The position numbers were made by a program, and so were the translations under genes. From NCBI RefSeq assembly GCF_024124375.1, contig NZ_JAMXRZ010000010.1, positions 1 to 51,866 on the forward strand: DNA of 51,866 bases. Reading direction: 5' to 3'. The notes beneath the pieces are model-generated. The model had not been told where the DNA came from, searched no databases, and saw nothing but the letters and a program-made list of their open reading frames with translations. Shown piece after piece: positions 1 to 51,866 of the stretch. The first letter of the stretch is position 1; the number at the start of each line of letters is the position of its first letter. The stretch is from Klenkia sp. PcliD-1-E. GTDB taxonomy: Bacteria > Actinomycetota > Actinomycetes > Mycobacteriales > Geodermatophilaceae.

Positions 1-227
1 AGCACGGCATCGAGCCCCGTCACCTGCGGGTGCACCGCACCGGCGCCGAGCGCGAGGCGGCGCTGCTGGGGCAGGTCGTGGCGCCGGCCCTGGCCGCGCG
101 CGCCGAGGACGCCCGCACCCGCGCGGCCGAGCAGCTGCACGAGCTCGGGGCGTTGTCGGCCCAGCTGCACACCGCGCTGCTGGAGCTGGCGCTGCGCGAG
201 GTCCTCGGGCCCGACGCCGGGGCCTGA
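1..227 (+). CDS. MerR-family regulator, C-terminal fragment (FtsR-like)
   Basis: The gene is cut by the left edge; codons start at base 3 and the visible 74 residues begin HGIEPRHLRV and end at TGA 225-227. This matches the dimerisation and C-terminal part of the MerR proteins that lie directly before the DUF151 nuclease in actinobacteria (Rv1828 / FtsR type). The family binds DNA as a dimer and FtsR activates ftsZ in corynebacteria. The helix-turn-helix is outside the window, so the assignment rests on the conserved tail and on the following three genes, which keep the Rv1828-Rv1829-Rv1830-gcvP order. Confidence 0.7.
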   Translation, partial: HGIEPRHLRVHRTGAEREAALLGQVVAPALAARAEDARTRAAEQLHELGALSAQLHTALLELALREVLGPDAGA

Positions 228-236
228 GGCCCGGGG

Positions 237-242
237 TAGGTT
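237..242 (+). promoter_or_regulatory. -10 box for the DUF151 nuclease gene
   Basis: TAGGTT lies 35 bp before the chosen GTG 277. Transcription starting near 249 would give a short leader holding the GGAGGAGG site. No clear -35 box is visible. Confidence 0.45.
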
Positions 243-276
243 GGGGACCGGCATCACCGACCGGAGGAGGACCGTC

Positions 277-765
277 GTGCAGGAGCTCAGAGTGGTCGGT
301 GTCCGGGTCGAGCTGCCCGGCAACCAGCCGATCCTGTTGCTGAAGGAGACGCAGGGCGAGCGGTACCTGCCGATCTGGATCGGCGCTGTCGAGGCCGCGG
401 CCATCGCCTTCGAGCAGCAGGGCGTGCGCCCGCAGCGGCCGATGACCCACGACCTGCTGCGCGAGGTGGTCACCGCGCTGGGCGCCACCCTGCAGGCGGT
501 GCACATCACCGAGATGAAGGACGGCATCTACATCGCCGAGCTCGTCTTCGGCGAGCAGCGCACCGTCAGCGCCCGGCCGTCGGACGCCGTCGCCCTCGCC
601 GTCCGCACCGGTGCCCCGATCTACGGCGCCGAGGCCCTGCTCGACGAGGTCGGGATCGAGATCCCCGACGAGCAGGAGGACGAGGTCGAGAAGTTCCGGG
701 AGTTCCTCGACCAGGTGACCCCGGACGACTTCTTCGGCCCGTCCGGGTCCGGCCCCAACCCCTGA
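277..765 (+). CDS. Bifunctional nuclease family protein (DUF151)
   Basis: Predicted 162-residue cytoplasmic protein of the DUF151 / bifunctional nuclease family (Rv1829 type). The core VRVELPGNQPILLLKE, YLPIWIGAVEAAAIA and the later SARPSDAVALAVRTGAPIY block are the family's conserved strands; an acidic tail (DEQEDEVEKFREF) follows. I chose GTG 277 because GGAGGAGG lies at 263-270; an earlier in-frame start at 241 has no ribosome-binding site and falls inside the -10-like box TAGGTT at 237-242. Biochemical nuclease activity is known only for some homologues, and the role in actinobacteria is unclear. It lies between two MerR genes on the same strand. Confidence 0.9.
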   Translation: MQELRVVGVRVELPGNQPILLLKETQGERYLPIWIGAVEAAAIAFEQQGVRPQRPMTHDLLREVVTALGATLQAVHITEMKDGIYIAELVFGEQRTVSARPSDAVALAVRTGAPIYGAEALLDEVGIEIPDEQEDEVEKFREFLDQVTPDDFFGPSGSGPNP

Positions 766-857
766 CGCTGGGTGAGGGGCCGGTGACGGTCGGGTAGCCG
801 CAGGTCACGGTCCGGTCACCCCTCGGGGTGAGGTCCTCGACACGCCGCCGGCCTCGG

Positions 858-886
858 TTGACCGCCCCCGTGGGCACGCCTACGGT
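858..886 (+). promoter_or_regulatory. Sigma-70-type promoter for the second MerR gene
   Basis: TTGACC (858-863), a 17-bp spacer and TACGGT (881-886) form a good housekeeping promoter. The predicted start near 893 leaves a leader of about 85 nt before GTG 977. It sits in the 211-bp gap after the DUF151 gene, so the second MerR gene is probably transcribed separately. Confidence 0.65.
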
Positions 887-976
887 CGACGAATCACCCC
901 GGTGCAACTCCTCGCGGAGCGCGCCGGGGCCCGACCCGGGTGTCCGGTTCGGCCGCTCTACCAGGAGGACGCGGAC

Positions 977-1537
977 GTGGGCGACGGCAACCAGGGCCAG
1001 CTCTTCCCCGACGCAGCTGTGGGTGCACCCTCCTACGACGACGCCGACTCCGACGCCTTCGGCTACCGCGGCCCGACGGCCTGCGCCGCCGCTGGTATCA
1101 CCTATCGGCAGTTGGACTACTGGGCGAGAACGGGTCTGGTGGCCCCCTCCGTGCGCACCGCCACCGGGTCGGGCACGCAGCGCCTGTACAGCTTCCGCGA
1201 CATCCTGGTCCTGAAGGTCGTCAAGCGGCTCCTGGACACCGGCGTCTCCCTGCAGAACATCCGCAAGGCCGTCGACCACCTGCGCACCCGCGGGGTGAAG
1301 GAGCTGTCGAACATCACGCTGCTCTCCGACGGCGCCACCGTCTACGAGTGCACCTCCGCCGAGGAGGTCGTCGACCTGCTGGCCGGTGGCCAGGGCGTGT
1401 TCGGCATCGCCGTCTCCGGCGCCCTGCGCGAGCTGTCCGGCGAGCTCGCCGAGCTGCCGGCCGAGCGTGTGGACGGTGCCCCGGTCCAGGCCGACGACGA
1501 GCTCTCGGCCCGTCGCCGGCGACGCGCCTCCGCCTGA
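977..1537 (+). CDS. MerR-family transcriptional regulator (Rv1830 type)
   Basis: 186-residue MerR-family protein. The winged HTH runs through [19 protein letters not shown] and the turn [32 protein letters not shown], followed by a short effector/dimer region and an Arg-rich tail (ARRRRRASA). Start GTG 977 has AGGAGG at 963-968; an in-frame ATG at 902 has none. Position between the DUF151 nuclease and gcvP matches Rv1830 of mycobacteria, whose regulon is poorly known. It ends 23 bp before gcvP, so a shared transcript is possible in addition to the gcvP-proximal promoter. Confidence 0.88.
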
Positions 1538-1548
1538 CCCCACCCGGG

Positions 1549-1554
1549 TACTTT
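1549..1554 (+). promoter_or_regulatory. Leaderless -10 box for gcvP
   Basis: TACTTT lies exactly 6 nt before GTG 1561, the spacing of leaderless actinobacterial promoters. No ribosome-binding site precedes the gene, which supports leaderless expression and leaves no room for a glycine riboswitch. Confidence 0.6.
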
Positions 1555-1560
1555 CGGGGC

Positions 1561-4521
<2,961 letters not shown>

Positions 4522-4544
4522 CCAGCTCACGCGCCGGCTCCACC

Positions 4545-4608
4545 CAGGTATCGGAAGCTCCACCCGCCCGCGGCGGCCCGCCGGACGGGGTAGAGCTTCC
4601 GATACCTG
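4545..4608. repeat. Perfect 16-bp inverted repeat between convergent genes
   Basis: CAGGTATCGGAAGCTC (4545-4560) is exactly repeated in reverse complement at 4593-4608, around a 32-nt GC-rich centre. It lies between the end of gcvP and the convergent universal stress gene. It could act as a two-way terminator, but there is no T-tract and the loop is long, so a dispersed palindromic element is an alternative. Confidence 0.75.
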
Positions 4609-4639
4609 TCCCCCCGGGGGGCGCACGTGGTGCGGTGGG

Positions 4640-5035
4640 TCAGGTCGGCGACTTGACCGTCACCACGGGGCAGTGCGCCTCGGCGATCACCCGCATCGCG
4701 TTGCTGCCGAGCAGGAACTTCATGGTCACCGACCGCCGGCGCACGGGCAGCACCACCATGTCGGCGTCCTCGGACAGGGTGATGAGCGTCTGGGCGACGT
4801 CCTCGGGCTGCTCGTGCAGCACGTGGTCGACGCCCTCGGCCGCGGTGGCGATCAGCTCGCGGGTGGCGCTGGACAGGTGCACCGGCGCGCTGGGGGTGTC
4901 CCCGGTGGAGGCCACGAGCACGGCGGAGGTCTGCAGGCGGCGGGCCCGCTTGAGGCCCCAGTGCAGGGCGGCGACGCCCTCGGGGCGGTCGTTGACGGCG
5001 ATGACGACAGAGGCGGGGACGGCGGGTGCGGTCAT
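4640..5035 (-). CDS. Universal stress protein family (UspA)
   Basis: 131-residue single-domain UspA-fold protein: first strand ASVVIAVNDRPEGVAALHWGLKRA, and a C-terminal block VLPVRRRSVTMKFLLGSNAMRVIAEAHCPVVTV. The GSNAMRVIAEAHCPVV portion matches the Usp end (G-S-x-x-x-x-V/L-x-x-x-x-x-C-P-V-x-V), although the ATP-binding G-x2-G-x9-G motif is incomplete. It starts 11 bp after the CitMHS gene on the same strand, so the two are probably cotranscribed. Its role in citrate uptake is not known. Confidence 0.85.
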   Translation of the reverse strand: MTAPAVPASVVIAVNDRPEGVAALHWGLKRARRLQTSAVLVASTGDTPSAPVHLSSATRELIATAAEGVDHVLHEQPEDVAQTLITLSEDADMVVLPVRRRSVTMKFLLGSNAMRVIAEAHCPVVTVKSPT

Positions 5036-5046
5036 GGTCGGGCTCC

Positions 5047-6462
5047 TCAGGCGTGGAAGGGGACGACGCCGAGCAGCAGCGCGACGGCGAGCATGGCCAG
5101 CGAGCACACCGCGGCGCGCCAGATGACCCGCTTGTGGTGGTCGGCCAGGTCGACCTTGGCCAGCGAGACCAGCAGCAGCATGGCCGGCACCAGCGGGCTG
5201 GTCATGTGCACCGGCTGGCCGATGATCGAGGCCCGGGCCATCTCCACCGGGGTGATCCCGTAGTTGGCGGCGGCCTCGGACAGGATCGGCAGCACACCGA
5301 AGTAGAAGGCGTCGTTGGTGAGGAAGAAGGTCAGCGGCATCGACAGCACCGCGGTGATCGTCGCGAAGTACGGGCCCCAGCTGTCGGGGACGACGTCGAC
5401 GATCCAGCCGGCCATCGCGGTGTCCATGCCGGTGGCCGACAGGACCGCGACCAGCACGGCGGCGGCGAAGACCATCGAGACGACCGCGACGATGCTCGAG
5501 GCGTGCTCCTTGATCCGCTCGCTCTGCTCGGCGGGGCTGGGGAAGTTCACCACCAGGGCGATCGCGGCGAAGACCATGAAGACGAAGAACAGCGGGACGA
5601 CGTCCATGCCCAGCAGCACCAGCAGCGCGACGGTGAGCAGCGCGTTGAACCACAGCAGCTTCGGGCGCAGCGAGGCCCGGTCCGGGTCCAGCCCGGCGAT
5701 CGCCGGCGGCTCCTCGGGCAGGTCGGCGTCCCCGGTGCCCCCGGTCGGCCGGACGACGGGACGGCGGCCGCCCCCGGTGCCCCCCGTGACGAACGCGCCC
5801 ACCCCGGCCAGCTCCTGCTCGTGCACCTCGGTCAGCGAGATGCCCTTCTTGGCCAGCCGGCGCCGCTCGCCCAGGCCCATGAGCACCGACAGCACCAGCA
5901 CCATGAGGAACCCGGCGACCATGCTCGGCACCATCGGGTTGAACAGCTCGGTGGGGGAGACGTCCAGCGCCGTCGCCGCGCGGATCGTCGGCCCGCCCCA
6001 CGGCAGGATGTTGAACACGCCGTTGGCCAGGTTCGCCGCCACGGTCAGGGTCACCGGGGACAGGCCCAGCCGCAGGTAGATGGGCAGCATCGCCGAGACG
6101 GTGATGATGAAGGTGGTGGAGCCGTCGCCGTCCAGGGAGACCACGCCGGCCAGCAGTGCGGTGCCGATGACCACCCGGACCGGGTCGTCGCCGCACAGCC
6201 GCAGGATGCCCTTGATGAGCGGGTCGAACAGGCCGACGTCGATCATCAGCCCGAAGAAGATGATCGCGAAGAACAGCAGGGCCGCGGTGGTGGCGAAGCC
6301 GCTGATCTGCTCCTTCACCGCGTCGCCGAGGTCGAGGCCGGCCCCGGCGACGACCGCGAAGGTGACCGGCACCAGCACGAGCGCCACCACCGGCGAGAGC
6401 CGTTTGGTCAGGATCAGCGCCATGAACACGGCGACCATGCCGAAGCCGAGCAGGACGAGCAT
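5047..6462 (-). CDS. CitMHS-family citrate / metal-citrate transporter
   Basis: 471-residue integral membrane protein with about 11-12 hydrophobic segments. Typical CitMHS stretches are MALILTKRLSPVVALVLVPV, GLMIDVGLFDPLI, SLDGDGSTTFIITVSAMLPI and LPWGGPTIRAATAL. The family imports citrate complexed with a divalent metal, driven by protons. A soluble loop of about 60 residues (ERRRLAKKG through PDRASLRPKLL) sits between the two halves. The gene is divergent from a CitA/CitB-like two-component pair, the usual regulatory arrangement. Start ATG 6462 follows GAGGAGC in the leader. Confidence 0.93.
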   Translation of the reverse strand: MLVLLGFGMVAVFMALILTKRLSPVVALVLVPVTFAVVAGAGLDLGDAVKEQISGFATTAALLFFAIIFFGLMIDVGLFDPLIKGILRLCGDDPVRVVIGTALLAGVVSLDGDGSTTFIITVSAMLPIYLRLGLSPVTLTVAANLANGVFNILPWGGPTIRAATALDVSPTELFNPMVPSMVAGFLMVLVLSVLMGLGERRRLAKKGISLTEVHEQELAGVGAFVTGGTGGGRRPVVRPTGGTGDADLPEEPPAIAGLDPDRASLRPKLLWFNALLTVALLVLLGMDVVPLFFVFMVFAAIALVVNFPSPAEQSERIKEHASSIVAVVSMVFAAAVLVAVLSATGMDTAMAGWIVDVVPDSWGPYFATITAVLSMPLTFFLTNDAFYFGVLPILSEAAANYGITPVEMARASIIGQPVHMTSPLVPAMLLLVSLAKVDLADHHKRVIWRAAVCSLAMLAVALLLGVVPFHA

Positions 6463-6551
6463 CGGTGCTCCTCATCGAGGTGTGACGGGCCCCACGGGCC
6501 GGGACGTCAGCGACGCTAGGAGTGGTGGCGTGTACCACAGCGCTTGCGCGC

Positions 6552-6583
6552 GAAGTGATCCGTTCTCCGCGATGAACCACTTC
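6552..6583. promoter_or_regulatory. Inverted repeat in the citrate divergent promoter region
   Basis: GAAGTG (6552-6557) and CACTTC (6578-6583) form an inverted pair, each flanked by GCGC-rich sequence, in the 157-bp gap between the CitMHS gene and the sensor kinase. It is a candidate operator for the response regulator encoded at 8233-8910; no binding data are implied. Confidence 0.4.
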
Positions 6584-6607
6584 TGCGCGTTCTGCGCACA
6601 CCCGGCG

Positions 6608-6613
6608 TAGCCT
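6608..6613 (+). promoter_or_regulatory. Leaderless -10 box for the CitA-like kinase
   Basis: TAGCCT followed by 6 nt and GTG 6620, with no ribosome-binding site. Confidence 0.5.
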
Positions 6614-6619
6614 GCCCGC

Positions 6620-8236
6620 GTGCACCCCCGGCGCTGGTCGTTCACCACGCAGACGCTGGCCGTGCTCGTGCTGCTGGTCGCCGTCGTGCTCGTGGTCGCC
6701 TTCGGCGGTTCGGCGTGGGTGCTGCAGCGCCAGGTCGAGCAGGACGCCGGCCGGCTCGCGCTGGCCATCGCCCGCAGCGTGGCCGAGGACGACGTCGTCC
6801 GGGCCGGCGCGCAGTCCGCCAGCGACGCCGCGCCCCTGCCCGGTCCGGAGCTGGTGGACGGCCCCGTGCAGGTCGCCGCCGAGGACGCCCGGGTGCGCAC
6901 CGGTGCGCTGTTCGTCGTCGTCACCGACGACCGGGGGTTGCGGATCGCGCACCCGGTCCCGGACCGGCTGGGCGAGGAGGTCAGCAGCGACCCCTCGGTG
7001 CCGCTGGCCGGGGGCGAGGTGGTGGAGGAGGACGCCGGCACCCTCGGCCCGGCCGCCCGGGCCAAGGTGCCGGTCCGCGCCCCGGGGTCCGACCGCGTGG
7101 TCGGCGAGGTGTCCGTCGGCGTCGCGGTCTCCGAGGTCGACCGCCTGGCGCGCGAGGCCACCCTGCTGGCCGGCGGGACGGCGGTGCTGGCGCTGCTGGG
7201 TGGGGTCGCGGGCGCGGTGCTGCTGACCCGGCGGCTGCGCCGGCTGACCCACGGCGTGGAGCCCGAGGAGCTGGGCGGGCTGCTGCAGGGCCACGAGGCG
7301 GTGCTGCACGGCATCGGGGACGGCGTGGTCGCGGTGGGTCCCGACGGCCGGGTGGTGCTGGCCAACGAGGAGGCAGCACGCCTGCTCGGCCGGTCCGTGC
7401 GGCCCGGCGACGCCACCGCGGACTGGCCCTTCGCCCTGCGGGCGCTGGCCACCGAGCCGGACCCGGTGCCCCGGTTGACCGTGCTCGGTGACCGGGCACT
7501 GCTGTGCTCCTCCCGCCGCGTGGAGCGGGACGGCCGCGGTCTGGGCGTGGTGCTGACCCTGCGGGACCGCACCGACGTCGAGCTGCTGACCCGCCAGCTG
7601 GACGCGGTGGCCGAGGCCGGGACGGTGCTGCGGGCGCAGCGGCACGAGTTCGCCAACCGGCTGCACCTGGTCTCGGGTCTGCTGGACTCCGGTGCCGCGG
7701 AGGAGGCCGGGGAGTACGTGCACACCCTGCTCGGCACCGGTCCGCTCGGGACCGCCGTCGAGGGCCTGGACGCCGTCGCCGACCCCTACCTGCAGGCCTT
7801 CGTCGCCGCGAAGGCCGCGCACGCCCGGGAGGGCGGGGTGCAGCTGCGCCTGGGCGGGGTGTCCGTGCGGTCCCGGCTGGCCGACCCGGTCGACGTCACC
7901 ACCGTGCTCGGGAACCTGGTGGACAACGCGGTCACCGCGCTGGCCGGGCGGGCCGACGGCGTCGTGGAGCTGGACCTGGTCGCCGACGGCCGCACCCTGG
8001 TGGTCGCGGTCGCCGACAACGGGCCGGGCGTGCCGGCCGAGCTCGGTGACCGGGTGTTCGAGCCGGGCGTGACCACCCGGGCGTCCGGGGAGGGCGGCAT
8101 CGGGCTGGGCCTGGTGCGGCAGGTGGCCCGGGCCCGCGGCGGGGAGGCCCGGTTGGCCTCGCCCGGTGGGGACGGCGAGCTGGGCGGGGCGGTCGTCGTG
8201 GTGGAGCTGCCCGGGGTGCTGGAGGAGGGTCCGTGA
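6620..8236 (+). CDS. CitA/DcuS-type sensor histidine kinase
   Basis: 538-residue membrane kinase. One transmembrane segment at about 11-32 (TLAVLVLLVAVVLVVAFGG), an extracytoplasmic PDC/CACHE-like sensor to about 175, a second segment around 178-198, a PAS-like domain (VLHGIGDGVVAVGPDGRVVL), then a Spo0B-type dimerisation helix with phospho-acceptor H342 in RAQRHEFANRLH. The ATPase has an N box (GNLVDNAVTAL), G1 DNGPGVP and G2 EGGIGLGLVRQ. This architecture belongs to kinases sensing C4-dicarboxylates or citrate. It overlaps the response regulator by 4 bp and is divergent from the CitMHS transporter, so citrate is the likely signal. Confidence 0.93.
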   Translation: MHPRRWSFTTQTLAVLVLLVAVVLVVAFGGSAWVLQRQVEQDAGRLALAIARSVAEDDVVRAGAQSASDAAPLPGPELVDGPVQVAAEDARVRTGALFVVVTDDRGLRIAHPVPDRLGEEVSSDPSVPLAGGEVVEEDAGTLGPAARAKVPVRAPGSDRVVGEVSVGVAVSEVDRLAREATLLAGGTAVLALLGGVAGAVLLTRRLRRLTHGVEPEELGGLLQGHEAVLHGIGDGVVAVGPDGRVVLANEEAARLLGRSVRPGDATADWPFALRALATEPDPVPRLTVLGDRALLCSSRRVERDGRGLGVVLTLRDRTDVELLTRQLDAVAEAGTVLRAQRHEFANRLHLVSGLLDSGAAEEAGEYVHTLLGTGPLGTAVEGLDAVADPYLQAFVAAKAAHAREGGVQLRLGGVSVRSRLADPVDVTTVLGNLVDNAVTALAGRADGVVELDLVADGRTLVVAVADNGPGVPAELGDRVFEPGVTTRASGEGGIGLGLVRQVARARGGEARLASPGGDGELGGAVVVVELPGVLEEGP

Positions 8237-8910
8237 CGGGTTTCCAGGTGCTGGTGGTCGACGACGACTTCCGGGTGGCCGAGCTGCACGCCCGGGCGGT
8301 GGCCGCCGTCCCCGGGTTCACGGTGGCCGCGCGGGCCGGCACCCGGGCCGCGGCACGGACGGCGGTCGCGGCCCGGCGGAGCTCCGGGGCGCCGCCCTTC
8401 GACCTGGCCCTGGTCGACGTCTACCTGCCCGACGGCTCGGGCATCGGCCTGCTGGCCGAGCTGGAGTGCGACGCCTTCGTGCTGTCCGCGGCCACCGAGC
8501 TGCCCACCTTCCGGGCCGCGCTGCGCGCCGGCGCCCTGGGCTACCTGGTCAAGCCGTTCCCGGAGCGTGTGCTGCAGGCCCGGCTGCGGGCCTACGCCCG
8601 GTTCCGGCGGGTGCTCGACGACGCCCTCGAGGTCGACCAGGAACTGGCTGACGCCGCACTGCACGCCCTGCGCGGCGAGGGCGGCTCGGGAGCCCGGACG
8701 GCGTCCTCGGCCACCCGGGACCTGCTGCTGCAGGCGCTGCGGGAGGCCGGTGAGCCCCGCTCGGCGGCGGAGCTGGCGGCCGCGACCGGGGTGTCCCGGG
8801 CGACCGCGCAGCGCCACCTCGCGGCGCTGGACGCCGACGGCCGGCTGGACCTGCAGCTGCGCTACGGCACCACCGGCCGCCCGGAGCAGCGCTACGCGCC
8901 GAAGGGCTGA
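8233..8910 (+). CDS. CitB/DcuR-type response regulator
   Basis: 225-residue regulator: receiver domain (1-125) with acidic pocket D10-D12, phospho-acceptor D62 in LVDVYLPDG and K107 in YLVKPF; then a C-terminal winged HTH (SAAELAAATGVSRATAQRHLAALDADGRLDL) of the type in CitB, DctR and MaeR. GTG 8233 overlaps the kinase stop (GTGA), indicating translational coupling. The probable target is the CitMHS promoter. Its last 19 bp overlap tail-to-tail the end of the Xaa-Pro peptidase gene on the other strand. Confidence 0.93.
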   Translation: MTGFQVLVVDDDFRVAELHARAVAAVPGFTVAARAGTRAAARTAVAARRSSGAPPFDLALVDVYLPDGSGIGLLAELECDAFVLSAATELPTFRAALRAGALGYLVKPFPERVLQARLRAYARFRRVLDDALEVDQELADAALHALRGEGGSGARTASSATRDLLLQALREAGEPRSAAELAAATGVSRATAQRHLAALDADGRLDLQLRYGTTGRPEQRYAPKG

Positions 8911-10328
8911 GCCTGGGCGTCGGCCAGCCACGCGGTGAGGCCGTCGGCGTCGGTGGGCAGCGCGTCGGAGAGCACCCGCGGGGCGCCGTCGGTGACCACC
9001 AGGTCGTCCTCCAGCCGGACGGCGAGCCCGCGCAGCTCGGCGAGCACGGTGCGGTCGTTGACCTGGAAGTAGAGGCCCGGCTCCACGGTGAGGCAGTGCC
9101 CTGGCTCCAGCACGGTGTCCAGGTACTCGCTGCCGTCGAGCTTCGCGCAGTCGTGCACGTCCAGGCCGAGCAGGTGGCTGGTGGAGTGCAGCGTGTACCG
9201 GCGGTGCGCCCCGGCGCCCGGTCGGTCGAGGTCGGGGTGCAGGGCGTCGTCGGCGGTGTGCTCGATGAGCCCCCACCGGTGCAGGTGGTCGGCGAGCACC
9301 CACTGCGCGGCGTGGTGCGCGGCGAGGAAGGGCCGGCCCGCCCGGACCTCGGCGATGCCGGCGTGGTGCGCCTCGTGCACGGCACCGTGCACCCGCCGCT
9401 GGACGTCGGTCCAGGTGCCGTCGACCGGGAAGGTGCGGGTGACGTCGGCGGTGTAGAGCGAGGTCGTCTCCACGCCCATGTCGGCCAGCAGCAGCTCCCC
9501 GGGGCGGATGTCGCCGTCCACCGGCGCCCAGTGCAGCGAGGTGCCGTGCGCGCCGGCCGCCACGATGGAGGAGTAGCCGACATCGTTGCCCTCCAGCCGG
9601 GCCCGCCGCCAGAAGGTGCCCTCCAGCCAGCGCTCGCCGCGGCGCCCGCCGTTCGCCAGCAGCCCCGGTAGCTCCCGCGCGACGTCGGCGAACCCGCGGG
9701 CGGTGGCCGCGCAGGCCTCCGCGAGGCGGTCGAGCTCCCAGTCGTCCTTGACCGCCCGCAGCCGGTCGACCGTGCGGGCCAGCTGGGGGTCACCAGGGCC
9801 GAGCTCGGCGTCGATGCCGCCCAGCACCCGGGGCTGCTCGACCCGGGCGAGGTCGGCGGCCAGCTCGGTGCGCGGCCGGACCGGCACCTGCAGCCGGTCG
9901 GCCGTCGTCGCGGCCGACGGCACCCCGCCCACCCACAGCGCGCCCTCGCGGCGGTCGGTGACGTAGGTCAGGGTGCCCGGGCCGGCCGTGGCCGGCAGGT
10001 AGACGGTGGTGGCGCCGTCGGGGCGCAGCAGGAGCACCGCGCCCTCGGCCTGGTCACCGGTCAGCCAGGTGTAGGCGCTGGCCGGCCGGAAGCCGAAGAC
10101 GGTGTCGTTGGCCCGCACCGGCGCGGAGCCGGAGGGGACGACGACGGCGCGGCCGGGCAGGGCGGCCAGCAGCCGGGCGCGGTGCGCGGCAGCGGCCTGC
10201 GCCGCCCCGGGGACGGCGGGGTGCGGTGCCTCGGGCTCGGGGTCCCAGCCGTCGGCCAGCGTGGTCTGCACCCAGGGCCCGAACGCCTGGTCGTGCGGGG
10301 CCCGGCGGGTGGGGTCGGCGGCGCTCAT
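8892..10328 (-). CDS. M24B Xaa-Pro aminopeptidase (aminopeptidase P)
   Basis: 478-residue two-domain peptidase that removes the N-terminal residue before proline using two metal ions. The N-terminal domain includes VVVPSGSAPVRANDTVFGFRPASAYTWLTG in the PepP manner; the pita-bread catalytic domain carries ligands in ADMGVETTSLYTADVTRTFP (two Asp), TSHLLGLDVHD (His), LTVEPGLYF (Glu) and RLEDDLVV (Glu). ATG 10328 has GGAGG four bases before it; the open frame extends further but without a suitable start. The VOC gene ends 38 bp upstream on the same strand. Confidence 0.93.
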   Translation of the reverse strand: MSAADPTRRAPHDQAFGPWVQTTLADGWDPEPEAPHPAVPGAAQAAAAHRARLLAALPGRAVVVPSGSAPVRANDTVFGFRPASAYTWLTGDQAEGAVLLLRPDGATTVYLPATAGPGTLTYVTDRREGALWVGGVPSAATTADRLQVPVRPRTELAADLARVEQPRVLGGIDAELGPGDPQLARTVDRLRAVKDDWELDRLAEACAATARGFADVARELPGLLANGGRRGERWLEGTFWRRARLEGNDVGYSSIVAAGAHGTSLHWAPVDGDIRPGELLLADMGVETTSLYTADVTRTFPVDGTWTDVQRRVHGAVHEAHHAGIAEVRAGRPFLAAHHAAQWVLADHLHRWGLIEHTADDALHPDLDRPGAGAHRRYTLHSTSHLLGLDVHDCAKLDGSEYLDTVLEPGHCLTVEPGLYFQVNDRTVLAELRGLAVRLEDDLVVTDGAPRVLSDALPTDADGLTAWLADAQAQPFGA

Positions 10329-10366
10329 GGCCTCCAGTCTCCCCGGGGCCCGGTGCAGCCCCGCGC

Positions 10367-10774
10367 TCACCCGACGAACAGGCAGACCGGGTGGCCTGCC
10401 GGGTCGGCGACGACGTAGAGCGGCTCGTCGGGGTCGTCGCTGCGGTCCAGCCGGAGCGTGCCGCCGAGGTCGAGGGCCCGCCGCAGCACCGCCTGCAGGC
10501 TCTCCACGTCGGGCACGGTGCAGTCCAGGTGCAGCTGCATGGGCACCGCGTCGTCCGGCCAGGTGGTCGGGGTCAGCTCGTCGACCTGCTGGAACGCCAG
10601 CTGCACGCTGCCCTCGGGCCCGCGCAGCACCAGCCACTCCAGCTCGTCGGGCCCGTCGGCCGGTGGCTCGTCGCCGGGGCGGTACGCGTAGCCGAACAGC
10701 TGCCGGTGGAACTCGGCCAGCTGCCGGACGTCGGTGCCGTCGAGCACCACCTGCGCGATCACGGGGGTCACCAT
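10367..10774 (-). CDS. VOC (glyoxalase-like) domain protein
   Basis: 135-residue vicinal-oxygen-chelate fold protein with two beta-alpha-beta-beta-beta units (VIAQVVLDGTDVRQLAEFHRQLFG and QLHLDCTVPDVESLQAVLRRALDLGG) and the usual end YVVADPAGHPVCLF. The set resembles the actinobacterial Glo_EDI_BRP_like/glyoxalase-6 class; the substrate is unknown. ATG 10774 is preceded by CAGGCT plus 6 nt, consistent with a leaderless transcript that may continue into the peptidase gene. Confidence 0.85.
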   Translation of the reverse strand: MVTPVIAQVVLDGTDVRQLAEFHRQLFGYAYRPGDEPPADGPDELEWLVLRGPEGSVQLAFQQVDELTPTTWPDDAVPMQLHLDCTVPDVESLQAVLRRALDLGGTLRLDRSDDPDEPLYVVADPAGHPVCLFVG

Positions 10775-10839
10775 GCGCCCAGCCTGCACCCGGGGTCCGA
10801 CACCTTCCGGACCGTCGGTGGTCGGTGCCAGGGTGGGGC

Positions 10840-11436
10840 ATGACCCACGGAGCACCCGAGTTCGACTGGGACGTGCTGTCCCGGCCCGACGTCGTCTCGC
10901 TGGTCACCGGCCAGCTGTCCTTCTCCTGGTGGGACCTGCACCAGCACCTGCAGGACCTGCCGGACGAGGAGTACCTGTGGAAGCCGGCCCCGACGGCGCT
11001 GTCGATCGCCCCGCGCGGGCAGACCGACCGTCGCGCGGTGGGTGCGGGGGAGTGGGTGGTCGAGTGGCCTGACGGCCCCGACGACCCCGGCCCGCGCACC
11101 ATCGCCTGGCTGGTCGCCCACCTGGTCGAGGTCTTCGCCGAGCGGTACGAGTGGACCTTCGGCGGGCACCGGCTGCGCCGCGACGACCTGGAGCTGGCGC
11201 ACCCCACCGCGCAGGCCGGGGTGGCCGCGCTGTCCGAGGCCGTCGGTCGATGGCGCGAGGGCGTGGAGGCGTCGAGCGCGGAGGAGATGTGGACGGTGGG
11301 TCGCAGCCAGGCCACCCCGATCGACCAGCAGGCCCCCTTCGCCCACCTGGTGCTGCACCTCAACCGGGAGCTGGTCCACCACGGCGCCGAGATCACCGTG
11401 CTGCGCGACCTCCACCGCACGCGTGCTCCGGAGTAG
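10840..11436 (+). CDS. DinB-like four-helix (DUF664-type) protein
   Basis: 198-residue protein resembling actinobacterial DinB-superfamily / mycothiol-dependent enzymes: a helix LSFSWWDLHQHLQDLPDEEYLWKP, the block TIAWLVAHLVEVFAERYEWTF, and FAHLVLHLNRELVHHGAEI. Histidines in the last two blocks are in the metal-ligand positions of the fold. The substrate cannot be deduced. Start ATG 10840 is preceded by CAGGGT plus 5 nt. It is followed 46 bp later by a VOC gene. Confidence 0.8.
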   Translation: MTHGAPEFDWDVLSRPDVVSLVTGQLSFSWWDLHQHLQDLPDEEYLWKPAPTALSIAPRGQTDRRAVGAGEWVVEWPDGPDDPGPRTIAWLVAHLVEVFAERYEWTFGGHRLRRDDLELAHPTAQAGVAALSEAVGRWREGVEASSAEEMWTVGRSQATPIDQQAPFAHLVLHLNRELVHHGAEITVLRDLHRTRAPE

Positions 11437-11482
11437 GCCGCCGAGGGCGGTTCTGTCGGTGGGGAGTGCCAGGGTGCCCGCC

Positions 11483-11908
11483 ATGAGACCGGTCATCAGC
11501 CTCGTCACCCTCGGCACCACCGACCTGCCCCGCGCGCGGGCCTTCTACGAGGCGCTCGGGTGGCGGGAGTCCAGCCAGTCCACCGGCGAGGTCGCGTTCC
11601 TGCAGGGCGCGGGCACCCACCTCGGCCTGTGGTCGCGGACCGAGCTCGCCGCGGACTCCGAGGTCACCCACGACGCCGGCGGCTGGGGCGGCGTCACGCT
11701 GGCGCACAACGTCGGGTCACCCGACGACGTCGACGGCGTCCTGGCCGAGGCCGTCGCCGCCGGCGGCGCCGTCCTGCGCGCCGGGGCGGCCACCGTGTGG
11801 GGCGGCTACAACGGCGTGTTCGCCGACCCCGACGGCCACCGCTGGGAGGTGGCGCACAACCCGGCGTGGCCGCTGGACGACGCGGGTCGATCGCTGCTGC
11901 CCGATTGA
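11483..11908 (+). CDS. VOC-family protein
   Basis: 141-residue glyoxalase/bleomycin-resistance-fold protein: SLVTLGTTDLPRARAFYEAL opening, a WGGVTLAHNV strand and the end NGVFADPDGHRWEVAHNPAW. The last motif, with W-E-V-A-x-N-P, is that of the actinobacterial YcgJ-like VOC class. The ATG at 11483 is preceded by CAGGGT and 7 nt; an alternative GTG at 11474 has GGGGAG 7 nt before it. The substrate is unknown. Confidence 0.83.
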   Translation: MRPVISLVTLGTTDLPRARAFYEALGWRESSQSTGEVAFLQGAGTHLGLWSRTELAADSEVTHDAGGWGGVTLAHNVGSPDDVDGVLAEAVAAGGAVLRAGAATVWGGYNGVFADPDGHRWEVAHNPAWPLDDAGRSLLPD

Positions 11909-11910
11909 CG

Positions 11911-12873
11911 TCAGAGCTTGCGCAGCAGCACCTTGCGGACGGCGTGGTCGGCGGCCTTGTGCAGCACCAGCCGCGACCGCGAGCGGGTGGGCGCGATGTT
12001 GGTGCGCAGGTTCGGCCCGTTCACCGCGGCCCAGATGCCCCGGGCGGTCTCGGTGGCCTCGGCGTCGGTCAGGTCGGCGAACCGGTGGAAGTAGGCGTCC
12101 CGGTCCTGGAACGCCGTCCGGCGCAGGGCGAGGAAGCGCTCCACGTACCAGCGCTCCACGTCGGCCTCCGCGGCGTCGACGTAGACGGAGAAGTCGAAGA
12201 AGTCGGACAGGAAGACCTCGGGCACCCGGCCGTCGGCGCGGTTGCCCGCCTGCAGCACGTTCAGGCCCTCGAGCACCAGCACGTCGGGGGTGTCCACCAC
12301 CTGCCTCTCGTCGGGCAGCACGTCGTAGCTCTGGTGCGAGTACAGCGGCGCGCTCACCGTGCCCCGCCCGCTCTTCACGTCGGCCAGGAACCGCAGCAGC
12401 GCCCGCCGGTCGTAGGTCTCCGGGAACCCCTTGCGGCCCAGCTGACCCCGCGCCTCGAGCACCGCGTTCGGGTGCAGGAACCCGTCGGTGGTCACCAGGT
12501 CCACCCGCGGGGTGTCGGGCTGGGCGGCCAGCAGCACCTGCAGCAGCCGGGCGGTGGTGCTCTTGCCCACCGCCACGCTGCCGGCCACCGCGATCACGAA
12601 CGGCACCTTGGCCGTGCGGGCACCCAGGAACGCCGACTGCGCCGTCCACAGCCTCCGGCTGGCCGCCACGTGCAACGCCAGCAGCCGGGCCAGCGGCAGG
12701 TAGACGGTGCGCACCTCCTCCAGGTCGATGCGGTCACCGAGGGAGGCCAGCCGGGCCAGCTGGTCGGCGTCCAGCGGCAGCTCCTGGCCATCGGCCAACG
12801 CCCGCCACTGCGCCCGGTCGAACGCCGTCCAGGGCGAGGGGTGGCTGCGAGCGGCGTCGGTCACGGCGACCAT
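11911..12873 (-). CDS. coaA: Type I pantothenate kinase
   Basis: 320-residue CoaA, the ATP-dependent first step of coenzyme A synthesis. Walker A is GSVAVGKST at residues 98-106; [45 protein letters not shown] and the [10 protein letters not shown] strand are all CoaA hallmarks. Length equals the usual 310-320. Start ATG 12873 gives the standard N-terminus ([15 protein letters not shown]). It stops 2 bp after the convergent VOC gene and is divergent from a GNAT gene. Confidence 0.97.
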
Positions 12874-12950
12874 GGTGCCGTCGGGCGGGCCACCCACCTC
12901 GCGCGGGTGGCCTCGGGACCCGCCACGGCGTGGCCGGCACCGGGCGCGTC

Positions 12951-12956
12951 TAGGGT
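12951..12956 (+). promoter_or_regulatory. Leaderless -10 box for the GNAT gene
   Basis: TAGGGT followed by 6 nt and GTG 12963; no Shine-Dalgarno sequence is present. Confidence 0.6.
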
Positions 12957-12962
12957 TCGGGT

Positions 12963-13787
12963 GTGCCGATCCGACCGGGCCTGCTGGACCGCATCGAGCG
13001 GTACTTCGCGCAGTCCCCCCTGCCCGACACCCCCGTGCGCACGGTGGGTGGGCTGGCCGTGCCCGTCGGCACCCCCGAGTGGCCCTACCCGGCCCGCCCG
13101 GTCCCCGGCGGCGGGCCGGTCGGCCGGGACGACGTCGAGGCGGCGCTCGCGATCCAGCGCGCCGCCGACCTGCCCGAGGCCGTCGAGTGGTTCGCCGAGC
13201 GCAACCCCGGCCTGGGCCAGGCGGTGCGCGCCGCCGGGCTGGGCGTGGACGAGCTCCCGCTGCTGGTCGCCGTCGACGACGTCGAGGTGACCCTGCCCGA
13301 GGGGGTGCGCTTCTACCTCGTCGGCGCCGACGACCCGCAGCTGGCGACCTACCAGCGGCTGGCCCAGCTGGCCTTCGCCGTCCCCGTCGGCGCGGTCGAG
13401 GGGCCGGTCTCCTCCGCACCCGGCGCAGCTCCCGACCGGCTCGTCGACCCGCCGCAGCCCACCAGCGTGCTGCGCGAGCGGATCGCCGCGGGGCGCACGG
13501 TGATGATGGTCGCCGTCGAGGACGGCACCCCCGTCGCGGTCGGCTCCCACCAGCCGCAGGACGTCGACGGGCACGGCATGAGCGAGATCGTCGGGGTGGC
13601 GACCCTGCCCCGGTACCGCGGTCGCGGGCTCGGCGCGGGGCTGGCCTCGGTGCTGGTGGAGCACGCGCACGAGACCGTCGAGACCGTCTTCCTGGCCGCC
13701 GGGGACGACGACGTGGCCCGGGTCTACGAGCGGGTCGGGTTCGCCCGCATCGGCACCACGCTGGTGGGGGAGCGGGTCAGCGGCTGA
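12963..13787 (+). CDS. GNAT-family N-acetyltransferase, two-part
   Basis: 274 residues. The last 120 form a GNAT domain with the acetyl-CoA loop [17 protein letters not shown] and the closing [19 protein letters not shown]. The first 150 residues are poorly conserved and may be a second, degenerate GNAT half. The acceptor substrate is unknown. It overlaps the convergent serine-hydrolase gene by 11 bp. Confidence 0.82.
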
Positions 13788-14688
13788 CCGCGGCCACCGC
13801 AGCGGCGTCGAGCGCCGCCCGGGCGGCCGACCAGTCCAGGTCGGGCGGGAAGCTGCTCAGCAGCACGACCACCCGGTCGCCGACCAGGCCCACCGAGTGC
13901 AGGTGCCGCACGTCGTCCACGCAGCACATCCAGCCCTGCTTGGCGCCGTCGACACCCTCGACCCCGGGGGAGAGCAGGCCGAAGGACTGGTCGAACCCGT
14001 CCGCACCGGTGGGTGTGGCCCGGCCGAGGGCGTCGAGCACGAGCGCGGCGTCGTCGGGGTGCGCGACGTCGGGCAACGCCGTGAGGAAGCGGACCAGGTC
14101 GGCGGCGGAGGATCGGGACGAGCCCCAGGCGCCCGGGTCGGGGGAGGGCGGGGTGGTCGCGGTGAGCCCGTAGCGGTCGACCACGTCGGCCAGCACCGCG
14201 GGCCCGTCGTAGGTCACCCACAGCTGCGAGGCCGACGGGTCGTCGGAGCTGGTCAGCATGGCCTCGATCCAGGCGAGGTCCTCGGTCGGCAGCAGGGCGC
14301 CGGCGCGCCGGGCGCCGGTGAGGATGCCCTCGGCCAGGTACAGCTTGACCAGGGATGCCGTGGGCACCGGCCGCTCGGCGTCGCCGGCCACCGACGTGCC
14401 CGCCGACGCGCGGGCTGCGGCGTCCGCGCTGGTGCCCGGCGGGGTCGGGGGCTCGTCCGGGGCGACCACGACGACCAGCGAGCCCACCGGGCCGAACGCG
14501 GCCTGCGCCGCCTGCGCAGGCGAGAGCCGGTCGTCCGCCGACGGGCCGCCGGGCGACGAGGGGACGTCGGGCCGGGGGAGCGGTGCGGCGACGACGGTGG
14601 GGGCGGCGGTGGCCGGGCCCACCTCGGCCAGCAGGCCCGCCACCAGGGCGGTGGTCAGTGCCGCCGCTCGTCCGCCCCACCGCTGCAT
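13777..14688 (-). CDS. Secreted serine hydrolase, beta-lactamase-like
   Basis: 303 residues. Residues 1-29 form a signal peptide ending GPATAA. The penicillin-binding fold is suggested by the S-x-x-K tetrad at 112-115 (ASLVKL), the helix motif TSSDDPSASQLW in the S-D-N position, and an AKQGW turn in the KTG position. The family includes class A beta-lactamase-like enzymes of unknown substrate, and the two altered motifs mean antibiotic hydrolysis should not be assumed. A C-C pair (MCCVDD) occurs in the domain. Confidence 0.78.
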   Translation of the reverse strand: MQRWGGRAAALTTALVAGLLAEVGPATAAPTVVAAPLPRPDVPSSPGGPSADDRLSPAQAAQAAFGPVGSLVVVVAPDEPPTPPGTSADAAARASAGTSVAGDAERPVPTASLVKLYLAEGILTGARRAGALLPTEDLAWIEAMLTSSDDPSASQLWVTYDGPAVLADVVDRYGLTATTPPSPDPGAWGSSRSSAADLVRFLTALPDVAHPDDAALVLDALGRATPTGADGFDQSFGLLSPGVEGVDGAKQGWMCCVDDVRHLHSVGLVGDRVVVLLSSFPPDLDWSAARAALDAAAVAAVSR

Positions 14689-14737
14689 GAACGCTGCACT
14701 ACCCGACGGTCACACCAGCGGAAACCCGGGATACGGG

Positions 14738-15271
14738 TCAGGACACCTCGTAGGTCGGCACCAGGGTGGCCCGGGCCAGGGTGTGGCTGAACAGGTTGAA
14801 CCCCAGGAAGGCCGGCGTCGCGTCGCCCTGGACGCCGAGGTCGTCGGTGTCCAGGGCGTGCACGACCACGTAGTAGCGGTGCGGTCCGTGCCCGGACGGG
14901 GGAGCGGCCCCGACGAACCCGGGGAACCCGGCGTCGTTGCGCAGCTGCACCGCGCCCTCGGGCAGCCCGCCGTCGGATGCCCCGGAGGGCAGCTCGGTCA
15001 CCGACGCGGGGATCCCGGCGACGGCCCAGTGCCAGAAGCCGCTGGCGGTCGGGGCGTCGGGGTCGTAGACGGTGACCGCGAAGCCCTTCGTGCCCTCGGG
15101 GAACTCCGACCAGGACAGCTGCGGGGAGCGGTCCTCGCCGTCCAGGCCCATCTTCCCGCTGACCTGGTCGCGGCCCAGGGGCTGCCCGTCGCGGACGTCG
15201 CTGCTGGTCACGGTGAACTCCGGGACCTCGGGCAGGAAGTCGTAGGGGTTCGGCGGGGTGGCTCGGGACAT
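14738..15271 (-). CDS. YbhB/YbcL-family PEBP protein
   Basis: 177-residue phosphatidylethanolamine-binding-protein family member. Signature blocks are [26 protein letters not shown] with [10 protein letters not shown], and [14 protein letters not shown]. Bacterial homologues have no firm enzymatic role. ATG 15271 has GAGGAGG upstream. The preceding gene on this strand is more than 15 kb away, so it is probably monocistronic. Confidence 0.92.
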
Positions 15272-15364
15272 CGCTGGTCCTCCTCGGACGTCGACGGTCG
15301 GTAGCACCCAACCTAGGAGGGGGAGGCCCGGCCCGCTCGATGTGGGAACCCGGCCGCCCGCCCG

Positions 15365-15370
15365 TACCGT
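15365..15370 (+). promoter_or_regulatory. Leaderless -10 box for the HAD / GH65 operon
   Basis: TACCGT followed by 6 nt and GTG 15377. Confidence 0.6.
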
Positions 15371-15376
15371 GCAGTC

Positions 15377-16108
15377 GTGCTCGGACTACCGGAGACCATC
15401 CGCGGCTGCCTGTTCGACCTCGACGGGGTGCTCACGCGGACCGCCACGGTGCACCAGGCCGCCTGGAAGCGCACCTTCGACGAGTTCCTGCGCGCCCGCG
15501 ACCCGCAGGCGCGCGAGTTCTCCGACTCCGACTACCAGAGCTACGTCGACGGCAAGCCCCGCGAGGACGGCGTCCGCGACTTCCTCGCCTCCCGGGACAT
15601 CGAGCTGCCCGAGGGGAGCGAGGACGACGGACCGGGCGCGCAGACCGTCCGCGGCGTCGCGACCCGCAAGAACGACCTGGTGCAGGCCGAGCTCGACGAG
15701 CACGGCGTGGACGTCTACGACGGCTCGATGCGCTACCTGCGGGCGGTGAAGGACGCCGGCCTCCCCGTCGCGGTGGTCACCGCCTCGGCGAACGGGGAGA
15801 AGGTGGTTGCCGCCGGCGGCTTCGCCGACCTGGTCGACGCCCGCATCGACGGCGTCGTCACGGCCCGCGAGGGCTACCGGGGCAAGCCCGCGCCCGACAC
15901 CTTCCTCGCCGGCGCCCGCGCGCTGGGCCTCGAGCCGGCGGAGGCGGCCGTCTTCGAGGACGCCCAGTCCGGCGTGGCGGCCGGGAAGGCGGGGGAGTTC
16001 GGCTTCGTCGTCGGCGTGGACCGCGTGGGCCAGGCCGAGCAGCTGCGGGCCCACGGGGCCGACGTCGTCGTCACCGATCTGGCGGAGCTGCTGGAGGACC
16101 GGTCGTGA
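15377..16108 (+). CDS. HAD hydrolase, beta-phosphoglucomutase-like
   Basis: 243 residues. HAD motif I is FDLDGVLT (nucleophile D14, acid/base D16), motif II is VVTAS, motif III the lysine in [10 protein letters not shown], motif [14 protein letters not shown]. The helical cap sits between I and II. The neighbour overlapping by 4 bp is a GH65 phosphorylase, whose beta-glucose 1-phosphate product is the substrate of beta-phosphoglucomutase, so that function is favoured over trehalose-6-phosphate phosphatase or generic phosphatase activity. It would channel the product into glycolysis as glucose 6-phosphate. Confidence 0.9.
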
Positions 16109-18462
16109 CCGAGGGGCGGGCGCACTTCCCGATCGAGCCGTGGGCGCTGACCGAGACCTCGATCGACCACGCCAGCCTCGGCGTCAACGAGTCGGTGTTC
16201 TCCCTGGCCAACGGGCACATCGGCATGCGCGGAACGCTGGAGGAGGGCGAGCCCTCCGTCGTGCCGGGCACCTACCTCAACGGCTACTTCGAGGAGCGCC
16301 CGCTGCCCTACGCCGAGGCCGGCTACGGCTTCCCCGAGATGGGCCAGACCGTCGTCAACGTCACCGACGGCAAGCTGATCCGGCTGCTGGTCGGGGACTC
16401 CCCGCTGGACCTGGACTACGGGCACGTCGTCTCCCACCGCCGCACCCTGGACCTGCGCGCCGGCGTGCTGCAGCGGTGCACCGAGTGGCGCTCGCCCAAC
16501 GGCCGCACCGTCGAGGTGAGGAGCACCCGGCTGGTGTCGCTGACCCGCCGGTCGGTCGCCGCGATCCGCTACGAGGTGCGCTGCACCGACGACGGCGGGG
16601 ACCTCTACGTGGCACTGCAGTCGGACCTGCTGGCCAACGAGGTGGTCGAGAACTCCGGGTCCGGTGACCCGCGTGCGGCGGCCGCGCTGCGCACGCCGCT
16701 GGTGTCCGAGCAGCACACCGGCAAGGACCGGCACGCCGTCCTGGTGCACCGGACCAGGGTCAGCGGGTTGCGGATGGCCGCCGGCATGGACCACGAGGTG
16801 CGCACCCCCGACAAGCACGACGAGTCCATCGAGGTGTCCCCCGACCTGGCCCGCTACACCCTGGCCGCGCGGTTGCCGGCGGGGGAGAAGCTCCAGCTGA
16901 CGAAGTACCTGGCCTACGGCTGGTCCTCGCGGCGCTCCTCCGCCGCGGTCCGCGACCAGGTCGAAGGTGTCCTCGGCATCGCCAAGCTGGCCGGCTGGGA
17001 GCGGCTGACCGCCGAGCAGCGGGAGCTGCTGGACCGGCACTGGGCGCAGGCCGACGTCACCATCGAGGGCGACGACGAGCTGCAGCAGGCCGTGCGCGTG
17101 GGCATGTTCCACGTCCTGCAGGCCGGCCTGCGGGCCGAGCGCCAGCCCATCCCGGCCAAGGGGCTCACCGGCCCCGGCTACGACGGGCACGCCTTCTGGG
17201 ACACCGAGACCTACGTGCTGCCGGTGCTCACCTACACCGCGCCCGAGGCGGTCCGCGACGCGCTGATCTGGCGCTGGTCGACCCTGGACCTGGCCCGCGA
17301 GCGCGCCCGGGTGCTGGGCCAGCAGGGTGCGGCGTTCCCGTGGCGGACGATCCGCGGCGAGGAGACCAGCGGCTACTGGCCGGCCGGCACCGCCGCCTTC
17401 CACGTCAACGCCGACATCGCCGACGCCGTCGCCCGGTACTGGCACGCCACCCAGGACGAGTCCTTCGACGTCGACCACGGCACCGAGCTGCTGGTCGAGA
17501 CCGCCCGGCTGTGGGCGTCGCTGGGCCACATGGACGACGGACGCGGATTCCGCATCGACGGCGTCACCGGCCCCGACGAGTACACCGCGGTCGTCGACAA
17601 CAACGTCTACACCAACCTCATGGCGCAGCGGAACCTGCGCGAGGCCGCCGCCGCGGTGGCCCGCCGTCCCGAGGTCGCGGCCCGGCTGCAGGTCACCGAC
17701 GAGGAGGTCGCGGCCTGGGGCGAGGCCGCCGACCACATGCGCATCCCGTTCGACGACGAGCTCGGCGTGCACATGACCAGCGAGGGCTTCACCCGCCACC
17801 AGGAGTGGGACTTCGAGGGCACCCCGCCCGAGAAGTACCCCCTGCTGCTGCACTACCCCTACTTCGAGATCTACCGCACGCAGGTGGTCAAGCAGGCCGA
17901 CCTGGTCATGGCCCTGCACCTGCGCGGGGACGCCTTCACCCCCGAGCAGAAGGCCGCCGACTTCGCCTACTACGAGGCCCGCACCGTGCGGGACTCCTCG
18001 CTGTCGGCCGCGCAGCAGGCGGTGGTGGCCGCGGAGGTCGGCCACCTGGACCTGGCCTACGACTACTGGGGCGAGGCCGCGCTCACCGACCTGCAGAACC
18101 TGCACGGCAACTCCGGGCACGGCCTGCACATCGCGTCGCTGGCCGGCGGGTGGACCGTCGCGGTCGCCGGGTTCGGCGGCATGCGCGACCACGACGGACA
18201 GCTCTCCTTCGCCCCCCGGTTGCCGCCCCGGCTGACCGGCCTGGGCTTCCGGGTGGTCTACCGGGGCCGCTGCCTGCGGGTGCGCGTCACGCAGGAGGCC
18301 GCCACCTACCAGCTGGTGTCGGGTGAGGACCTGGAGATCACCCACCACGGCCAACCGGTCACCGTGACGTCCGCGGAGCTGGTGCTCGACGTCCCGCCGG
18401 CCCCCGAGGTCGAGCCGGTGCACCAGCCCGCGCACTGCGCCCCGCGCCGCCGGGGGCGCTGA
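16105..18462 (+). CDS. Glycoside hydrolase family 65 disaccharide phosphorylase
   Basis: 785 residues, the normal GH65 length. N-terminal beta-sandwich (SLGVNESVFSLANGHIGMRG, a family signature), linker, then an (alpha/alpha)6 barrel with general acid E492 in GVTGPDEYTAVVDNNVYTN and the phosphate-binding region around SLAGGWTVAVAGFGG. GH65 enzymes phosphorolyse maltose, trehalose or kojibiose to beta-glucose 1-phosphate. Sequence alone does not decide the substrate; HWAQADVTIEGDDE and FPWRTIRGEETSGYWPAG are typical of the maltose/trehalose groups. GTG 16105 overlaps the phosphoglucomutase stop. Confidence 0.95.
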   Translation: MTEGRAHFPIEPWALTETSIDHASLGVNESVFSLANGHIGMRGTLEEGEPSVVPGTYLNGYFEERPLPYAEAGYGFPEMGQTVVNVTDGKLIRLLVGDSPLDLDYGHVVSHRRTLDLRAGVLQRCTEWRSPNGRTVEVRSTRLVSLTRRSVAAIRYEVRCTDDGGDLYVALQSDLLANEVVENSGSGDPRAAAALRTPLVSEQHTGKDRHAVLVHRTRVSGLRMAAGMDHEVRTPDKHDESIEVSPDLARYTLAARLPAGEKLQLTKYLAYGWSSRRSSAAVRDQVEGVLGIAKLAGWERLTAEQRELLDRHWAQADVTIEGDDELQQAVRVGMFHVLQAGLRAERQPIPAKGLTGPGYDGHAFWDTETYVLPVLTYTAPEAVRDALIWRWSTLDLARERARVLGQQGAAFPWRTIRGEETSGYWPAGTAAFHVNADIADAVARYWHATQDESFDVDHGTELLVETARLWASLGHMDDGRGFRIDGVTGPDEYTAVVDNNVYTNLMAQRNLREAAAAVARRPEVAARLQVTDEEVAAWGEAADHMRIPFDDELGVHMTSEGFTRHQEWDFEGTPPEKYPLLLHYPYFEIYRTQVVKQADLVMALHLRGDAFTPEQKAADFAYYEARTVRDSSLSAAQQAVVAAEVGHLDLAYDYWGEAALTDLQNLHGNSGHGLHIASLAGGWTVAVAGFGGMRDHDGQLSFAPRLPPRLTGLGFRVVYRGRCLRVRVTQEAATYQLVSGEDLEITHHGQPVTVTSAELVLDVPPAPEVEPVHQPAHCAPRRRGR

Positions 18463-18466
18463 GGGA

Positions 18467-19159
18467 TCAGGTCAGCCAGCGGACGGCGAGCGCCAGCGAC
18501 CCCAGGCTCAGGGCGAGGAAGACCCCCACCCACACCAGCCCGGGGACGCCGGTGAGGCGGGCGAGCTGGTCGGCGTCGCTGTCCGGGGTGGGACGGCGGC
18601 GCCGCTGGGCCTGCAGCTCCCACACCGCCCGCGGGGCGGCCAGCAGCAGGAACCAGACGACGACGTGGGCGAACGCGGCCTGCCACTGCCCGGGAAGCCA
18701 CCAGGTCGCGGCGAACACCAGGCCCCCGGTGACCAGCACCGACCACAGGCCGTAGAAGTTGCGGATCTGCAGCAGGAGCAGGGCCAGCAGGGCCAGCAGC
18801 ACCCACAGCACCCCGATCGCGTGCCCGGCGGCCAGCAGCGCGGCCGCACCCAGGCCGAACAACGCCGGCCCGGGGTAACCGGCGAACGCGGTGGCCACCA
18901 TGCCGGGCCCGGAGGGCCGGCCCGCGGACACGGTGACCCCCGAGGTGTCCGAGTGCAGCCGGATGCCGGCCAGCCGCCGGCCGGTCACCAGCGCGGCCAC
19001 GCCGTGGGCGCCCTCGTGGGCGATCGTGACCGCGTTGCGGCTGACCCGCCAGAGGTCGCGCTGGGCGACCAGCACCAGCGCGACGAGGGCGGTGCCGACC
19101 AGCCAGGGGGTGGTGAGCGGGGGAGAGGTGGCGGTGACGCGCGCCCAGAGCTGGTCCAT
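18467..19159 (-). CDS. M50-like membrane metalloprotease
   Basis: 230-residue membrane protein with about five hydrophobic segments. The zinc motif HEGAH lies in NAVTIAHEGAHGVAALVTG, followed by a second M50B-type zone (FYGLWSVLVTGG). The M50B family of actinobacteria is mostly uncharacterised; site-2 proteases release membrane-bound factors. A TGG-like V-S-A-G-R segment follows the first histidines. I placed the start at ATG 19159, where the first helix begins soon after; a GTG at 19198 would add 13 residues. Confidence 0.78.
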   Translation of the reverse strand: MDQLWARVTATSPPLTTPWLVGTALVALVLVAQRDLWRVSRNAVTIAHEGAHGVAALVTGRRLAGIRLHSDTSGVTVSAGRPSGPGMVATAFAGYPGPALFGLGAAALLAAGHAIGVLWVLLALLALLLLQIRNFYGLWSVLVTGGLVFAATWWLPGQWQAAFAHVVVWFLLLAAPRAVWELQAQRRRRPTPDSDADQLARLTGVPGLVWVGVFLALSLGSLALAVRWLT

Positions 19160-19233
19160 CGCGGTCCAGTGAACCGCGTGCGACTCGCCGTGCGGCACAC
19201 TGACGCGGCCGCCCCACCGTCGAGGAGGACCCC

Positions 19234-19950
19234 GTGAGCGCCCCGCCGTTCGTCTACCGCGTCGTGATGGCCGTGGGCACCCCCGCCGCGAAGTGGTGGG
19301 GGCGCATGGAGGTGCGCGGGCTGGAGCACCTCCCGGCCTCCGGGCCGACCGTCGTGATGGCCAACCACGACAGCCAGTGGGACCCGGTGGTCGCCGGCAT
19401 CGCGACGCTGGGCCACCGGCAGCTGCAGGCCCTGGCCAAGGACTCGCTCTGGAAGAACCCCGTGGTGGGGAAGTGGCTGGACGGCATGGGCCAGATCCCG
19501 ATCGCCCGGGGCCGCGGGGACGCCAACGCCCTGCAGGCGGCGATCGACGTGCTGCGGGCGGGCGGTGCCATCGGTGTCTTCCCCGAGGGCACCGTCTCCC
19601 GCGGGCGCACGATGCGCTTCCTGTCCGGGGCCGGCCGGCTCGCCCTCGCGGTGCCCGGCACCACCGTCGTCGGCCTGCGCATCACCGGGCAGGAGGACAT
19701 CGTCCGGTTCCCCACGCGCCCCCGGGTGCTGGTGGAGTTCCTGCCCCCGGTGACCCCGCGGGAGGGCGAGTCGGCCGTCGCGCTGACCAACCGGGTGATG
19801 AGTGAGGTCCGTGCCGGCGCCCCACCGGTCATCCCGGGCCGGGCCAAGAAGGCGGAGAAGCACCGCCGGCTGGTCGCCGAGCACGAAGCGGCCAAGCGTC
19901 CCCCGGCCTCACCCGGCGAGGGCGGGGCAGCCGAGGACGGCGACCGGTAG
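19234..19950 (+). CDS. 1-acylglycerol-3-phosphate acyltransferase family (PlsC)
   Basis: 238 residues. The NHx4D acyltransferase motif is NHDSQWD and the substrate motif is FPEGTVSRG. It would acylate lysophosphatidic acid at the inner membrane face. Strong GAGGAGG site before GTG 19234. The last 50 residues are rich in K, E and A and lie outside the fold. Two more PlsC-like proteins are in the window (27430-28353 and 40731-41612), so this one's exact acceptor is not fixed. Confidence 0.92.
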   Translation: MSAPPFVYRVVMAVGTPAAKWWGRMEVRGLEHLPASGPTVVMANHDSQWDPVVAGIATLGHRQLQALAKDSLWKNPVVGKWLDGMGQIPIARGRGDANALQAAIDVLRAGGAIGVFPEGTVSRGRTMRFLSGAGRLALAVPGTTVVGLRITGQEDIVRFPTRPRVLVEFLPPVTPREGESAVALTNRVMSEVRAGAPPVIPGRAKKAEKHRRLVAEHEAAKRPPASPGEGGAAEDGDR

Positions 19951-20062
19951 CACCAGGCAGGCCACGGTCACCGGCCAGCGCCCGGCACGGCCCCGCCGCA
20001 CGAGGGGGTCCAGCACCGTGCCAGCCTGCAGCAGGACCTGGGCGACTGTCCGACCCCGGCCC

Positions 20063-20068
20063 TAGGGT
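20063..20068 (+). promoter_or_regulatory. -10 box for the cysteine hydrolase gene
   Basis: TAGGGT lies 34 bp before ATG 20103. The leader then contains GGAGG, so this gene is translated with a ribosome-binding site rather than leaderless. Confidence 0.5.
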
Positions 20069-20102
20069 GCAGCCACCAACCGCACCCGACGTGGAGGACG
20101 CC

Positions 20103-20657
20103 ATGACCACCCTGACCGACCGGACAGGCACCGCACTGCTGGTGATCGACGTGCAGAACGGGGTGATGGCCGCCTCGCACGACGCCGACGCGGTCGTCGG
20201 CCGCATCGGGGAGCTGGTCGAGCGGGCCCGGGCCGCCGACGTGCCCGTGGTCTGGGTGCAGCACAGCTCCGATGAGCTGCCGCAGGGCAGTGACCAGTGG
20301 CAGTACGTGTCCCAGCTCCGGCGCGCCGAGGGCGAGGCGCTGGTGCACAAGCAGTACGGCGACTCCTTCGAGGGCACCGACCTGGACCAGGTGCTCGCCG
20401 ATGCCGGCGTGGGCCGGCTGGTGGTCACCGGTGCACAGACCGACGCCTGCATCCGCTCCACCATCCACGGCGGCTTCACCCGGGGTTACGACGTCACCCT
20501 GGTCGGCGACGCGCACACCACCGAGGACCTGTCGGCCTACGGGGCACCGCCGCCCGCCGACGTCATCTCCCACACCAACCTCTACTGGGGCTTCCAGGAC
20601 GCCCCGGGCCGCACCGCCGCGGTCGTCCCGGCCGCCGACGTCGAGTTCGCTGGGTGA
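20103..20657 (+). CDS. Isochorismatase-family cysteine hydrolase
   Basis: 184 residues with the family triad D16 (LLVIDVQNG), K83 (LVHKQYG) and C116 (TGAQTDACIRST). The cis-peptide region is VVTGAQT. Members hydrolyse nicotinamide, N-carbamoylsarcosine or related amides; the substrate here is open. ATG 20103 follows GGAGG. It overlaps the next VOC gene by 4 bp. Confidence 0.9.
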   Translation: MTTLTDRTGTALLVIDVQNGVMAASHDADAVVGRIGELVERARAADVPVVWVQHSSDELPQGSDQWQYVSQLRRAEGEALVHKQYGDSFEGTDLDQVLADAGVGRLVVTGAQTDACIRSTIHGGFTRGYDVTLVGDAHTTEDLSAYGAPPPADVISHTNLYWGFQDAPGRTAAVVPAADVEFAG

Positions 20658-21016
20658 GCGGGGTCCGCGTCCTGGGCATCGTACCGAACCTGCCGGTGGA
20701 CGACGTCGAGGACGCCTCCGGGTTCTGGTCGGGGTTCCTCGGTCTGCGGGAGCAGGAGTTCAGCCTCGGCTGGGTCGCCCGCTGGACCGACCCGGACACC
20801 GGCCAGCACGTGCAGCTGGTCACCCGGGACGCCACCGCGCCCGAGGACTCCGCCCTCACGGTGCAGGTCGCCGACGTCGAGGAGGCCTACGCGCAGGCGC
20901 AGGCGGCCGGGTACCAGGTGGTGCACCCGCTGACCACCGAGCCGTGGGGCGTGCGGCGGTTCTTCGTCCGGGCGCCCGACGGCACGGTGGTGAACATCGC
21001 CCAGCACAGCGGCTGA
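20654..21016 (+). CDS. VOC-family protein
   Basis: 120 residues. Opening VLGIVPNLPVDDVEDASGFWSGFLGL and closing RRFFVRAPDGTVVNIAQH are the VOC hallmarks. GTG 20654 overlaps the hydrolase stop (GTGA), so the two are translationally coupled; that coupling suggests they act on the same or linked compounds, but the compound is unknown. Confidence 0.82.
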   Translation: MSGVRVLGIVPNLPVDDVEDASGFWSGFLGLREQEFSLGWVARWTDPDTGQHVQLVTRDATAPEDSALTVQVADVEEAYAQAQAAGYQVVHPLTTEPWGVRRFFVRAPDGTVVNIAQHSG

Positions 21017-21027
21017 GGCCGCTGTCC

Positions 21028-21033
21028 TAGAGT
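21028..21033 (+). promoter_or_regulatory. Leaderless -10 box for dapA
   Basis: TAGAGT followed by 6 nt and GTG 21040. Confidence 0.6.
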
Positions 21034-21039
21034 GCCGCG

Positions 21040-22017
21040 GTGAGCTCCACGCCCCGGTTCGGCCGCCTCCTCACCGCCGTCGCCACGGCCTTCGACGCCG
21101 ACGAGCGGGTCGACCTCGACGCCACCGTGGCGATCGCCCGGCACGTGGTCGACACCGGCAGCGACGGCGTCGTGGTCTCCGGGACGACGGGGGAGGCCCC
21201 AACCACGACCGTGCCCGAGGACGGCGAGGTGCTGGCCGCCGTCCGCGAGGCCCTCGGCGACCGGGCCGTGGTCGTCGCCGGAGTGGGCACGAACGCGACC
21301 GCGCACTCGGTGGAGATCGCCGAGCAGGCGGCCCGGGTCGGCGCCGACGGACTGCTGCTGGTCACCCCGTACTACAACAAGCCCAGCCAGAACGGCATCC
21401 TGCGGCACTTCCGGACGGTCGCCGGGGTGAGCGACATCCCGGTGATGCTCTACGACGTCCCCGGCCGCACCGGGTCCTCGATCGCTCTGGACACCTACCG
21501 GGCGGCGCTGGACATCGAGACGGTCGTCGCGGTGAAGGACGCCACCGGCAACCCGGCGCACGCCGCGCGGTTGGTGGAGCTGGGCTACGAGGTCTACTGC
21601 GGCGACGACGCGCTGACCCTGGGCTACCTGGCCTACGGCGCGGTCGGGCTGGTCAGCGTGGTGGCGCACGCGGCGGGACGCGAGCTGCGCGCGATGGTCG
21701 AGGCGTTCCTGGCCGGCGACCACGGCCGGGCCCTGGAGCTGCACACCCGGCTGCTGCCGGGCTTCGACGCGGTCATGGGGGTGCCCAACTACGGCGCGAC
21801 GACGGCGAAGGCGGCCCTGCAGCTGCTGGGCGTGCTCGACAACCGGCGGGTGCGCCAGCCGCTGGCGGAGCTCGACGACGCCGAGGTGGCGGCCCTGCGC
21901 ACGGGGCTGGTCGCGGCCGGGCTGCTCGGCGCGGGGGAGCAGCCCGGCGGCGTGGACAGCAGCCGCGACCTCGACCCGTGGTGGGGCACCTACCGCGGCC
22001 TCGCCGCCGACATGTGA
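21040..22017 (+). CDS. dapA: 4-hydroxy-tetrahydrodipicolinate synthase (DHDPS family)
   Basis: 325 residues, slightly long owing to a C-terminal tail after ALRTGLVAAG. It condenses pyruvate and aspartate semialdehyde in lysine and diaminopimelate synthesis. Schiff-base lysine K166 in VVAVKDATGN; SGTTGEAPTTT and TPYYNKPSQNGILRHF are the family signatures and YDVPGRTG carries the catalytic tyrosine. DapA and other N-acetylneuraminate-lyase superfamily members look alike, but the motifs favour DapA. A GNAT gene overlaps its stop by 4 bp. Confidence 0.93.
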   Translation: MSSTPRFGRLLTAVATAFDADERVDLDATVAIARHVVDTGSDGVVVSGTTGEAPTTTVPEDGEVLAAVREALGDRAVVVAGVGTNATAHSVEIAEQAARVGADGLLLVTPYYNKPSQNGILRHFRTVAGVSDIPVMLYDVPGRTGSSIALDTYRAALDIETVVAVKDATGNPAHAARLVELGYEVYCGDDALTLGYLAYGAVGLVSVVAHAAGRELRAMVEAFLAGDHGRALELHTRLLPGFDAVMGVPNYGATTAKAALQLLGVLDNRRVRQPLAELDDAEVAALRTGLVAAGLLGAGEQPGGVDSSRDLDPWWGTYRGLAADM

Positions 22018-22550
22018 CCGAGCAGCTGCCGGAGATCGTCGTCCGACCGCGGGTGCCGGCCGACCTGCCGGTGCTCGTGGCGATCCTGCGGCGCAGCCAC
22101 GACGAGCACCGTTACCCGGTGCGTGCCTCGGTGGTGCGGGCCGACTGGCTCGCGGTGCCCACCGAGCTCTTCTCGGCCGTCGCGGAGCGCGACGGCCGGG
22201 TCGTCGGCCACGTGGCGCTGCACCCGGCCGTCATCGACGACGAGGGGGAGCGGCTCGCAGTACGCGGCTGGTCGGCCGCCACGGGGATCCGGCGGGAGGG
22301 GCTGGCCGTGGTGTCCCGGCTGGTCACCGACGGCACCGTGCGCGGGGCGGGCCTGGCGCTGCTGGGGGCCGCCGTCGCGGCCGCGCGGGCGATGCACCGG
22401 GAACCGGTGCTCCTCGTGGACCCCACGGCGGCGGCGCGGGGTTTCTACCTCCGGCACGGGTGGCGGGAGGTCGGTACCGCCCGCCAGCACTGGGGCGAGC
22501 ACGGGGTGGACGCCGTCCTCATGGTGGTCCAGCGGACCGGGGGAGACTGA
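22014..22550 (+). CDS. GNAT-family N-acetyltransferase
   Basis: 178 residues. GNAT strands and the CoA loop are recognisable in VVGHVALHP and LVTDGTVRGAGLALLGAAV, with the C-terminal YLRHGWREVG. GTG 22014 overlaps the dapA stop (GTGA), so it is translationally coupled to dapA. The acceptor is unknown. Confidence 0.85.
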   Translation: MTEQLPEIVVRPRVPADLPVLVAILRRSHDEHRYPVRASVVRADWLAVPTELFSAVAERDGRVVGHVALHPAVIDDEGERLAVRGWSAATGIRREGLAVVSRLVTDGTVRGAGLALLGAAVAAARAMHREPVLLVDPTAAARGFYLRHGWREVGTARQHWGEHGVDAVLMVVQRTGGD

Positions 22551-22554
22551 CCGG

Positions 22555-23016
22555 GTGTTCCACATCGCGTTCCACGAGCCGCGGATCCCGCCGAACACCG
22601 GCAACGCGATCCGGATGGTGGCGGCCACGGGGGCGCACCTGCACCTGGTCGAGCCGCTGGGCTTCGACCTCTCCGACGCCAAGCTCCGCCGGGCCGGCCT
22701 GGACTACCACGACCTGGCCTCGGTGACCGTGCACCCGGGCCTGGGGGAGCTGCTGGCCGCCCTGCCCGGCGCCCGGGTGTTCGCCTTCACCGCGGGCGGC
22801 ACCACCCGGTACACCGACGTCGCCTACGTGCCCGGCGACGTGCTGCTCTTCGGCCCGGAGCCGACGGGTCTGGCGCCGGAGGTGCTGGCCCACCCGAGGG
22901 TGACCGACCGGGTGCGGCTGCCGATGCTGGCCGGCCGGCGGTCGCTGAACCTGTCCAACACCGCGGCGGTGGCCGCCTACGAGGCCTGGCGTCAGCACGA
23001 CTTCGCCGGCTCCTGA
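22555..23016 (+). CDS. trmL: tRNA (cytidine(34)-2'-O)-methyltransferase (TrmL/YibK-type)
   Basis: 153-residue SPOUT methyltransferase. Hallmarks are IAFHEPRIPPNTGNAIR, the LLFGPEPTGL loop and the knot RLPMLAGRRSLNLSNTAAVAAYE. TrmL methylates the wobble ribose in leucine tRNAs using S-adenosylmethionine. GTG 22555 has a GGGGGAG site at about 22540 and begins 4 bp after the GNAT stop. Confidence 0.93.
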   Translation: MFHIAFHEPRIPPNTGNAIRMVAATGAHLHLVEPLGFDLSDAKLRRAGLDYHDLASVTVHPGLGELLAALPGARVFAFTAGGTTRYTDVAYVPGDVLLFGPEPTGLAPEVLAHPRVTDRVRLPMLAGRRSLNLSNTAAVAAYEAWRQHDFAGS

Positions 23017-23071
23017 CCCGAGCCCGCTCGAATGGTCGTACTGGGTCATCTCCCGCGCCTCCTACCGGCGA

Positions 23072-23077
23072 TACGTT
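23072..23077 (+). promoter_or_regulatory. Leaderless -10 box for the antitoxin gene
   Basis: TACGTT followed by 6 nt and ATG 23084. Confidence 0.5.
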
Positions 23078-23083
23078 GACGGC

Positions 23084-23320
23084 ATGGACGTGGTGACGGT
23101 GCGGGAGCTGCGGAACAACGGGGGAGAGGTGCTCACGCGCGTCGCCCGCGGCGAGCGGTTGGCGGTGACGCGCGACGGCGTGGAGGTTGCCGAGCTGCGG
23201 CCCCGCACCCGGCGGAGCCCGGCGCCGGCCGACCTCGTCGCCCGGCGCCGCACCCTCCCGGCCGTCGCCCCACGGCCCTGGCGGGCCGATGTCGACGAAC
23301 TGCTCGACCCGTCGCTGTGA
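23084..23320 (+). CDS. Phd/VapB-type antitoxin
   Basis: 78 residues. VTVRELRNNGGEVLTRVARGE followed by VTRDGVEVAELRPR is the Phd/YefM DNA-binding antitoxin fold (about 1-50). The rest, down to ADVDELLDPSL, is the toxin-binding tail. It overlaps the start of the broken PIN toxin gene by 4 bp (GTGA), the normal coupling for such modules. It may now repress only itself, or counter a toxin elsewhere. Confidence 0.88.
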   Translation: MDVVTVRELRNNGGEVLTRVARGERLAVTRDGVEVAELRPRTRRSPAPADLVARRRTLPAVAPRPWRADVDELLDPSL

Positions 23321-23601
23321 TCGCACCGCCCGAGCGGGGGATGCGACACCTCCACGGTCATCCTGCTCGGACGGCTGGCCCGCCCGAGGCCGCGCGCGCC
23401 TTCGGTCGGGTCGCGGCCGATCTGCGGTCCTCGGGTCGCGAGCCGGCGGCTCGGGTCGACGACGCCCTCATCGCCGCGTCCGCGATCGCGGAGGGGGTGC
23501 CGCTGTACACGTACAACCCGGCAGACTTCGCCGGGATCTCCGGACTGGACCTGCGCAAGGTGCCGCACCCTGACGCCACCGGTGACACCTCCGGGACCTG
23601 A
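23317..23601 (+). pseudogene. Broken VapC PIN-domain toxin
   Basis: The PIN N-terminus CDTSTVILLGRLARP can be read at 23342-23386, one frame away from GTG 23317; removing the A at 23341 would join them. The frame then returns at about 23386 to EAARAFGRVAADLRSSGREP and the PIN C-terminus DDALIAASAIAEGVPLYTYNPADFAGI. A normal VapC has roughly 50-60 further residues between these parts, so there is an internal deletion plus a frameshift. The first acidic residue and the later D-D remain, but not in one intact protein. The open frame of 94 residues (23317-23601) is not expected to be an active ribonuclease. Confidence 0.75.
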
Positions 23602-23718
23602 GATGCCGGGTGCGGCCGCCACTGCTGGCCGGCCGACGATCGCTCCACCTGTCCAGCACGACGGCCATGGCTGCCGAGGGGCCTGGCATCAGCACGGGCT
23701 CGCCAACACCTCACAACG

Positions 23719-23768
23719 ATGTATCCCGTTCTTGACAATTTGCTCCTTATGACCAGAATGAGATACAT
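23719..23768. promoter_or_regulatory. Operator-like inverted repeat and promoter of the HTH/AbiEii operon
   Basis: ATGTATCCCGTT (23719-23730) and AATGAGATACAT (23757-23768) match as an inverted repeat in 10 of 12 positions (7 outer bases perfect). The -35-like TTGACA (23732-23737) lies between them, and the right arm reaches the start codon. The block is markedly AT-rich for this genome. Autorepression by the HTH protein is the natural reading. Confidence 0.55.
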
Positions 23769-24228
23769 GCCGGCGCCCAGTCCGTACACCAGCGCGGAAC
23801 AGCAGGCCGACCTGGTGCGCCTGGGCACCCGGTTGCGGGAGCACCGCAAAGCGCTCGGCGTCACGGCCGTCGCCTGCGCCGAGGCCGCCGGCGTGTCCCG
23901 GGTGACCCTGCACCGGGTCGAGGCGGGCAACCCGTCGGTGACCATCGGCGCCTACAGCAACGTGGCGGCCGCGCTCGGCCTGCACCTGGTCGTACCGGTC
24001 CTGGAGCGGCCGGCAGGGGAGCGGGCCACGGTGGTGGTCGGCGACTACCCGGGTCTGCGGTCCCTGGCCTGGCAGACCGATGCCGGCACCGAGCTGACCG
24101 AGGTGGAGGCGCTCAACCTCTACGAACGCGGCTGGCGCCACCTCGACCAGGCGTCGCTGACCGAACGTGAACGGGCATTCGTGCAGCACCTCGCGGACAC
24201 CTACAGCGGGGGATCGCTCCTTGTTTGA
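23767..24228 (+). CDS. XRE-family HTH protein, probable antitoxin
   Basis: 153 residues. The HTH runs from LVRLGTRLREHRKALG to VSRVTLHRVEAGNPSVTIGAYSNVAAALGL (about 20-75). The C-terminal LYERGWRHLDQASLTERERAFVQHLADTY is not a known domain to me. Its 8-bp overlap with an AbiEii-type toxin and the operator repeat indicate a toxin-antitoxin regulator, similar in layout to AbiE or mycobacterial MenA/MenT pairs. The start is uncertain: ATG 23749 and ATG 23758 are in frame and none has a clear ribosome-binding site; I use the one nearest the HTH. Confidence 0.78.
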   Translation: MPAPSPYTSAEQQADLVRLGTRLREHRKALGVTAVACAEAAGVSRVTLHRVEAGNPSVTIGAYSNVAAALGLHLVVPVLERPAGERATVVVGDYPGLRSLAWQTDAGTELTEVEALNLYERGWRHLDQASLTERERAFVQHLADTYSGGSLLV

Positions 24229-24931
24229 CCGGCCGCACCACCGCCTGGTCGCCGAGGTGCTGTCCCGGCTGGATGCCGACGTCCTGACCGGGCACCGGTG
24301 CTGGTTCGGGGGTGGGACCGCGATCGCCCTGTCGTGCGGTGAGTACCGGGAGTCGGTGGACATCGACTTCCTCGTCTCCGACCAGCGGTCCTACCGGGCG
24401 CTGCGACAGGCCGTGAAGGCCGACGGACTATCGGTCCTGGCCACCGGTGACCTCGACCTGGTTCGCCCGGCGCGGGTGGACAACCACGGCATCCGGGCGG
24501 CCGTGCGGTCCGGTGGTGTCCCCATCAAGTTCGAGGTCGTCCTGGAGGGTCGGATCGAGCTCGACGAGCCGCCGCCGCAGCAGGCAATCTGCGGCATCCG
24601 CACCCTGACCCGGGTGGACCAGGTCGCGAGCAAGCTGCTGGCCAACGACGACCGCTGGGCCGACCGCTCGACGTTCAGCCGGGACCTGGTCGACCTGGCC
24701 ATGATGGCACCCAAGACGACGGAGCTGGTCGCCGGCGCCGAGAAGGCGGTCGGTGCCTACGGCCGGTCGGTGGGCGCCAGCCTGCGCAGCGCGGTCGAGC
24801 AGCTCCGCGAGCGGCCGCAGCGGCTCGACGAGTGCATGCGTGCGCTGGCGATGCGCGCACCCCGGGCCGTGCTCTGGCAGAGCATCCGCGACGTCGCGAG
24901 CAGGTGCGCGGGGATCGAGGTCATGGCCTGA
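24221..24931 (+). CDS. AbiEii/AbiGii-type nucleotidyltransferase toxin (MenT-like)
   Basis: 236 residues from TTG 24221 (GGGGGA at 24208-24213). The nucleotidyltransferase signature is CWFGGGTAIAL (30-37) with the metal pair D47-x-D49 in RESVDIDFLV, as in DUF1814 / AbiEii proteins, which transfer nucleotides to RNA and arrest growth. The later VDQVASKLLANDDRWADRSTFSRDLVDLAMM is also conserved in that family. Partner HTH overlaps by 8 bp. The stop codon is 2 bp before the dif-like site, so the gene is at the edge of the Xer target. Target RNA is unknown. Confidence 0.85.
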   Translation: MFDRPHHRLVAEVLSRLDADVLTGHRCWFGGGTAIALSCGEYRESVDIDFLVSDQRSYRALRQAVKADGLSVLATGDLDLVRPARVDNHGIRAAVRSGGVPIKFEVVLEGRIELDEPPPQQAICGIRTLTRVDQVASKLLANDDRWADRSTFSRDLVDLAMMAPKTTELVAGAEKAVGAYGRSVGASLRSAVEQLRERPQRLDECMRALAMRAPRAVLWQSIRDVASRCAGIEVMA

Positions 24932-24933
24932 CG

Positions 24934-24961
24934 AGTTGACATAATGTCGATTATCGGCGCA
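24934..24961 (-). other. dif-like XerC/XerD recombination site
   Basis: Read on the + strand: AGTTGACATAA (24934-24944), centre TGTCGA, TTATCGGCGCA (24951-24961). On the - strand this is XerC arm TGCGCCGATAA, a 6-bp centre and XerD arm TTATGTCAACT, which fits the bacterial dif plan (11-6-11) and the actinobacterial form with CCGATAAT and ACATTATGTCAA. E. coli dif ends in TTATGTTAAAT. It is strikingly AT-rich here and lies 2 bp after the AbiEii stop. Confidence 0.88.
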
Positions 24962-25291
24962 GGCGGAACGCGGGGAGTGGGGCGCCACAGGTCGACCCCG
25001 GACCCGTGCCGCCGGCCCGGTCCGCCCGTTCGTCCCGTGTCCGCGCACCGACGCATCGCCCGCCGCCGTCCGACGTCCAACCGCCACCCGACCCTGCTGC
25101 CCGCGCGCGTCCGGTCGGCAGCAACCCCGACTGTCGCTGATCCACGGTGTGCCGCACCCGGCGACCCGCTCCCTCGCCGACGGACCGGACGACGAGTTCC
25201 GTCACCCTGACGCAACGGACCCCGACCAGGGTCCCCCGGCGGTTCCTCCCATGGCTGGGTCATTGCGTCACGCTGACGGAATGACCCATGG
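24962..25291. other. Intergenic region after dif, no gene seen
   Basis: About 330 bp with no convincing coding frame. It contains two copies of the hairpin core CGTCA-N3-TGACG, at 25200-25212 and 25266-25278. Other sequence is GC-rich and featureless to me. Confidence 0.6.
25256..25288. terminator. Hairpin after the SRPBCC gene
   Basis: TGGGTCATT (25256-25264) pairs with AATGACCCA (25280-25288), and inside it CGTCA pairs with TGACG around CGC; one G-G mismatch interrupts a 14-bp stem. It lies just past the stop of the - strand gene at 25292, so it may end its transcript. There is no T-run. Confidence 0.45.
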
Positions 25292-25735
25292 TCAGCCCCG
25301 CTCGGCGGCGGCCCTCAGGGTGGCGAGGCCCTTCTCGAAGGTCGGGCCGAGGAACTTCTCCATCGGCAGCAACCGCATCAGCCGACCCTGCCGACCGCTG
25401 CCCGACCAGGTGACCACCGTGCCGCCGTCGTCCTCGGCGAGGGTGAACGTCGACGTGCTGGAGGACCGGATCGGCTTGGTGTTCTCCTGCTCGACGACCA
25501 CCCGGTCCGGCTCGACGGCCGCCATCCGCATCGAGCCGCTGCCGGCCTTGAACGACCCGGCCCAGCGGTAGCCGCTCCCAGCGCCGGTCCCGTCGTAGTC
25601 CCGGGACATGGCCGGGTCGAGGTCCTCGAAGGGCGACCAGTCCCGCCACCGGCGGAAGTCGGCCAGCAACGCGTGGACGGCGGCCGCGGGTGCGGCGACC
25701 CGGGTCTGCCGGGTGACGGTGTAGGTGTCGGGCAC
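25292..25735 (-). CDS. SRPBCC-family (START-like) protein
   Basis: 147 residues. VTRQTRVAAPAAAVHALLADFRRWRDWSPFEDLDP, with a GTVVTWSGSGRQGR strand and a final amphipathic helix, is the polyketide_cyc/SRPBCC hydrophobic-ligand fold. GTG 25735 is preceded by CACGAT plus 6 nt, a likely leaderless start; the frame is open further, but contains no comparable start. Ligand and pathway are unknown. Confidence 0.85.
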   Translation of the reverse strand: MPDTYTVTRQTRVAAPAAAVHALLADFRRWRDWSPFEDLDPAMSRDYDGTGAGSGYRWAGSFKAGSGSMRMAAVEPDRVVVEQENTKPIRSSSTSTFTLAEDDGGTVVTWSGSGRQGRLMRLLPMEKFLGPTFEKGLATLRAAAERG

Positions 25736-25816
25736 GCGCGGATCGTGCCAGATCCGGACGCTCCCCAGCCGGGTCGGCGCCCCGGTGTCGAGTGCCCCTC
25801 GGCGGCGCCGGTCCCT

Positions 25817-25822
25817 TAGGCT
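25817..25822 (+). promoter_or_regulatory. Leaderless -10 box for the small lipoprotein
   Basis: TAGGCT followed by 6 nt and ATG 25829. Confidence 0.55.
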
Positions 25823-25828
25823 CCGCAC

Positions 25829-26071
25829 ATGCAGATCCGTCGTCCGGTCGTCTCCGTCCTCGCCGCCCTGGCCCTGTTCGGGGGCACCGCCGCCCTGACC
25901 GGCTGCAGCGACGTGAACGGCCTGGAGCAGCGCACCGGCACGTCGAAGGACTCCACCGAGAACTTCTCGGGCAACGACCCGACGAGCGTCGAGCAGGGCA
26001 GCGTCTACAACCACGGCAACGAGCGGCCCGGCAGCGGCGTCGAGAACGCCGAGGGCGGCCCGGTCGGCTGA
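25829..26071 (+). CDS. Small hypothetical lipoprotein
   Basis: 80 residues. A signal peptide MQIRRPVVSVLAALALFGG leads to the lipobox L-T-G-C with Cys at about 26. The rest is a short, hydrophilic, Gly- and Ser-rich tail (TGTSKDSTENFSGN, EGGPVG at the end) with no domain I recognise. Probably anchored outside the membrane. Confidence 0.7.
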   Translation: MQIRRPVVSVLAALALFGGTAALTGCSDVNGLEQRTGTSKDSTENFSGNDPTSVEQGSVYNHGNERPGSGVENAEGGPVG

Positions 26072-26108
26072 GCCGACCGACGAGGACCGATCTGGGCGCG
26101 GCGCCGGC

Positions 26109-26546
26109 TCAGCCGGCGTTGCGACCGGACAGCCAGAGCTTGTCCAGCCGCCCGGTCGAGCGCACCAGCTCGGCCAGGGCGCGCTCCATCTCCACCTTCG
26201 TGGGCTTCTCCGCCAGCAGGGTCTGCACGTCCTCGAGGGCGCACCGCAGCTGGAACAACCGGTCCTGCAGCCCGTCGAGCTCCGTCCGGGTCACCAGCAC
26301 GACGTCGGGCGACAGGCCGGCCTTCGCCGTCGCCGACCGCTGCTCGTAGGCGCGCTGCCGGCACGCCTGCCCGCAGTACAGCCGCGGCCGGCCGACGGAC
26401 TCCTGGGCCGGCAGCACGTTGCGGCACCAGCCACAACGGCGCTCCTCGGCGTCGGCGGCACGGCGGCGGGCGCGACGGGTCGGTGCACCCGGCGCCGGGA
26501 CGTCGAGCGCAGGGATGTCGTCCACCGGGACCTGCTCTGCCACCAC
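26109..26546 (-). CDS. CxxC zinc-ribbon-like protein of unknown function
   Basis: 145 residues from GTG 26546 (TACCTT then 7 nt, on this strand). The centre CGWCRNVLPAQESVGRPRLYCG, continuing QACRQRAYEQR, has the C-x2-C ... C-x3-C zinc pattern with a basic QRAYxQR tail, seen in small actinobacterial proteins. A helix, LQDRLFQLRCALEDVQTLLAEKP, follows and may be a coiled coil. Its final codons overlap the palindrome CGCCGGCT-C-AGCCGGCG (26102-26118). Confidence 0.65.
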   Translation of the reverse strand: MVAEQVPVDDIPALDVPAPGAPTRRARRRAADAEERRCGWCRNVLPAQESVGRPRLYCGQACRQRAYEQRSATAKAGLSPDVVLVTRTELDGLQDRLFQLRCALEDVQTLLAEKPTKVEMERALAELVRSTGRLDKLWLSGRNAG

Positions 26547-26644
26547 GCCGGAGAAGGTACTGCTCAGCGGGCTGACAGGGAGCCGGACACGCCCGCTGTC
26601 GACCGGTCCGTGACCCCGCCCGCGCCCCCCGCCCCGCACGCCCC

Positions 26645-26650
26645 TAGCGT
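26645..26650 (+). promoter_or_regulatory. Leaderless -10 box for the GDPD operon
   Basis: TAGCGT followed by 6 nt and GTG 26657. It heads a run of overlapping genes that reaches thymidine kinase at 30400. Confidence 0.6.
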
Positions 26651-26656
26651 GGGCGC

Positions 26657-27433
26657 GTGCCCCCCGCGCGTTTCCCTTTCCTCGAGGGGCCGACGCCCTT
26701 GGCGATGGCCCACCGCGGCGGCGCCGTGGAGCACGTGGAGAACACCTTCCCGGCCTTCGAGGCCTGCGTGGCGATGGGCTACCGGTACCTGGAGACCGAC
26801 GTCCGGGCCACCGCCGACGGCGTGCTCGTCGCCTTCCACGACCCGGTCCTCGACCGGGTGACCGACCGCACCGGCAGGATCGACGCGCTGCCCTGGAGCG
26901 AGGTCCGGCACGCCCTCATCGGGGGCCGCGAACCCGTGCTGGCCCTGGAGGACCTGCTCACCGCCTGGCCCGACGTCCGGTTCAACATCGACGTCAAGAC
27001 CGCCGGGGTCCTCGCTCCCCTGGCGGCGCTGATCCGGCGCACCGGCACGCTGGACCGGGTCTGCCTGGCCTCTTTCTCCGACGCCCGGGTCGCCGCGGCC
27101 CGCCGGTTGCTGGGCCCGGGCCTGTGCACCTCGCTCGGCCCCAAGGGCGTCGCGGCGCTGCGGCTGTCCTCCTACTCCCCCCGCGCCGCCGGGCTGGTGC
27201 GCATCCAGGCCGGCTGCGCGCAGGTCCCCGTCGAGCTCGGCGGGCGTCCGGTCGTCGACGAGCGGTTCCTGGCGGCCGCGCACGAGCGCAGCCTGCAGGT
27301 GCACGTGTGGACCGTGGACGACCCGGCCGAGGTGCACCGGCTGCTCGACCTCGGGGTCGACGGCATCCTCACCGACCGGCCCTCGATGCTGCGGGACGTC
27401 TACGCCGAGCGCGGGGTCTGGAGCGCGGCGTGA
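26657..27433 (+). CDS. Glycerophosphodiester phosphodiesterase (GDPD)
   Basis: 258 residues, TIM barrel. Metal/catalytic motifs: AHRGGAVEHVENTFPAF (the HRG-x-ENT signature), ETDVRATADGVLVAFHD, and WTVDDPAEVHRLLDLGVDGILTD. It hydrolyses glycerophosphodiesters to glycerol 3-phosphate and an alcohol. There is no signal peptide, so it is cytosolic. The PlsC-like gene overlaps its stop by 4 bp, which suggests a shared role in lipid turnover. Confidence 0.94.
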   Translation: MPPARFPFLEGPTPLAMAHRGGAVEHVENTFPAFEACVAMGYRYLETDVRATADGVLVAFHDPVLDRVTDRTGRIDALPWSEVRHALIGGREPVLALEDLLTAWPDVRFNIDVKTAGVLAPLAALIRRTGTLDRVCLASFSDARVAAARRLLGPGLCTSLGPKGVAALRLSSYSPRAAGLVRIQAGCAQVPVELGGRPVVDERFLAAAHERSLQVHVWTVDDPAEVHRLLDLGVDGILTDRPSMLRDVYAERGVWSAA

Positions 27434-28353
27434 GCCTGCGCGATTGGCGGCCGGTGCCGCCGCCGCTGCCCGAGGACCTGGAGGGATCAGTCGCCGACGA
27501 CGACCCCGACTGGTTCGCCCGCGAACTGGCGATCGCCGCGCACCCGCCGTGGTGGCTGTGGCGGTTCCTGCTCACCACCGTCTCCCCGGCGGTGTCGCTG
27601 TTCGGGCGGGTGCAGGTCACCGGCGGGGTGCCCGAGCACCTGCGCGGCGGGCCGCTGATCCTGGCCGCCAACCACGTCGGGGACTACGACACCTTCACCG
27701 TGGCCGCCGCGCTGCACCGGCTGGGCGTCGTCCCCCGGTTCCTGGCCACCGGCGGGATCATGCGGGCCCCGGTGGCCGGGCCCATGCTCGAACGGGCCGG
27801 CGGCGTCCGGGTCGACCGGGGCACCGACGTCGCCGCGCACGCCATGCGGGTGGTGCTCGTGGCGCTGGAGCACGGCGGTCAGGTGCTGGTCTACCCCGAG
27901 GGCCGGGTCGGGCTGAGCGCCGACGGCTGGCCCGAGCGCGGCCGCACCGGGCTGGCTCGGCTGGCCCTGCAGACCCGGGTCCCGGTGCTGCCGGTCAGCC
28001 AGTGGGGCGCGCACGAGGTGCTGCAGTACGCCAACGACTGGGGCAAGCTGCGCACCGCGCTGTCCGCGGCCTGGCGCCAGCCCGCCCTCCGGGTGCACGT
28101 CGGGCCGCCGGTCCCGCTGGACGACCTCGAGGCCGGCCGGGTCGGTGACGCCCACCGCGCCCGCACCCGCATCATGGCCGCGATCACCCGCGGGCTGGTG
28201 CCGCTGCGGGCCGGTGAGCCCGCCGACCGGATCGCCTTCCACGACCCCACCCGGCCGGTGCGGGCCGTCGCGGCCTTCCCGGGGGGACGCGTCCCCGACG
28301 ACGTGCCCGGTGCTGGACCACCCCACCCCGCGGCTGACACCCTGCGCCGGTGA
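27430..28353 (+). CDS. Lysophospholipid acyltransferase family protein (PlsC)
   Basis: 307 residues. Acyltransferase box NHVGDYD (NHx4D), and VYPEGRVG in the FPEG position. The N-terminal segment PPWWLWRFLLTTVSPAVSLFG is a likely membrane anchor. GTG 27430 overlaps the GDPD stop. Acceptor lipid not determinable; lysophosphatidate is likely. Confidence 0.92.
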   Translation: MSLRDWRPVPPPLPEDLEGSVADDDPDWFARELAIAAHPPWWLWRFLLTTVSPAVSLFGRVQVTGGVPEHLRGGPLILAANHVGDYDTFTVAAALHRLGVVPRFLATGGIMRAPVAGPMLERAGGVRVDRGTDVAAHAMRVVLVALEHGGQVLVYPEGRVGLSADGWPERGRTGLARLALQTRVPVLPVSQWGAHEVLQYANDWGKLRTALSAAWRQPALRVHVGPPVPLDDLEAGRVGDAHRARTRIMAAITRGLVPLRAGEPADRIAFHDPTRPVRAVAAFPGGRVPDDVPGAGPPHPAADTLRR

Positions 28354-29684
28354 GCACCGCCGACACCACCGCGACGCCCGACCGCGCCCTGCGCCGCGAG
28401 CGCACCGGTTGGTACTCCTACGACTGGGCGATGTCGGTGTTCAACACCAGCGTCACCACGGTCTTCCTCGGCCCCTACCTGACGTCGGTGGCCCGCGACG
28501 CCGCCGGGCCGGACGGGAAGCTGGGGTTCCTGGGCATCGACCCGGGCAGCTGGTTCTCCTTCGTGCTGTCGTTCTCGGTGCTCGCCCAGGTGCTGGTCCT
28601 GCCGATCACCGGCGCCGTCGCCGACCGCACCGGACGCCGTCGCGAACTGCTGGCCGGGTTCGCGTTCCTCGGTGCCGCGGCCTGCACCGGTCTGTTCTTC
28701 GTCGCCGACGGCCGCTACCTGCTGGGCGCCCTGCTCTTCGTGGTGGCCAACATCAGCTTCGGCGCGGCCACCGTCGTCTACTACTCCTGGCTGCCCGACC
28801 TGGCCGCCCCCGACGAGCGGGACAAGGTCTCCAGCCGCGGCTGGGCCGTCGGCTACGTCGGCGGGGCGCTGCTGCTCGCCGTCCACCTGGGCCTGTTCCT
28901 GTCCGCGGAGTCCCTGGGCCTGACCAGCGGTGAGGCCGTGCGGATCTGCCTGGCCACCGCCGGGCTGTGGTGGGGTGCGTTCACCGTCTTCACCGTCTCG
29001 CGGCTGCGCAACCGGCCGGTCGCGGCGACGGAGGGGCGGACCGGGAGCGGGTTCCGTCAGCTGGCCCGGACGCTGAAGGAGATGCGGGCCTTCCCGCTCA
29101 CCCTGTGGTTCCTGGGCGCCTACCTGCTGTTCAACGACGGCGTGCAGACCGTCATCTCGCTGTCGGCGGTCTACGCCACCGAGGAGCTCGACCTGGACCA
29201 GTCGGTGCTCACCGGGGCCATCCTCATGGTGCAGGTGGTCGCCATCGCCGGGGCGCTGGGCCTGGGCCGGGTCGCCGCCCGGTACGGCGCCACCCGCACG
29301 GTGCTGGGCTGCCTGGTGGCCTGGACGGCGGTGCTGGTGGCCGCGTTCTTCCTGCAGGCCGGCGCGGTGGCCCAGTTCTACGCCCTCGCCGCCGTCATCG
29401 GCCTGGTGCAGGGCGGCACCCAGGCACTGTCCCGGTCGCTGTTCAGCCACCTCATCCCGGCCGGCAAGGAGGCCGAGTACTACGGCTTCTACGAGATCAG
29501 CGACCGCGGGACCAGCTGGCTCGGCCCGCTGGCCTTCGGCCTGACCTACCAGCTCACCGGCTCCTACCGGCTGGCCATCATCAGCCTGGTGGTCTTCTTC
29601 GTCGCGGGCTTCGTGCTGCTGGCCCGGCTGCCGATGCGCCGGGCCGTGGTCGAGGCGGGCAACGTGCCACCGGAGAAGCTGTGA
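28350..29684 (+). CDS. MFS transporter, UMF1 / Atg22-like
   Basis: 444 residues with 12 predicted membrane segments. RTGWYSYDWAMSVFNTSVTTV, with DWA near the N-terminus, and VLVLPITGAVADRTGRRRELLAG are UMF1 marks. Members of this branch export unknown metabolites; Atg22 exports amino acids from the yeast vacuole. GTG 28350 overlaps the PlsC-like stop. Confidence 0.93.
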   Translation: MSTADTTATPDRALRRERTGWYSYDWAMSVFNTSVTTVFLGPYLTSVARDAAGPDGKLGFLGIDPGSWFSFVLSFSVLAQVLVLPITGAVADRTGRRRELLAGFAFLGAAACTGLFFVADGRYLLGALLFVVANISFGAATVVYYSWLPDLAAPDERDKVSSRGWAVGYVGGALLLAVHLGLFLSAESLGLTSGEAVRICLATAGLWWGAFTVFTVSRLRNRPVAATEGRTGSGFRQLARTLKEMRAFPLTLWFLGAYLLFNDGVQTVISLSAVYATEELDLDQSVLTGAILMVQVVAIAGALGLGRVAARYGATRTVLGCLVAWTAVLVAAFFLQAGAVAQFYALAAVIGLVQGGTQALSRSLFSHLIPAGKEAEYYGFYEISDRGTSWLGPLAFGLTYQLTGSYRLAIISLVVFFVAGFVLLARLPMRRAVVEAGNVPPEKL

Positions 29685-30400
29685 ACGCCGTCCCCGCCTC
29701 CGGCGACCGCCGCCGGCACGCCGCGCCGGCCCACCTGACCTTCTTCCACGGCCCGATGGACTGCGGCAAGTCCACCCTCGCTCTGCAGGTGGACCACAAC
29801 CAGAGCCGGCAGGGCCGGCACGGGCTGCGGCTGACCCAGGGCGACCGGTCGCGGGCCGCCCGGATCAGCAGCCGGGTCGGGCTGTCGCGGGAGGCGGTCG
29901 AGGTCGACGGCACGACCGATCTGCGGCTGCTGGTGCGGGACCGCTGGGCGGCCGGGCACCGGGTGGACTACGTCGTCGTCGACGAGGCGCAGTTCCTCTC
30001 CGCCCGCCAGGTCGACCAGCTCGCCGAGCTGGTCGACCAGTCGCACGTGGACGTCTACGCCTTCGGGCTGACCACCGACTTCCGCGCCCAGCTGTTCACC
30101 GGCACCCAGCGGCTGTTCGAGCTCGCCGACGTGGTGCAGCGCATCCAGGTCGAGGTGCTGTGCTGGTGCGGCGCGCCGGGGTTGCTCAACGCCCGCGTCG
30201 TCGACGGTGTCATGGTGCGCCAGGGCGAGACCGTCGTCGTCGCCGACACCGCCCCCGACGCGGCCCCGGACGAGGTGCGCTACCAGGTCCTCTGCCGTCG
30301 GCACCACGTCGGCGGGCAGCTCGGACCCACCCCCACCGGCCCCGGTCAGCTCACCCTCGCCGGGCAGCCCCTGGCCGACGGGCAGGTGGCCGTGCGATGA
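29681..30400 (+). CDS. tdk: Thymidine kinase
   Basis: 239 residues. Walker A GPMDCGKST (24-32), Walker B/base DEAQF (101-105, E102), and lasso zinc ligands in CWCGAPG and LCRRHH. It phosphorylates thymidine from salvage. The C-terminal LTLAGQPLADGQVAVR is typical of the actinobacterial form. GTG 29681 overlaps the transporter stop, so it closes the operon that starts at GDPD. Confidence 0.95.
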   Translation: MNAVPASGDRRRHAAPAHLTFFHGPMDCGKSTLALQVDHNQSRQGRHGLRLTQGDRSRAARISSRVGLSREAVEVDGTTDLRLLVRDRWAAGHRVDYVVVDEAQFLSARQVDQLAELVDQSHVDVYAFGLTTDFRAQLFTGTQRLFELADVVQRIQVEVLCWCGAPGLLNARVVDGVMVRQGETVVVADTAPDAAPDEVRYQVLCRRHHVGGQLGPTPTGPGQLTLAGQPLADGQVAVR

Positions 30401-30417
30401 TGAGCGACTGACGCGAC

Positions 30418-30443
30418 GGAATCTCCGCGCGACTTCCTTCGTT
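30418..30443 (+). promoter_or_regulatory. SigR-type ECF promoter for rbpA
   Basis: GGAAT (30418-30422), 18 bp, then GTT (30441-30443): the classic GGAAT-N18-GTT promoter of the SigR/SigH thiol-oxidative-stress sigma factor. rbpA belongs to the SigR regulon in Streptomyces coelicolor, which supports the call. The predicted leader before ATG 30560 is about 110 nt. Confidence 0.75.
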
Positions 30444-30559
30444 GGACCCACCGGCCCCCTCCGGGTGACGCCCCGCTGCTCGCGCTGCGGACGCGTCACC
30501 GACGTGCCGATGGGGCATGACGCACGGACCGACACACGAGCACGAGAGGACGGTGTGCC

Positions 30560-30904
30560 ATGGGCGAGCGTTCCCTTCGCGGCAGCCGACTGGGCAGCGT
30601 CAGCTACGAGACCGAGCGCAACACCGCGCCGATCGAGCGGCAGTACGCCGAGTACCGCTGCGAGCAGGGCCACGTCGTGACCGTGCCCTTCGCCGACGAC
30701 GCCGAGCTCCCCGACACCTGGGAGTGCAAGTACGACGGCTCCGTGGCCAAGCTGGTGGGCGGCGCCGAGCCGGCCCCCAAGAAGGTCAAGCCGCCGCGGA
30801 CCCACTGGGACATGCTCCTGGAGCGTCGCTCGGTCGACGACCTCGAAGAGGTCCTGGCCGAGCGCTTGGACGTGCTGAAGAGCCGCCGCACCAAGGTCAG
30901 CTGA
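30560..30904 (+). CDS. rbpA: RNA polymerase-binding protein RbpA
   Basis: 114 residues, an actinobacteria-specific protein that stabilises the housekeeping sigma factor with RNA polymerase and the open complex. Visible: N-terminal tail with GSRLGSVSYETERN, the RbpA core (RYxCEQGH and WECKYDGS zinc-like Cys pairs), and the sigma-interaction C-terminus THWDMLLERRSVDDLEEVLAERLDVLK. Its promoter carries a SigR-type motif, and a strong hairpin follows. Confidence 0.98.
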   Translation: MGERSLRGSRLGSVSYETERNTAPIERQYAEYRCEQGHVVTVPFADDAELPDTWECKYDGSVAKLVGGAEPAPKKVKPPRTHWDMLLERRSVDDLEEVLAERLDVLKSRRTKVS

Positions 30905-30911
30905 CCCACTG

Positions 30912-30957
30912 ACGCAGAAGGGCCCCTCCGGATCGCCCCGGAGGGGCCCTTCTGCGT
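30912..30957. terminator. Bidirectional terminator between rbpA and fxsA
   Basis: Perfect 20-bp inverted arms, 30912-30931 and 30938-30957, with a 6-nt loop; the core is GGGCCCCTCCGG / CCGGAGGGGCCC. It lies between convergent rbpA and the fxsA end at 30961. Confidence 0.92.
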
Positions 30958-30960
30958 GGG

Positions 30961-31446
30961 TCAGGGCTGGTCGACGACGGTGCCCTCGACGACGCGGGTG
31001 CTGGTCACGTGCTGCACGTCCGGGTCGGGGTCGACCTGCGCGGGGCGGGTGCTCTGCACCCGCACCGGGCCGCGCGCTCGGTCGGGGAGCCGGTTCAGCA
31101 CCGCCCGCGCGATGAGCGCCCGGGGCAGCCTGCGGGTGCCGGGCAGCAGGCAGAGCAGCCCCAGCACGTCGCCGACGAAGCCCGGCAGGATCATCAGGAA
31201 CCCGCCGGCGGCGACCAGGCCGGCGTCGCCCAGCGCGGTGCCCGGGGCGCGGTGCTCCTGGGCCCGCAGCCGCAGCTCGGTCAGCGTCTTGGTGCCCTGC
31301 TTGGCCAGCAGGACCCAGCCCAGCGCGCTGGTCGCCAGCGACGCCAGGATGGCCCAGCCCAGCCCGATCCAGGCCGCCACGGCGATGAACACCAGCAGCT
31401 CGGCCAGAGCGCCCAGGCCCAGCACGGTGCGCAGTCGGCTCGTCAT
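30961..31446 (-). CDS. fxsA: FxsA-family membrane protein
   Basis: 161 residues. The FxsA core is in LGWAILASLATSALGWVLLAKQG and LVAAGGFLMILPGFVGDVLGLLCLLPGTRR, three or four membrane segments. In E. coli FxsA relieves F-plasmid exclusion of phage T7; its normal role is unclear. ATG 31446 overlaps the lnt stop by 4 bp. Confidence 0.92.
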   Translation of the reverse strand: MTSRLRTVLGLGALAELLVFIAVAAWIGLGWAILASLATSALGWVLLAKQGTKTLTELRLRAQEHRAPGTALGDAGLVAAGGFLMILPGFVGDVLGLLCLLPGTRRLPRALIARAVLNRLPDRARGPVRVQSTRPAQVDPDPDVQHVTSTRVVEGTVVDQP

Positions 31447-33116
31447 GCTCGTCCTCTCCTCGTGTCTCCTGCACCCCCAACGTCCGAGGGCGCGCTGGTG
31501 CTCCCGGGCCGGCGACGGCGCACCCCGGCCACGACGACCAGCAGGACCGCGCCCAGCCCGAGCGCGGTGAGCGCCGCCTCCGGCCAGGCACCCAGCCGGG
31601 TGGCCGGCGTCGTCCCGTCGCGCTGGGCGATGTCCTCGACGAAGGCGGCCGGGGTGAACAGCCCCGAGCTGCGCACCAGGGAGCCGTCGGGGGCGATGAT
31701 CGCGCTGATGCCGCTGGTGGAGGCCATCACCACGCTGCGCCCGGCCTCGACGGCCCGCAGCCGTCCCATCGCCAGCTGCTGGGGGCTCTCGTCGGAGAAC
31801 CCGAACGTCGCGTTGTTGGTCTGGACGACGAGCATGGTCGCCCCGCCCTCGACCGTGTCGCGCACCAGGCCGTCGTAGGCCACCTCGAAGCAGATCACGT
31901 CACCGACCGTCGTCCCGGCCATGTCCAGCGTGCCGACCTCGGTGCCGGCCAGGAAGTCCCGGCGCACCAGGTCGACCTTGTCGCTGAAGAAGCGGAAGAA
32001 CGACCGGGCGGGCACGTACTCCGCCAGCGGGACGGGGTGCCGCTTGGTGTAGGTCTCCCCCGGCCCCGTCTGCGGGTCCCACACGATGGCGGTGTTGCTG
32101 ATGAACCGGCCCGGCCCGCTGACCACCGCGCCGACCAGGATCGGGGCGTCGATCGCGCGGGCGGCGCGGTCGATGGCCGCGGCGGCGTCGGCGTTGAGGT
32201 AGGGGTCGATGTCCGAGCTGTTCTCCGGCCAGATGACCAGGTCGGGCTGGGCGACCTCGCCGCGGTCCACCTGCCGCGCCAGGGCCGTCGTCTCGGCCAC
32301 GTGGTTGTCCAGCACCGCCCGGCGCTGCTCGTTGAAGTCCAGCCCGGCGCGCGGCACGTTGCCCTGCACCACCGCGACGGTGCGGGTCGGCCCGCCCTCG
32401 GTCAGCGACCCGCCGGCCAGCGGCCAGCGGGCGACGGTGCCCACTACGGGGACGGCGAGGGTGGCCACCACCAGGACGGCGGCCGCGCGCAGCGACCCGG
32501 CGCGGCGGGCGGCGTCGTCGCTGTCGCGCCAGGCCCGCACCAGTGCCAGGCCGGCCGCGGCCAGCAGCGTGCCGGTCAGCGCCACGGCGAAGCTGACCAG
32601 CGGCACCCCGCCGTAGGCGGCGAAGGCGGTGAACGGCCCCTCGGCCTGGCTGAACCCGAGCCGGCCCCAGGGGAACCCGCCCAGCGGCCAGCGACCCCGC
32701 AGCGCCTCCTGCCCGACCCACAGCGCCGCGGCCCACAGCCACCAGGCCGGCAACCGGGCGGTGAGCGCCAGGGCGCCGCCCAGCACCGCCACGTAGAGCG
32801 ACTCCGCGACCGACAGCGCGTACCAGGGGAAGGACCCGACGTAGATGCCGGTCCAGGACAGCAGCGGCACGAAGAAGCACAGGCCCTGCACCAGACCCAG
32901 CCACAGCCCGGTGCGGAACCGGACGCCGCGGGTGGCCACCGACAGCGTGGCCGGGCCGAGCACGGCGAGCGCGGCCAGGTCCCACCCGGGGAACGCCAGG
33001 TACATCGAGATGCCGCCGGCGGCGGCCAGCAGGGTGCGGGCCAGCAGGCGCGCGCCGCGGCGTCGCGGGGCGGGTGCGTCGTCGGCCGGGCGCACCGCCG
33101 GGTCGGTCACGGTCAC
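31443..33116 (-). CDS. lnt: Apolipoprotein N-acyltransferase
   Basis: 557 residues: about eight membrane segments (from GGISMYLAFPGWDLAAL onward) and an external nitrilase domain. Catalytic residues seen: Glu in VIWPENSSDID, Lys in TKRHPVPLAEYVP, Cys in DVICFEVAYDG. It adds the third acyl chain to lipoproteins. GTG 33116 is preceded by GATGCT plus 6 nt; the same frame is open upstream to 33350 but looks non-coding. Confidence 0.94.
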   Translation of the reverse strand: MTVTDPAVRPADDAPAPRRRGARLLARTLLAAAGGISMYLAFPGWDLAALAVLGPATLSVATRGVRFRTGLWLGLVQGLCFFVPLLSWTGIYVGSFPWYALSVAESLYVAVLGGALALTARLPAWWLWAAALWVGQEALRGRWPLGGFPWGRLGFSQAEGPFTAFAAYGGVPLVSFAVALTGTLLAAAGLALVRAWRDSDDAARRAGSLRAAAVLVVATLAVPVVGTVARWPLAGGSLTEGGPTRTVAVVQGNVPRAGLDFNEQRRAVLDNHVAETTALARQVDRGEVAQPDLVIWPENSSDIDPYLNADAAAAIDRAARAIDAPILVGAVVSGPGRFISNTAIVWDPQTGPGETYTKRHPVPLAEYVPARSFFRFFSDKVDLVRRDFLAGTEVGTLDMAGTTVGDVICFEVAYDGLVRDTVEGGATMLVVQTNNATFGFSDESPQQLAMGRLRAVEAGRSVVMASTSGISAIIAPDGSLVRSSGLFTPAAFVEDIAQRDGTTPATRLGAWPEAALTALGLGAVLLVVVAGVRRRRPGSTSAPSDVGGAGDTRRGRA

Positions 33117-33389
33117 CGCCCGAGCATCCCACCCGCGGCGCGGTGACCGGTGCACCGGCGACGGGTGCACCGGCCGCCGGCGGCGGCACCCCGGCCTTCG
33201 GGCCGCCGGTCCGGGGAACTGGGTGTCCTCGGACCGTCGTTGTCTGGTGGCGCGGGGTGCCGCCCGGCGATCCCTCGGGCTCGACCGCCCCGGGGTCGCG
33301 TGGTGCGACACCGGAACCCTAGGGAGCCGGGGCCGCCCCGCACAGGGCATCGGGACACCTGCGGCAGGCCGTTACCCGATCGTTACGTG

Positions 33390-33794
33390 TCACTCACGCA
33401 CAGTTGCGTCCGGGAGGGGGACGACCAGCGTGGCGGTCGCCTCCACCACCCGCAGCGGCTCGGCCAGCACCGCCGCGGCCGACGCCCCGCGCTGCGGCTC
33501 GGCGCGGGCGACGACGTCGGCCCAGCAGCGCAGCGTGCGCGAACGGGTGCCCACCCGCACCACCTCGCAGGATGCCTCCAGCACGTCGCCGGCCTGCACG
33601 GGTGCCAGGAACCGGACGTCGGTGTAGCCGGCGAGCAGGCCCTCGTCGCCGTCCCCCACGATGGCCACCTCGGTGGCCACGTCGCCGAACAGGCCCAGGG
33701 TGTAGGCGCCGTCGACGAGCGACCCGCCGTAGTGGGCGTGCGCGTAGGGCACGTAGCGGCGGTGGGTGACGGTCAGGCCGACGGTGGCGCTCAC
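33390..33794 (-). CDS. kal: 3-aminobutyryl-CoA ammonia-lyase (hotdog fold)
   Basis: 134 residues. Opening VTHRRYVPYAHAHYGGSLVDGAYTLGLFGDVATEV is the Kal form of the hotdog fold. Kal removes ammonia from 3-aminobutyryl-CoA to give crotonyl-CoA, the last special step of lysine fermentation. It is the final gene of the kam operon; GTG 33794 overlaps kamE. The name rests on neighbours and the family signature. Confidence 0.88.
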   Translation of the reverse strand: MSATVGLTVTHRRYVPYAHAHYGGSLVDGAYTLGLFGDVATEVAIVGDGDEGLLAGYTDVRFLAPVQAGDVLEASCEVVRVGTRSRTLRCWADVVARAEPQRGASAAAVLAEPLRVVEATATLVVPLPDATVRE

Positions 33795-34588
33795 GCGGTG
33801 GTCTCCTCGGGGGCGGGCAGCAGGGCGGGGTCCGGGGTCGGGGCGGGCAGCAGGGCGGAGACGAGGTAGGAGGCCACCTCGCCGGGGGTGGTGCCGCGGC
33901 CGAAGACCTTGTCGACGCCGAGGTCGCGGGCCATGGCCGGGTCGAAGCGTGGGCCGCCCACCACCAGCAGGGGGCGGGTCTCCCCCATCGCCTCGCGGAA
34001 CGCGCCGGCCAGTTCGCGGGTGTTGCGCAGGTGCGCGTCCTTCTGGGTGACGACCTGGCTGACCAGGACGGCGTCGGCCTTCGCGGCGCGGGCGCGGGTG
34101 ACCAATTCCGGGACGGTCACCTGGGCGCCGAGGTTGGCCACGTCCATCTCCCGGTAGTACTCCAGGCCCTTCTCCCCCGCGAACCCCTTGAGGTTGAGGA
34201 TCGCGTCGATGCCCACCGTGTGCGCGTCGGTGCCGATGCAGGCCCCCATCACGACCAGCTTGCGGTGCAGCCGGGCCTTGATCGCGCCGTTGACCTCAGT
34301 GGGGCTCAGCAGCGGGTAGTCGCGCTCCTCCACCTCGACCTCGTCGGTGTCGACCAGGTGGGTCACCGAGCCGTAGACGACGAAGAAGGTGAAGGCGGGC
34401 TCTCCCCCGCCCGCCCCGCCTCCCCCGATGCCGTGGCTGTGCACCACCATCGCCGGGTGGATGCCCATCTTGTTCGCCAGCTGCAGCGCGGCGCCCTCGG
34501 CGCGGGGGCCGGGGGCCACCGGCAGGGTGAACGAGGTCTGCACCATGCCGTCGCCGGTGGTGTCGCCGTAGGGCCGGATGACGGTCAT
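33791..34588 (-). CDS. kamE: Lysine 5,6-aminomutase beta subunit
   Basis: 265 residues. Cobalamin-binding DxHxxG is D121-A-H123-T-V-G126, in GTDAHTVGID; K134 in LNLKGFAGEKG matches the PLP lysine of the clostridial enzyme. It moves the terminal amino group of beta-lysine to give 3,5-diaminohexanoate, using adenosylcobalamin and PLP. A Gly-rich loop GIGGGGAGGGEP at 53-64 is an insertion. ATG 34588 overlaps kamD by 4 bp. Confidence 0.95.
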   Translation of the reverse strand: MTVIRPYGDTTGDGMVQTSFTLPVAPGPRAEGAALQLANKMGIHPAMVVHSHGIGGGGAGGGEPAFTFFVVYGSVTHLVDTDEVEVEERDYPLLSPTEVNGAIKARLHRKLVVMGACIGTDAHTVGIDAILNLKGFAGEKGLEYYREMDVANLGAQVTVPELVTRARAAKADAVLVSQVVTQKDAHLRNTRELAGAFREAMGETRPLLVVGGPRFDPAMARDLGVDKVFGRGTTPGEVASYLVSALLPAPTPDPALLPAPEETTA

Positions 34589-36171
34589 CGGGCAGCGTCC
34601 TCCAAGGCAGCCTCCATGAGCTCGGTCGCGGGGTCCAGGTGGCCCGGCGCCTTCACCACGACGCCGTCCAGGCCCTTGCCGCGGTCGGCCGGGCGCTTGG
34701 TGATGCCGAAGGTGCCCGCGGCGATGGCGGGCAGCAGGCCGTCGGCGGTGATCGTCTCCAGCAGCGCCACGGCCTCGGAGAGCACCGTGTGCGCGCGCCG
34801 GTCGATGAACCCGCCCGGCGGCGGCGCGAAGTCCTCGGCCAGGCCCCCGGCGGCGTCCAGCACGTAGCGCACGTTGCGCAGCGCCAGGTCCCGGTCGGAC
34901 AGCCACGGGGTGACCACGGCCTCGGTCATCATCCCGACCAGCAGGATGCCCTGGTCGGTGAGCGCGCCGGCGAGGTTGAAGAACCCGTCGAGCAGGTAGC
35001 CGCCGAACACGTCGCCGGTCATGTGCTTGGTGGGCGGCATCCACTTCAGCGGCGCGTCGGGGAACAGCGCCCGGGCCAGCAGCGCGTGCGCCAGCTCCAG
35101 CCGGAAGGAGTCCGGGACGGCCGGGTTGATCTCGAACGCGTGGCCCAGGCCCAGCTGCCAGTCCTGCAGACCGGCCTCGCGGGCGAACCGCTCGTTGAGC
35201 AGCTGGCTGACCGTGACGGTGTGCGCCTCGTCGACGGCGTCGGCGGTGGTGAGGTAGTTGTCCTCGCCGGTGTTGATGATGATCCCGGCCCGGGCGTGCA
35301 CCATCCGGCTGAACCGCTGGTCGACGAAGGTGCGGATCGGGTTGATGTCGCGGAAGAGGATCCCGTACATCGCGTCGTTGAGCATCATGTCCAGCCGCTC
35401 CAGGCCGGCCAGCGCGGCGATCTCGGGCATGCAGAGACCTGAGGCGTAGTTGGTCAGCCGGACGTAGCGGCCCAGCTCCGCGCTGACGTCGTCCAGGGCG
35501 GCCCGCATGAGCCGGAAGTTCTCCTGCGTGGCGTAGGTGCCGGCGTAGCCGGTGCGGGTGGCGCCCTCGGGCACGTAGTCCAGCAGCGACTGGCCGGTGG
35601 AGCGGATGACGGCGATGACGTCGGCCCCGGCCCGGGCGGCGGCCTGGGCCTGCGGGATGTCCTCGTAGATGTCGCCGGTGGCCACGATCAGGTAGATCCA
35701 GGGACGGCGGGGCGGGTCGCCGTGGGTGGCGACCAGCTCCTCCCGCCGGCGGCGGGCGGCGTCCACCCGGCCCAGGCCCGCGCCCACGGCGGCCAGCGCG
35801 GCGTCCCGGGCGCGCTCCTCGTCGCCCCCGGTGGGGACGGCGAACCGCGCGGTGCCGGCGCCCACCTGCTCGGCCACCTCCTGCAGGCTCCCCGCCGCGC
35901 CCGAGGCGATGGTGTGCCAGACCGGCAGCGCGACCCCGTGCTCCAGGCCCACCTGCTCGCGGACGACGTCGACCACCCGGTTCACCCAGGGGATCTCGCC
36001 CTCGCCGGTGACCGGGTCGGTGCCCTCCAGCCCGGCCAGCCGCAGCACGGCGCGCTCCACGGAGACGGTGGTGTGCTTCGTAGCCAGGTCGATGACCGGT
36101 TGCGCGGCCCGGGCGGCCAGCTCGCGGGCCCGGGTGGCCAGGCCCTCGTCGATGGTCAGGCGGGCGCTCAC
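34585..36171 (-). CDS. kamD: Lysine 5,6-aminomutase alpha subunit
   Basis: 528 residues, the usual size. TIM-barrel with family stretches LIVATGDIYEDIPQAQAAA, AGTYATQENFRLMRAALDD, RLTNYASGLCMPEIA, MLNDAMYGILFRDINP and the ending FGITKRPADRGKGLDGV. It forms the heterotetramer with KamE. GTG 36171 overlaps the amidohydrolase stop. No change in catalytic blocks is apparent. Confidence 0.96.
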   Translation of the reverse strand: MSARLTIDEGLATRARELAARAAQPVIDLATKHTTVSVERAVLRLAGLEGTDPVTGEGEIPWVNRVVDVVREQVGLEHGVALPVWHTIASGAAGSLQEVAEQVGAGTARFAVPTGGDEERARDAALAAVGAGLGRVDAARRRREELVATHGDPPRRPWIYLIVATGDIYEDIPQAQAAARAGADVIAVIRSTGQSLLDYVPEGATRTGYAGTYATQENFRLMRAALDDVSAELGRYVRLTNYASGLCMPEIAALAGLERLDMMLNDAMYGILFRDINPIRTFVDQRFSRMVHARAGIIINTGEDNYLTTADAVDEAHTVTVSQLLNERFAREAGLQDWQLGLGHAFEINPAVPDSFRLELAHALLARALFPDAPLKWMPPTKHMTGDVFGGYLLDGFFNLAGALTDQGILLVGMMTEAVVTPWLSDRDLALRNVRYVLDAAGGLAEDFAPPPGGFIDRRAHTVLSEAVALLETITADGLLPAIAAGTFGITKRPADRGKGLDGVVVKAPGHLDPATELMEAALEDAAR

Positions 36172-37682
36172 AGGGCTCCTCGGACGACGTCCCCGCCGAC
36201 CAGCAGGCCGGCGCAGGTGGGCCGGGCGCGCTGCGCGAGCACCCCGGACAGGGTCAGGTCGGTGGCCCACAGGGCCAGGTGCGCCGGGGCGCCGACGGCG
36301 AGCGGGCCCGCGGGGTGCTCGGCGCGGGCGGCGTACCAGCCGCCGTGGGTGGCCGCGTCGTAGGCGTCGAAGGGCCGCATGCCGGCGCCGGGTGTGCGGT
36401 GGTCGACCGCGGCGTGCACCCCGCCCCAGGGGTCCAGCGGGGTGACCGGGGCGTCGCTGCCCAGGGCGATCGCGACCATGCCGTCGGACAGGTCGGCCAG
36501 CGGGTTGCAGGCCAGCGCGCGCTCGACCCCGAGGCGCTCGGCGTACATGCCGCCGTCCCCGCCCCAGGCGGCGTCGAAGGCCGGCTGCACGCTCGCCACC
36601 ATGCCCAGGGACCGCAGGGTCTCCACGGCCTCCGCCGAGACCATCTCGACGTGCTCGAGCCGGTGCCGGCAGGCCCGGACGGCGTCGCGGCCCAGCTCGT
36701 CGGCCACGGCGGCGACGGCGGCGAGCACCTGGTCGACGGCGGCGTCGCCGATGACGTGGAAGCCGGCCTGCACACCCGCGGCGGTGCAGGCGCGCACGTG
36801 CTCCACGAGCTGGCCGGTGTCGAAGCGCAGCGCGCCGGAGGTCTCGGGCCGGTCGGTGTAGGGCGCCGACAGGGCCGCGGTGTGCGAGCCGAAGGCCCCG
36901 TCGCAGAACAGGTCGCCACCGGCGCCGGCCAGGCCGAGCTCCGCGACGACGTCCAGCCCGCCGCGCTCGGCGAGCTCGCCCCACCAGCCCAGCACCAGCG
37001 GGCCGGGCGCCCGCCGGGAAAGTTCCAGCAGCGCGGCGAGGTCCTCGGCGCTGGAGACCTCGGGGCCGGCCATCTCGTGCACGCAGCCGATGCCGAGGTC
37101 GGCGGCGGCGTCCAGGGCGGCGCGCTGGGCGGTGGCCCGCTGCGCGGGGTCGACCGAGCCGTGGGCGACCTGCCGGGCGGCGTGGTGGGCGTCCAGCCGC
37201 AACCGGCCGTCGGCGGCGAAGCCGGGCAGCTCGGTGATGCCGGGGATGCGGTCGAGCAGCGCGGTGGAGACGGTCGCCGAGTGCACGTCGACGCGGGCCA
37301 GGTAGGCCGGGCGGTCGCCGACGACGGCGTCCAGGTCGTGCCGGGTCAGCGCCCGGCCCTCGGGCCACACCGTCTCGTCCCAGCCGGTGCCCAGCACGGT
37401 GCCGGTGGGGTGCGCGACGACGTGCTCGGTGACCGCGGCCAGCGCCGAGCGCAGGCTGTCCGCGCCGTGCAGGGCCAGCCCGGTCAGCGCCAGCCCGGTG
37501 GCGGTGGCGTGCACGTGCGCGTCGACGAACGCGGGGGTGAGCAGGGCGCCGCCGCCGTCCACGGTGCGGTCGGCACGCGGGGCCTCGGCCGCCGGGCCGA
37601 CCCAGCCGACCGCGCCGTCCACGACGTGCACGGCGCGGTCGGCGGCGTCCCCGACGGTGACCCCGGTGAGCAGCAGGCTCAT
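36168..37682 (-). CDS. YtcJ-like amidohydrolase (amidohydrolase family 3)
   Basis: 504 residues. Metal ligands: DAHVHATATG, then HRLEHVEM and LGSDAPVTP; a FHVIGDAAVDQ segment also. The family hydrolyses amides, lactams or imines and is very diverse. The gene is tightly coupled inside the kam operon (4-bp overlaps on both sides), so it should act on a lysine-pathway intermediate or a side product such as a cyclised lactam; that is inference. I know of no characterised lysine-fermentation step that needs it. Confidence 0.9.
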   Translation of the reverse strand: MSLLLTGVTVGDAADRAVHVVDGAVGWVGPAAEAPRADRTVDGGGALLTPAFVDAHVHATATGLALTGLALHGADSLRSALAAVTEHVVAHPTGTVLGTGWDETVWPEGRALTRHDLDAVVGDRPAYLARVDVHSATVSTALLDRIPGITELPGFAADGRLRLDAHHAARQVAHGSVDPAQRATAQRAALDAAADLGIGCVHEMAGPEVSSAEDLAALLELSRRAPGPLVLGWWGELAERGGLDVVAELGLAGAGGDLFCDGAFGSHTAALSAPYTDRPETSGALRFDTGQLVEHVRACTAAGVQAGFHVIGDAAVDQVLAAVAAVADELGRDAVRACRHRLEHVEMVSAEAVETLRSLGMVASVQPAFDAAWGGDGGMYAERLGVERALACNPLADLSDGMVAIALGSDAPVTPLDPWGGVHAAVDHRTPGAGMRPFDAYDAATHGGWYAARAEHPAGPLAVGAPAHLALWATDLTLSGVLAQRARPTCAGLLVGGDVVRGAL

Positions 37683-38701
37683 GCGTGCACGCGCGGGTCG
37701 ATCAGCGCCCGCACGCCGGCGCTGCGCCGGTAGAGGTCCAGGGCCAGGGCGGCGTGCCCCGGCGTGTAGCCGTTCCCGATCAGCATCCGCACGTCCGCTG
37801 CCATCCCCTCCGCGCCCAGGGCCGCCGCCGGGAAGGAGGTGGCCATCCCGAAGAAGACCACAGTGCCGCCGTCGGCCGTCGCGAGGACCGCGCCGTGCTC
37901 GGCGCCGGGGACGTCGACGCACACGACGGTGACGTCGACCGGCTCGCGAACGGCCGCGGCGACGGCGAGGGGGTCGGTGGCGTCGGCGACGACGACCTCG
38001 TGCGCCAGGCCTGCCCCGCGCAGCGCGGAGGCCTCCTGCTCGTCGCGGACGACGCCGACGACCCGGCGGGCGTGCGCCTCGCGGGCGGCGGCCACCGACA
38101 GGCACCCGGACTTGCCGGCGGCGCCGAGCACCGCGACCGAGGACCCGCGGTGCACCACCTGCTCGACCAGCGCGGGCGCGCCGCACACGTCGAGCAGCGC
38201 CAGGGCGACCTGCTCGGGCAGGTCCTCGGGCAGGACGGCGGCGATGGAGCGGGCGAACAGCACCGCGGTGCCCTGCGCCGGGACCTGCTCGCTGCGGCCG
38301 TCCCAGCGCTCGAGCCCGTCGGTGATGCGCAGCGGGGTGAGGGTGAGCGAGACCAGGGTGGCCACCCGCTGGCCGACCGCCAGGCCCAGCGGGGAGTCCT
38401 CCCCCACCTCGGCGACCCGGCCGATGAGCATGCCGCCGGAGCCGGTGACGGGGTTCTGCATCTTGCCGCGCTCGGCCACGATCGCCAGGACGGCGGCGCG
38501 CACGGCGTCGCCGTCCCCGCCGTGGGCCTCGGTGAGCTGGCGGAAGGACGCCGCGTCGAGGTTGATCCGCTCGACGTCGATGCGGACCTCGTCGCGCCCG
38601 GTGGGGGCGTCGGGGTCCAGCCGGTGGGCGGCCTGGGGCAGCACCCCGACCGGCTCCAGCACCCGGTGCACCCCGAGCGACCGCTCCGTTGCCGTCCCCA
38701 C
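37679..38701 (-). CDS. kdd: L-erythro-3,5-diaminohexanoate dehydrogenase
   Basis: 340 residues. Opening GVHRVLEPVGVLPQAA and NAD-binding VLGAAGKSGCLSVAAA are those of clostridial and Fusobacterium Kdd. It deaminates 3,5-diaminohexanoate oxidatively to 5-amino-3-oxohexanoate. GTG 38701 has GGAAGAGGAGC close upstream; ATG 38749 would add 16 poorly conserved residues. It is the first gene of the operon. Confidence 0.93.
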   Translation of the reverse strand: MGTATERSLGVHRVLEPVGVLPQAAHRLDPDAPTGRDEVRIDVERINLDAASFRQLTEAHGGDGDAVRAAVLAIVAERGKMQNPVTGSGGMLIGRVAEVGEDSPLGLAVGQRVATLVSLTLTPLRITDGLERWDGRSEQVPAQGTAVLFARSIAAVLPEDLPEQVALALLDVCGAPALVEQVVHRGSSVAVLGAAGKSGCLSVAAAREAHARRVVGVVRDEQEASALRGAGLAHEVVVADATDPLAVAAAVREPVDVTVVCVDVPGAEHGAVLATADGGTVVFFGMATSFPAAALGAEGMAADVRMLIGNGYTPGHAALALDLYRRSAGVRALIDPRVHA

Positions 38702-38730
38702 GTCCTGCTCCTCTTCCTCGACGGGTTGAG

Positions 38731-38776
38731 AAACTATCGCAGAGAACACGTTTCGCCGAACGATCTCCCGTAGGGT
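38731..38776. promoter_or_regulatory. Divergent kdd / kamA promoter region
   Basis: On the - strand TAGTTT (38736 to 38731) is a -10 for the kdd operon; on the + strand TAGGGT (38771-38776) serves kamA, with GGGAGG at 38801-38806. The whole gap is 110 bp, so a repressor or activator could serve both sides. It is too short for a cobalamin riboswitch. Confidence 0.55.
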
Positions 38777-38811
38777 GCCCGTGTCGCACTGAGAAGTCGT
38801 GGGAGGTCGTC

Positions 38812-40218
38812 GTGCTGGAGCAGCCCTACGAGTACCGGGCCCGGGCCCTGGTCGAGCCCGACTGGCGTCGGCTGCCCGGCTTCGCCGAGGTCAGCGGGGA
38901 GCAGTGGCGCAGCGCGCAGTGGCAGCGGGTCAACTGCGTGAAGAACCTGCGCCAGCTGCGCGGGGTCTACGGCGACCTGCTCGACGAGTCCTTCTACGCC
39001 GACGTCGAGGCCGACCAGGCCGGGCGGGCGACGATGTCGCTGCTGCTGCCGCCGCAGATGCTCAACACGATGGTGCCGGACGCCGTGCCCACCACCGCGG
39101 CGATGCTGGCCGACCCCGTGCGCCGCTACATGCTCCCCGTCGCCTCCGACCGGCTGGCCGGTACCGCCGCCAGCCACCCGTACGCGGCGCGCGACTCCCT
39201 GCACGAGCACGAGATGTGGGCCGTGGAGGGCCTGACCCACCGCTACCCCACCAAGGTGCTCGCCGAGCTGCTGCCCACCTGCCCGCAGTACTGCGGGCAC
39301 TGCACCCGGATGGACCTGGTCGGCAACTCCACCCCGGCGGTCACCAAGCTGAAGTTCGACCTCAAGCCGGTCGACCGGCAGGGCGAGATGCTGGACTACC
39401 TGCGCCGCACCCCCGGCGTGCGCGACGTGGTGGTCTCCGGCGGCGACGTCGCCAACCTGCCCTTCAAGAACCTGGAGGCCTTCGTCGCGGGCCTGCTCGA
39501 GATCGAGTCGGTGCGCGACGTCCGGCTGGCGTCCAAGGCCCTGATGGGCCTGCCCCAGCACTGGCTGCAGGACGACGTCGTGGCCGGCATGACCCGGCTG
39601 GCCGCCACCGCCCGCTCGCGTGGTGTCTCCCTCGCTGTGCACACGCACGTCAACGCCGCGCAGTCGGTGACCCCGCTGGTGGCCGAGGCCGCGCAGGCGA
39701 TGCTGGCCGCCGGGGTGCGCGACGTGCGCAACCAGGGCGTGCTGCTGCGCGGGGTCAACGACACCGCCGACCAGCTGCTGGACCTGTGCTTCGCGCTCCT
39801 GGACGGCGCCGGCGTCACGCCCTACTACTTCTACATGTGCGACATGATCCCGTCGGCCGAGCACTGGCGGGTGCCGCTGTCGCAGGCGCAGACCCTGCAG
39901 CACGACCTGATGGGCTACCTGCCAGGCTTCGCCACCCCGCGGATCGTCTGCGACGTGCCCTACGTGGGCAAGCGCTGGGTGCACCAGGTCGCCGAGTACG
40001 ACCGCGAGCGCGGCATCAGCTACTGGACGAAGAACTACCGCACCGGGATCGAGCGCACCGACGAGGCGGCGCTGGACCGCCGCTACACCTACTACGACCC
40101 GATCCACTCGCTGCCGGAGTCCGGGCAGCGCTGGTGGGCGGACCGCGCGGTCGACCCGGTGGCGGCCGAGGCCGCCGCTGCTGCGTCCCGCGAGGCATCG
40201 GTCGCGCAGCTGGGCTGA
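38812..40218 (+). CDS. kamA: Lysine 2,3-aminomutase (radical SAM)
   Basis: 468 residues. Radical SAM cluster C157-x3-C161-x2-C164 in CPQYCGHC, glycine motif VVVSGGD, and the substrate/PLP end: D344 (YMCDMIPSAEHWR), D381 and the probable PLP lysine K387 in CDVPYVGKR. It converts L-lysine to L-beta-lysine, first step of the pathway. It is longer than typical KamA (about 416) at both ends and its cluster motif differs from the usual CSMYCRHC, so it belongs to a separate branch. GTG 38812 is preceded by GGGAGG. Confidence 0.93.
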   Translation: MLEQPYEYRARALVEPDWRRLPGFAEVSGEQWRSAQWQRVNCVKNLRQLRGVYGDLLDESFYADVEADQAGRATMSLLLPPQMLNTMVPDAVPTTAAMLADPVRRYMLPVASDRLAGTAASHPYAARDSLHEHEMWAVEGLTHRYPTKVLAELLPTCPQYCGHCTRMDLVGNSTPAVTKLKFDLKPVDRQGEMLDYLRRTPGVRDVVVSGGDVANLPFKNLEAFVAGLLEIESVRDVRLASKALMGLPQHWLQDDVVAGMTRLAATARSRGVSLAVHTHVNAAQSVTPLVAEAAQAMLAAGVRDVRNQGVLLRGVNDTADQLLDLCFALLDGAGVTPYYFYMCDMIPSAEHWRVPLSQAQTLQHDLMGYLPGFATPRIVCDVPYVGKRWVHQVAEYDRERGISYWTKNYRTGIERTDEAALDRRYTYYDPIHSLPESGQRWWADRAVDPVAAEAAAAASREASVAQLG

Positions 40219-40225
40219 CCTGGGG

Positions 40226-40231
40226 TAGGCA
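40226..40231 (+). promoter_or_regulatory. Leaderless -10-like box for the GNAT gene
   Basis: TAGGCA followed by 6 nt and GTG 40238; the last base is A rather than T. Confidence 0.4.
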
Positions 40232-40237
40232 GGGCCC

Positions 40238-40756
40238 GTGGAGCTGCTGCGGACCAACCGCCTGCTCGTGCGGGCCTGGACCCTGTCGGAGGAGGACCTG
40301 GCGCGGCTGGGTGACCTGTACTCGCGCCCGGAGGTGCTGCGCTGGCTGTCCGGTCCCCCGTCGGGCGGCGTCGAGGCCCTGGTGGACCGGTGGCGGCAGG
40401 TGCACGAGGCGGACCCGCGGGCCGGGTGCTGGGCGGTGCAACCGCTCGCGGGCGGGCCGGTGGCGGGCACGCTGCTGTTCAAGCCGCTGCCCGACGGGGT
40501 CGGCGAGTTCGAGGTGGGCTGGCACCTGCACCCGGACAGCTGGGGCCACGGGTACGCCACCGAGGCCGCCGCCGCGGTGGTGCAGCGGGCCTTCGAGGAC
40601 GGTCTGCCCGAGGTCTACGCCGTCGTCCGGCCGGGGAACGAGCGATCCATGGCCGTGTGCCGGCGGTTGGGCATGGCGCCGCTGGGCCGGACCACCCGTT
40701 GGTACGGGGTGGACTGCGAGGCCTTCCGGCTCATCGCCCCCGACGTCGTCGACTGA
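40238..40756 (+). CDS. RimJ/RimL-type GNAT acetyltransferase
   Basis: 172 residues: LRTNRLLVRAWTLSEEDLARLGDLY, FEVGWHLHPDSWGHGYATEAAAAVV (CoA loop) and VRPGNERSMAVCRRLGMAPLGRT. The substrate, protein or small amine, is unknown. It lies next to kamA; a role in acetylating beta-lysine is possible but unsupported. It overlaps the acyltransferase tail by 26 bp. Confidence 0.9.
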   Translation: MELLRTNRLLVRAWTLSEEDLARLGDLYSRPEVLRWLSGPPSGGVEALVDRWRQVHEADPRAGCWAVQPLAGGPVAGTLLFKPLPDGVGEFEVGWHLHPDSWGHGYATEAAAAVVQRAFEDGLPEVYAVVRPGNERSMAVCRRLGMAPLGRTTRWYGVDCEAFRLIAPDVVD

Positions 40757-41612
40757 CCAGCGAGCCGAACACGTGCCGGACCTGCTGCACCGGTGACCGC
40801 CGGACTGGGACCGCGGTGCCGCGCACGTCGTCCCGGTCGATCGCGCGGGCCTCCTCGGGCGTGGGCGCGGTGCCGCCGAGGTGAGCCGGCTGCCACCAGC
40901 GGTCGTCGTCGCCGGCCGGGGCGTCGGGGTAGGTGCGCTGGGCCTCCTCGAGCAGCGCCTCCATGGCCGCGCGGGTGCGGCGGAGCACCGACTGCGTCTT
41001 CTCCCCCGGCTCGGGCACGACCGGTTCGCCGAGCAGCACCGTGACCGGGACGTCGCGGCGCAGCACGACGCGCCGGTTCTTGGTGGCGACCCGGTGCCCA
41101 CCCCAGAGCGCGGCCGGGACGACCGGGACACCGGCCTGCACGGCCATCCGGGCCGCGCCGGCCTTGAGGTCCTGCACGGTGAAGGAGCTGGAGATGGTGG
41201 CCTCGGGGAAGACGCCGACCACCTTGCCCGCCTGCAGCGCCCGCACGGCCTCGTCGAAGGCGGCGACGCCCGCGGTGCGGTCGACGGGGATGTGCTGCAT
41301 CGCGCGCATCGCGGGACCTGCCAACCGGTTGTCGAACACCGAGGCCTTGGCCATGAACCGCACCAGCCGCCGCTGCGGCAGCGCCGCCAGCTCCAGGAAG
41401 ACGAAGTCGAAGTAGCTGACGTGGTTGCTGGCGACCACCGCCCCGCCCTGCCGCGGCAGGTGCTCGGACCCGCGGACGTCGAACCGGAACCGGAAGAGGG
41501 TCAGCACGACCAGGAACACCCGGATGACCAGCCGGTAGGGCCGGTCCCGGGGGTCGGGCGAGGGGCCGAACAGGTCGCGGCGGACGACGTCGCGCCAGCT
41601 GGCCGTGTACAT
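40731..41612 (-). CDS. 1-acylglycerol-3-phosphate acyltransferase family (PlsC)
   Basis: 293 residues. Membrane helix YRLVIRVFLVVLTLFRF, acyltransferase box NHVSYFD, and FPEATIS where the family normally has FPEGT. The C-terminal region is charged. ATG 41612 follows TAGGGT plus 7 nt on its strand (41625 to 41620). Acceptor unknown. Confidence 0.92.
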   Translation of the reverse strand: MYTASWRDVVRRDLFGPSPDPRDRPYRLVIRVFLVVLTLFRFRFDVRGSEHLPRQGGAVVASNHVSYFDFVFLELAALPQRRLVRFMAKASVFDNRLAGPAMRAMQHIPVDRTAGVAAFDEAVRALQAGKVVGVFPEATISSSFTVQDLKAGAARMAVQAGVPVVPAALWGGHRVATKNRRVVLRRDVPVTVLLGEPVVPEPGEKTQSVLRRTRAAMEALLEEAQRTYPDAPAGDDDRWWQPAHLGGTAPTPEEARAIDRDDVRGTAVPVRRSPVQQVRHVFGSLVSRRRRGR

Positions 41613-41651
41613 GGTGCGGACCCTAACCGCGGGTGCTGGGCACGGGCCCGG

Positions 41652-42725
41652 TCAGCACAGGGCCAGCTGCTCGGGTTCGGCCCGCGGCTGCGCCGGGGCG
41701 GGCGGGCCGGGGAGCGACCCGTGCGGGAAGGACGCCGACTCGTCACCGGGCAGGCCCCTGGCCTCTCCCCCGCTGTGCCGGTCCAGGCCGTGCGCGGCGA
41801 GGATCGGTGCCACCCGGGCGGTGAGCCAGCTGCGGTACTCGGCCGGCACGTAGGCACCCCGGCTGTAGAGGGTGCGGTAGCGGCCCACCAGCTTGGGGTG
41901 CTCGCGGGACAGCCAGGCGGTGAACCACTCCCGGGCCCCCGGCCGCAGGTGCAGCGGGAGCACCGTCACCCCGGTGGCGCCGGCCTCGGCGACGGCCGCG
42001 ATCGCGCGCTCCAGGTGCTCCTTCTGGTCGGTGAGGCCGGGCAGCACGGGGGCGAGGAACACCCCGCAGGGCAGGCCGGCGTCCGCGATCCGCCGGACCA
42101 GCTCCAGCCGCGCCCTCGGGGTGGGCACGCCGGGTTCCAGGCTGCGGTGCAGCTCGTCGTCCCAGATGGCCAGGGAGACGCCCAGGCCGATCGGGACGTC
42201 GCGGGACGCCGCGGCCAGCAGCGGCAGGTCGCGGGTGAGCAGGGTGCCCTTGGTCAGGACCGAGAACGGGGTGCCCGAGCGGGCGAGGGCGTCGATGACC
42301 CCGGGCATGAGCCGGTAGCGGCCCTCGGCGCGCTGGTAGGGGTCGGTGTTGGTGCCCAGGGCGACGTGCTCGCGCTTCCAGGAGGCGCGGGAGAGCTCGC
42401 GGCGCAGCACGTCGGCGACGTTGGTCTTGACCACGATCTGCGAGTCGAAGTCCGACCCGGTGTCGAGTTCGAGCCATTCGTGTGTTTTCCTGGCGAAGCA
42501 GTAAACGCAGGAATGGCTGCATCCTCTGAATGTGTTCACGGTGAACGCGAATGGCATGGAGGAATGGTCGGGCACCCTGTTGAGGGCGGATTTGGCGCGG
42601 ACCTCGTGCAGCGTCAGGCCGGGGAACTCGGGCACCTGCAGGCTGCGCAGCAGACCGGCGACGGTGGGCAGCCCGGGCAGGGTGCCGGGATCCTCGAGGT
42701 CCAGCCGCTGGGCGTCCCATCGCAT
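41652..42725 (-). CDS. Rv2578c-family radical SAM protein
   Basis: 357 residues. The [4Fe-4S] motif C-x3-C-x2-C is CSHSCVYC in NTFRGCSHSCVYCFAR, the spore-photoproduct-lyase-like radical SAM branch common in mycobacteria (Rv2578c). VALGTNTDPYQRAEG is also conserved. The reaction is unknown. The codons around the cluster motif are unusually AT-rich and rare for this genome (about 42465-42555). ATG 42725 fits the family N-terminus MRWDAQRL. Confidence 0.92.
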   Translation of the reverse strand: MRWDAQRLDLEDPGTLPGLPTVAGLLRSLQVPEFPGLTLHEVRAKSALNRVPDHSSMPFAFTVNTFRGCSHSCVYCFARKTHEWLELDTGSDFDSQIVVKTNVADVLRRELSRASWKREHVALGTNTDPYQRAEGRYRLMPGVIDALARSGTPFSVLTKGTLLTRDLPLLAAASRDVPIGLGVSLAIWDDELHRSLEPGVPTPRARLELVRRIADAGLPCGVFLAPVLPGLTDQKEHLERAIAAVAEAGATGVTVLPLHLRPGAREWFTAWLSREHPKLVGRYRTLYSRGAYVPAEYRSWLTARVAPILAAHGLDRHSGGEARGLPGDESASFPHGSLPGPPAPAQPRAEPEQLALC

Positions 42726-42784
42726 GCACCCAGTCGAACACACGTTCGGTGCGTTGTCGACGCGCCGGGCCGGGCGGTGGACGA

Positions 42785-43123
42785 CTACGGGGGCGGCTCG
42801 CCGACGTCCAGCCGGCGCAGCAAGCCGTCCTGGACCGTCAGGCCGTGCAGCACCCGGGTGTCGGACAGCACGTCGCCGTCGGCGTCCCGCACCACCTGGT
42901 GCACGGTCACGGCCGGGCCGGGGTGCACCTGCACGGGCACGACGGAGAACCGGACGTCGCGGGCCTGGCGCTCCAGGTGGCCGGCCACGGCGTCCCGGCC
43001 GACCACCCGTCCACCCGACCACGCCTCGGGCCAGTCGACGTCCGGGTGCAACCGGGCCACCACGGCGGCCAGGTCGCCGGTGGTCCAGTCGGCGTAGAAG
43101 CCGTGCACGTCGAACGGGCTCAC
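42785..43123 (-). CDS. SnoaL-like / NTF2-fold protein
   Basis: 112 residues: FYADWTTGDLAAVVARLHPDVDWPEAWSGGRVVGRDAVAGHL is the SnoaL_2 opening. Such proteins bind or isomerise small molecules, or have no known activity. GTG 43123 overlaps the Lrp stop by 4 bp. Confidence 0.8.
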   Translation of the reverse strand: MSPFDVHGFYADWTTGDLAAVVARLHPDVDWPEAWSGGRVVGRDAVAGHLERQARDVRFSVVPVQVHPGPAVTVHQVVRDADGDVLSDTRVLHGLTVQDGLLRRLDVGEPPP

Positions 43124-43620
43124 ACCGGCGGGCGGTCCTCGTAGAAGGTGCTGAGCACGACCGTCGTCCGGGTGGTCACGTTGGCTGCCGCGCGGATCTC
43201 GGCGAGCAGGCTCTCCAGCGCGTCGGGTGAGGCCACCCGGACCTTGAGCATGTAGCTGTCGGGCCCGGCGACGGAGTGGCAGGCCTCGATGGCGGTCAGG
43301 TGCGCCAGCCGGGCCGGGGCGTCGTCGGGCTGGGCGACGTCGATCGGGGTGATGGAGACGAACGCGACCATCGGCAGGCCGACGGCCTTGGGGTCGACCC
43401 GCGCCGAGTACCCGGTGATGACGCCGCGCTGCTCCAGCCGGCGCACCCGCTGGTGCACCGCGGACACCGACAGCCCGACCTGGGTGGCCAGCTCGGTGTA
43501 GCTGGCCCGGCCGTCGCGGGCGAGCGCGGCCAGCAGGGCACGGTCGACGTCGGCACGGGGCTCGAGCTTGTCCAGCGGTTCGGCGGCCACCGGGTCACCC
43601 GGGGAGTTCGACGAGGTCAC
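43120..43620 (-). CDS. Lrp/AsnC-family transcriptional regulator
   Basis: 166 residues. N-terminal HTH: DVDRALLAALARDGRASYTELATQVGLSVSAVHQRVRRLEQRGVITGY, and a C-terminal RAM domain (ACHSVAGPDSYMLKVRV) that usually binds amino acids. The lysine locus is only 3 kb away, so lysine control is conceivable but not indicated. It overlaps the peptidase gene by 26 bp upstream. Confidence 0.93.
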   Translation of the reverse strand: MTSSNSPGDPVAAEPLDKLEPRADVDRALLAALARDGRASYTELATQVGLSVSAVHQRVRRLEQRGVITGYSARVDPKAVGLPMVAFVSITPIDVAQPDDAPARLAHLTAIEACHSVAGPDSYMLKVRVASPDALESLLAEIRAAANVTTRTTVVLSTFYEDRPPV

Positions 43621-44752
43621 GGGGTCCCCCGTTCAGCGTGCGGGCGCCGTCGGTGGTGCAGACGACGATGTCCTCGATCCGGGCGCCGTGCCGGCCCGCC
43701 AGGTAGATGCCGGGCTCCACCGAGAACGCCATGCCCGGCTCCAGCGGCGTGCTGTTTCCGGCGACGACGTAGGGCGCCTCGTGGGTGTCCAGGCCGATGC
43801 CGTGCCCGGTGCGGTGCAGGAACTGCTCGCCCCAGCCGGCCGCGGTGATCGCGTCGCGGGCGACGGCGTCGACCTGCTCGGCGGTCACCCCGGGTGCGAC
43901 GGCGGCCCGGGCGTCGTCCTGCGCCGCCTGCAGCACGCCGTACCACTCGGCGGTCGCGGCGTCGGGGGCCCCGCCGACGGCGTAGGTGCGGGTGCAGTCG
44001 GAGCGGTAGCCGCTGGCCAGCTCGCCCCCGATGTCGACGACGACGAGGTCGCCGGCCTGCACCACCCGGTCGGAGAGCTCGTGGTGCGGGCTGGCGCCGT
44101 TGGGTCCCGAACCCACGATGACGAAGTCGACCGCGACGTGGCCCTCGGCCAGGATCCCCGCGGCGATGTCGGCGCCGACCTCGGCCTCGGTGCGCCCCAC
44201 CCGCAGCCACTCCCCCATCCGGGCGTGCACCCGGTCGATGGCGGCGGCCGCGACGGCCAGCTCGGCGACCTCGGCCTCGGACTTGACCACCCGCAGCCGG
44301 TCGAGCACCGGGGTGGCCAGCTCCAGCCGCGTCCCCGGCGCAGCACGCTGCAGGCCCAGGGCGTGCTCGGCCCAGGTGCGCGCCCCGACGGCGAGGGACC
44401 GGGGTGCCCGGCCCAACCGGCGGGTCAGCTGCTGCGCGACGAGGGCGAAGGGGTCGTCGGTCTCGTCCCAGGCGACCAGCTCCAGCCCGAGTCCGCCGGC
44501 CGGGGACGCAGCGACCATGGGGGCCTCCAGCCGGGGCACGACGAGCAGCGGCGCGCCCCTGGCCGGCACGACCAGGGCGGTCAGCCGCTCCAGGGCGTGC
44601 GCGGCGTACCCGCACAGGTAGCGCAGGTCGGCACCCGGCGTGACGACGACGGCGTCGAGCTCCAGCTCGGCGGTGACCTCACGGGCGCGGTCGAGGCGCT
44701 GGGTGGTCACCAGGCCCGTGCTGGGTGTCGGCTGGGCGTGGTCGGACGGCAC
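43595..44752 (-). CDS. M24 Xaa-Pro dipeptidase-like peptidase (PepE, Rv2089c-like)
   Basis: 385 residues. Metal ligands: LVVVDIGGELASGYRSDCTRT (two Asp), RTGHGIGLDTHEAP (His), FSVEPGIYLAG and ARIEDIVV (Glu). The order peptidase - exonuclease - Q-rich protein - HelY matches Rv2089c-Rv2092c. I prefer GTG 44752, since TACTGT with 7 nt precedes it; GTG 44761 overlaps that box. Confidence 0.93.
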   Translation of the reverse strand: MPSDHAQPTPSTGLVTTQRLDRAREVTAELELDAVVVTPGADLRYLCGYAAHALERLTALVVPARGAPLLVVPRLEAPMVAASPAGGLGLELVAWDETDDPFALVAQQLTRRLGRAPRSLAVGARTWAEHALGLQRAAPGTRLELATPVLDRLRVVKSEAEVAELAVAAAAIDRVHARMGEWLRVGRTEAEVGADIAAGILAEGHVAVDFVIVGSGPNGASPHHELSDRVVQAGDLVVVDIGGELASGYRSDCTRTYAVGGAPDAATAEWYGVLQAAQDDARAAVAPGVTAEQVDAVARDAITAAGWGEQFLHRTGHGIGLDTHEAPYVVAGNSTPLEPGMAFSVEPGIYLAGRHGARIEDIVVCTTDGARTLNGGPRDLVELPG

Positions 44753-44770
44753 GCCCGGCACAGTAACCAG

Positions 44771-44783
44771 ACCGTCGGACGGT
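44771..44783. promoter_or_regulatory. Palindrome in the divergent peptidase / exonuclease gap
   Basis: ACCGTC-G-GACGGT is a perfect 13-bp palindrome between two leaderless promoters, TACTGT on the - strand (44765 to 44760) and TACCGT on the + strand (44809-44814). A shared operator is plausible. Confidence 0.4.
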
Positions 44784-44808
44784 TCCGGACGGGTCGTTGC
44801 CGAGCCGT

Positions 44809-44814
44809 TACCGT
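44809..44814 (+). promoter_or_regulatory. Leaderless -10 box for the exonuclease
   Basis: TACCGT with 8 nt before GTG 44823; GTG 44821 is 6 nt away but is directly followed by a stop. Confidence 0.5.
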
Positions 44815-44822
44815 CCCGCGGT

Positions 44823-45734
44823 GTGACGACGATGCTCCTGGACGCGGCCAGTCTCTACTTCCGGGCGTTCTACGGGGTGCCCACCACCGTCACCGCACCC
44901 GACGGCATGCCCGTCAACGCCGTCCGGGGGTTCCTGGACATGTCGGCCCGGCTCATCGCAGCGCACGGCCCCGACCGGTTCGTCGCCTGCTGGGACGACG
45001 ACTGGAGGCCGGCGTTCCGCACCGACGCCGTGCCCTCCTACAAGGCCCACCGGCAGTCCGACGACGGCGGCGAGGAGGTCCCCGACGAGCTCGGCCCGCA
45101 GGTGCCGGTGCTGGTCGACGTGCTGGCGGCGGCCGGGATCGCCCGGGTCGGTGCCCCCGGCTACGAGGCCGACGACGTCATCGGCACCCTCGCCACCCGC
45201 GCCGAGGGCCCCGTGGACGTCGTCACCGGCGACCGGGACCTGTTCCAGCTGGTCGACGACGCCCGCGGGGTGCGGGTGCTGTACACCGCCCGCGGCGGCA
45301 TCGGTGACCTCGACGTCGTCGACGAGGGCGCAGTCGCGGCCAAGTACGGGGTGCCGGGGAGGTCCTACGCCGACTTCGCGGTGCTGCGCGGTGACCCCAG
45401 CGACGGCCTGCCCGGCGTGAAGGGCGTCGGGGAGAAGACGGCCGCGGCGCTGATCACCGCGTTCGGGTCGCTGGCCGGCATCCGGGAGGCGGCGGCCCGC
45501 ACCGCCGTCCCGAAGGCGCCCCTGACCGCCTCGGTGCTGAAGAAGCTGCACGAGGCCTCGGCCTACCTGGACGTCGCGCCCGCCGTCGTCCAGGTCGTCA
45601 CCGACATCGACCTGCGGCCCGTCGAGGGCCACCTCCCGCGGTCCCCCGCGGACCCGGCGGCCCTCGACGCGCTGGCGCAGCGCTACGGCCTGCAGACCTC
45701 GGTGGCCCGGCTGGCGTCCGTGCTGGGCTGGTGA
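44823..45734 (+). CDS. 5'-3' exonuclease, PolI N-domain type
   Basis: 303 residues, a free-standing 5'-3' exonuclease/flap nuclease as in Rv2090. Motifs: LLDAASLYFRAFYG, ACWDDDWRPAFRTDAVPSYKAHR, APGYEADDVIGTLA, VVTGDRDLFQLVDD and the H3TH GDPSDGLPGVKGVGEKTAA. It ends 1 bp before the convergent DUF4333 gene. Start is GTG 44823 (VTTMLLDA); ATG 44832 would also be suitable. Confidence 0.94.
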   Translation: MTTMLLDAASLYFRAFYGVPTTVTAPDGMPVNAVRGFLDMSARLIAAHGPDRFVACWDDDWRPAFRTDAVPSYKAHRQSDDGGEEVPDELGPQVPVLVDVLAAAGIARVGAPGYEADDVIGTLATRAEGPVDVVTGDRDLFQLVDDARGVRVLYTARGGIGDLDVVDEGAVAAKYGVPGRSYADFAVLRGDPSDGLPGVKGVGEKTAAALITAFGSLAGIREAAARTAVPKAPLTASVLKKLHEASAYLDVAPAVVQVVTDIDLRPVEGHLPRSPADPAALDALAQRYGLQTSVARLASVLGW

Positions 45735-45735
45735 G

Positions 45736-47037
45736 TCACTCCGACCACTTGTAGGCGCCCTGGTCGTCGGTGATCCGGATGGTGATCGTGACGTCCTCGT
45801 CCTCGGCCGTGGTGCCCGTGCAGGTGTAGGTGGCCCCGACGTCGACGGTCATGTCGTCGTCGCAGGTGAGGTCGACGGCGACGTTCTCCCGTTCCTCGAA
45901 CTGGGCGGCGACGTCGCGCTGCACGGCCTGCGGGTCGAGCTTCGTCGAACCGAGCACCAGCGGCAGCACGATCGCGGCGGCGATGACGACGAGGCCGAGG
46001 ACGACGAGGCCGATGACCAGCCCGGTCCGCTTGGGCTTGGTCTGCTGCGGCTGACCGAAGGCTCCCTGCTGTCCGTACTGCTGGCCCTGCTGGCCGTAGC
46101 CGGACTGCCCGTACTGACCTGGCTGCCCGAACCCGGTCTGGCCCTGGCCGTAGCTCTGGCCCTGGCCGTAGCCCGAGCCGCTCTGCTGCCCGTAGCCGGG
46201 CTGGCCCTGCTGGCCGTAGCCCGACCCCGACTGGCCGTACCCGCTCTGCCCGTACTGGCCCTGCTGCCCGTAGCCGGACTGGCCCTGCTGCCCGTAGCCG
46301 GACTGGCCCTGCTGGCCGTAGCCGGAGTTCTGCTGCCCGAAGCCCGACTGGCCCTGCTGGCCGCCCTGGCCGTAGCCGGACCCGCTCTGCTGCCCGTAGC
46401 CGGGCTGGCCCTGCTGGCCGTAGCCGGACTGGCCCTGCTGGCCGTAGCCGGAGTTCTGCTGCCCGAAGCCCGACTGGCCCTGCTGGCCGCCCTGGCCGTG
46501 CCCGGGCTGGCTCTGCTGCCCGTAGCCGGAGCCCGACTGGCCGTGGTCCGAGCTCGCCTGACCGGGCTGCGCGTACCCCTGCTGGCTGTAGCCGGACTGC
46601 CCGTACTGGTCGCCCGAGCCGGACTGACCCTGCGGGCCCGAGCCGGACGGCGCCGGGTTGCCCTGGCCCCAGGACGGGGTCGACGGCGAGCTCTGCGAGG
46701 ACGGCTGGGACGACGACGGGGACGACGACCGCGCCCACCCACCCGGCGCGGACGGATCCCCCGAGCCCGAGGGGCCCTGCGCCCAGGACGGGGTCGACGA
46801 CTGACCCTGGCCGCCGGAGGACGACGAGCCCCACGAGCCGCCCTGCCCGCCCCAGCCGGCCCCGCCCGAGGGAGCACCGGGAGCGGCCGGGCCGTCCCCG
46901 CGCAGCGGGATCATCCGGGTGCCGCCGTCGTCCTCGGGGCCGGTCGCACGGGTGTCGGCGCCCTCGTCCGCACCGGGGGTCCGGTCGGCCGGGCGGTCGT
47001 GGTCCTGCTGGTCGCCACCCTGCGGCGGGTTGCTCAT
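45736..47037 (-). CDS. GYGQ-repeat, single-pass DUF4333 membrane protein
   Basis: 433 residues in three parts. Residues 1-142 are disordered, rich in Ser, Gly, Pro and acidic residues. Residues about 143-330 are almost wholly G, Q, S and Y with repeats such as [12 protein letters not shown] and SGFGQQ. Then a basic stop-like PKRTG, a membrane segment (about 336-362, [22 protein letters not shown]) and an extracytoplasmic DUF4333 domain with a cysteine pair ([16 protein letters not shown]). It corresponds in position to Rv2091c. ATG 47037 has CGAGGAGCG upstream. The cytoplasmic repeats resemble FUS-type prion-like domains. Confidence 0.9.
46045..46610. repeat. Imperfect tandem repeats coding the GYGQ region
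   Basis: About 560 bp of degenerate repeats of a 12-21-bp unit, read as Gly-Tyr-Gly-Gln-rich peptides. A larger 126-bp (42-codon) duplication is visible: the block at 46321 starting GCCGGAGTTCTG recurs at 46447 with near-identity over about 50 bp and beyond. Confidence 0.85.
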
Positions 47038-47138
47038 CGTCGCTCCTCGTCGTCGCGGGCCGGGCCTGCGGGGGCACCGGCCACGGGCCGGGCCCATCCT
47101 CCACCACGCGGAGGTGCCGCCCCAGTCGGCGCGTCGGG

Positions 47139-49982
47139 TCAGCCGGTGACCGCCACCGCGACCACGCCGCGGCGGGTGCGCTCGACGGCCTGCCGGGCGG
47201 TGCGGGCCAGCGCGCCCTCGCTGACCTTGGCCAGCTGGTCCAGCAGGTCGACCAGCTGCCGCGCCCACCGCACGAAGTCCCCGCCCGACAGCTCGGTGCC
47301 CGCCTGCTCCGCCCCGGCCAGCACCCGGTCCAGCGACTGGCCGTCGGCCCAGCGGTGGGCCGCCCACACGAAGCCGAGGTCCAGGTCCCGGCTGGGGCGC
47401 ACCCCGTGGTCGGTCTCCACCGCGTGCAGCTGCGCGTGCACCTGGCGCATCCGGACCAGCGCCGCCGACACCGGGCCCGAGGGCACGGGCGGTTGGCCGG
47501 GGCCGTCTCGGCGGGCCTCGAACACCAGCGCCGACGCGCACGCGGCCAGGCCGGGGGCGTCCAGCCCGTCGAAGACGCCGGCGCGCAGGCACTCCGCGGC
47601 CAGCAGGTCGGCCTCCGACCAGATCCTGGACAGCTGCCGCCCTGCCGCAGTCACGACCGGGGCCTCGGCCGCCGGGTGCGGCCCCGGGGTGTGCTCCTCG
47701 GCCGCCGAGGGCGCGTCGGGCAGCAGGTAGCCCAGCTGCTCCAGCACGTCGCAGGTCCGGTCGAACTGGCGGATCAGCGAGCCGGTGCGCTCCTCCACCT
47801 GCCGGTGCACCCGGTCGGCGTCCCGCCGGGCGCGCAGCCAGCCGTAGGCACTGCGCACCAGCTCCTCGCGGTCGGGCAGCGTGTGCACCGGGTGCCGGCG
47901 CAGGGCGTGCCGCAGGTCCACCAGCACCGGGTCGTCGTCGACGGGTGCCCCGCGGCGAACCTTGCGGGCGCCGAGCTCGTGCTCCACCCGGGCGTTGCGC
48001 AGGGTGGAGGCCAGGTCGCGCCGGGCGTGCGGGCTGCGGTGGTTGAAGTGCTTGGGTACCCGCACGCGGGCCAGCGCCTCGACCGGGGTCGGGAAGTCCA
48101 GCGGGCCCAGCCGCCCGGCCCACTTGTCCTCGGTGAGCACCAGGGGCCGGGGGTCGGCGAGCTCGGTGATGCCGGGGTCCAGGACCACGGCGAGCCCCTG
48201 CCGGCGTCCCGACGGCACCCGGATGACGTCGCCGGGCCGCAGCGCCAGGAGTGTCTCGGCGGCCTCCTGCCGCCGGCGTGCGGCGGTGTCGCGCGAGAGC
48301 TCCTTCTCCCGCTCGGAGATCTCCTGCCGCAGCCGGGCGTAGCCCGCGACGTCCCCCTTCGCGGCCGGGACGGCCGCCTCCAGGCGGGCGGCGTCCTCCT
48401 CGCTGCGGGCGGCCTGCCGGGCCAGGCCGACCACCGACCGGTCGGCCTGGAACTGGGCGAAGGACGACGCCAGCAGCTCGCGGGCCCGCTCCCGGCCGTA
48501 GGACCCGACGAGGTTGACGGCCATGTTGTAGCTGGGCCGGAACGACGAGCGCAGCGGGTAGGTGCGGGTGCTGGCCAGGCCCGCGACGGCGACCGGGTCG
48601 ACCCCGGGGCTCCAGACGACGGCCGCGTGGCCCTCGACGTCGATGCCGCGGCGCCCGGCCCGCCCGGTGAGCTGGGTGTACTCCCCCGGCGTGATGTCGA
48701 CGTGGGCCTCGCCGTTCCACTTGGTCAGCTTCTCCAGCACGACCGTGCGGGCGGGCATGTTGATGCCCAGGGCGAGGGTCTCGGTGGCGAAGACGGCCTT
48801 CACCAGGCCGCGCACGAAGCACTCCTCGACGGCCTCCTTGAACGCCGGCACCAACCCGGCGTGGTGCGCGGCCAGACCGGCGAGCAGGCCCTCCCGCCAC
48901 TCCCAGAACCCGAGCACCTGCAGGTCGGCCTCGTGCAGGGAGCCGGTGTGCCGGTCGACCACCTCGGCGATGGCGGCCCGCTCGGCCTCGTCGGTCAGCC
49001 GGAGCCCGGACCGCAGGCACTGCTCGACGGCGGCGTCGCAGCCCTTGCGGCTGAACACGAAGGTGATCGCGGGGAGCAGGCCCGCTGCGTCCAGCCGGGT
49101 GAGCACCTCGGCCCGGCCGGGCGGGGTGTACCGGGGCCGGTGCTCGTAGCGGTCCTTGCTGCGCCGGCTGGCTCCGCCGTGCCAGGAGTCCAGCCGGCGC
49201 TCCTGCTCCTTGGTGTAGCGGACCAGCTCGGGGTCCACGACGGCGGCGCCGCGCTCACGGGTGGACAGCTGGGCGACGCCGGCGAGGTGGGCGGTGGGCC
49301 GCAGCGCGAAGAGGTCGAACACCCGGCCGCCGACGAGCATGTGCTGCCAGAGCGGGATGGGCCGGACCTCGCTCACCACCACCCGGGTGTCACCGCGGAC
49401 GGTGACCAGCCAGTCGGCGAACTCCTCAGCGTTGCTGACCGTGGCCGACAGCGACACCAGGGTGACGTCGTCGGGCAGGTGGATGATCACCTCCTCCCAG
49501 ACCGCACCGCGGAACCGGTCGGCGAGGTAGTGCACCTCGTCCATCACCACGTAGCCCAGACCGCGCAGCGCCGGGGAGTCGGCGTAGAGCATGTTGCGCA
49601 GCACCTCGGTGGTCATCACCACCACCGGGGCGTCGCCGTTGACGGCGTTGTCGCCGGTGAGCAGTCCGACCCGCTCGGGGCCGTACCGGTCCACGAGGTC
49701 GGCGAACTTCTGGTTGGACAGCGCCTTGATCGGGGTGGTGTAGAAGGCCTTGCGGCCCTCGGCCAGCGCCTTGTGCACCGCGAACTCGCCGACCACCGTC
49801 TTGCCGGCCCCGGTCGGGGCGCACACCAGGACGCCGGAGCCCTCCTCGAGCGCCTCGCAGGCCTCCTGCTGGAAGGGGTCGAGGGTGAACCCGAGGTCGA
49901 GGACGAAGTCCGACAGCAGGGGGAACCGCCCCCGGCGCCGGGAGGCCGCGTACCGCTCGGCCGGGCTCAGATCGGCGGACAT
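47139..49982 (-). CDS. helY: DEAD/DEAH-box RNA helicase HelY (Ski2-like)
   Basis: 947 residues. Motif I APTGAGKT (55-62), Ia [17 protein letters not shown] in [21 protein letters not shown], later [12 protein letters not shown] (VI), and an accessory C-terminal DSHCT-like domain from [13 protein letters not shown]. Ski2-type helicase thought to act on RNA. ATG 49982 has TACGGT and 6 nt in front (leaderless). It follows the tat genes and dgk on the same strand. Confidence 0.96.
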
Positions 49983-50000
49983 GCACCCACCGTAGAAGGG

Positions 50001-50882
50001 TCAGCGGCGACCTGCGCCGAGCACCGCGAGCGCTGCCGGGACCAGGGTGCAGCGCTGCGGCAGGGGCCCCACCGGCTCGCCGTCGGCCCAGGTGGTCAGG
50101 TCCTCCGCGTCGAGGCCGACCTCGCGGGCCCGCAGCACCTGCACGGCGGGGTGGGTGGTGTGCGTGCCGGCCGCCAGCCGCGGCCGGGTGCGGACCAGCT
50201 CGCGCCGGGTGACCGGGCCGACGACCGTGACGTCCAGCCACCCGTCGGCCGGGTCGGCGTCCGGGCAGATCCGCAGACCACCGCCGTAGAAGCCGGTGTT
50301 GCCGACGGCGACGAGGGTGACGTCGTGGTCGGCCACCACGCCGTCGAGGGTCAACCGGACCCGCCGGGGCCGCAGCCGCGCCAGCTCGACGGCGATGGCC
50401 AGGTCGTAGCGCCGCCGTCCCCGGGGCCAGCGCAGCCGGTTGACCCGGTCGCTCACCGCTGAGTCGAACCCGCAGCACAGCACGGTGGCCCACCACCGCT
50501 CACCGCCGTCCCAGCTGCTGCGGACCAGGTCGACCGGCCGGGTGCGCCCGGCGAGCAGGTCGGCGGCCGCGGCGTCGGCGGCGGCCAGCGGGTCCGGCGG
50601 GACGCCGAGGGCGAGGGCCAGGTCGTTGCCGGTGCCGGCCGGCAGCACACCCAGCGGGGTGCCGCGACCGGCCAGCCCCTGCACCGCGGCGTGCGCGACC
50701 CCGTCCCCGCCGAGGGCGAGGACGGCGTCGACGTCCGGGGCGACCTCGGCGACGGCCCGCTCGGCCGCCCCGCGGTCGGGGGTGTGCGGTCGCTGCACCT
50801 GCAGGCCGGCAGCGGTCAACCGGGCGGTGACGGCGTCGGCGGCCACCCGGGCCCGTCCGCGTCCGGCCGCGGCCCCGACCAC
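50001..50882 (-). CDS. Diacylglycerol kinase-family lipid kinase
   Basis: 293 residues if the first GTG is used. The ATP loop is LALGGDGVAHAAVQGLAG and LGVLPAGTGNDLALALG; the rest is a beta-sandwich with VAVGNTGFYGGGLRICPDADPADGWLDV. It phosphorylates diacylglycerol or a related lipid. The first strand of the fold (ALSVALVVGAAAGRGRA) begins before this GTG, so the true start is probably the CTG at 50912, which overlaps the tatC stop as CTGA. Confidence 0.88.
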   Translation of the reverse strand: MVGAAAGRGRARVAADAVTARLTAAGLQVQRPHTPDRGAAERAVAEVAPDVDAVLALGGDGVAHAAVQGLAGRGTPLGVLPAGTGNDLALALGVPPDPLAAADAAAADLLAGRTRPVDLVRSSWDGGERWWATVLCCGFDSAVSDRVNRLRWPRGRRRYDLAIAVELARLRPRRVRLTLDGVVADHDVTLVAVGNTGFYGGGLRICPDADPADGWLDVTVVGPVTRRELVRTRPRLAAGTHTTHPAVQVLRAREVGLDAEDLTTWADGEPVGPLPQRCTLVPAALAVLGAGRR

Positions 50883-50908
50883 CAGGGCGACGGACAGGGC
50901 AGTGCGGG

Positions 50909-51811
50909 TCAGCTGTCCCCGTCCAGGCGCGAGGGGCGGGCGTCCAGCGGGGAGGCCTCGTCGTCGTCGAGGTCGGCGTAGAACGCGGTGCCGTCCCGGC
51001 GGGCGCGGCGCTTGTCGACGACCCGGGCGATCTGGATGGCCACCTCGAACAGCACGCACATCGGCAGTGCCATGAGCAGCATCGTGAACGGGTCCTGCGT
51101 GGGCGTGATGAACGCTGCGAACACGATGGTCAGGAAGAAGATCCAGCGCCGGGCCTTGGCCAGGGCGGCGTAGGACAGCACGCCCACCAGGTTCAGCGCG
51201 ACCGCGACCAGCGGGACCTCGAAGGAGACACCGAAGGCCAGCAGGATCGAGATGACGAACCCGATGTAGTCCTGCGCGGTGAGCGCGATCGTGACGTTGT
51301 CGCCGGCCAGGCCCAGCAGCAGGGTGAGCCCCGCCTTGAGCGAGATGTAGGCCAGCGCGGAGCCCAGGGCGAACAGCGCGCTCGCCGCCGCCACGAAGGA
51401 GACGCCGTAGCGCTTCTCGTTGGACTTCAGGCCCGGGGTGAGGAACGCCCAGACCTGCCACAGCCAGAACGGTGCGGACAGCACGACACCGGCGATGAAC
51501 GCGATCTTCAGCCGGATCAGCGCGCCGCCGAAGACGTCGGTGACCAGCAGGGTGCAGTCGTCCCCGGAGATCCGGGCCGACAAGCGGTTGTCGGCCGGGA
51601 TGGAGCAGTACGGGGCCCGGATGAACTGGCCCAGTCCGTGGTCGTACCACCAGAAGGCGACCGCGGTGCCGACCAGGACGAACAGCAGGGCGACGGCGAT
51701 GCGGTTGCGCAGCTCCTTGAGGTGCGCGATGAGCGTCATCGTCGCCGCTTCGTCCCGCGGCGGACGGCGGCGCCGCCGGGTGCGCGGCCGGTCGGCCTCG
51801 GCGGTGCTCAC
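50909..51811 (-). CDS. tatC: Sec-independent translocase subunit TatC
   Basis: 300 residues, six membrane segments. Signature stretches: HLKELRNRIAVALLFVLVG, AFLTPGLKSNEKRYG and FITPTQDPFTMLLMALPM. It forms the twin-arginine signal receptor. N-terminal 22 residues are highly basic and likely disordered. GTG 51811. The order tatC-helY matches Rv2093c-Rv2092c. Confidence 0.96.
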   Translation of the reverse strand: MSTAEADRPRTRRRRRPPRDEAATMTLIAHLKELRNRIAVALLFVLVGTAVAFWWYDHGLGQFIRAPYCSIPADNRLSARISGDDCTLLVTDVFGGALIRLKIAFIAGVVLSAPFWLWQVWAFLTPGLKSNEKRYGVSFVAAASALFALGSALAYISLKAGLTLLLGLAGDNVTIALTAQDYIGFVISILLAFGVSFEVPLVAVALNLVGVLSYAALAKARRWIFFLTIVFAAFITPTQDPFTMLLMALPMCVLFEVAIQIARVVDKRRARRDGTAFYADLDDDEASPLDARPSRLDGDS

Positions 51812-51824
51812 GGACGGGTGCGGG

Positions 51825-51866
51825 TCAGCGGGCGCCGTCGGCCGGGGTGCTGCCCGACCGGCGTCC
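51825..51866 (-). CDS. C-terminal end of the upstream gene, probably tatA
   Basis: Only 13 codons are visible (end GSTPADGAR, then TGA at 51827-51825). It precedes tatC on the same strand, where tatA normally lies, and TatA tails are short, disordered and polar like this. The identity is inferred from position only. Confidence 0.4.
   Translation of the reverse strand, partial: GRRSGSTPADGAR

Follow-up and report, generated by a model that had tools for sequence, protein, structure and literature searches.

Evidence for a chromosomal dif site in Klenkia sp. PcliD-1-E at the polarity switch of the heptamer GGGGGAG

A 28-bp site on the - strand of a Klenkia sp. PcliD-1-E contig, at positions 24934..24961, is almost certainly the chromosomal dif of this genome, and would serve ordinary XerCD/dif dimer resolution. 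The DNA analysed (the window, 51,866 bp) is the entire contig C11 of a draft assembly in 262 contigs and 4,511,692 bases (4.51 Mb). The site had been proposed to be a dif in an initial annotation, and this identification is supported by its single copy, its preservation amid diverged flanks, its position approximately opposite dnaA in relatives and a switch in the orientation of GGGGGAG. The best evidence for the terminus is this motif polarity, not GC skew.

Results

The site, TGCGCCGATAATCGACATTATGTCAACT, consists of an XerC-binding arm, TGCGCCGATAA (24951..24961, - strand), a 6-bp central region, TCGACA (24945..24950, - strand), and an XerD-binding arm, TTATGTCAACT (24934..24944, - strand). 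The bases read exactly as first claimed for a 28-bp site of 11-6-11 layout on the - strand; which arm of 24934-24961 belongs to XerC and which to XerD is our assumption, by analogy with the E. coli dif, and it matches the earlier assignment. The centre TCGACA is identical in the seven other Klenkia sites found (G001-G007). The site had also been described as an AT-rich stand-out in GC-rich DNA, which it is: its G+C is 0.43, a value that low is reached by only 0.09% of the 28-base stretches of the window, and 2-kb stretches of the window range from 0.71 to 0.78.

We analysed the copy number of the site and its agreement with dif sites of other genomes. With up to three mismatches, the 28-mer has one match in the window, with 0.00 expected from 100 dinucleotide shuffles. 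A genome-wide search for further copies, with the centre left free and up to three mismatches, returned one match in the 4.51-Mb draft (a count that covers the draft assembly; a second copy could sit in a gap) and none for the reversed control. The site differs at 2 of 28 positions from a consensus of 107 sites collected outside Klenkia, a consensus compiled here and not a published one, which agrees with the 'about two deviations' from actinobacterial dif noted at the outset. A weight matrix made from the same 107 sites (leave-genus-out) scored the site 55.8 and the runner-up in the window -9.5, a gap that overstates the difference, since the pattern used to pick the 107 sites fixes CGATAA and most of the XerD arm; these bases are conserved by construction in all counts of pattern-picked sites. 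At the 15 positions left free by pattern and filter, however, the base in the window is the most frequent one at 13. As fractions of the 107 sites, the free positions of the XerC arm gave 0.88 for G4 and 0.92 for C5, the last three bases of the centre, ACA (A15, C16, A17), gave 0.94, 0.99 and 0.97, and the free positions of the XerD arm gave 0.96 for A25, 0.75 for A26, 0.22 for C27 and 0.82 for T28.

The dif pattern is widespread among relatives. Allowing up to two mismatches, it was found in 37 of the 41 nearest genomes, our own included (the other four had no match), and its backwards version in none of the 41. With one mismatch, and again counting our own genome, it was present in 94 of 96 genomes of the family, 112 of 121 of the order and 130 of 148 of the class, with backwards matches in 2, 3 and 5 genomes, respectively. 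Both family genomes without a match at one mismatch (G024 and G322) belong to genus g8. Genus g69 (family f30) accounts for twelve of the 18 class genomes that lack a match; only 1 of its 13 genomes, with sizes of 6-10 Mb, has one. Judging by these sizes, the genus is probably Streptomyces, whose linear chromosomes would not require a dif. The 28-mer is kept across relatives while the flanks diverge within 60 bp, and the longest aligned stretches of the window share 88-92% identity with G001 and G002. On the XerD side of 115 dereplicated sites, the signal outside the 28-mer drops after about 3 bp, and weaker signals are seen at greater distances to either side.

These observations bear on whether the 28-mer could be no dif but an AT-rich stretch, fortuitous or promoter-like, belonging to the neighbouring toxin-antitoxin region or to the next gene. 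Its reverse complement does begin with AGTTGACATAAT, which resembles a -35 box, and AT-rich stretches are rare in the window. However, relatives whose flanks have diverged carry the 28-mer at the same position, and it is present through the class; it is flanked by the 3' ends of two convergent genes, not by a gene start; and motif polarity inverts at it. We consider this explanation highly improbable, the least likely of those examined. A short ORF of 88 aa with no assigned function, from a mechanical ORF list (24944-25210), opens inside dif.

Two side observations concern dif sequences of relatives. Several dif-like sites, often with unusual centres, occur in some genomes (G116:C1, G078, G063, G188 and others), two of those in G116 being 7.8 kb apart; such extra sites are possibly due to Xer-using mobile elements or to chance. 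A partly palindromic stretch like CTGCGTATTGCATCWGATGA is seen a few bases past the XerD arm in 6 of the 115 sites (L157, L163, L166, L168, L176 and L077), spread over four families of the order; the window lacks it.

GGGGGAG points toward dif in all 30 of its copies in the window. To the left of dif, 19 heptamers lie within 2352..23126 (the first starts at 2352, the last spans 23120-23126), all on the + strand (19+/0-), and to the right 11 lie within 27175..48687 (the nearest at 27175-27181, the farthest at 48681-48687), all on the - strand (0+/11-). Among the 1478 heptamers with at least 20 copies in the window GGGGGAG is the most polar, and its switch interval is 4 kb. We considered gene strand as the cause of this polarity and rejected it, as 9 of the 24 gene-assigned copies are on the template strand; the underlying split of 15 coding, 9 template and 6 unassigned copies is approximate, as it comes from a crude GC3 caller that leaves stretches uncalled and probably makes at least one miscall (23062-23622). 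The E. coli motif GGGNAGGG was also tried as the oriented motif and rejected, as it has no polarity in the window (left 3+/6-, right 1+/1-); around the dif of G006, where 82 copies point toward dif and 38 away, its polarity is far below that of GGGGGAG.

The polarity of GGGGGAG is shared by relatives. In 18 family loci of 20 kb, the counts were 118/1 on the left and 2/134 on the right, that is, 252 of 255 copies toward dif, and the nearest copies pooled from these loci confine the switch to -266 to +223 bp around dif. This set leaves out G012, G015, G017 and G022 (short contig or contig end) and G008 and G024 (no match), and the polarity counts also exclude L050, a further dif-like site in G003 that is weaker than the first and was retrieved together with the 18 loci. 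In 20 loci from other families of the order, 129 of 136 copies pointed toward dif and 7 away, with G042 having no copy at all. Over the rest of the G006 chromosome, 20 stretches gave 130 copies toward the terminus and 25 away, the polarity fading near the origin. An unbiased scan of 8-mers in the 400 kb around the G006 dif ranked CGGGGGAG first (78 toward, 4 away), and GGGGGAG, or a string contained in it or containing it, came out on top when 6- to 8-mers were scanned over the 18 family and 20 order loci. By analogy with known FtsK-orienting sequences, GGGGGAG is most likely the motif that FtsK reads. GC skew, in contrast, was set aside as a terminus marker: in 400 kb around dif of the complete relative G006 it is weak, shows no flip at dif and has its cumulative maximum 108 kb beyond it, and the window itself contains no clear skew switch.

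The position of our dif relative to the origin cannot be read from its own genome, because the genome is a draft with dnaA on contig C31 and dif on C11. We therefore turn to relatives, in which the distance from dnaA to dif was 0.476-0.538 of the contig in eight of the eight measured (G006 0.492, G007 0.491, G010 0.514, G025 0.515, G027 0.476, G031 0.538, G036 0.525 and G040 0.477); nine genomes had been picked for long contigs, one of them our own draft, and G007 and G031 have further contigs. Through homology with these relatives, the Klenkia dif, unplaced in its own draft, would lie in the terminus region opposite oriC. The initial annotation had placed the replication terminus in the window, and for the terminus region this is well supported by the polarity switch at dif and the position approximately opposite dnaA in relatives. 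What we claim is that dif is the convergence point of dimer resolution and FtsK transport, which stops short of the meeting point of the forks. According to a passage in Kono et al. 2011 (PMC3025954), the replication termination point need not coincide with dif, and a passage in PMC13342612 likewise has it that the two can differ; PMC3025954 also cites Hendrickson and Lawrence, at one point of its text, for termination near dif.

The surroundings of dif are conserved unequally. The XerC-side DNA keeps its side and its orientation with respect to dif in each of the 18 family loci of 20 kb, with alignments starting at about 25.8 kb of the window in Klenkia and at 26.1-29.7 kb in other genera, and the XerD side is more rearranged than the XerC side. 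The orientation of dif relative to dnaA is not fixed, because G006 (L037) and G007 (L038), of one genus, carry it in opposite orientations; in both, GGGGGAG points at dif from both sides. Such opposite orientations are what inversions around the terminus would produce, and we take them to be harmless.

On the XerD side, dif is immediately preceded by a toxin-antitoxin-like gene pair. An AbiEii-like nucleotidyltransferase gene (24167..24931, + strand; PF08843, 5.9e-22; PADLOC AbiEii, 2.8e-68) has a stop codon that ends 2 bp before dif, and upstream of it is an HTH/AbiEi-like gene, the presumed antitoxin (23719..24228, + strand; PF13560, 5.4e-11; PADLOC AbiEi, 1e-21, residues 104-169), whose true start may be slightly downstream of 23719. 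A Polyketide_cyc2 ORF is convergent with the AbiEii-like gene (25292..26014, - strand, start as listed; PF10604, 2.3e-15), and dif is intergenic because the two converge on it from both sides. No RNA families at gathering score and no tRNA genes were found in the window. On the far side of the cassette slot lies a TrmL-like gene (SpoU family, 4.6e-26; below the curated TrmL cut-offs). In the window, the slot between the TrmL-like gene and dif holds the AbiE-like pair and, at 23084-23601, an ORF for a Phd/YefM-like antitoxin (2.4e-6, narrowly missing the Pfam cut-off) and, after it, a C-terminal VapC-like fragment (a weak NCBIfam match, with no Pfam match); among nine slots compared, the latter two are in the window only. 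The same slot holds the AbiE-like pair alone in G002 and G003 (1228-1229 bp), 578 bp of other DNA in G007 and, in G001 and G004, only 78-79 bp with stretches resembling the toxin gene. The AbiE-like pair was apparently lost in G001 and G004, leaving toxin-gene scraps behind. A 70-bp end of the TrmL-like gene (22908-22977) is repeated at 23606-23675 with 81% identity, and this diverged repeat, flanking the Phd/VapC-like pair, fits a later insertion in the lineage of the window. Upstream of the AbiE-like pair, at about 23719-23775, an imperfect inverted repeat, GTATCTCATC..GATGAGATAC (consensus with G002 and G003), surrounds a TTGACA-like box and is probably the operator of the pair.

A cassette that ends 2 bp from dif could mean that the 28-mer is instead the attachment site, or a dif-module boundary, of a mobile element that uses XerC/XerD, with the AbiE-like genes as cargo. 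The runner-up matrix match (23730-23757, - strand) is at the other edge of the cassette in the same orientation as dif, and toxin-antitoxin genes have been linked with Xer-site modules in Acinetobacter, according to titles and abstracts. However, the match at 23730 scores -9.5 against 55.8 for dif and overlaps the apparent promoter/operator of the cassette, where the inverted repeat is common to G002 and G003, and no second Xer site flanking a cargo was found in the window at up to three mismatches. In the cassette-less G001 and G004, toxin-gene-like stretches remain beside an intact dif (as judged by eye, with a short BLAST match for G004), and therefore an internal deletion is indicated, not Xer excision. 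Moreover, the cassette has a DNA-level match in only G002 and G003 of the 18 family loci, against 18 of 18 for dif. With no second site and an operator-like sequence at 23730, we rejected the cassette as an Xer-dependent integrated element or dif module, and consider a mobile-element origin of the 28-mer highly improbable; the site is best read as the chromosomal dif, and the coming and going of toxin-antitoxin genes 2 bp from it between species is a minor point.

Sequences beside the core may accompany dif in this family. A pyrimidine box with the consensus AACCCCTTTCCG, at -24 to -13 from the end of the XerC arm, emerges from 49 family sites (seen in L032-L049, L266-L292, L088, L099 and L101); its positions -24 to -15 carry as much as 1.33 bits each, where distant flanks never exceed 0.20. 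Leave-one-out scoring placed it among the highest 1% of background scores in 33 of the 41 family sites outside Klenkia. Within Klenkia it is in register in G005 and G006 and shifted by 2 in G007, and in the window and G001-G004 it is outside the top 1% in register. When a shift of up to 3 was allowed, the boxes of the window and G003 had p = 0.006 as the best of seven registers, making a weak, shifted remnant in the window possible. Outside the family, the box was in register in 6 of 74 order sites and 6 of 67 class sites. On the other side, outside the XerD arm at +41 to +70, CTCCCC (that is, GGGGAG toward dif) has 9, 13 and 14 copies in the family, order and class sets, respectively, against 0.06-0.11 per 10 bp far from dif. 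The flank sets comprise 49 sites from 94 matching family genomes, 74 sites from 82 order loci and 67 from 70 class loci, the latter two counted after filtering and dereplication.

The box and CTCCCC are possible accessory elements of dif. In the window itself both are weak or missing, and neither has a bearing on the identity of dif. As a tentative proposal, the dif of Geodermatophilaceae might be larger than its 28-bp core, with the XerC-side box and the XerD-side GGGGAG positioning FtsK or another protein beside XerCD, and with the box decayed or shifted in G000-G004, the species clade to which the window belongs. No paper joining Geodermatophilaceae with a dif site was found in a literature search, nor, by title among the matches listed, any on conserved flanking or accessory sequences at actinobacterial dif. 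Judged by these titles, the box in most of the family sites examined is possibly new, and minor.

The genome encodes the proteins of dimer resolution. An XerD is encoded that scores over the curated cut-off (329.6). The second-best match to the XerD model, at 242.5 bits under that cut-off of 329.6, is a second recombinase, which on this ranking we take as XerC. One FtsK-gamma domain is encoded (87 bits), and it can be aligned to FtsK chains of solved structure, among them 2j5o, 2ve8/2ve9 and 2j5p. We take these structures to be from Pseudomonas and E. coli, and 2ve9 to contain KOPS DNA. KOPS contacts in E. coli FtsK involve N1296, R1300 and E1303; going by the alignments, their Klenkia counterparts seem to be A, R and D, as might be expected if the motif has changed.

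Discussion

The kind of site described here is well known, and nothing in our results alters the understanding of dimer resolution. By what is known from E. coli and mycobacteria, an odd number of crossovers would join sister chromosomes as a dimer, whose two dif copies would meet at the closing septum. FtsK would bring the dif region there by pumping DNA in the direction of oriented motifs, most likely GGGGGAG, and its gamma domain would activate XerD. XerC and XerD would bind the two 11-bp arms and exchange strands around the 6-bp centre, giving two monomers. Binding, strand exchange, activation by FtsK and the reading of GGGGGAG by FtsK are thus steps that we infer for Klenkia from those organisms.

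The practical value lies in the polarity switch. It locates dif in a high-GC family, to a 4-kb interval from the window alone and to a few hundred bases with relatives pooled, a task in which GC skew was of no help in the relative tested. Although the assembly is in 262 pieces, the terminus region of the Klenkia genome can be assigned to one contig, and GGGGGAG becomes a clear candidate for the FtsK-orienting motif of Geodermatophilaceae.

Among known systems, the chromosomal dif of actinobacteria is one of the closest: Kono et al. 2011 (PMC3025954) predict dif in 66 of 66 single-chromosome actinobacteria, and Hendrickson and Lawrence 2007 is cited on actinobacterial dif in a passage of PMC2830990. 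In another passage of PMC2830990, the AIMS octamers (T/C)GGGGGAG of Corynebacterium aurimucosum served to locate dif; together with G(A/T/C)GGGGGA, the same source gives them a leading-strand bias of 856 to 61 copies. The AIMS of C. aurimucosum, as given there, and the motif of the window have the heptamer core GGGGGAG in common; here, unlike in that case, the organism belongs to Geodermatophilaceae and the polarity in the window is complete (30/30). The KOPS motif of E. coli is, according to a passage of PMC13342612, GGGNAGGG. KOPS and GGGGGAG are both G-rich and oriented and point to dif on both arms, whereas in the window GGGNAGGG is without such polarity. An experimental counterpart in a related actinobacterium comes from Xer-based marker excision in M. 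smegmatis, where, as a passage of PMC4789726 describes, the cell's own XerC/XerD recombine dif copies; we liken this mycobacterial dif to ours by function, not base by base. The chromosomal dif of actinobacteria differs from the present case in GC skew, which was uninformative in the relative tested (G006). The Klenkia site is like it in having 28 bp in an 11-6-11 layout, in being single-copy, intergenic and, going by relatives, approximately opposite the origin, and in the XerD, XerC-like recombinase and FtsK encoded in the genome.
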